Below, piece by piece: positions 1 to 24,056 of a DNA stretch of 24,056 nucleotides. Source of the stretch: a virus. Location: IMG/VR virus record IMGVR_UViG_3300042090_000765, positions 1 through 24,056 of that record; one strand, 5' to 3'. Numbering within the stretch: position 1 is the stretch's first letter; every line of letters begins with the position of its first letter. Below the pieces are notes generated by a model that saw nothing but the letters and a program-made list of their open reading frames with translations, made no database searches and had not been told where the DNA came from. Position numbers and translations under genes: made by a program.

Positions 1-213
1 GAACGGCGGCAGGAAAGGCTAGAGGAAGAACGCCGCGAAGAAGCCGCCCGCGAACGCCGCCGCCACGAGGCTGAAATGGAACGCCAGCGCGAGGAAGAAG
101 AATACAATCGGCAGCAACAAGAGGCATACGAACAACAGCAACAAGAGCCACAGGAACAGCCAGTGGTCGAGTCGCCTAACGATGAGCTGAGCCATAGACA
201 CTCTGGAAAATGA
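1..213 (+). CDS. C-terminal part of a charged coiled-coil protein (5' end outside window)
   Basis: Frame 1 is open from the first base to a TGA at 211-213, giving 70 residues. The fragment is almost entirely Glu, Arg and Gln (repeated EERRE and QQQQE patterns), so it is a helical, probably coiled-coil tail. No domain can be named. The left core of the first attC-like element (174-180) lies inside the coding sequence, so the last 13 residues are encoded by the element. The stop overlaps the next gene's ATG as ATGA at 210. Function unknown; it may resemble the coiled-coil protein at 2284-3414, but only in composition. Confidence 0.7.
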   Translation, partial: ERRQERLEEERREEAARERRRHEAEMERQREEEEYNRQQQEAYEQQQQEPQEQPVVESPNDELSHRHSGK

Positions 214-302
214 CTCCCAACCCGCGAACCGGCTTAGTGACACCAGCGACGCCCGCCGAAGCTGATGGCGGAGTGTCTATTGGCTCCGGCGATTTGTTAA
301 GG
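174..302. repeat. attC-like recombination site 1
   Basis: The left core GCCTAAC (174-180) and right core GTTAAGG (296-302) flank inner arms ATAGACACTC (194-203) and GAGTGTCTAT (271-280), which pair 10 of 10. The adjoining GAGCC (189-193) pairs with GGCTC (282-286), leaving T281 unpaired in the right arm. The loop holds the TGA of the upstream gene and the ATG at 210. Confidence 0.85.
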
Positions 303-1346
303 CGCAAAACCTGGGACTCCCGAATTGGAGTCCTGCCCTGGCCGAAAGACCAAGTGCGCGGCAAACGGGTGAGGCTAACGCACCTCGACGGCAAGCTTCC
401 AAACCTCGCGCTGATGAAACTTTCTGCGTGGTTCAAAACCAACGGCGCGGAAGTCTTCTTCTCGAAGTCAGTGAGTCGTGAACTTTTCGAGGGCGAATAT
501 GACCTCGTGCTTGGCTCGTCAATTTTCGCGTGGTCGGTGAACGCCCGCGAAATCTTCAAGCAAAACTTCCCGTCCGCCGTCATCGGCGGCACGGGCGCGG
601 AAGACGCAACCAACCTCGAACAATATATCGGCGACGACATGACGGTGTGTGACTACTCCATCTATCCGAGCTTCACGCCGTCGCTCGGCTTCACGCAACG
701 CGGCTGCCGCCTGAAATGCTCCTTCTGTGTCGTGCCGACGAAAGAAGGCCGCGTAAAACCGATGAACACCATCGCCGACATTTGGCGCGGCGAGCCTCAC
801 CCGAAACAAATAATCCTGCTCGACAATGACTTCTTTGGGCAACCGGACTGGCGGGCGCGAACGGACGAACTGCAAGCCGGAAACTTTGAAGTCTCTCTCA
901 ACCAAGGAATCAATGTTCGACTGATCCACGCCGAAGGCGCGGCGGTGCTGGCAAAGCTCAAATACCGCGATGACCAGTTCAAGGCGAAGCGCATCTACAC
1001 AGCGTGGGACAACCGCAAAGACGAAGAAATTTTCCTGCGCGGAATAAACCTTCTGATCAGTGCTGGAATCAAACCTAGCTCGATAATGGTGTATTTTTTG
1101 TGCGGTTACTGGCCTGGTGAAACATGGGAAGACATTTTTTTTCGCTACAACAAAATGCGCGAGCTGGGGGTTCTTGCTTACCCGATGGTCTATGACAACA
1201 AAAACAAAATGCTCAAAAAATTTCAGTGCTGGATAATACGAAACTATGACCGTTTTTTGCCGTGGGAAGAATTTGACACGCGCAAACTTGGAAGCGGCCC
1301 GCGATTTGATGACGCACAACAACCACTGGCGCTCACTGCGCCTTAA
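210..1346 (+). CDS. Radical SAM protein, possibly with an N-terminal cobalamin-binding-like domain
   Basis: The protein has 378 residues. The radical SAM cluster motif CxxxCxxC is present as RGCRLKCSFC, with Cys166, Cys170 and Cys173 as the expected [4Fe-4S]/SAM ligands. Residues about 50-135 (RVRLTHLDGK to AVIGGTGAED) have the layout seen before the radical SAM barrel in B12-binding radical SAM enzymes, but I cannot confirm a cobalamin site. The C-terminal half contains TAWDNRKDEE and a LCGYWPGETWED stretch typical of the barrel's later strands. Substrate unknown; nucleic-acid or peptide modification are the usual roles of phage examples. The ATG at 210 lies in the loop of attC-like site 1, so about 29 N-terminal residues come from the element. 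The stop TAA (1344-1346) lies in the next left core. Confidence 0.8.
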   Translation: MTPNPRTGLVTPATPAEADGGVSIGSGDLLRRKTWDSRIGVLPWPKDQVRGKRVRLTHLDGKLPNLALMKLSAWFKTNGAEVFFSKSVSRELFEGEYDLVLGSSIFAWSVNAREIFKQNFPSAVIGGTGAEDATNLEQYIGDDMTVCDYSIYPSFTPSLGFTQRGCRLKCSFCVVPTKEGRVKPMNTIADIWRGEPHPKQIILLDNDFFGQPDWRARTDELQAGNFEVSLNQGINVRLIHAEGAAVLAKLKYRDDQFKAKRIYTAWDNRKDEEIFLRGINLLISAGIKPSSIMVYFLCGYWPGETWEDIFFRYNKMRELGVLAYPMVYDNKNKMLKKFQCWIIRNYDRFLPWEEFDTRKLGSGPRFDDAQQPLALTAP

Positions 1347-1347
1347 C
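1338..1347. repeat. Orphan attC-like left core
   Basis: GCGCCTTAAC is the exact reverse complement of the right core and flank at 296-305, marking the end of the radical SAM unit. It contains that gene's stop codon. A left inner arm seems to follow (about 1352-1370), but no complementary right arm or GTT core occurs before the next left core at 1413, so this element has lost its right half. Confidence 0.65.
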
Positions 1348-1373
1348 GTAAAGCTCACCCACAGCCCGGCAAA

Positions 1374-1418
1374 ATGACACTCGACGCCCTACAACCTGAA
1401 CCGCTGGGAGCGGGCTAA
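1374..1418 (+). pseudogene. Collapsed cassette with a 14-codon remnant reading frame
   Basis: An ATG at 1374 lies 33 nt after the orphan left core, close to the spacing used by intact units. It opens a frame of 14 codons that stops at TAA 1416-1418 inside the left core of the next element. The pattern fits a unit that kept its start and end but lost its body and right arm by deletion. No function is claimed. Confidence 0.35.
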
Positions 1419-1517
1419 CGATCCGCATGAGCCACGGCGCGAATAACTCAAACCATGAACACTGCTAAAACCAAACTGACGCGGCCAATCTCCATTCGCT
1501 GCATGGAGTGGTTAGAG
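1413..1517. repeat. attC-like recombination site 2 (degenerate)
   Basis: The left core GGCTAAC (1413-1419) and right core GTTAGAG (1511-1517) match 5 of 7 when paired. TCCGCATGAGC (1422-1432) is largely complementary to GCTGCATGGA (1498-1507). The innermost arms are weak, unlike in the other sites. The start of the 22-codon frame at 1455 is at the usual offset of 42 nt after the left core. Confidence 0.55.
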
Positions 1518-1523
1518 GTCTAG
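1455..1523 (+). CDS. 22-residue leader-type reading frame starting in an attC-like loop
   Basis: The ATG at 1455 occupies the same place as the start codons of neighbouring units, but the frame closes at TAG 1521-1523, just after the right core. The real gene of this unit then starts at 1558 with its own ribosome binding site. The frame may be a short translated leader or a relic of the loop start when the gene has an independent start. Confidence 0.3.
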   Translation: MNTAKTKLTRPISIRCMEWLEV

Positions 1524-1544
1524 CAACGAAAACCAAAACGCAAC

Positions 1545-1550
1545 GAGAGG
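1545..1550 (+). promoter_or_regulatory. Shine-Dalgarno for the 1558 gene
   Basis: GAGAGG lies 7 nt before the ATG at 1558. It is the clearest Shine-Dalgarno in the array and fixes this start, in contrast to the loop-located starts of most neighbours. Confidence 0.65.
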
Positions 1551-1557
1551 AAAACAT

Positions 1558-2100
1558 ATGGGACTCTTTGGAAAAATCATCGGAACGGCGCTCGACGTGG
1601 TAACGACTCCAATCGCAATAGCGAAGGACGTGATACCTGGTGCGGGTGGATACATTGACGGCAACCGGAGCAAGACCGGCGAAAAATTCGAGGAAGTCGC
1701 TGACGACCAAGCGCAAGCCTTCCATGCGCTCGTGATGGAACGCCGCAAGGATCAATCGCGCTGCCCGCGCTGCGGACATCCTCGCGGCGAAAAATATCGG
1801 ACGTGTGACCGCTGCCGCGAAAAAATCCGCAAGGCTAAACTTCGCGCCAAAGGAATCGCCGTGGTGAAGGGTGGCGAATACTCAAACGCTGACCTCGCGG
1901 CGATGGTGCTGCAAATGCGGCGCGAAATGGACAGGATGCAAGCCCGCTTCAAGCTCTGGCAAAAGGCCGCGCACTACCGGCGCAATCTGCACTATCGAAC
2001 GAACGCGATGCGAAAGAAATACCTGAAACCCGTCAGCCACGCGGAAGCGATGGACTATCTGGCGGAAACCTGCCACGCCTACGAGGGCGAAGTGGCCTAA
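1558..2100 (+). CDS. Zinc-ribbon protein with a hydrophobic N-terminal segment
   Basis: The protein has 180 residues. Residues 1-30 (MGLFGKIIGTALDVVTTPIA and onward) form a glycine-rich amphipathic or weakly hydrophobic segment of a kind I associate with small phage proteins. A four-cysteine knuckle pair follows at Cys69/Cys72 (CPRC) and Cys83/Cys86 (CDRC), consistent with one zinc ribbon. The remainder is a basic helical region rich in Arg, Met and Tyr. Its function is unknown; nucleic-acid or membrane association is possible from composition only. The start is supported by the GAGAGG site, and the TAA stop (2098-2100) lies within the left core of the next element. This is one of two units in the array whose gene does not start in the element loop. 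Confidence 0.75.
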   Translation: MGLFGKIIGTALDVVTTPIAIAKDVIPGAGGYIDGNRSKTGEKFEEVADDQAQAFHALVMERRKDQSRCPRCGHPRGEKYRTCDRCREKIRKAKLRAKGIAVVKGGEYSNADLAAMVLQMRREMDRMQARFKLWQKAAHYRRNLHYRTNAMRKKYLKPVSHAEAMDYLAETCHAYEGEVA

Positions 2101-2191
2101 CGCCACAAGCTGAACCACGCCCAGCTTGAGGCGTGAACCGCGTAGCGGACTGACAGCGATAATGGGCGTTGGTTCCAGCGCGTTGTTAGAC
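2095..2191. repeat. attC-like recombination site 3
   Basis: GCCTAAC (2095-2101) and GTTAGAC (2185-2191) both fit the attC core consensus exactly. The left arm GCTGAACCACGCCC is paired by the right arm GGGCGTTGGTTCCAGC (2164-2179), leaving two unpaired bases in the right arm. A small internal hairpin, CCGCGTAGCGG, lies in the loop. The upstream gene's stop lies in the left core. An ATG at 2162 opens only a 30-codon frame. Confidence 0.85.
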
Positions 2192-2283
2192 AGCCGGTTT
2201 GCGACTCACGAAAATAAATTCCTAAATAAAGCTTGTGTCAAAACCGGGTTATGATATAAACAAACAGCAACCAAAATAAAAAC
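2192..2283 (+). promoter_or_regulatory. AT-rich leader with possible promoter inside a cassette
   Basis: This stretch is markedly AT-richer than the rest of the array. It contains TTGTGT (2233-2238), a 16-nt gap and TATAAA (2255-2260), with TATGAT overlapping at 2250-2255. Match to a sigma-70 type promoter is modest. An A-rich leader runs up to the ATG at 2284. It may be an internal promoter giving this unit independent expression. Confidence 0.3.
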
Positions 2284-3414
2284 ATGAACACCGAAACAAA
2301 AACCGTAGAACTCGAAATCGTATCGCCGGATGACAAGCTGGTAAAATACGCCAGCCAGACCGGACTGGAAACCACAGCAAGGTCAAGCCTCGTGTCGGCT
2401 TTCCAGCCAATCTTTGCGAAGGCACGCGCTGCGCTGGCGGACGCTCAAGGCGTGGCCGAATCTGTCAAAGATGCAACGTGCGTCAAGGAAATCCGAAAGT
2501 CTCGCGCCTGCCGTCTCGCGCTCCGCGCCGTCCGGCTGGAAAGTGATGAAACACGGAAAAAACAAAAGCAGTCCGTGCTGCTTTACGGAAAAGCCGTGGA
2601 CGGATTCCATAACATCCTAATGGCTGACCTGTCGCCGGTTGAAATCGCGCTGCAAGACGCTGAGGACATCGCAGAGCGCGCCGAAGCTGCGCGACTCGCT
2701 GAATTGAAGGCCACGCGTGAAAAGGAACTGCAACCTTTTTTGGAGACACCAATCATGGGCGACCTGTCCGCCATTTCGGAAAAGGACTATGCCAAAATGC
2801 TGGCTGATGCAAAGCTGCTCAAACAAGCAAAAATTGACGCCGCCGCGAAAGCGGAGGCGGAAGCCAAAGCCAAGGAGGAAGCCGAGCGAATCGAGCGCGA
2901 GCGGATTGCCTCCGAAAATGCGAGGCTGAATGCCGAGGCGATTGCCCGCGAAGCGGCAGCGAAAGCGGAGCGGGATGCCGCTGAAAAGAAACTGGCTGAC
3001 GAGCGCGCCGCCGCCGATGCCGCCGCGAAAGCAGCCGCAGAGAAGGCGCGGAAAGAGCGTGAGGCGATTGAAGCCAAAGCCAAAGCAGAGCGCGCCGCCG
3101 CCGATGCCGAAGCACGCAAGGAACAACAACGGCTGCAAGCCATCGCCGAAGAAGAACGGAAGAAATTCGCTGCTGCCGAGGCGGCGGCAAAAGTCCTACG
3201 CGAAGCCGAGGCCAAGAGGCTGGCTGAAGCCGCTGCCGCCGCAAAGAAAGCCGCTGCCGCGCCGGACAATGTCAAAGCGCAGTCCATCGCCAACGCCTTG
3301 CGCGAACTGGCGAAAGTAAAGCTCAACAGCGCGGCCTTTGCCGCGATGCCAGCCAAGATCGAAGTCCTGGCCGCGTGGATCGAAGCTCAAATCAAGTCCG
3401 GCGAACTACTGTGA
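2284..3414 (+). CDS. Ala/Glu/Lys-rich coiled-coil protein, phage DUF1351/TolA-like composition
   Basis: The protein has 376 residues. Residues 1-130 are a mixed alpha-helical domain (EIRKSRACRLALRAVRLE, then VLLYGKAVDGFHNIL) that resembles phage proteins annotated as DUF1351 or recombination-associated coiled-coil proteins. Residues about 125-330 are one long Ala/Glu/Lys/Arg helix, certainly coiled coil. A short globular C terminus (residues 335-376) follows. Phage relatives usually lie beside single-strand annealing or exonuclease genes, but no such partner is in this window, so the role is open. TolA-like database hits would be composition artefacts. The stop overlaps the next gene's GTG as GTGA at 3411, so the two genes form a two-gene unit. 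Antisense frames here are shadows of the GC-rich repeats. Confidence 0.8.
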   Translation: MNTETKTVELEIVSPDDKLVKYASQTGLETTARSSLVSAFQPIFAKARAALADAQGVAESVKDATCVKEIRKSRACRLALRAVRLESDETRKKQKQSVLLYGKAVDGFHNILMADLSPVEIALQDAEDIAERAEAARLAELKATREKELQPFLETPIMGDLSAISEKDYAKMLADAKLLKQAKIDAAAKAEAEAKAKEEAERIERERIASENARLNAEAIAREAAAKAERDAAEKKLADERAAADAAAKAAAEKARKEREAIEAKAKAERAAADAEARKEQQRLQAIAEEERKKFAAAEAAAKVLREAEAKRLAEAAAAAKKAAAAPDNVKAQSIANALRELAKVKLNSAAFAAMPAKIEVLAAWIEAQIKSGELL

Positions 3415-3605
3415 AAACAGTTCTTCCTAAAAAAGTGCTTGAGTATTTCAAGACTCAAGGCGCACGCGGCCCAAAGGAGCGCAAAAGCACGCGGATAATC
3501 ACGCCAGCACAACAGGCCGCGCTTCAAAAGGCTCGCCGCAAAGCTAAACGCTCCGCCCGGCTGCCCAACGTGCCGATGAGCGAACCGCCGACCAAGACGC
3601 CATGA
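3411..3605 (+). CDS. Small basic hypothetical protein
   Basis: I choose the GTG at 3411 because it overlaps the previous stop (GTGA), the same coupling used at 5315; a longer frame from 3375 would run inside the previous gene. The product has 64 residues and is Lys/Arg-rich in the middle (QKARRKAKRSAR), which could bind nucleic acid or be disordered. Its last residues, NVPMSEPPTKTP, are encoded by attC-like site 4 and recur at the end of the 4708 protein for that reason. The TGA overlaps the next ATG as ATGA at 3602. Confidence 0.6.
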   Translation: MKTVLPKKVLEYFKTQGARGPKERKSTRIITPAQQAALQKARRKAKRSARLPNVPMSEPPTKTP

Positions 3606-3654
3606 AAAACACTGAAGACGCCATCGGCGGTTCGCTCCATCGGGCTGGTTCGGC
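3563..3654. repeat. attC-like recombination site 4 (copy 1 of a duplicated site)
   Basis: GCCCAAC (3563-3569) and GTTCGGC (3648-3654) flank 13-base perfectly paired inner arms, AGCGAACCGCCGA (3579-3591) with TCGGCGGTTCGCT (3624-3636). Outside these, GCCGATG pairs with CATCGGG-type bases leaving unpaired bases in the right arm. Bases 3567-3653 are identical to 5011-5097. The ATG of the next gene (3602) lies in the loop. Confidence 0.88.
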
Positions 3655-4003
3655 TGTCCGGCCTGTGATCCGGCAGTCCAACAACGAATGCGGTGTAGAT
3701 GCTCCGCATGTCTTCAATACGACCGTGCTGCCGCCGCATCCTGACAAACACTGCCGGTGCGGAAAGCAGACATGGAAGAAAGCCGAGGCTGCGGCCTTCA
3801 ATGCCGCCATGCAGAAATTCGGAAACGAAGCCCTGCAAACCATCGAACGATTTTCTCCGGCGACGGAACTGCTAACTAGCCCATCGGAAACTGTGGGCGG
3901 GGACGCATCGGAAGGTGCGTCCGCTCCGTCGCCGGGAAACCAAACTGAAACTGACGGCGTGAACCGGCAGCCGAACGCTCCGCATGAGCCACCGGCACAC
4001 TGA
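3602..4003 (+). CDS. Small hypothetical protein with CxC motif
   Basis: The protein has 133 residues. The first 16 (MKNTEDAIGGSLHRAG) are encoded by the attC-like element and are identical to those of the 5046 protein. Cys30 and the pair Cys51/Cys53 (HCRCGK) may bind metal. Residues 57-84 look like a normal helical domain. From about residue 85 the sequence becomes Ser/Thr/Pro/Glu-rich and poorly structured, and it reads through the left core at 3970. A 7-bp hairpin (GGACGCA, 3901-3907, with TGCGTCC, 3916-3922) lies in this low-complexity part. Function unknown. Start choice: the ATG in the loop, overlapping the previous stop as ATGA. Confidence 0.6.
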   Translation: MKNTEDAIGGSLHRAGSAVRPVIRQSNNECGVDAPHVFNTTVLPPHPDKHCRCGKQTWKKAEAAAFNAAMQKFGNEALQTIERFSPATELLTSPSETVGGDASEGASAPSPGNQTETDGVNRQPNAPHEPPAH

Positions 4004-4079
4004 AAATATGAAAAGCACAAAAACATTACCGATTGCCGAGTCCGCGCCGCTGCCGGTTGGCTCCGTGCGGTGGTTAGGT
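3970..4079. repeat. attC-like recombination site 5
   Basis: GCCGAAC (3970-3976) and GTTAGGT (4073-4079) flank arms in which AGCCA (3987-3991) pairs with TGGCT (4058-4062) and CCGGCA (3992-3997) pairs with TGCCGG (4051-4056), leaving T4057 unpaired. GGCAGCCGAAC at 3966-3976 matches the complement of 3648-3658 in 10 of 11 positions. The next gene's ATG (4008) is in the loop. Confidence 0.85.
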
Positions 4080-4355
4080 GCGGACTTGGAAATCAAAAAA
4101 ATCTTCGACCGGCTGCAAGAATCTTACGATGTATCGTGGACGGAACTGGCGATAATGACCGCCAAAGAATACGCCGAAAGTCTGCGCGTCCCGCAATATG
4201 ACCGCGAACTAAGGCTGGCCGAATCTGAAATCGAAAAGTGGAAAGGTGTGGCGCGACAACTCCACATGGCGCTTGGGTGCCGTAAGGCGGAAAAACTCCG
4301 CGTCTGTGCCGAGCACGCCTACTTAAACGCACAAGCACCTAACGACCGGAGCTAA
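4008..4355 (+). CDS. Small hypothetical protein
   Basis: The protein has 115 residues from the ATG at 4008. An in-frame ATG at 3984 exists, but it lies inside the left arm and would overlap the previous gene; 4008 sits at the standard 38-nt offset and follows an A-rich stretch. The product has two predicted helical regions, IKKIFDRLQE and a long helix around residues 60-85 (YDRELRLAESEIEKWKG). Two cysteines (CRKAEKLRVC) are present near the C terminus. No family is recognised. The first 22 residues come from the attC-like element. The stop TAA (4353-4355) is 10 nt past the next left core. Confidence 0.65.
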   Translation: MKSTKTLPIAESAPLPVGSVRWLGADLEIKKIFDRLQESYDVSWTELAIMTAKEYAESLRVPQYDRELRLAESEIEKWKGVARQLHMALGCRKAEKLRVCAEHAYLNAQAPNDRS

Positions 4356-4445
4356 GGCACGCGGAAACTGAAACTTTATGAAACCAAGACCCGAAGCGAA
4401 CAACCCGCAGCGCGAATCCGCGTTGCCTTCAGCGACTGGTTATGC
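4337..4445. repeat. attC-like recombination site 6
   Basis: ACCTAAC (4337-4343) fits RYYYAAC exactly and GTTATGC (4439-4445) is the right core. AAGGC (4354-4358) pairs with GCCTT (4425-4429) and ACGCGG (4359-4364) pairs with CCGCGT (4418-4423), leaving T4424 unpaired. AGCACCTAAC matches the complement of 4073-4082 in 9 of 10. The ATG of the next gene (4378) is in the loop. Confidence 0.85.
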
Positions 4446-4668
4446 CGCCTGCGCGCGATGTGGCAAACCGTTCCAGCCAAAGCCGACGAAGCTCAAAACC
4501 ATACCAATGACCCGGTGCTGCGAAACATGCCAGTGCAAGAATCTGTTCGACGGCCTCGACATGCCAACGCCGCCGAGCTTGCTCGACCGGCACACGAAAC
4601 ACCCGACGCTCACCGATGCCGAGTGGCGTCGAGAACTCGCCAAACCCGATGACACGGAAGCGGCATAA
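4378..4668 (+). CDS. Small cysteine-rich (zinc-ribbon-like) protein
   Basis: The protein has 96 residues. Cys25 and Cys28 (CARCGKPF) begin four residues after the right core, and a second cluster holds Cys47, Cys48, Cys51 and Cys53 (RCCETCQCK). This resembles a compact zinc ribbon or knuckle. Because the first CxxC is so close to the right core, the only reasonable start is the ATG at 4378 inside the element loop. The stop TAA (4666-4668) lies within the next left core. Function unknown; small zinc-ribbon proteins of phages often act as adaptors, but nothing here shows a partner. Confidence 0.65.
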   Translation: MKPRPEANNPQRESALPSATGYAACARCGKPFQPKPTKLKTIPMTRCCETCQCKNLFDGLDMPTPPSLLDRHTKHPTLTDAEWRRELAKPDDTEAA

Positions 4669-4787
4669 CGCAGAGTCCAGCAACGACGCTGGGAGAAAGG
4701 CGTAAAAATGGAAAACGACATCAAAATGCACGGATACATTGACGAAGCCAAGGGCACAGCGTCGTTGGCTGCGACGACGGGTTATGC
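4663..4787. repeat. attC-like recombination site 7
   Basis: GCATAAC (4663-4669) and GTTATGC (4781-4787) are perfect complements. The inner arms AACGACGCTG and CAGCGTCGTT (4757-4766) pair 10 of 10, with an unpaired G in the right arm between them and the next paired block. GCGGCATAAC (4660-4669) is the exact complement of 4439-4448. The loop holds the ATG at 4708. Confidence 0.88.
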
Positions 4788-5049
4788 TCTGGAAGATACC
4801 ACCATAGAAAAAGGCGGAGTAGTCCGGTGCTGTCTTGGAAGCGTGGCGACCGAGTATCTCGGCCAGCGCGTCATGCTCGGCGCTAAAAGCAAATGTCCCC
4901 ACTGTGGAACAACCTTCACGCTCGTCGAAATAAAACCAGGGATGCGGACGTGCTACCAGCAACCCGTGAAGTGGCCGGTCTGGAAACCCGACTGGCAACT
5001 CAAAGAGCATAACGTGCCGATGAGCGAACCGCCGACCAAGACGCCATGA
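4708..5049 (+). CDS. Small cysteine-containing hypothetical protein
   Basis: The protein has 113 residues. It contains Cys41/Cys42 (VRCCLG), a CPHCG knuckle (Cys63/Cys66) and Cys82, a pattern compatible with one zinc site. A Trp/Pro-rich stretch follows (KWPVWKPDW). The last 12 residues are encoded by attC-like site 8 and equal those of the 3411 protein. The ATG lies in the loop of site 7 after GAAAGG, which gives a possible weak ribosome site. The TGA overlaps the next ATG as ATGA (5046). No family recognised. Confidence 0.65.
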   Translation: MENDIKMHGYIDEAKGTASLAATTGYALEDTTIEKGGVVRCCLGSVATEYLGQRVMLGAKSKCPHCGTTFTLVEIKPGMRTCYQQPVKWPVWKPDWQLKEHNVPMSEPPTKTP

Positions 5050-5098
5050 AAAACACTGAAGACGCCATCGGCGGTTCGCTCCATCGGGCTGGTTCGGA
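5007..5098. repeat. attC-like recombination site 8 (copy 2 of the duplicated site)
   Basis: GCATAAC (5007-5013) and GTTCGGA (5092-5098) flank the same 13-base arms as site 4 (5023-5035 with 5068-5080). Bases 5011-5097 equal 3567-3653 exactly, and after one mismatch nine further bases also match. To the left of AAC the copies differ at once (CAT against CCC). AGAGCATAAC (5004-5013) is the exact complement of 4781-4790. Confidence 0.88.
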
Positions 5099-5318
5099 TG
5101 TCCGGCCCGAGACTGGACAACTGCGCTGCCCGAAATGCCGGGCGCTCACGCTCAACGTGAACGTGTCTGACATCATCGCAGCGAATGGACGGGTGACGTG
5201 CTCGCGGTGCGGACACGAGCGAACCGTGCTGGTAAATGTCCCGGCTGCGAATGGCGGCGGCGGAGTGATAATGACCCCGGCGACCGCGCTGCGAATAATC
5301 AAAGGAAAAAAGAAGTGA
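5046..5318 (+). CDS. Small two-CxxC zinc-ribbon protein
   Basis: The protein has 90 residues. Cys28/Cys31 (CPKC) and Cys52/Cys55 (CSRCG) form a clear zinc ribbon of about 30 residues, followed by a Gly-rich linker and a basic C-terminal end (RIIKGKKK). The first 16 residues are encoded by the element and match the 3602 protein exactly, although the bodies of the two proteins differ. The stop overlaps a GTG start as GTGA at 5315, coupling it to the HNH gene in the same unit. Likely nucleic-acid or protein binding, by fold class only. Confidence 0.72.
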   Translation: MKNTEDAIGGSLHRAGSDVRPETGQLRCPKCRALTLNVNVSDIIAANGRVTCSRCGHERTVLVNVPAANGGGGVIMTPATALRIIKGKKK

Positions 5319-5605
5319 GCAAATTCGACGACCAATACAAACTGCAAGGCGGTCGGTGCTGGCTCTGCCAAACCTTCACGCTGCCGCAAAATCTGAATCG
5401 GGCGCATCTGACGCCGAAATCTCACGGCGGCACAATCGGCGACGACTGGAGCGGGGCGGTGCTGATGCACCCGGCCTGCAATTCCGCAATGAAATGTTTG
5501 CACGCTGGAAGCCTGCGCTTCCAGAAATGGATCAAGCGCGTGGTCAAGCACGGCTCGATGCACTCTTTTATCCGACGGGAAACCTTCATCCACAACGCGA
5601 CGTGA
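5315..5605 (+). CDS. HNH-type endonuclease, small
   Basis: The protein has 96 residues from the GTG at 5315, which overlaps the previous stop. Cys15 and Cys18 (CWLC), then NRAHLTPKSHGG with His31 as the probable general base, and HPACN (His52, Cys55, Asn56) match the zinc-bearing HNH layout with a Gly-Gly turn. The usual Asp-His is replaced by Ala-His (AHLTP), so activity should be tested. A basic C-terminal helix (QKWIKRVVKHG) may bind DNA. Phage HNH proteins act in homing or packaging; here the gene is carried in an attC-like unit with a zinc-ribbon partner. The stop lies 7 nt before the next left core. Confidence 0.75.
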   Translation: MSKFDDQYKLQGGRCWLCQTFTLPQNLNRAHLTPKSHGGTIGDDWSGAVLMHPACNSAMKCLHAGSLRFQKWIKRVVKHGSMHSFIRRETFIHNAT

Positions 5606-5612
5606 CCCGGCA

Positions 5613-5720
5613 TCCGAACGCCGGAACTCACGCACCGGCGACCAAAAACCTATGAACGAACCAGACGTTACCGAAAAAGAGAAAGCGCCAACGCCGGTTG
5701 CGTGCAGTGACTTGTTAGCC
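5613..5720. repeat. attC-like recombination site 9
   Basis: TCCGAAC (5613-5619) and GTTAGCC (5714-5720) flank arms where CACGCA (5629-5634) pairs with TGCGTG (5699-5704) and CCGGCG (5635-5640) pairs with CGCCGG (5692-5697), leaving T5698 unpaired. CATCCGAAC (5611-5619) is the exact complement of 5092-5100. The next ATG (5652) is in the loop. Confidence 0.85.
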
Positions 5721-5918
5721 TGCCCGCACTGTGGACAAATTCCAAATGTGAGCGCGAGCGAAACCGCCGCTTGGGTGTGCTGCTCAAACCTAAATGACCC
5801 ATGCCCAGGATATGACACAGACTGGACGGGAGTGCCGCCCGCCAGAATCGGCGGAGCTTGTAGTAAGGAAGCCGCAATAGCCGCATGGAATGACTTCGCA
5901 AAGCAGGCTAACAAGTGA
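5652..5918 (+). CDS. Lar-like (restriction alleviation family) small zinc protein
   Basis: The protein has 88 residues. LLACPHCG (Cys24/Cys27), then WVCC (Cys43/Cys44) and the C-terminal EAAIAAWND match the compact layout of the Lar/restriction-alleviation family (PF14354), in which a CPxCG opens the domain and an A-x-x-A-W-N helix closes it. Rac-prophage Lar modulates type I restriction, but many family members are uncharacterised. The CPHCG begins two to three residues after the right core, so the start must lie in the element loop at 5652. The stop (5916-5918) follows directly after the terminal half-site. This is the last unit of the array. Confidence 0.72.
   Translation: MNEPDVTEKEKAPTPVACSDLLACPHCGQIPNVSASETAAWVCCSNLNDPCPGYDTDWTGVPPARIGGACSKEAAIAAWNDFAKQANK
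5903..5912. repeat. Terminal half-site at the right end of the array (attI-like candidate)
   Basis: GCAGGCTAAC is the exact complement of 5714-5723, so it closes the Lar-like unit. No complementary right arm or GTT core is seen in the next 150 bases, unlike all intact elements. If the sites are reversed relative to the genes, this is where an attI-like simple site would be expected. Confidence 0.55.
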
Positions 5919-5925
5919 TTATGCA

Positions 5926-5950
5926 ATACGAAGAATCAACCCATTCGTAT
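5926..5950. repeat. Inverted repeat just after the array
   Basis: ATACGAA (5926-5932) and TTCGTAT (5944-5950) form a 7-bp perfect stem with an 11-nt loop. The ATG of the next gene (5949) lies in the right arm, so the hairpin could affect its translation or be a protein-binding site at the array boundary. Confidence 0.4.
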
Positions 5951-6221
5951 GAGTAAATACCGTTCAGCAACTTACAGAAGGTCCGTGAGAGGTTCCAAGA
6001 TCAGGGCTTGGCTACATCATAAGCAGATGACCCAAACCCCACTGGTTCCCGAGAATAAAAACGTTTTCACGCCCCACGTAAAAGCCGAATGGATTATCCG
6101 TTTGGAACATTCGTCCGGAACAAGGTCGTCATTCAGGATTTATCGGACGCCGTGGGGTCTTTCTGTATCACCCACAATGGCGGGCAGGAAAGTTGCCTGC
6201 ACTCTCAAAAACTTCAAATGA
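5949..6221 (+). CDS. Hypothetical protein
   Basis: This is a 90-residue basic protein with no recognised family. It has an Arg/Lys-rich start (KYRSATYRRSVRGSKIRAW), and its second half (FRIYRTPWGLSVSP) looks like a small beta-rich domain. There is no convincing Shine-Dalgarno, and the ATG lies in a hairpin arm. It is the first gene after the cassette array and begins the non-cassette part of the genome. Coding is supported by an uninterrupted frame filling the gap between confident genes. Confidence 0.5.
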   Translation: MSKYRSATYRRSVRGSKIRAWLHHKQMTQTPLVPENKNVFTPHVKAEWIIRLEHSSGTRSSFRIYRTPWGLSVSPTMAGRKVACTLKNFK

Positions 6222-6234
6222 AACTCGAATCCCC

Positions 6235-6510
6235 ATGAAATCTCCGCTCACATCCGACAGGTTGCAGAAGCCGCTCAGGGCGCTGCAGTCTCATCCCAAC
6301 GGCCTGACGCCGCTTGAACTCAACCAAATATGCCAGTCCACCCGTGCATCAAGCGACCTGAGTGAGTTGCGTGAAAACGGCATACAAATCATCAAGACCT
6401 ATGAAGGCATGTCCCCCAATGGCCGCAAGGTCTTTCGCTTCCGGCTTGCCTATTCGCCTGATGAAGCTCACGCCATATTTGATGCTGAATATGACAAGGT
6501 GAGGGTTTGA
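6235..6510 (+). CDS. Winged-helix/helix-turn-helix DNA-binding protein
   Basis: The protein has 91 residues from the ATG at 6235; an upstream frame from 6193 overlaps the previous gene and is less likely. The region LRALQSHPNGLTPLELNQIC, then SSDLSELRENGIQIIKTYE, then GRKVFRFRLAY has the helix-turn-helix plus wing layout of small phage winged-helix proteins that sort rules by L-x-x-L-R-E-x-G-I. It may be a transcription regulator of the early region or a replication accessory. No inducer domain is present. The gene precedes the DUF1376-like gene by 48 nt. Confidence 0.68.
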   Translation: MKSPLTSDRLQKPLRALQSHPNGLTPLELNQICQSTRASSDLSELRENGIQIIKTYEGMSPNGRKVFRFRLAYSPDEAHAIFDAEYDKVRV

Positions 6511-6558
6511 TGCCCGTAAAACCCCTTGACAACCAAGTGAACTGCGCGGTCTAAAGCC

Positions 6559-7149
6559 ATGAATACAAATTCTTCAACGGGGGATTTGCCGGTTCCTATC
6601 ATGGACTTCGACCCTGTGCCGTTTGATGAAGCCACGGCGATGTTCACTGACGAGGAAAAGTACAGGTACATCCGCGCTTTGAGGTTTTACTGGTACCACA
6701 CGCACGTCGAAGGCATCCCAGACGACGACGCCGGCATGAGAGAATTGTGCCACTGTGATTTGTCAAAGTGGGCGCGGCTCAAGGGCATGATATTCGACAA
6801 TGACAAATTCTTTTACATTGAGAACGGCAAATGGCACCAGAAACGCGCTCGCAAGGCATTTAAATTAAAGCAGGAAATGCTGATTAAAAACCAGTCAAAG
6901 ACAAACGCGGCCAGGGACGCAAAACTCGCTGCTCACACAATATCACAGTCTGTTACAGACATTGTGGATGGCAATCCTACGCCTTCGCAAATCGTGCTGC
7001 TCCAGACCGCTCTGACGCGGGTTGAAAAGCGGGTCGAATACATTCGCGGCCAGTGTCCGTTGCCAAGGGGCGACGCTCGCCTCACGGAGTTGGATGAACT
7101 AAAAACCGAACGCCGCAAAATCATGGCCAAGCTGCACCTGAAAGCGTGA
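6559..7149 (+). CDS. DUF1376-like phage protein (replication-associated)
   Basis: The protein has 196 residues. An early aromatic helix (EEKYRYIRALRFYWYHTH), a short acidic turn (IPDDDAGMRELC) and then a KWARLKGMIF helix with FFYIENGKWHQKRARK follow the plan of DUF1376 (PF07120) proteins, which stand in phage genomes upstream of helicase or replication genes. The C-terminal half is helical with a coiled-coil-like end (LTELDELKTERRKIMAKL). A replication-initiation or transcription-linked role is inferred from family neighbours only. The start follows a short gap after the winged-helix gene. Confidence 0.7.
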   Translation: MNTNSSTGDLPVPIMDFDPVPFDEATAMFTDEEKYRYIRALRFYWYHTHVEGIPDDDAGMRELCHCDLSKWARLKGMIFDNDKFFYIENGKWHQKRARKAFKLKQEMLIKNQSKTNAARDAKLAAHTISQSVTDIVDGNPTPSQIVLLQTALTRVEKRVEYIRGQCPLPRGDARLTELDELKTERRKIMAKLHLKA

Positions 7150-7192
7150 ATATCAACGAACCGAGAAAAACCCAATAGTGGTGCGTTGACCC

Positions 7193-7417
7193 ATGAACCC
7201 GCTCGCCCACGCCAAGAAACGACAAGGCAGGCCAAATACAACCGGCCTGTCACTAAAAAAACTTGGCCGTCACGAATACTTCAGGCGCTATCGCTCGCGG
7301 AAACTTGGCAGGCCAATCGCCATCAAGCCTAGATGGACAGGCCTCTCTCTGAAGCAGCTTGGTTGGGCGGAATATATGCATAGCCGGCGAAATCTTATTG
7401 CGAACGGGGCGGCTTGA
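7193..7417 (+). CDS. Small basic protein with an internal repeat
   Basis: The protein has 74 residues. It contains two copies of one motif, TGLSLKKLGRHEYFRRYRSR and TGLSLKQLGWAEYMHSRRN, about 31 residues apart. Each copy could form a short Leu/Arg/Tyr-bearing helix, as in AT-hook-sized DNA-binding or ribbon-helix motifs, but I recognise no family. It is strongly basic. It is followed by an AT-rich gap and may act on it; that is speculation from position. Confidence 0.6.
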   Translation: MNPLAHAKKRQGRPNTTGLSLKKLGRHEYFRRYRSRKLGRPIAIKPRWTGLSLKQLGWAEYMHSRRNLIANGAA

Positions 7418-7677
7418 TTGAATTAATTAAAAAAACAGAGAGCATTAGGAGACTACTATTATATTTTGTAAGCAAGAAGCGTTAGCGATTTGATGAGGAA
7501 ACGTATGGAAACTGTTTTCAGGTTTTGGCACAGATGAGGACTGCGCGGTATGTGTCAGCCGATTTTTATGACGCAATTACGTCTACGTCTGCGTGGGCTT
7601 ATTCTGTTGACATTTGCTGACGTAAGAATTTGTCAGAAAATGCTTGACGGATTCGATGAATTGATTAATCTTGCGGC
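7418..7677 (+). promoter_or_regulatory. AT-rich regulatory gap before the replication/packaging operon
   Basis: There is no convincing gene in these 260 bases. They contain a TATTAT box (7457-7462), a perfect TTGACA (7607-7612) without a good -10 at normal distance, and an inverted repeat CTGAC (7617-7621)/GTCAG (7632-7636). The base composition is clearly AT-richer than its neighbours. It probably holds a promoter and an operator for the downstream genes. Confidence 0.4.
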
Positions 7678-8172
7678 GTGTACGGAAAGCATTTTGCGAG
7701 CATGTATTGCGGGTCCATGGTTGGGGCGGGATTTGGGGCTTTTTCGGTGATGGGGTATGTCATTGCCAACATGAAGCCGGATAAGACCGTTGGTTTTCAG
7801 GTTGAACTGAACACAAAACTGCTTTCGGCTGTTTTCGGCGAGCCGGAAGAAACAATTCAGAAGGCTATTGAGTTTTTGTGCGCTCCAGACCCCCAGTCAA
7901 GAACCCCGACCGAAAGCGGGCGGCGGCTTGCCAAGGTTGGACAGTTCGCATATCGGGTTGTAAACGGCGTTCTGTATGACCGATTAAGGAACGAAGAAGA
8001 TCGGCGGGAGCAGAACCGGATTGCACAGCAGCGGCACCGCCAGAAAAAGCCAACACTCTCTAAATCACAGGTTCGTGCTCAATCTGAATTACGCGAACGC
8101 CGATTTGTTGAGGCCGACAAGAACGGAGAAACAGCCAGGGCCGATGCCATTGCCGCCGAAGGTTTGCCATGA
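7678..8172 (+). CDS. Phage replication/helix-turn-helix protein of the common VELNPxLL family type
   Basis: The protein has 164 residues from a GTG at 7678. Its opening YGKHFASMYCGSMVGAG, then VIANMKPDKTVGFQVELN, the EFLCAPDPQSRTP loop, GQFAYRVVNGVLYDRL and the basic end IAQQRHRQKK match a widespread phage protein type that I know as a predicted replication or DNA-binding protein; no catalytic motif is seen. The family's conserved start agrees with GTG 7678, and an in-frame stop at 7666-7668 excludes a longer N terminus. A 66-residue overlapping frame at 7550 is rejected. The stop overlaps the terminase small subunit start as ATGA (8169). Confidence 0.72.
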   Translation: MYGKHFASMYCGSMVGAGFGAFSVMGYVIANMKPDKTVGFQVELNTKLLSAVFGEPEETIQKAIEFLCAPDPQSRTPTESGRRLAKVGQFAYRVVNGVLYDRLRNEEDRREQNRIAQQRHRQKKPTLSKSQVRAQSELRERRFVEADKNGETARADAIAAEGLP

Positions 8173-8591
8173 CCTGGAACCTGCAAAAGGCCGCAATCGA
8201 GTTTGGCGTGAGCCGCGAAACCCTGAAGCGCGGCCTTGCGGCCAACAAGGCATTTTCCGAAGGACGGGACGATTACACCACGGCGGAAATCTTCCACGCG
8301 CTGGCGGGTGACTTGAAAATGGAGAGGACGCGGCGGGAGCGGGCTGAGGCTGAGAAAATCGAGCGGGAGAACGCGCAGGCCAATAAGGAATTGCATTCGA
8401 TTTCCGAGGTGGAAAAGGTTGTATGGCACAACTGCCTCATGCCGCTGCGCATCGAGCTGAACCTTGCGGCGCGGTCGTTGGGCCCGCTTTGCGTTGACCC
8501 AAAATCCGCCGAGGAAGCCATTCAGGGCTGGGTGGATTCGACTTTGCGAAAAATCGTCCAACCAAAAAGCGTTGCGCTGAATCCTGGTTGA
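8169..8591 (+). CDS. Terminase small subunit
   Basis: The protein has 140 residues. The N-terminal helix-turn-helix (EFGVSRETLKRGLA) is the DNA-recognition domain, followed by a charged coiled coil (ERTRRERAEAEKIERENAQA) and a C-terminal helical part. This matches small terminase subunits of the lambda Nu1 type. It would recognise the packaging site on phage DNA and assemble with the large subunit next to it. It starts within the ATGA overlap, and the following large-subunit ATG is one base after its stop, so they are co-translated. Confidence 0.78.
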   Translation: MTWNLQKAAIEFGVSRETLKRGLAANKAFSEGRDDYTTAEIFHALAGDLKMERTRRERAEAEKIERENAQANKELHSISEVEKVVWHNCLMPLRIELNLAARSLGPLCVDPKSAEEAIQGWVDSTLRKIVQPKSVALNPG

Positions 8592-8592
8592 A

Positions 8593-10512
8593 ATGTTAAC
8601 CCGCAAACAAGACGCCGAACTTGCCTCAACCCTGATTTGGAGATTTTGCGCACCAAAGCCGAGCGCTCCGGCCTCATTCTGGGTAGAGGAAAACGTCCGG
8701 TTCAATGAGCCAAAGATACGCGGAGCATTCAGTTTTTCGGGTCGGGAATATCTGCGCGAGATTGTGGATTCATGGGGGCCGCTCCCGCCCGGACTAAAGG
8801 GTGGAGAACATTTTATCGGCTGCATGGGGACGGGTATTGGCAAAACGACTGGGAGCATTGCCGGCATCCTGTATCGCCTGATGAACGAGCCCATGCGGGC
8901 GCTGATTGTCAAGCCAACCTCCCACGGGCCGGCCGGAGCCTCATCATTCACCAAGACGCGTCTGGTGACGGCAATCAAGTCCTCCCGCTGTTTTGAAGAC
9001 CTGATTCCGACCGGGGCGGAGCGCCACAATATTTCATCATCGCAGATTTCCATGAACGGCTGCGTCATTGATATCACGGGCAGCAATTCCGTAGGGCAAC
9101 TTGGTGAAAACCGCTGCGACGTTGTTTTGCAGGATGAAATCGACAAATACCCGCCGCAACGCGAGGAAAGCAAGGAAGCCAACGCGATCATACTGGCCGA
9201 TGAACGGACAAAATCCGTAAGCGATGCGCGGCGGTTCAAATTCAGCACACCAACCCTCGGTAATACCGGAATCTGGGCTGAATTTCTAAAAGGGGACCAA
9301 CGGCGGAGATTTGTGCCATGCCCTCATTGCGGCAAGGGTATCGTGTTCGCTTGGTCGAGGCAATTCACGGTATTTGAATTCAAGGGGTATGAGGCTTTTG
9401 TGCGCTGGGACGATTCAGCGCGGACATCCGAATCAAAATCAAAATACGGCTGGGACTTGGAAAAGGTTGCGGAAACGGCGCACGCGCTCTGTCCTCATTG
9501 TCAAGGAAGAATTCTGGACCGGCACAAGCCGGCGATGGACGCGAAGGGCCATTGGGAGCCTACGGCAAAAGGAGCGCCCGGATATTATTCCTGGCATTTG
9601 CCGTCGATGTACGCCCTTACAGCCGATTGCAGCTTTGGCGCGATGGCAAAAAAATTCCTGATTGCCAAGCATTCGCCGGACGGCGTGAAGGGCTTCATTA
9701 ATTCCGACCTGGCTGAACCCGACGTGACCCAGCAGATTGCCGTGGACCGCGCCGGCATCGTTGGCCGCGAACTGGAAGTGACCGGGGAATGGGTCAAGCT
9801 ATTGTCGGCAGACTATCACCAGAACGCACCCTACTTTTGGGCGCTCGTTCGGGCCTGGAATGGCAGCAATAAATCTCACGGCGTTGAATATCAATCTTTC
9901 AACCAATGGCACGAACTGGACGAGTTGCAGGCCAAGCACAAAATCATCCCGCAGGCGGTCATTGTGGATTCTGGATTCGACCAGGCCGAGGTCATGCGCA
10001 ATTGCGCCAATTTTAAAATCCAGACGCGCTGCCTCTTGATTGACCCCGTTCAGGACGCGTTGCCGGAATGCAACGGTTGGTCTCCGGCAAAGGCATTCGG
10101 AGGAAAGCGAATGTACCGGGACACCGTGACGAATCTTTATATGCCATTCCGGATAAAAGCCAATTGCGACCCCTATGCCGGCACCGAACTGGCGCATCAA
10201 TGCCGGATAGAATTACTGGAATTCCTGAGCGACCTGTTCGAAGACAATCTCGAAAACATCCGGCTTGGGAAAACGTTCATAGAATGGAGCATTTCAAAGG
10301 AGATGGACTCGGACGAATATCACCGACACATGGCGGGCAAAAAGAGGGTTTACAAAAAGGACGGAGTGCAATATCAATGGGCAACAATACGACCGGGTTA
10401 TGCCGACCATCTTCGCTCCTGTGAACTGCTCAATTTTGTGCTAGCCTACCGCCTCCAACTGATTTCTTATGAGGCCATCCAGACGCGAGAAAAGGAAAAG
10501 GACAAAAAATGA
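8593..10512 (+). CDS. Terminase large subunit, GpA family
   Basis: The protein has 639 residues, normal for the lambda GpA family. The ATPase domain has a Walker A GTGIGKTT (residues 79-86) and Walker B VVLQDE (177-182). A zinc knuckle pair typical of GpA follows: CPHC at 243-246 and CPHC at 300-303. The C-terminal nuclease region contains VIVDSGFDQAEV with an acidic residue expected for metal binding. It cuts concatemeric DNA and drives packaging into the procapsid. Its closest context is the preceding small subunit and the portal at 11845, although two or three small genes intervene. Confidence 0.93.
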   Translation: MLTRKQDAELASTLIWRFCAPKPSAPASFWVEENVRFNEPKIRGAFSFSGREYLREIVDSWGPLPPGLKGGEHFIGCMGTGIGKTTGSIAGILYRLMNEPMRALIVKPTSHGPAGASSFTKTRLVTAIKSSRCFEDLIPTGAERHNISSSQISMNGCVIDITGSNSVGQLGENRCDVVLQDEIDKYPPQREESKEANAIILADERTKSVSDARRFKFSTPTLGNTGIWAEFLKGDQRRRFVPCPHCGKGIVFAWSRQFTVFEFKGYEAFVRWDDSARTSESKSKYGWDLEKVAETAHALCPHCQGRILDRHKPAMDAKGHWEPTAKGAPGYYSWHLPSMYALTADCSFGAMAKKFLIAKHSPDGVKGFINSDLAEPDVTQQIAVDRAGIVGRELEVTGEWVKLLSADYHQNAPYFWALVRAWNGSNKSHGVEYQSFNQWHELDELQAKHKIIPQAVIVDSGFDQAEVMRNCANFKIQTRCLLIDPVQDALPECNGWSPAKAFGGKRMYRDTVTNLYMPFRIKANCDPYAGTELAHQCRIELLEFLSDLFEDNLENIRLGKTFIEWSISKEMDSDEYHRHMAGKKRVYKKDGVQYQWATIRPGYADHLRSCELLNFVLAYRLQLISYEAIQTREKEKDKK

Positions 10513-10591
10513 TTTCAGAAAATGAATTTGGCATTTTAATTCCTTGGAACGCAAAAATGGCCCGTTCTGTCATCATGATGCGATTTAAGCC

Positions 10592-10984
10592 GTGGCCAAA
10601 ATCTCGAAAAAGGAAAAGAAAAACAAACGCCAAAACAGCCGCGAGTTTTTCAAGTTGTTGCACAAAAGCAAAGAGCGACCAATATCGTTTGAAGTGCTTA
10701 CCGACCCCCAAACGGGGATATCGTTCATGGAAACAAAAATGAACGCTCCCCAATTCAATCAAATCATCGGACAAGCGACACAAATGGCGTTTAACGAAGG
10801 CGTGGCTAAGAGCAAAATGTCGGCTATAGAAGTCGCGCAGATACTTTCATTCCATTCCGCCAACGTCCTGAAAATTCTTGTCGAGGCAAGCCAGCAGGCG
10901 AAAATAAAGGCCACAGCGGAAATCATTCTTCCATTTCCACGCCAAATAAAACCGCCGTCAACCGAGCAGGGAAAAAGCGAATGA
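10592..10984 (+). CDS. Small helical hypothetical protein
   Basis: The protein has 130 residues from a GTG at 10592. The first 25 residues are Lys-rich (MAKISKKEKKNKRQNSREFF), and the rest is helical (FNQIIGQATQMAFNEG, IEVAQILSFHSANVLKIL). No family is recognised. An overlapping frame from 10509 is out of phase and rejected. The stop overlaps the next ATG as ATGA at 10981. It sits between the terminase and the portal, where lambda has gpW, but it is longer and unlike gpW. Confidence 0.6.
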   Translation: MAKISKKEKKNKRQNSREFFKLLHKSKERPISFEVLTDPQTGISFMETKMNAPQFNQIIGQATQMAFNEGVAKSKMSAIEVAQILSFHSANVLKILVEASQQAKIKATAEIILPFPRQIKPPSTEQGKSE

Positions 10985-11172
10985 GCCGAACCTTCACCCT
11001 CAAGGAGTTCGCCGCAGCCAACGGCTTGAGCGAAGAAACCATTTACCGCCGGATAAAATGCGGCGAGATAAAAATCAAGCGGTTCAGGGTTAAGCGTTTT
11101 CGCCGCCCGGTTCAATATGACGCCCAGCAGGCGGCAAGGCACCTGACCAACCTTGGCTATTGCCTTCCCTGA
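10981..11172 (+). CDS. Small helix-turn-helix (excisionase-like) protein
   Basis: The protein has 63 residues. FTLKEFAAANGLSEETIYRR is a MerR/excisionase-type helix-turn-helix, followed by KCGEIKIKRF, the wing-like strand, and a basic segment. Such single-domain proteins bind short operators or bend DNA in excision complexes. Its location in the packaging operon, right before a gap with TGACA repeats and a minus-strand gene, makes those repeats a possible target. Start set by ATGA overlap with the upstream gene. Confidence 0.72.
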   Translation: MSRTFTLKEFAAANGLSEETIYRRIKCGEIKIKRFRVKRFRRPVQYDAQQAARHLTNLGYCLP

Positions 11173-11314
11173 TTTGTCCCATTTCCTTCTCAAACTTCAG
11201 GAAAGTGTACTGTAAATGGAACGGGCAAAGCCCCGAACTAACGGCGTGTTTGATGGTTTTTTGAGCGTAAAACTTCCGACCGTTCCGGTTGCATAGGTAA
11301 CATTCAGTCATCAT
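11090..11314 (-). CDS. Small minus-strand zinc-motif protein
   Basis: The protein has 74 residues on the opposite strand to all other genes. MTECYLCNRNG and GLCPFH give a CxxC plus CxxH zinc-binding pattern, and the following FLKFEKEMGQIRE looks like a real helix. The start (ATGATG) has AAGG a few bases before it. The last 28 residues lie antisense to the helix-turn-helix gene. The Cys/His spacing is what supports coding; codon statistics could overturn it. Confidence 0.45.
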   Translation of the reverse strand: MMTECYLCNRNGRKFYAQKTIKHAVSSGLCPFHLQYTFLKFEKEMGQIREGNSQGWSGALPPAGRHIEPGGENA

Positions 11315-11342
11315 GCCTTGGATATTCGCAATCCCCGTGCCA

Positions 11343-11378
11343 CACTATGACAATATCTGACACTATCCGCTATTAGTG
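11343..11378. promoter_or_regulatory. Tandem and inverted repeats, operator-like
   Basis: TGACAATATC (11348-11357) is followed directly by TGACACTATC (11358-11367). CACTAT occurs at 11343 and 11361, and CACTA at 11361-11365 is answered by TAGTG at 11374-11378. It lies between the minus-strand gene and the 11393 gene, so it could control both. Confidence 0.45.
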
Positions 11379-11392
11379 TTTCTGCATTAAAG

Positions 11393-11851
11393 ATGCGTGT
11401 GGACATCTCCACGGAAACACTTCAGGCATTCCTTGACGATGCGTGGGACGCCGCGCCGGAAGAGGGCGACACCCTGCGCGACACCCTGCGCGGCTTTGAA
11501 AAACAATTGACGGCGCAATTTGAAACCGCCGGTTCTCTGGGGAGCGTCTCCAAAAATTCCGCCTCCCAAAGTTATCGCGGGCCGGGGCTTGGCTCCTACA
11601 CCATCCCGCAGATTCAGACCGCTTGGCGCACGCTCATCAACCTTTTCGACTCCACCCTGGCATGGATTAATTCTTACCTGGCCAATCCGCCAGCCACTCC
11701 GCCGACCTGTTGGACGCCGCCGGAAGACAATTCGGATGCAACCGTTTACCAGTTTATGAAGAATCAACTGGTGGTCGTCACTGAATACCAGCCCGACCTC
11801 TCGAATTTGAGGCTCAGGCCGACGCTCGGATACGCCCCGCAGACATGGTGA
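11393..11851 (+). CDS. Hypothetical protein preceding the portal
   Basis: The protein has 152 residues. Its start is acidic and helical (QAFLDDAWDAAPEEGDTLRD), the middle is Ser/Gly-rich (SQSYRGPGLGSYTIPQIQTA), and a Pro-rich stretch (NPPATPPTCWTPPED) lies near residues 97-111. No family is recognised. Placed directly before the portal, where lambda carries gpW, it may be a head-completion or connector protein, but its length and sequence are not those of gpW. The stop at 11849-11851 overlaps the portal start. Confidence 0.65.
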   Translation: MRVDISTETLQAFLDDAWDAAPEEGDTLRDTLRGFEKQLTAQFETAGSLGSVSKNSASQSYRGPGLGSYTIPQIQTAWRTLINLFDSTLAWINSYLANPPATPPTCWTPPEDNSDATVYQFMKNQLVVVTEYQPDLSNLRLRPTLGYAPQTW

Positions 11852-13554
11852 TGAACAAGCCGCTCACATTTTTAAGATGGAATTCAATTTTACTGTTGAA
11901 CGAGGCCCGCGCACAGCTTCCGACCTTCGGAAAGATGGCATTAAATTCGGCGCGATGGTTTTCGTCCAGAGTTTTACCGCGCTCCAATACGGCGCGGAAA
12001 ATGTACCATGGCGTTCGGAATTGGTACGAGGCTGGCTGGCCGCTATGGACAGGCGGCGCGGAATCATACCTGCCCTCATTGGTTCAGGACGCCCGCTGGG
12101 ACCAGAACTTTGTCACCCGGCGGGAAATGCTTCGCCGGATGCGCTACTGGTCGCAGAATTCGCCCATCATCGAATCCATCCTTTCCGTCGGCGAGCGATA
12201 TACTGTCGGCGCGGCGGGCCTGCATGTTTCCTTTTATCCCGATGATGATTTGTCGGAGGATGCGGATAATTCCTGGTATGAGCAAGCCGACCGTGTGGTT
12301 GCCGAATGGTTTCAGGATTGCGGCTGGAACGGCGAGACCATGGCCGAATTGCTGAAAATCGCCTATCGCGACCAGAAAGTTGACGGCGAAATCTTTGCCA
12401 TTAAAACGCGCAAAGCCGGCGCACTCAACCTTGTCAGCCGGACCATCCGCGTTCAAAAACCCTGCCTTCAGTTGATTGAGGCGCACCGGGTTGAATCGCC
12501 GTGGAACCAATTCGAGCAGGAGCAAAAAACACTCATTGACGGTGTGCAATATGAGGCGGTGAATCAGGACGGCAGGCAGATGTTGCGCAAGACCGGGTTC
12601 TGGATGCGTTCCGGGGCAAGCTCCTTTGAACAGAACGATTCATGGAAAATGGTTCCAATCGAACAATGCTGGCAGCTTCGGAATGTCCACCGCGTTGACC
12701 AGCCTCGAAGCGTTTCTGATTTTTACGCCGGGGAAGTGACCATCAACAAGCTCGAAGACCTTCTGGAAATCGAGATGAAGGCGGCGGCGGCGCAAAATGT
12801 CCGCGCCGTTGGCGTTGAAACCGCCAGCGGCCAATTCAGCAAGGCGACTGACCCGAAGATTGAGCTATTCAACCGGGCTCGAGGTCTGCCAACGCCGCCT
12901 CCGCAGGGGGATGAGGGGAAACGGTTTGAGGTTTTCCGCAAGGAAACAGGGGCTTACGTTTACGGACTGAAACTCGGCGAAAAAATCCATTTTGATTCCG
13001 GCAACCGGCCAAGCGAAGCAACGCTCAATCTCTGGGAATATCTGGTCGGGGCCATTTGCGCCGCCGCCCACGCACCGCGCTGCCTCGTGTTCCAAAAAAT
13101 CAGCGGCCAATCCGCCCGCAGCCAGGGCACGGAAGTCCGCGCCGAACTGGATGCCGCCGACGAATTTTACAAGGGGGATTTCCAGAAATGGAAAAACTTT
13201 TTGCGCGAGGCGGTCGTCTGGTTCATGGAATGGGCCATCAACAATGACCCACGGGTTGCCGACCCCCCCGGCGACTGGAAATTCTGCATCCATATCCAGC
13301 AGCCGGAAGCCTGCAACGTGGATATTGGCTACACCACGCAGGCGGACTGCATGAGGCTCGCGGCGGGGCTTTCGGATTACGACATGATTCTTGGCCGTCA
13401 GGGACTTTCCGCCATCAGCGTTTTCAAAAAACTGAAGCGGCAGCAGGCGTTCATGGAGAAGAACAATATCAAGGTCACGTTGCCGGCGCTATTGCCGGGA
13501 CAGATTGAACTTGAAGCGCCCAAGGAACCCGAAAAGGAACCGGCCAACGCATGA
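11845..13554 (+). CDS. Portal protein, lambda (gpB) family
   Basis: The protein has 569 residues, about the size of lambda gpB (family PF05136). The sequence SPIIESILSVGERYTVGAAG, the DGVQYEAVNQDG region, the WQLRNVHRVDQPRSVSD segment, and the helical AHAPRCLVFQKISGQSARS near residue 410-430 are characteristic of lambda-type portals. It forms the dodecameric DNA entry ring at one vertex of the capsid. Start is ATG 11845 or 11851; both overlap the upstream stop. Its stop overlaps the protease start as ATGA (13551). Confidence 0.9.
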   Translation: MVMNKPLTFLRWNSILLLNEARAQLPTFGKMALNSARWFSSRVLPRSNTARKMYHGVRNWYEAGWPLWTGGAESYLPSLVQDARWDQNFVTRREMLRRMRYWSQNSPIIESILSVGERYTVGAAGLHVSFYPDDDLSEDADNSWYEQADRVVAEWFQDCGWNGETMAELLKIAYRDQKVDGEIFAIKTRKAGALNLVSRTIRVQKPCLQLIEAHRVESPWNQFEQEQKTLIDGVQYEAVNQDGRQMLRKTGFWMRSGASSFEQNDSWKMVPIEQCWQLRNVHRVDQPRSVSDFYAGEVTINKLEDLLEIEMKAAAAQNVRAVGVETASGQFSKATDPKIELFNRARGLPTPPPQGDEGKRFEVFRKETGAYVYGLKLGEKIHFDSGNRPSEATLNLWEYLVGAICAAAHAPRCLVFQKISGQSARSQGTEVRAELDAADEFYKGDFQKWKNFLREAVVWFMEWAINNDPRVADPPGDWKFCIHIQQPEACNVDIGYTTQADCMRLAAGLSDYDMILGRQGLSAISVFKKLKRQQAFMEKNNIKVTLPALLPGQIELEAPKEPEKEPANA

Positions 13555-16133
13555 ACCGAAAACAAAAAATTAATTTCCTGAAGGCGCACGGCATTGACGT
13601 GCCGGAAAATTGCGATGATTCATGGCTTGCCCTGAATCTTTCCAAATTTGAAAACCGGATGGTCAATTTTAAGGGGGGCCACATCAACGTCCTCTTCGAC
13701 AAAAAGGATGAATCACCCGTCGAAGTGATGATTTATGAGGACATCGGCGCAGACCCTTGGGGAATGTCGGATGGATTCACTGCCAAGGATTTTGTCGATG
13801 CGCTCAAGGACATTCCAAAAACGCGGGCGCTGGACCTGCGAATCAATTCCGCAGGCGGCCAGGTCTGGGAAGGGCTGGCCATCAAGACGCATCTCGACGA
13901 ATGGAAGGGCAAAAAAACCGCTTCAATCGACGGCATGGCCGCTTCCGTCGCCTCGTGGCTGCCGATGGCTGTCGATGAAATCCGTGCGCCACGCCATGCT
14001 CAGATGTTCATCCACGATGCTTGGGGAATGTGCATGGGCAATGCGCAGGACATGCGCAGTCAGGCGGATGACCTGGAAAAGACCTCCGACCAGATTGCCC
14101 AGATGTACGCGTCCAAGGCCGGCGGCAGCGTCAGCGAATGGCGCGACCGGATGAAGGAAAACTCCCTATTCACCGCCGAGGAAGCGAATAAACTGGGATT
14201 GATAGACCGGCTGACCGACGAGGAACCTGTCCAGAATTTCACGGCATTGCAGATTCGAAACATGAAGTCGAAGCTGGCGATGCTCAACTCAATAAAACAT
14301 CCCGCTCCAACGGGCGGACAAAACGCAAAAACACAAAACCAAATGAAACGAAAAGAAAAAATTGCCCTGCTTAACCGCTGGGGGGTTTCCGTCTCGAAAA
14401 ATGCGACCGACGCTTTCATCGACCTGCAACTGGCGCGGGTGAAAAACTCCCTGCCCAAAAACACCGCCAAATTCAAGAACGGCAAGGATGGGGAACACAC
14501 CGACGATTGCGATTGCGCCGATTGCAGCATGAAAAACGCCCCGGAACCCGATGCCGAAGCCCCAGATCCTGACAAGGACGAGGGTGCGGGCCGCAGTGAC
14601 GAAGGCGAACTCTGGAAGCAGGCCACCAAGAATTCCGCGAAGGCTTTGGAAACCGCCAACGCCATAGTGAACAAATTCCGCAAGGATGCCATCCAGACGG
14701 CTCTGGACAAATACGTCACCGAAGGCCGAATCCCGGCCAATTCCATCGGCGGCGAAGATGGCTGGCTCAATGAGGCGCTACTCGCCGAAGACGGAAAGGA
14801 CGGAACAAATACCATCCTAAACAAGCTGGCCAAGCTCCCCCCTTCGTTACCCGGCATCGCACCTCTGAATATCGAGGTTGGCGAATCTGATTCCATTGAA
14901 GACCTGGACCGCAATGTCCAGTCTTTGATGAATCCAGCGAATTATTTTTCACGCAACGGCACGGCTGCGGAAAGCCAATTGGACCGCATGACCATCGGCC
15001 AGAATTCGAAGCGGGTTTCGCAGCTTATCAACCGGCTCAAACAGTACGACCCGAAGAACACCGTGAACGGGCTGCCGGAACTCACCGGCCCGCTGCGTCA
15101 GGCATACGACAAATTTGTTGTTTCGCCGCGCAACGCCAACACGATGTCAACCGGACTGCTGCGCCAAGTCATTCTTTCTGAAGTGATGCGGGCTTTCCGC
15201 CGCCAGTTCACGAGCCTGACCTATTTCGCACACAACTTTGGCAACATTCCGCTTGAAGGTACTGACATTGTTCAGGTGCCATACTATCCCCTGGACACCA
15301 TCGCATCGACGGAATTCAACTATGCGAATGGCTACGTCATCAACCCCGCCGCGCAAACGCTTTCCAAGAGCGTCACCGTCGGCGGCATCGCCAACGGAGT
15401 CGCCTCGGCGGGAAGCGGACGCAAATACAAGGCTCTGGCTTTCACGGCCTATGAAGTTCGCCGTCAGCCGTGGCTGGACATTCAAAAGCTCTCCGTGATG
15501 GCCGGGGAACAACTGGCCATCGACGTTCGAGCCGACATCATTGGCACGCAGATTTGCGCCGCGAATTTCGGCAATGCAATCTGGACGGGCGGCGCGGGCG
15601 GTTTTGACCACACCGTGCTTGGCAACGTGCTCATGCTGGCGGCCATCAACGCCTACTGGCCTTTGCAAGGCCGCAATGTAGTGGTTGCACCAGCCTATTT
15701 CAGCAACCTTGCCATTGACCCAGGACTGTATCCCTACCTGTACAGCGGTTCGACGGACATCCTCAACAAGGGCGTCATTCAGGACAAATACGGTTTTGAA
15801 AACATCCTGCACGACCCGATTTTGCCGGTGGCAAACTACATTCAGGGCGGCTCGGGCAACCAGGTCAACGGGCTTGACCCGTATCTTGCCGGCTATATGT
15901 GCTGGCCCTCTGCCGTGCTCATTGCGACGGCTCCCATCATGCCGCCTCCCGGCGTGCTCAAAAAGTTGGTTGCCTACGAGCAAATCACCGACGACCAGAC
16001 CAATCTGGCCTTCACCTATCAATTCTTCGGGGACGAGACGAAGAACCGGGACAACGAAATCATCGAATGCACCTACGGTTCGGGGCCGGGTGAATTGAAG
16101 GCGCTGTTCCGGCTGACGAGCCAGGGCGTGTAA
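13551..16133 (+). CDS. Head maturation protease joined in frame to scaffold and major capsid protein
   Basis: The protein has 860 residues in one frame. Residues 45-230 form a ClpP-like S14-type protease: RINSAGG oxyanion loop (98-104), Ser132 in GMAAS as nucleophile, His155 in FIHDAWG, and an acidic residue near 175-180. Residues 265-430 are a charged scaffold-like segment with a Cys-rich stretch (DDCDCADC) and Pro/Glu-rich linker. Residues about 460-860 are the major capsid protein (LRQVILSEVMRAFRRQF; AYEVRRQPWLD). Phages usually encode protease, scaffold and capsid separately, or lambda-like as a nested gene. An internal ATG at 14343 has the same A-rich leader as other genes and could start the scaffold-capsid product alone. 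The N terminus repeats at residue 265. Confidence 0.88.
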   Translation: MNRKQKINFLKAHGIDVPENCDDSWLALNLSKFENRMVNFKGGHINVLFDKKDESPVEVMIYEDIGADPWGMSDGFTAKDFVDALKDIPKTRALDLRINSAGGQVWEGLAIKTHLDEWKGKKTASIDGMAASVASWLPMAVDEIRAPRHAQMFIHDAWGMCMGNAQDMRSQADDLEKTSDQIAQMYASKAGGSVSEWRDRMKENSLFTAEEANKLGLIDRLTDEEPVQNFTALQIRNMKSKLAMLNSIKHPAPTGGQNAKTQNQMKRKEKIALLNRWGVSVSKNATDAFIDLQLARVKNSLPKNTAKFKNGKDGEHTDDCDCADCSMKNAPEPDAEAPDPDKDEGAGRSDEGELWKQATKNSAKALETANAIVNKFRKDAIQTALDKYVTEGRIPANSIGGEDGWLNEALLAEDGKDGTNTILNKLAKLPPSLPGIAPLNIEVGESDSIEDLDRNVQSLMNPANYFSRNGTAAESQLDRMTIGQNSKRVSQLINRLKQYDPKNTVNGLPELTGPLRQAYDKFVVSPRNANTMSTGLLRQVILSEVMRAFRRQFTSLTYFAHNFGNIPLEGTDIVQVPYYPLDTIASTEFNYANGYVINPAAQTLSKSVTVGGIANGVASAGSGRKYKALAFTAYEVRRQPWLDIQKLSVMAGEQLAIDVRADIIGTQICAANFGNAIWTGGAGGFDHTVLGNVLMLAAINAYWPLQGRNVVVAPAYFSNLAIDPGLYPYLYSGSTDILNKGVIQDKYGFENILHDPILPVANYIQGGSGNQVNGLDPYLAGYMCWPSAVLIATAPIMPPPGVLKKLVAYEQITDDQTNLAFTYQFFGDETKNRDNEIIECTYGSGPGELKALFRLTSQGV
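14343..16133 (+). CDS. Possible nested scaffold-capsid product from an internal start
   Basis: An in-frame ATG (residue 265 of the fused protein) opens MKRKEKIALLNRWGVSV, which resembles the first residues of the whole gene (MNRKQKINFLKAHGIDV). The upstream ACACAAAACCAA is very close to the ACACAAAACT leader before the 22655 gene. Internal initiation would give a 596-residue scaffold-capsid protein, like the nested Nu3 scaffold in lambda gene C. This rests on start context and the N-terminal similarity only. Confidence 0.5.
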   Translation: MKRKEKIALLNRWGVSVSKNATDAFIDLQLARVKNSLPKNTAKFKNGKDGEHTDDCDCADCSMKNAPEPDAEAPDPDKDEGAGRSDEGELWKQATKNSAKALETANAIVNKFRKDAIQTALDKYVTEGRIPANSIGGEDGWLNEALLAEDGKDGTNTILNKLAKLPPSLPGIAPLNIEVGESDSIEDLDRNVQSLMNPANYFSRNGTAAESQLDRMTIGQNSKRVSQLINRLKQYDPKNTVNGLPELTGPLRQAYDKFVVSPRNANTMSTGLLRQVILSEVMRAFRRQFTSLTYFAHNFGNIPLEGTDIVQVPYYPLDTIASTEFNYANGYVINPAAQTLSKSVTVGGIANGVASAGSGRKYKALAFTAYEVRRQPWLDIQKLSVMAGEQLAIDVRADIIGTQICAANFGNAIWTGGAGGFDHTVLGNVLMLAAINAYWPLQGRNVVVAPAYFSNLAIDPGLYPYLYSGSTDILNKGVIQDKYGFENILHDPILPVANYIQGGSGNQVNGLDPYLAGYMCWPSAVLIATAPIMPPPGVLKKLVAYEQITDDQTNLAFTYQFFGDETKNRDNEIIECTYGSGPGELKALFRLTSQGV

Positions 16134-16146
16134 ACCACATGACCGC

Positions 16147-16181
16147 GCCCGGCGCAGCCGAATAGAATCGGAGCGCCGGGC
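16147..16181 (+). terminator. Strong hairpin after the capsid gene
   Basis: GCCCGGCGC (16147-16155) and GCGCCGGGC (16173-16181) form a 9-bp GC stem, extended inside by CCGA (16158-16161) with TCGG (16168-16171). It is not followed by a T run, so it is a weak terminator at best; it may instead protect the abundant capsid mRNA. Confidence 0.4.
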
Positions 16182-16199
16182 CGGAAAACTTTCAACTTT

Positions 16200-16844
16200 A
16201 TGAGCGAAAACATTCTAATCGGGAAAAGCCGGAAAACCGGCAAATGGGAAATTCTGGTTGACCCCGGCGAAACGTATGATACGCATCTTCGGGCCTACCA
16301 GAAAATATCCCGCAATCTGCCGGTCAACGATGATTATTCCAAGGTGCTTCTGGGGCGGGTGCAAAACACATCTGCTCCCCTCACACTCATAACCGCCGAA
16401 GAAAAATCGGCGCGGGATGAACAGCTTGCGGCAACGGTTCAGGTTGCTTCAAATGCCGGCAAGGACGCCGAAGGGCGGCAGGCCAGAATTGCAGCGGAAA
16501 CCGAATCAAAGGCGCAGGCAATCAAGTCGAAAACAATTGACGAGAAAAACGCGATCATCAACCGCATACGCCGCGCCACGGGCCAGCCTGCGTGGGATGT
16601 CACGCAAACCGAGACGGATGAAGACGCGCTGCGCGAACGGCTTTCCAAAGCTGTCACGCCAGCGCCAGCGCCAGCGAAACCTGCCGAACCCGGCAAGACC
16701 AAGGAAGAATTGCTCGCCGAAAAGAATGCGCTGGTCAATTCCACCAAGGCGCAGGCTGAAGAACTCCTGGCTGGGCAAGAAAAGGCCCAAGCCGAAAAAT
16801 CCCAAAGAATTGAATCTCAAAAAACACCGGACAAACAAAACTAA
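16200..16844 (+). CDS. Coiled-coil structural protein, FI-like position
   Basis: The protein has 214 residues. The first 65 residues are a small mixed domain (ILIGKSRKTGKWEILVDPGE), and the remainder is Lys/Glu/Ala-rich helix with a Pro-Ala linker (PAPAPAKPAEPGK) near residue 155. It lies directly after the capsid gene, as lambda FI does, and FI is also an elongated helical packaging-assist protein, but I see no sequence match. Start ATG follows CTTTCAACTTT with no Shine-Dalgarno. Confidence 0.6.
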   Translation: MSENILIGKSRKTGKWEILVDPGETYDTHLRAYQKISRNLPVNDDYSKVLLGRVQNTSAPLTLITAEEKSARDEQLAATVQVASNAGKDAEGRQARIAAETESKAQAIKSKTIDEKNAIINRIRRATGQPAWDVTQTETDEDALRERLSKAVTPAPAPAKPAEPGKTKEELLAEKNALVNSTKAQAEELLAGQEKAQAEKSQRIESQKTPDKQN

Positions 16845-16881
16845 TTTAACCAAAAACCATAACAATCAAATCCAAATCAAA

Positions 16882-17487
16882 ATGAAAAAATTATTGCTTC
16901 TCTTTGCTGGCCTGTCGCTCGCCATCACCGCCCCCGCGCTGCCTTACAATCAATTGATTAACGGCGTGCCTGGAACCAACACGGCGGCGATTCTGGCCAA
17001 CGGGCTGACCAATATCGTCGGCTCATACCTGACTCAATCCACCAACGCATTCAATTTGTCCGCAACGGTCGGGACGTTCGCAAATACCAATCAACTCCCC
17101 GCGCTGCCAATCATTCCTTGCGGCGGCGGCGTGATGGGAACATCCGGGACCACCTATTCAGGTCCGGGCTATCCCTACACACTCTATGGCCCGTTCCGGC
17201 AGCTTGAACTCGGGGCGACATTCAACCTTACCTCGTCCAATCTTGTCGGCATTAACGGCATTGTCCTGCGCTTCGCAGCGACGTTGGACGGGACATACTG
17301 GCAATCGAATTGGTTCATCTGGCCGATTACAAACAATGCCGGTGCAAGCCTATCCCAAAGCTGGACAATGACGAATGTGGACACATTCGGCGTCCAGGGT
17401 TTGGCGTTGCAGGAGGTGGACAACTTGTTGACCAATGGACTTGCAACCAACTTGGTTCTTGAGGTTGCTGGCAAGCCGGGATTGTAA
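16882..17487 (+). CDS. Exported protein, Asn/Thr-rich, possibly virion-associated
   Basis: The protein has 201 residues from the ATG at 16882. It has a clear Sec signal peptide (MKKLLLLFAGLSLAITAPAL). The mature part is Thr/Asn/Ser/Gly-rich (TNTAAILANGLTNIVGSYL; FNLTSSNLVGINGIV) and beta-rich, with aromatic YPYTLYGP and WQSNWFIWP. I infer a beta-sandwich surface protein. A signal peptide is unusual for a head protein: it may decorate the particle after host export, or act on the host envelope. A longer frame from 16417 is not used because it overlaps the 16200 gene and the signal starts at 16882. A-rich leader precedes it. Confidence 0.7.
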   Translation: MKKLLLLFAGLSLAITAPALPYNQLINGVPGTNTAAILANGLTNIVGSYLTQSTNAFNLSATVGTFANTNQLPALPIIPCGGGVMGTSGTTYSGPGYPYTLYGPFRQLELGATFNLTSSNLVGINGIVLRFAATLDGTYWQSNWFIWPITNNAGASLSQSWTMTNVDTFGVQGLALQEVDNLLTNGLATNLVLEVAGKPGL

Positions 17488-17489
17488 TC

Positions 17490-17963
17490 ATGAGAAAGAT
17501 AATTGCAGCAATTCTGTTCATCGTCTGTGTTTCGTTTCTGATTCTGCGGGCACAGGTGACAACCAACGCCACATTCAACCCGCTTTCAAATTTCATAGCC
17601 ACATTTGGTTTTGCGCCCGTGGCATCAACCAATGGAATTGAAATCGGATGCACTTCGTCCAATTCGGTTTTCACGGGAGTTTTTACAAACTCCTGCGCAC
17701 TGAACGAAACCACAAACGAATTAGTGACCGGCAAATTTGTCCTGCTTCCAAACTCACGGTCCACTGTGACCGTGACCGTTTCGGCCACGACCAGCAGCAA
17801 TTCCGGCCTGACTTACAGCAATTCGGTCACTGGCCAGATTCGCAATTACACGGTGGGACCAACGGCGGGAACAAACACAATCACCATTGTCTGTAATCCT
17901 AATTCCCTAGTCGCGGTCACAAATGCGACGGTGGTCCAAAACACATCCGAAATTCAGTTTTGA
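17490..17963 (+). CDS. Exported or membrane-anchored Asn/Ser/Thr-rich protein
   Basis: The protein has 157 residues. An N-terminal hydrophobic segment (MRKIIAAILFIVCVSFLIL) functions as signal or anchor. The rest is Asn/Thr/Ser/Val-rich beta sequence (STVTVTVSATTSSNSGLTY) resembling an Ig-like or decoration fold by composition. It begins two bases after the previous exported gene and ends just before the connector gene, so both exported genes sit inside the head operon. Function unknown. Confidence 0.68.
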   Translation: MRKIIAAILFIVCVSFLILRAQVTTNATFNPLSNFIATFGFAPVASTNGIEIGCTSSNSVFTGVFTNSCALNETTNELVTGKFVLLPNSRSTVTVTVSATTSSNSGLTYSNSVTGQIRNYTVGPTAGTNTITIVCNPNSLVAVTNATVVQNTSEIQF

Positions 17964-18311
17964 ATGCCAAGCCTGAGCGACACACTGTTGAACGACGGAT
18001 TGATTCCGCTGGTGGAACAGGTCCATGGGGAACAAATAAAGGTTCTCACCGGACTCAGCGCCGGGAAATTGTTCACGGGCGTCATTGAAATTGAACAGGA
18101 TGTCCAATTCGAAACCGAACTGGACAATGACCCGCGTGGCAAGCGCATGGTGCGGTTCACCAACCGGCCCGGCAATGTGCCTCAGCTCGTAAAGCTGGAC
18201 AGGATTCAAACCAGCGACGGGAAACAGTTCGCAGTCGTCAGGCAGCCCGACACGAGCTACCTGACGGTTGATTATGAAATCGTGCAAATCGACCTAAAAA
18301 ACGACACATGA
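17964..18311 (+). CDS. Putative head-tail connector (FII-like by position and size)
   Basis: The protein has 115 residues, close to lambda FII in length and placed in the equivalent slot between capsid-associated genes and tail-completion genes. The sequence alternates strands (KLFTGVIEIEQDVQFETEL; YLTVDYEIVQIDL) as in small beta-barrel connector proteins. The assignment is by context, not clear motifs. The ATG follows the previous TGA directly, and its stop overlaps the next ATG as ATGA (18308). Confidence 0.55.
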   Translation: MPSLSDTLLNDGLIPLVEQVHGEQIKVLTGLSAGKLFTGVIEIEQDVQFETELDNDPRGKRMVRFTNRPGNVPQLVKLDRIQTSDGKQFAVVRQPDTSYLTVDYEIVQIDLKNDT

Positions 18312-18616
18312 AAAGATTACAAATATACAAATCTGCCAGCGACTTCGCTTATGCAACGCTGGCCTTAACCGACCCGCTGGAAATCTCGCAGAAATCCGAC
18401 GCTCAATTCGTGGCCGAAAAGTTCGACCCGGAGGACTATCCCTATTGGAAGCAGACCTTTTCCAATTCGCGCCAGACATTTCTGGCGCTGAACAATCAGC
18501 CCGCCCAGAGCACAATCAATGCGTCGCAGGCGGCTGCAATTGCCGCCCGCACGGAAGCCGCCAAAGCTCCGGCCACTGCGACAAATCCACCAACACCAGC
18601 CGCCAATGCCGCCTAA
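18308..18616 (+). CDS. Small Ala/Thr-rich hypothetical protein
   Basis: The protein has 102 residues. The N-terminal half is a folded-looking domain (LQIYKSASDFAYATLALTD; EDYPYWKQTFSNSRQ) and the C-terminal end is an Ala/Thr/Pro low-complexity tail (KAPATATNPPTPAANAA). It is translationally coupled on both sides: ATGA with the connector gene and TAATG with the next gene. No family is recognised; probably a minor virion or assembly protein. Confidence 0.6.
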   Translation: MKRLQIYKSASDFAYATLALTDPLEISQKSDAQFVAEKFDPEDYPYWKQTFSNSRQTFLALNNQPAQSTINASQAAAIAARTEAAKAPATATNPPTPAANAA

Positions 18617-19458
18617 TGGTCAAAGTCGCCACAGTTGACACCAGCGGATTGCAATTCCTTTTACGGGGATTGCAAAACGCTTTAATCGGCTCTGGTGGCG
18701 ATGTTTCGCATATAGTCCGCGACGAATCAAAATTGCTGGCGGTGGAAATATCGAAGCGGGTCGGTCCACGGGACAGGGCCAAGACAGGTGAGCGCATAGA
18801 TAAATCCGTCCGCTCCCGTTTTGCCGAACTTGGCGAAGAACAGAACAATTTCGAAGACAACCCCGGCAAGGAGGGACATGCGTTCGTCAAATGGTATCGC
18901 TGCGACGAAAACTTCCTTTTCGGCGTTGCGCGAGACTTGGACATGCGCCACGGAGACCCGGAGACATTGGCTAAGGCTTACTTTGATTCTAAAACAGTCC
19001 AAGGGAGAATGCGGTTGATTTTTTCGTTCCATCATCCGCGCCAAAAACAGCGCGTGGCCATCACGATGAAGATACTGACCAGCAAGGCCGTTTTGCGTCA
19101 GACGGTTGCGGTTGTTAAAAAAGGCATCGGGCGGCTTAAGGCTTCCTGGTTTGCCACGGCAAAAAAGATTGATCCATCATTGGTCGGGCCGGAATGGGTT
19201 GAACGCCACCTTAAAAACAACACCACGCCGAGGGCAATCACCGAGCTTGGAGGGTTGCAGAATAACGAATCCCCAAGCGTCGAATTTGGCAGCAAGGCCG
19301 CCGGGGCGGCAAAGTTCTCCCGCGTTACTGAATTTGCCGTCAAGGTGCGCAAGGAAAAAGTGAAGGCAAGGCTGGCCCTTGTTCTTTCTGGATATTCACG
19401 GGACGTTGCCAGAGGCATCCGTGTCCAGCGCCACGCGAAAGACCATGCCAACGATTGA
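18616..19458 (+). CDS. Putative tail-completion protein (Z/gp10-like context)
   Basis: The protein has 280 residues from the ATG at 18616, which shares its A with the previous TAA; a longer frame from 18445 overlaps that gene and is not used. VSHIVRDESKLLAVEISKRVGPRDRAKTGERIDK is like the opening of tail-completion proteins, where basic helices abut a Gly-Pro motif. The remainder is Lys/Arg-rich with strands. Position after the connector supports a role joining head and tail. No specific motif proves it. Confidence 0.55.
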   Translation: MVKVATVDTSGLQFLLRGLQNALIGSGGDVSHIVRDESKLLAVEISKRVGPRDRAKTGERIDKSVRSRFAELGEEQNNFEDNPGKEGHAFVKWYRCDENFLFGVARDLDMRHGDPETLAKAYFDSKTVQGRMRLIFSFHHPRQKQRVAITMKILTSKAVLRQTVAVVKKGIGRLKASWFATAKKIDPSLVGPEWVERHLKNNTTPRAITELGGLQNNESPSVEFGSKAAGAAKFSRVTEFAVKVRKEKVKARLALVLSGYSRDVARGIRVQRHAKDHAND

Positions 19459-20086
19459 ACAATTATTGGATTTGCGTCCGGTCATTGAGGAAGACTTTCG
19501 CAACGCCTTCATCGCGCAGGACATCAACGCCTTTACTCGCCAGAATGCTCCGGCGAATTTCCGGTTGCAGCGGCCTCGGGTCGAAATCAAGGCAAAAATC
19601 GGCGCGGCGACAGGGCATCGCTTCGTGTGTCCAGATGGCGGATTGCGCTATGACGTTTGGATGTTTTCGCTGGCTATTATGTGCGTCACAACGCCGCAAA
19701 ATGGCGACAGCGCAGAAAACCTTCAGCAGAACCAATATGTCGCCAATGTCCGGCAACTGACATCCATTCTGGCCCAAGGTTCATGGGGCGATGAAATTAA
19801 TTTCCCAAATCATTACATTGCCGAACCGCTGAAGGACATGGGCACGGACGAAAACCTTAAAACGGACGATAATATTGAGTATTCGGTTTTATCGTTCGAC
19901 GGAAAAATCGCAGTCCGCCAGGAAGTCTGGCCCGCTGGCGGGCTTACGCCGGGGGGGATCCAGCCCGTTCTTCCTCCCGTGCCGGCGCAATTGCCAGGAT
20001 ATGGATTCATCACTCTGATCGACAGCGTGACGGGGAAGCCGGTCATTGTGACGGTTGCAAATAATGTCCTGACAACGAATCAATGA
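19445..20086 (+). CDS. Putative tail terminator-like protein (U-like context)
   Basis: The protein has 213 residues from the ATG at 19445, overlapping the previous gene by 14 bp. The body (RPRVEIKAKIGAATGHRFV; YDVWMFSLAIMCVTTPQNGD) is beta-rich, followed by a Pro/Gly linker (GGLTPGGIQPVLPPVPAQLP) and a short strand domain. In lambda order this slot holds gpU. Size and layout are compatible with tail terminators, but assignment is by synteny. Confidence 0.5.
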   Translation: MPTIEQLLDLRPVIEEDFRNAFIAQDINAFTRQNAPANFRLQRPRVEIKAKIGAATGHRFVCPDGGLRYDVWMFSLAIMCVTTPQNGDSAENLQQNQYVANVRQLTSILAQGSWGDEINFPNHYIAEPLKDMGTDENLKTDDNIEYSVLSFDGKIAVRQEVWPAGGLTPGGIQPVLPPVPAQLPGYGFITLIDSVTGKPVIVTVANNVLTTNQ

Positions 20087-21387
20087 ACTGGCTCAAATAT
20101 ATGATATTGTTTGCGACATTGCCGGTTCTGGGGGGGCAGAATCAGGCGGTCACATTCAGCGTACCGGGTGACTTGATTGTTGCGCCAGTCGGTGCATGGT
20201 CATTTTGGGCGGCAAATGACCCGGCCTTTTCCAATGCGGTCAACTCGGTTTCTTCCGCTGCATCTGGCGTGAATAATGCGCAACTTGTAGCCGGAACCAA
20301 CGCAGCAATCGGCGCAACGATTGCCACAAACAATCTTTTGTTGTCCGATATTGCGACGACCAATCTGGCCAATCTCCAAACGACAACGAATTATGTTGTC
20401 GGTGTGACAAATCTGTTTGGCAGCGCAGCATATACCACTGCAACCGCCTATGATGCGGCGGGCGCGGCCTTGGCCTCAACCAATCGCGGCAATCTGATGT
20501 TCACAAATTCCAGCGCCTATGGATTGACCGGATTGCCATGGTCAACCGGAATCAGCGGCATCCCGCAATGGCTATTGAACCTTGCCGGAACGGGCGCTTA
20601 TACCAACTCATCACAGTTCGGGACATTGGCGTTCCTGAATAGCGTCACGTCAAATAATCTCAGCGGCCATATCAACGCCAGCCAGATTGACGGCGTTTTC
20701 GTTGGCGCATTCTCGGGTGATGCCTCACAGATGACCAATTACAACGGGGCAAATCTTACAGGAGGAACCATAACGAATGCCTCGACGGTAACGAATATTC
20801 TGGCCGCCCCAGTTCTGACCGGCTCAGAGCCATTATCGGCGGTCAACTCTGGGGTCCTGACGAACAATTATAGTCTGGCTGCGTCCTTCGCTAGTACTCT
20901 GACTGTGACGAATGCCGGGACTTTTGCGGGGACAACCGTCTCGTCCAATCTGGTCAATTCTGGCACAAACGGGGCAATGACCGCCGGGGCATATCTTTTT
21001 CAGTCGGGCGCGGCGTCCGGTTCCGCGTGGAACTGGGTGACAAACCTTGGCGCGGCGACTTTGACCAACATAGCAGTCACAATGACCCGGCAATCCATTG
21101 TGATGTTGACTTGGAGCAACAGCAGTTCAACCGTCTCCGCTCTTACGACAATGTTTACGTTCACGCTCAAAAGCAACCCTCCATGGCTTCTGACAAATGC
21201 GCTTATGCCGGTGATGACGCCGGTTGGCACAAACAACACATCGGGAAACGGAGCCTTGCTATGCCATTTTTGCGTTGCTCAAAACCCGACGGGGCCATCC
21301 AACAGCTTTGTGATTTCAACCGTCAATGCCGCATCCGTGGCAAGCCAGACCTATACAGCGGAAATAAAAATAGACTATCCGCAATGA
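20083..21387 (+). CDS. Exported Asn/Thr/Ser-rich protein, spike or fibre candidate
   Basis: The protein has 434 residues. A hydrophobic start (MNWLKYMILFATLPVLGG) is signal-like. The mature part is extremely Asn/Thr/Ser/Ala-rich with repeated SNLVNSGTNG/TNYVVGVTN segments, a pattern of beta-solenoid or trimeric fibre surface proteins and of Verrucomicrobiota exported proteins. The start overlaps the previous stop as ATGA, and its stop overlaps the next exported gene's ATG (21384). A receptor-binding role is plausible; an exported host-surface role is the alternative. Confidence 0.65.
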   Translation: MNWLKYMILFATLPVLGGQNQAVTFSVPGDLIVAPVGAWSFWAANDPAFSNAVNSVSSAASGVNNAQLVAGTNAAIGATIATNNLLLSDIATTNLANLQTTTNYVVGVTNLFGSAAYTTATAYDAAGAALASTNRGNLMFTNSSAYGLTGLPWSTGISGIPQWLLNLAGTGAYTNSSQFGTLAFLNSVTSNNLSGHINASQIDGVFVGAFSGDASQMTNYNGANLTGGTITNASTVTNILAAPVLTGSEPLSAVNSGVLTNNYSLAASFASTLTVTNAGTFAGTTVSSNLVNSGTNGAMTAGAYLFQSGAASGSAWNWVTNLGAATLTNIAVTMTRQSIVMLTWSNSSSTVSALTTMFTFTLKSNPPWLLTNALMPVMTPVGTNNTSGNGALLCHFCVAQNPTGPSNSFVISTVNAASVASQTYTAEIKIDYPQ

Positions 21388-22628
21388 AGCGCGCTTTCAC
21401 ATTCTTGATTCTGCTGCTGGCCATTGTGGCCAACGGGGCGGTTTACACATCAACGAACGCGACGTGGGCCTCCGTGAATTGGGTTGAGACAAACAAGATT
21501 CAAAGCGGCGATTTCCTGCACATCCCGCGTGCCGATGCCAATGGCGCTTACTGGCCCCAGCGAATCAACATCCTTGTGCCGCAAACGATTTACGGGGACG
21601 GTTCAAATTCAGCAACCGGAACCTGCATCACCAATATGCAGGCGTTCACCACCGATACGCCGGGGGATAATCCGCTGTTCACGGTGCAACCGAATGTTGA
21701 CGGTTTCGTGACCATTTCGAACCTGTTTTTGCAGGATTCAAACCAGACTTCCATTGGCATCAATTCCGGCTATGGAAATGCGGTTTGCCCGACTCGTGTT
21801 CGCATCTGCTATGTGACCTTTTCCGGTTTCCGGTTTGCGGTCTGGTTTACGGAATTATTCGGTGTGGTTGACCATTGCATTTTCCTCGACAATCGCATCA
21901 TCCGGTCAACCCAATTCGGCAACGCAGGCGGCTCCTGGCTTGGCCAGTTTGTCGGCAGCATGGGTCCGCCATGGCCGATGAACACCACGAACGCAATCTT
22001 CTTTGAAGATGACATAATTGTTGAGGACGCCAATCTCCAGATCCCCTACATCGCCTTCGACACGGAGATTCCTTCGACCTACATCGTCAGGCACAGCCTC
22101 TATAACGAGAACATGCCGGGGACATATTTGGACAATAACGACATGCACGGCGACTCGGTGAACTCCGGCTATTCCAATCCAACCAACGCCGTCGGGCTGA
22201 AGATTTACGATAATATTTTCAACTTCGTTTCAATCGCAAACGGCGGAAGCCGCATCGCCAATATTCGCGGCGGCGTCGGGGCCATGGTCTATTCAAATAC
22301 AGTCCTCCAAAACGGCACGGTTGATTTGGCCATCCAGACCAATCCATCGAATGGCGACCCGCCAACAAACGCCTACATCTTCGCCAATTACGACGTGAAC
22401 ACTTTGATTCCAGTTGAGCAGTTGGACGGCATGACAACGCTCGGAAAGAACTTTTTCACCAATGCTCCAAGCGGGGGATTCTCAGCCTACGAAGCGCCTT
22501 ATCCGCATTGGCTTGTCGCCTTGTCTCAAAACAGCTCAGTCAACACAAATGGAATGCTGGCGCTTAATGCGGGCAACGGCAAATTCACCATCGGATCAGG
22601 AAACGGAACCATGACTTTGAACCATTAA
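21384..22628 (+). CDS. Exported right-handed beta-helix protein, tailspike-like
   Basis: The protein has 414 residues from the ATG at 21384. The signal peptide is MKRAFTFLILLLAIVANGAV. The following GDFLHIPRADANGAYWPQRI, VTISNLFLQDSN, CYVTFSGFRFAVWF and VDHCIFLDNRI show the Asn-ladder turns of a pectate-lyase-type right-handed beta helix, the fold of many tailspike depolymerases. Acidic candidates are present (EDDIIVEDANLQ; ENMPGTYLDNNDMHGDS), but I cannot fix a catalytic set. It could bind or cut host surface glycans. A longer frame from 21027 is a shadow of the previous gene. Confidence 0.68.
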   Translation: MKRAFTFLILLLAIVANGAVYTSTNATWASVNWVETNKIQSGDFLHIPRADANGAYWPQRINILVPQTIYGDGSNSATGTCITNMQAFTTDTPGDNPLFTVQPNVDGFVTISNLFLQDSNQTSIGINSGYGNAVCPTRVRICYVTFSGFRFAVWFTELFGVVDHCIFLDNRIIRSTQFGNAGGSWLGQFVGSMGPPWPMNTTNAIFFEDDIIVEDANLQIPYIAFDTEIPSTYIVRHSLYNENMPGTYLDNNDMHGDSVNSGYSNPTNAVGLKIYDNIFNFVSIANGGSRIANIRGGVGAMVYSNTVLQNGTVDLAIQTNPSNGDPPTNAYIFANYDVNTLIPVEQLDGMTTLGKNFFTNAPSGGFSAYEAPYPHWLVALSQNSSVNTNGMLALNAGNGKFTIGSGNGTMTLNH

Positions 22629-22654
22629 CTTTACAACCAACAAAACACAAAACT

Positions 22655-23029
22655 ATGGCTACATCTGAACAAACGGCATTTTACAACGAGGGCGTCGGCC
22701 ACGGCGCATTTATCGCAAACATCAGTGCGGCTGGGAACGTGATTCTTGAGGATTTCATGGTCACTGACCCATCCAAAAAAATCCTGCAATCAAACCAAAT
22801 CGGAGCGCCGATAAAAGCGGCTGGTGTCAGCGACTTTGTAACGTTCAGCGCCGTCGCGCAATGCCCGCTGAATGCCGGAAATCCGGTAATCATTCTCAAG
22901 GGCGAAACTTTTGCCGACCCCTATTACGGGTTCACCTGGTGGATTGAGGAAGTATCACCGGCCTTCAGGGTTGGCGAATACTGGAAGCAGAACATCAAAG
23001 GACAGCGGGTTTACGGATATTCATCGTAA
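22655..23029 (+). CDS. Small beta-rich protein, possible tail tube or decoration protein
   Basis: The protein has 124 residues. It is beta-rich and compact (GNVILEDFMVTDPSKKIL; GVSDFVTFSAVAQCPLN; GETFADPYYGFTWWIEEV) without a signal peptide. Lambda order would place the major tail tube protein here, between the terminator-like and chaperone-like genes. It is smaller than typical tube proteins, so decoration or minor tail protein is possible. ACACAAAACT precedes the ATG, one of the A-rich leaders of this phage. The stop shares bases with the next ATG (TAATG). Confidence 0.5.
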   Translation: MATSEQTAFYNEGVGHGAFIANISAAGNVILEDFMVTDPSKKILQSNQIGAPIKAAGVSDFVTFSAVAQCPLNAGNPVIILKGETFADPYYGFTWWIEEVSPAFRVGEYWKQNIKGQRVYGYSS

Positions 23030-23703
23030 TGAAAGCGTTGCGACTGGACGACATCCCCGGCGTCAAAGAAGCGGTTGCGAAAGCAAGGAATGAACAGTTT
23101 CGCACGCGACAAGACGGCTGGCTGGAATTGCTGCATGACATTTGTGGAATAAAAATCCGCACCATGACGGTGTGCGATTACGTCCTATTGGAGCGCGAGC
23201 GAAGCCCGTTCATCAACCGATGTGAGCCAACCGAAAAAGACCTTGCACTTTTCCTTTGGATATTATCCCCACAATTCAAGCCGGGAAAATCCAAACGAAT
23301 CGCCGCATTCCTGCACGGACGAAAAGTTCACCGTTTGTTTTGTAAGGACATTCCACGCACGTCCGAGCCGGCGGTCATTGCCTGCTTCAAATACATCGAC
23401 AAAATGTTCGCCGATGCGCCGCCAACCATCAAGGGCGGAGCAGAATCATCCCTGACATATTTGACGGGCTGGTTTGACACGCTCCAAAGCGAATATCATT
23501 GCAGCGAAGCGGATGTTTGGGCCATCGGTGTGCCGAAGATGTTTCAAAAACTCAATGCCATCATGCACCGGAAAAATCCGAATTTGCCCAATTTCAACCA
23601 GCGGACAGACCGGATTAAACAGGAAATTCTGAACGGATTGCTGGAGAAGCGGTTCACGCTTGACGATTTAAAAAACGGCAAGGCAACATTTGATTTGAAC
23701 TGA
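23029..23703 (+). CDS. Tail assembly chaperone-like protein
   Basis: The protein has 224 residues and sits directly before the tape-measure gene, the standard place for tail assembly chaperones. It is alpha-helical, with FLWILSPQFKPGKSKRIAAF, the LTYLTGWFDTLQ segment and a C-terminal acidic-basic region. Its start shares the A of the previous TAA (TAATG). I see no frameshift product in this window like lambda G/GT; the tape measure starts by TGATG overlap. Confidence 0.6.
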   Translation: MKALRLDDIPGVKEAVAKARNEQFRTRQDGWLELLHDICGIKIRTMTVCDYVLLERERSPFINRCEPTEKDLALFLWILSPQFKPGKSKRIAAFLHGRKVHRLFCKDIPRTSEPAVIACFKYIDKMFADAPPTIKGGAESSLTYLTGWFDTLQSEYHCSEADVWAIGVPKMFQKLNAIMHRKNPNLPNFNQRTDRIKQEILNGLLEKRFTLDDLKNGKATFDLN

Positions 23704-24056
23704 TGAACTTTGACCAAATACTTATCCGGCTTGGGGTTGACGCCTCGGCGGTGACTGCCGGCCTTGGCCGGGCCGGGAACACCATAAAGGCTTGGGGCAC
23801 GTCTTTTGCCGCGTCCTTCAATAATCAGATCGGGCGCATGTTCGCCGCCGGCGCGGTGCTGGTGGGCGCTGAAAAATTGTTTTCGTCCATCGGCCAGAAA
23901 ATCGAATTCATCAAACGCCAGCAGGAAGAGCTCGGGGCAAGTTCGAACTTCGTTCAAGGCGTCGTCAACGAGGCCCGTCGTGTGGGGTTGGAATACGACA
24001 AGATGGCCCGTCCGCTTATTAACCTTTCGGCCCTGATTGGAAAGGCTCGCGACGGT
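23703..24056 (+). CDS. Tail tape-measure protein, N-terminal fragment (runs off the window)
   Basis: 118 residues are present. The opening IRLGVDASAVTAGLGRAGNT is the classic tape-measure start, in which a short strand and a helix with Ala/Gly lead into a long helical protein; AAGAVLVGAEKLFSSIGQKI and EFIKRQQEELGASSNFVQG continue it. The product sets tail length and is placed in the tube by the upstream chaperone. The gene continues beyond the right edge. The ATG overlaps the previous stop (TGATG). Confidence 0.78.
   Translation, partial: MNFDQILIRLGVDASAVTAGLGRAGNTIKAWGTSFAASFNNQIGRMFAAGAVLVGAEKLFSSIGQKIEFIKRQQEELGASSNFVQGVVNEARRVGLEYDKMARPLINLSALIGKARDG

Follow-up and report, generated by a model that had tools for sequence, protein, structure and literature searches.

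The window (the whole stretch of DNA analyzed, 24,056 nucleotides of a viral contig) opens with an array of small plus-strand genes and nine attC sites, beyond which lie a replication-initiation-like gene and tailed-phage structural genes. Each cassette is taken as one attC site followed by one or two small plus-strand genes. The features are as follows (bit scores are those of the covariance model, R1, described below).

1-213, plus strand: 3' portion of a truncated cassette gene (reading frame open at the left, at the contig end)
174-303, minus strand: attC1 (47.9 bits, E = 9e-11)
210-1346, plus strand: radical SAM cassette gene, start inside attC1 (PHROG 9298, E = 6.6e-51)
1413-1517, minus strand: attC2, the weakest site (36.4 bits, E = 9.5e-8)
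1558-2100, plus strand: zinc ribbon cassette gene, stop codon TAA within the attC3 core (matches a phage G017 gene at 86% across 127 aa)
2095-2191, minus strand: attC3 (75.0 bits, E = 7.6e-18)
2284-3414, plus strand: Ala-rich, coiled-coil-like cassette gene (matches phage G029 at 83% across 208 aa)
3375-3605, plus strand: small cassette gene overlapping the preceding one (matches an array gene in phage G006 at 82% across 49 aa)
3563-3654, minus strand: attC4 (54.9 bits), a 97% copy of attC8 (repeat D1)
3602-4003, plus strand: cassette gene, start inside attC4 (matches an array gene in phage G031 at 45% across 76 aa)
3970-4079, minus strand: attC5 (58.5 bits)
3984-4355, plus strand: cassette gene, start inside attC5 (coding score favors the plus strand)
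4337-4445, minus strand: attC6 (75.6 bits, E = 5e-18)
4378-4668, plus strand: cassette gene, start inside attC6, stop in the attC7 core (open reading frame; coding score does not separate the strands)
4663-4787, minus strand: attC7 (44.3 bits)
4708-5049, plus strand: zinc-ribbon-like cassette gene, start inside attC7
5007-5098, minus strand: attC8 (43.7 bits)
5046-5318, plus strand: zinc-ribbon-like cassette gene, start inside attC8
5315-5605, plus strand: HNH endonuclease-like gene, second of cassette 8 (HNH_5, E = 0.011, subthreshold)
5613-5720, minus strand: attC9 (75.1 bits)
5652-5918, plus strand: Lar restriction-alleviation-like cassette gene, start inside attC9 (PF14354, E = 2e-4, below the Pfam cutoff)
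5906-5922, minus strand: candidate attI at the array end (plus strand GGCTAACAAGTGATTAT; predicted cut between 5911 and 5912)
6559-7149, plus strand: replication-initiation-like gene just beyond the array (DUF1376; PHROG primosomal protein)
8593-10512, plus strand: terminase large subunit, gpA type (PF05876, E = 1.2e-32)
11845-13554, plus strand: portal protein, lambda family (PF05136, E = 1.6e-26)
13551-16133, plus strand: ClpP protease fused to a probable major capsid protein (PF00574, E = 1.2e-23; capsid part assigned by position)

Since loose AAC..GTT scans yield many chance matches in coding DNA, a covariance model of our own was used for every count. This model, R1, was trained on 38 attC sites from loci outside the window, in other phages and in bacteria; because the training sites belong to the same attC superfamily and were chosen by hairpin scan, the test is independent of the window, not of the family. 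As a positive control, R1 found the six attC sites of three class 1 integrons, all on the resistance-gene strand, and nothing else in 40 kb. The nine AAC...GTT elements that the initial annotation had noticed at gene junctions, and for which it had proposed a covariance search, were all recovered: the window holds exactly nine attC sites, all within 174-5720 and on the minus strand, each 92 to 130 nucleotides long, with scores of 36 to 76 bits (E = 5e-18 to 9.5e-8) and the next-best independent match at 8.6 bits. A scan for AAC..GTT hairpins with a score of at least 32 returned six in 1-6000, against 0.13 per 6 kb in dinucleotide shuffles. AAC/GTT cores are present in all nine sites, with a few flanking core bases deviating from RYYYAAC/GTTRRRY, and extrahelical bases occur in the plus-strand 3' arm only in all eight sites examined (all but attC2, for which the minimum-energy DNA fold gives no attC hairpin). 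In attC1, the AAC core occupies 178-180, with the predicted cut between 179 and 180, and two extra bases are found in that arm alone. The paired arms covary, with 152 double changes and zero one-sided changes in the arm helix. The nine elements are confirmed as genuine attC sites.

At seven of the nine sites, attC includes the annotated start codon of the gene that follows, and the transcript contains the hairpin, which raises the question of whether the hairpins are instead RNA leaders that control translation. We consider this very unlikely, given that the AAC/GTT cores are invariant in the training alignment, A1, that the arm helix shows no G-U exchange (although choosing training sites by pairing also reduces the G-U count), that an Rfam scan of the window gave no meaningful match, and that the same sites occur beside bacterial IntI genes with the opposite gene orientation. 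The hairpins may have a secondary regulatory role.

At its downstream end, the array runs into the candidate attI, which was first spotted by eye; its AAC, at 5910-5912, coincides with the region end (5912) drawn in the initial annotation. A matrix built from host attI sites does not by itself place 5906-5922 first. The motif [AG][CG]C[TC]AACA N0-2 TGATTAT occurs at only four distinct places in the 2.7 Mb examined: in the window, in G013, and twice in G020, all of them phage contigs with attC arrays, and each time at, near, or within the gene-downstream end of an array. Several phage arrays terminate in a conserved attI-like site, which may act as attI.

The lambda-like structural operon that had been seen to adjoin the array was borne out by the gpA-type terminase and the lambda-family portal protein. 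No match to the integron integrase model TIGR02249 was found in the window, the contig being a fragment cut inside the array; nine attC sites and no intI in this fragment correspond to a CALIN (at least two attC sites, with intI absent nearby). It is very probable that the region is an integron cassette array, i.e., an attC cluster without an adjoining integrase and with an attI-like end, in the early region of a tailed phage.

While a nucleotide search of positions 1 to 7200 against our phage collection gave no match, protein comparisons linked the cassette genes to phages G006 (including an 81% identical radical SAM cassette gene), G017, G029, and G031, and the structural genes to a different set of contigs, L001-L012. 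The replication-initiation-like gene is 70% identical over 128 aa to a G010 gene that is likewise situated outside an array. Judged by these similarities, the cassette genes are common to phages with unrelated structural genes. Outside the genes, positions 134-182 are 92% identical to a stretch at the edge of a G031 attC, and attC4 is 92% identical to a G031 attC in a match restricted to the site itself. R1 found no attC site in ten contigs with related terminases, which were therefore unusable for comparing cassette content around the structural genes of the window.

The attC motif is almost confined to Verrucomicrobiota. IntI scored above the cutoff in 25 of the 38 Verrucomicrobiota genomes with such attC sites and held the classical position relative to attC. 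The window sites are of this type; attC3 falls into the same subfamily as Verrucomicrobiota chromosomal attC, with blastn matches to many host attC sites whose limits lie near 2090-2192. The virus is best explained as a tailed phage of Verrucomicrobiota that carries the array in its early region.

Gene polarity sets the phage arrays apart. Counting only intervals with a clear coding strand by an automatic test (which leaves out 56 phage and 96 host intervals), genes ran with or against attC at 52:1 in host arrays and at 1:62 in phage arrays, the window included. The window alone gave 0:7, with one cassette ambiguous by coding score, a departure from the usual integron arrangement of cassette genes co-oriented with attC. 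Because the phage genes run against attC, each gene has the site at its 5' end, and the start codon often falls within it. That every attC points against the genes, the surprising part of this locus, had been overlooked in the initial annotation. Two trivial readings of the inversion were discarded: an artefact of the orientation rule is ruled out by the class 1 integrons and by Tetrasphaera phage TJE1, whose attC, as found here, points with the genes, and a general inversion in Verrucomicrobiota is ruled out by the larger host set.

The same attC type dominates Verrucomicrobiota chromosomes, and chromosomal integron pieces have been reported to have moved into Vibrio phages (PMC9892861), so one might take the array for passenger DNA, a piece of a host integron transduced or misassembled into a phage. 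The opposite polarity of host and phage cassettes makes this very unlikely, as do the presence of arrays in phage contigs with terminases of several families and the affinities of the cargo: among the matches inspected, phage cassette genes met the sampled host arrays via attC only, and several matched other phages.

Besides the window, about twenty further phage contigs carry attC arrays. One of them, G017, encodes a full-length IntI alongside its terminase and portal protein (closest solved structure, IntI4, 2a3v, E = 5.8e-48); this predicted integrase falls on a very long branch of the IntI tree, which does not settle its placement. When viral contigs were searched at the protein level for additional phage IntI, the only matches were G017 again and one distant recombinase, and in G026 IntI is reduced to a remnant. 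Two pairs of contigs speak to exchange. G020 and G021 have homologous flanks and different arrays that share a single cassette, at about 99% identity, which starts and ends exactly at G|TT cores; G006 and G025 are 98% identical over 879 nucleotides, again with R' cores as the limits, and this cassette holds the only open reading frame of at least 150 aa common to both. Single genes swapped exactly at attC sites in related phages suggest that phage genes travel as exchangeable cassettes, and these alignments show that other members of the same phage pool have exchanged cassettes at the cores. G020 and G021 bear out the check proposed in the initial annotation, that gene differences between relatives should break at the core sites. 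The proposal that this phage stores genes as recombinable cassettes holds as regards the identity of the sites and exchange in other phages, whereas recombination in the window phage itself is inferred.

Alternatively, the array could be a fossil, its sites immobile and its mosaicism now due to homologous recombination at repeats, of which the 102-bp pair at 3567 and 5011 is an example. The window has no integrase, one of its sites is weak, and the G026 IntI has decayed. Nevertheless, near-identical, core-bounded cassettes in other phages point to recent site-specific exchange in the same pool, and the other eight window sites retain cores, arms, and extrahelical bases; we regard a fossil array as unlikely.

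For an active array, we envisage the following. The plus strand, being the "bottom" strand in integron terms, would fold into attC hairpins once single stranded. The integron integrase could come from the host, from a second phage infecting the same cell (G017 is an example), or from the part of the window phage that lies beyond the contig. It would cleave the plus-strand core after AA and before C, which is G|TT on the complementary strand, so that cassettes could be excised, reshuffled, or inserted, insertion ordinarily taking place at the attI-like end (5911/5912). Inverted relative to attC in comparison with the hosts, the genes point the same way as the phage operon (and as intI, in the phages that have it); they would be transcribed from upstream phage promoters rather than from an integron Pc promoter, and attC would supply each cassette gene with its 5' leader and, in many cases, its first codons. 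On balance, we favor the view that Verrucomicrobiota phages have their own shared cassette system, an integron adapted to phages and not a set of bacterial pieces acquired by chance. It would combine the host attC type with reversed cassettes that fit the phage operon and read toward attI/intI, and unrelated phages would trade these cassettes at an attI-like site of phage type, in part through a divergent integrase encoded by phages.

Phage mosaicism is usually ascribed to illegitimate or homologous recombination. The exchange of single accessory genes of unrelated phages at defined sites would offer a concrete, testable mechanism of early-region remodelling. Reversed polarity would separate the phage cassette pool from the bacterial one despite their common attC type, and it bears on the origin of cassettes and the pairing of gene and attC, an open question in integron biology. 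Some of the cargo, e.g., the weak restriction-alleviation match, looks useful in phage-host conflict.

The initial annotation knew of no such arrays in a lambda-like phage; however, attC clusters (CALINs/integrons) in phage genomes, e.g., that of TJE1, were published in 2023 by Qi et al. (PMC9892861), with five of the six phage attC sites tested recombining with IntI1. Cassettes of TJE1 and PH101 are typically oriented in that report, and Verrucomicrobiota are not mentioned. The likeness to our phages is the presence of attC arrays inside phage genomes; in contrast to TJE1, the window and about twenty other phage contigs of the Verrucomicrobiota type carry inverted genes in longer arrays that have an attI-like end. 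The new element thus appears to be the reversed gene polarity. Closest in attC type are the sedentary chromosomal integrons of Verrucomicrobiota (Geminisphaera TAV2, Limisphaerales metagenome-assembled genomes), which the same model detects and which likewise have, near intI, a CYAACA core with AT-rich sequence after it; they differ in their usual polarity and, in the sample compared, have only attC sequence and no genes in common with the phages. Class 1 mobile integrons share the attC architecture, with R1 recovering their attC sites on the gene strand, but their genes have the orientation of attC and point away from intI1, and their cargo is resistance genes, not small phage genes. Finally, in the atypical Treponema integrons (PMC3607928), intI and the cassette genes are also transcribed the same way; there, however, intI is transcribed toward attI, whereas in G017 the cassette genes read toward intI, which keeps its classical position relative to attC.

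The window, a virus record of 24,056 bases, has hairpins between small genes from base 1 to about base 5920 and, from about 6.5 kb onward, plus-strand genes: an early gene that matches DUF1376 and a primosomal protein, followed by those for a terminase (gpA type), a portal (lambda family) and a ClpP fusion. A hairpin scan, which looked for AAC..GTT pairs whose inner arms are complementary, gave six sites scoring at least 34 in the first 6 kb; dinucleotide shuffles gave 0.13 per 6 kb at a score of 32. An attC covariance model (R1) was then trained on 38 aligned sites taken from phage and bacterial loci other than the window, with a structure of two cores, arms and two extra-helical bases; the training alignment contained 152 double changes in total and no one-sided changes in the arm helix, and most of the pairing was lost when the structure was shifted by 1 to 3 columns. 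Run over the window with filters off, R1 returned nine sites (E values of 5e-18 to 1e-7), including three that fail the rules of the hairpin scan, while the next independent position scored 8.6 bits. As a positive control, R1 was run on three class 1 integrons, where it identified six attC sites, each on the resistance-gene strand, with no further match in 40 kb. One additional element is partial, apparently a truncated site:

1341-1372: attC 5' half with core, spacer and a single arm, directly after the radical SAM gene, the matching 3' half being absent.

All nine R1 sites lie on the minus strand and the genes on the plus strand. Extra-helical bases were found in the plus-strand 3' arm at 8/8 sites examined, the radical SAM gene has a clear family match on the plus strand, and coding scores agreed with the plus strand in seven of eight intervals, the remaining one being unclear. 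With this inverted polarity, each attC is located 5' of its gene, seven of the nine window sites contain the listed start codon, and some cassette genes take their stop codon from the following attC core. A stretch of 75 bp that includes a promoter-like TATGATATAA lies between attC and the following gene both in the window (2182-2256) and, with 89% identity, in phage contig G006 (L172:4926-4998).

In a collection of bacterial and archaeal genomes, the attC-type motif TTGGCTCNNGCGNNTTGTTAGG occurs in 93 stretches, almost all of them in Verrucomicrobiota; among viral sequences, it occurs in 30 stretches on 26 contigs, about twenty of which carry arrays detected by R1. The terminases of the array-bearing contigs belong to different families, and an R1 search of ten sampled relatives of the window terminase gave no site. 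An IntI family match over the cut-off was present in 25 of 38 motif-bearing Verrucomicrobiota genomes and in no control genome, some degree of similarity to the family being present in all 38 and in every control genome. Several integron integrase ORFs in Verrucomicrobiota genomes (L201-L211) span 430 to 670 aa, compared to the usual 320 to 340 aa, which suggests that they have an added domain or extension, unless their starts are mis-called. G006 carries two arrays, at opposite contig ends (L172:90-5099 and L173:7155-10680) and in opposite orientation, with inverted genes in both.

Three comparisons bear on cassette movement. In phage contigs G020 and G021, homologous stretches flank the arrays on both sides and the arrays differ; one cassette is common to both (~99% identity), the identity beginning at the G|TT cut position of one attC and ending at that of the next. 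Similarly, G006 and G025 have one cassette in common (98% over 879 nt), bounded by R' cores and adjoined by an attC that differs at several bases, and no other common ORF of at least 150 aa. The window's cassette genes match phage contigs G006 (radical SAM, 81%), G017 (86%), G029 (83%) and G031 (45%), none of which has structural genes in common with it; the window's structural genes match the loci L001-L012, where none of its cassette genes is present. In the rows inspected, sampled host arrays had attC sequence, but no genes, in common with phage cassettes. An 86% homologue of the cassette gene at 1558-2100, located outside any detected array in G017 (L177:7020-7400), is possibly an uncassetted form.

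No intI was found in the window. Other phage contigs carry integrase or integrase-like sequences:

L178:8444-9418, contig G017 (IMGVR_UViG_3300025162_000136): full-length, very divergent IntI of 325 aa, adjoining three attC sites.
L182:12025-12222, contig G026: integrase remnant that retains just the N- and C-terminal parts, lying where an array of eight sites ends; the contig has a terminase.
L263 (KX853513.1, Virus Rctr41k), 4680-5678 and 6641-10101: IntI-like gene and, downstream of it, about six attC sites.

The best solved match of the G017 protein is IntI4 (E value of 5.8e-48), in an alignment that takes in the integron-specific insert; in the IntI tree, it sits on a very long branch and its origin is left without placement. 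Its contig also carries a portal, a terminase and a transposase that we take, from its sequence and without a family match, to be Mu-like. The Rctr41k contig, obtained from a methane-oxidising (DAMO) enrichment, has its cassette genes in the usual orientation and its IntI-like gene annotated only as xerD integrase-like. Apparently, it holds a complete phage integron; Table 1 of Qi et al. (PMC9892861) does not list it as such.

At the gene-downstream end of several phage arrays, a non-hairpin core, CYAACA, is followed by an AT-rich stretch; in G017 and G026, this site directly precedes intI, and a similar core is frequent upstream of host intI genes. The window has one such site:

5906-5922: candidate attI, GGCTAACAAGTGATTAT, recurring within 2.7 Mb only in phage contig G013 and twice in G020.

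We consider it a candidate only, since the first examples were picked by eye and a host-only attI matrix did not rank the window site first. The G020 copies (L236:6845 and 8520) are nearly identical over ~40 bp. One lies within the array region and the other past it, which suggests that this phage has two arrays.

In DNA folding, the single-stranded plus strand of the window folds into hairpins. Most probably, an integron integrase, supplied by the host, another phage or a missing part of the window genome, recombines these hairpins at their cores. Where IntI and attC occur together in Verrucomicrobiota loci, they have the classical integron arrangement, with attC directed away from intI. With intI and attI in classical position relative to attC, only inverted genes could be transcribed in one direction with the phage operon and intI, and this may be the reason for the inversion.

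Clusters of attC in phages and their activity with IntI1 have been published (PMC9892861). In the open literature, mostly without subscription papers and without preprints, we found no description of phage arrays with inverted genes or of integron-bearing Verrucomicrobiota phages. By coding score, the ratio of genes on the same strand as attC to those on the opposite strand was 1:62 in phage arrays (window included) and 52:1 in host arrays, leaving out 56 phage and 96 host intervals without a decided strand. Exchanging coding models between the two sets did not change this picture, and longest-ORF counts pointed in the same direction (12:64 and 91:5, respectively). Since the attC sites found in TJE1 and Rctr41k run with the genes, as do those of host arrays, the inversion is a property specific to this phage pool, rather than of phages in general or of the host clade.
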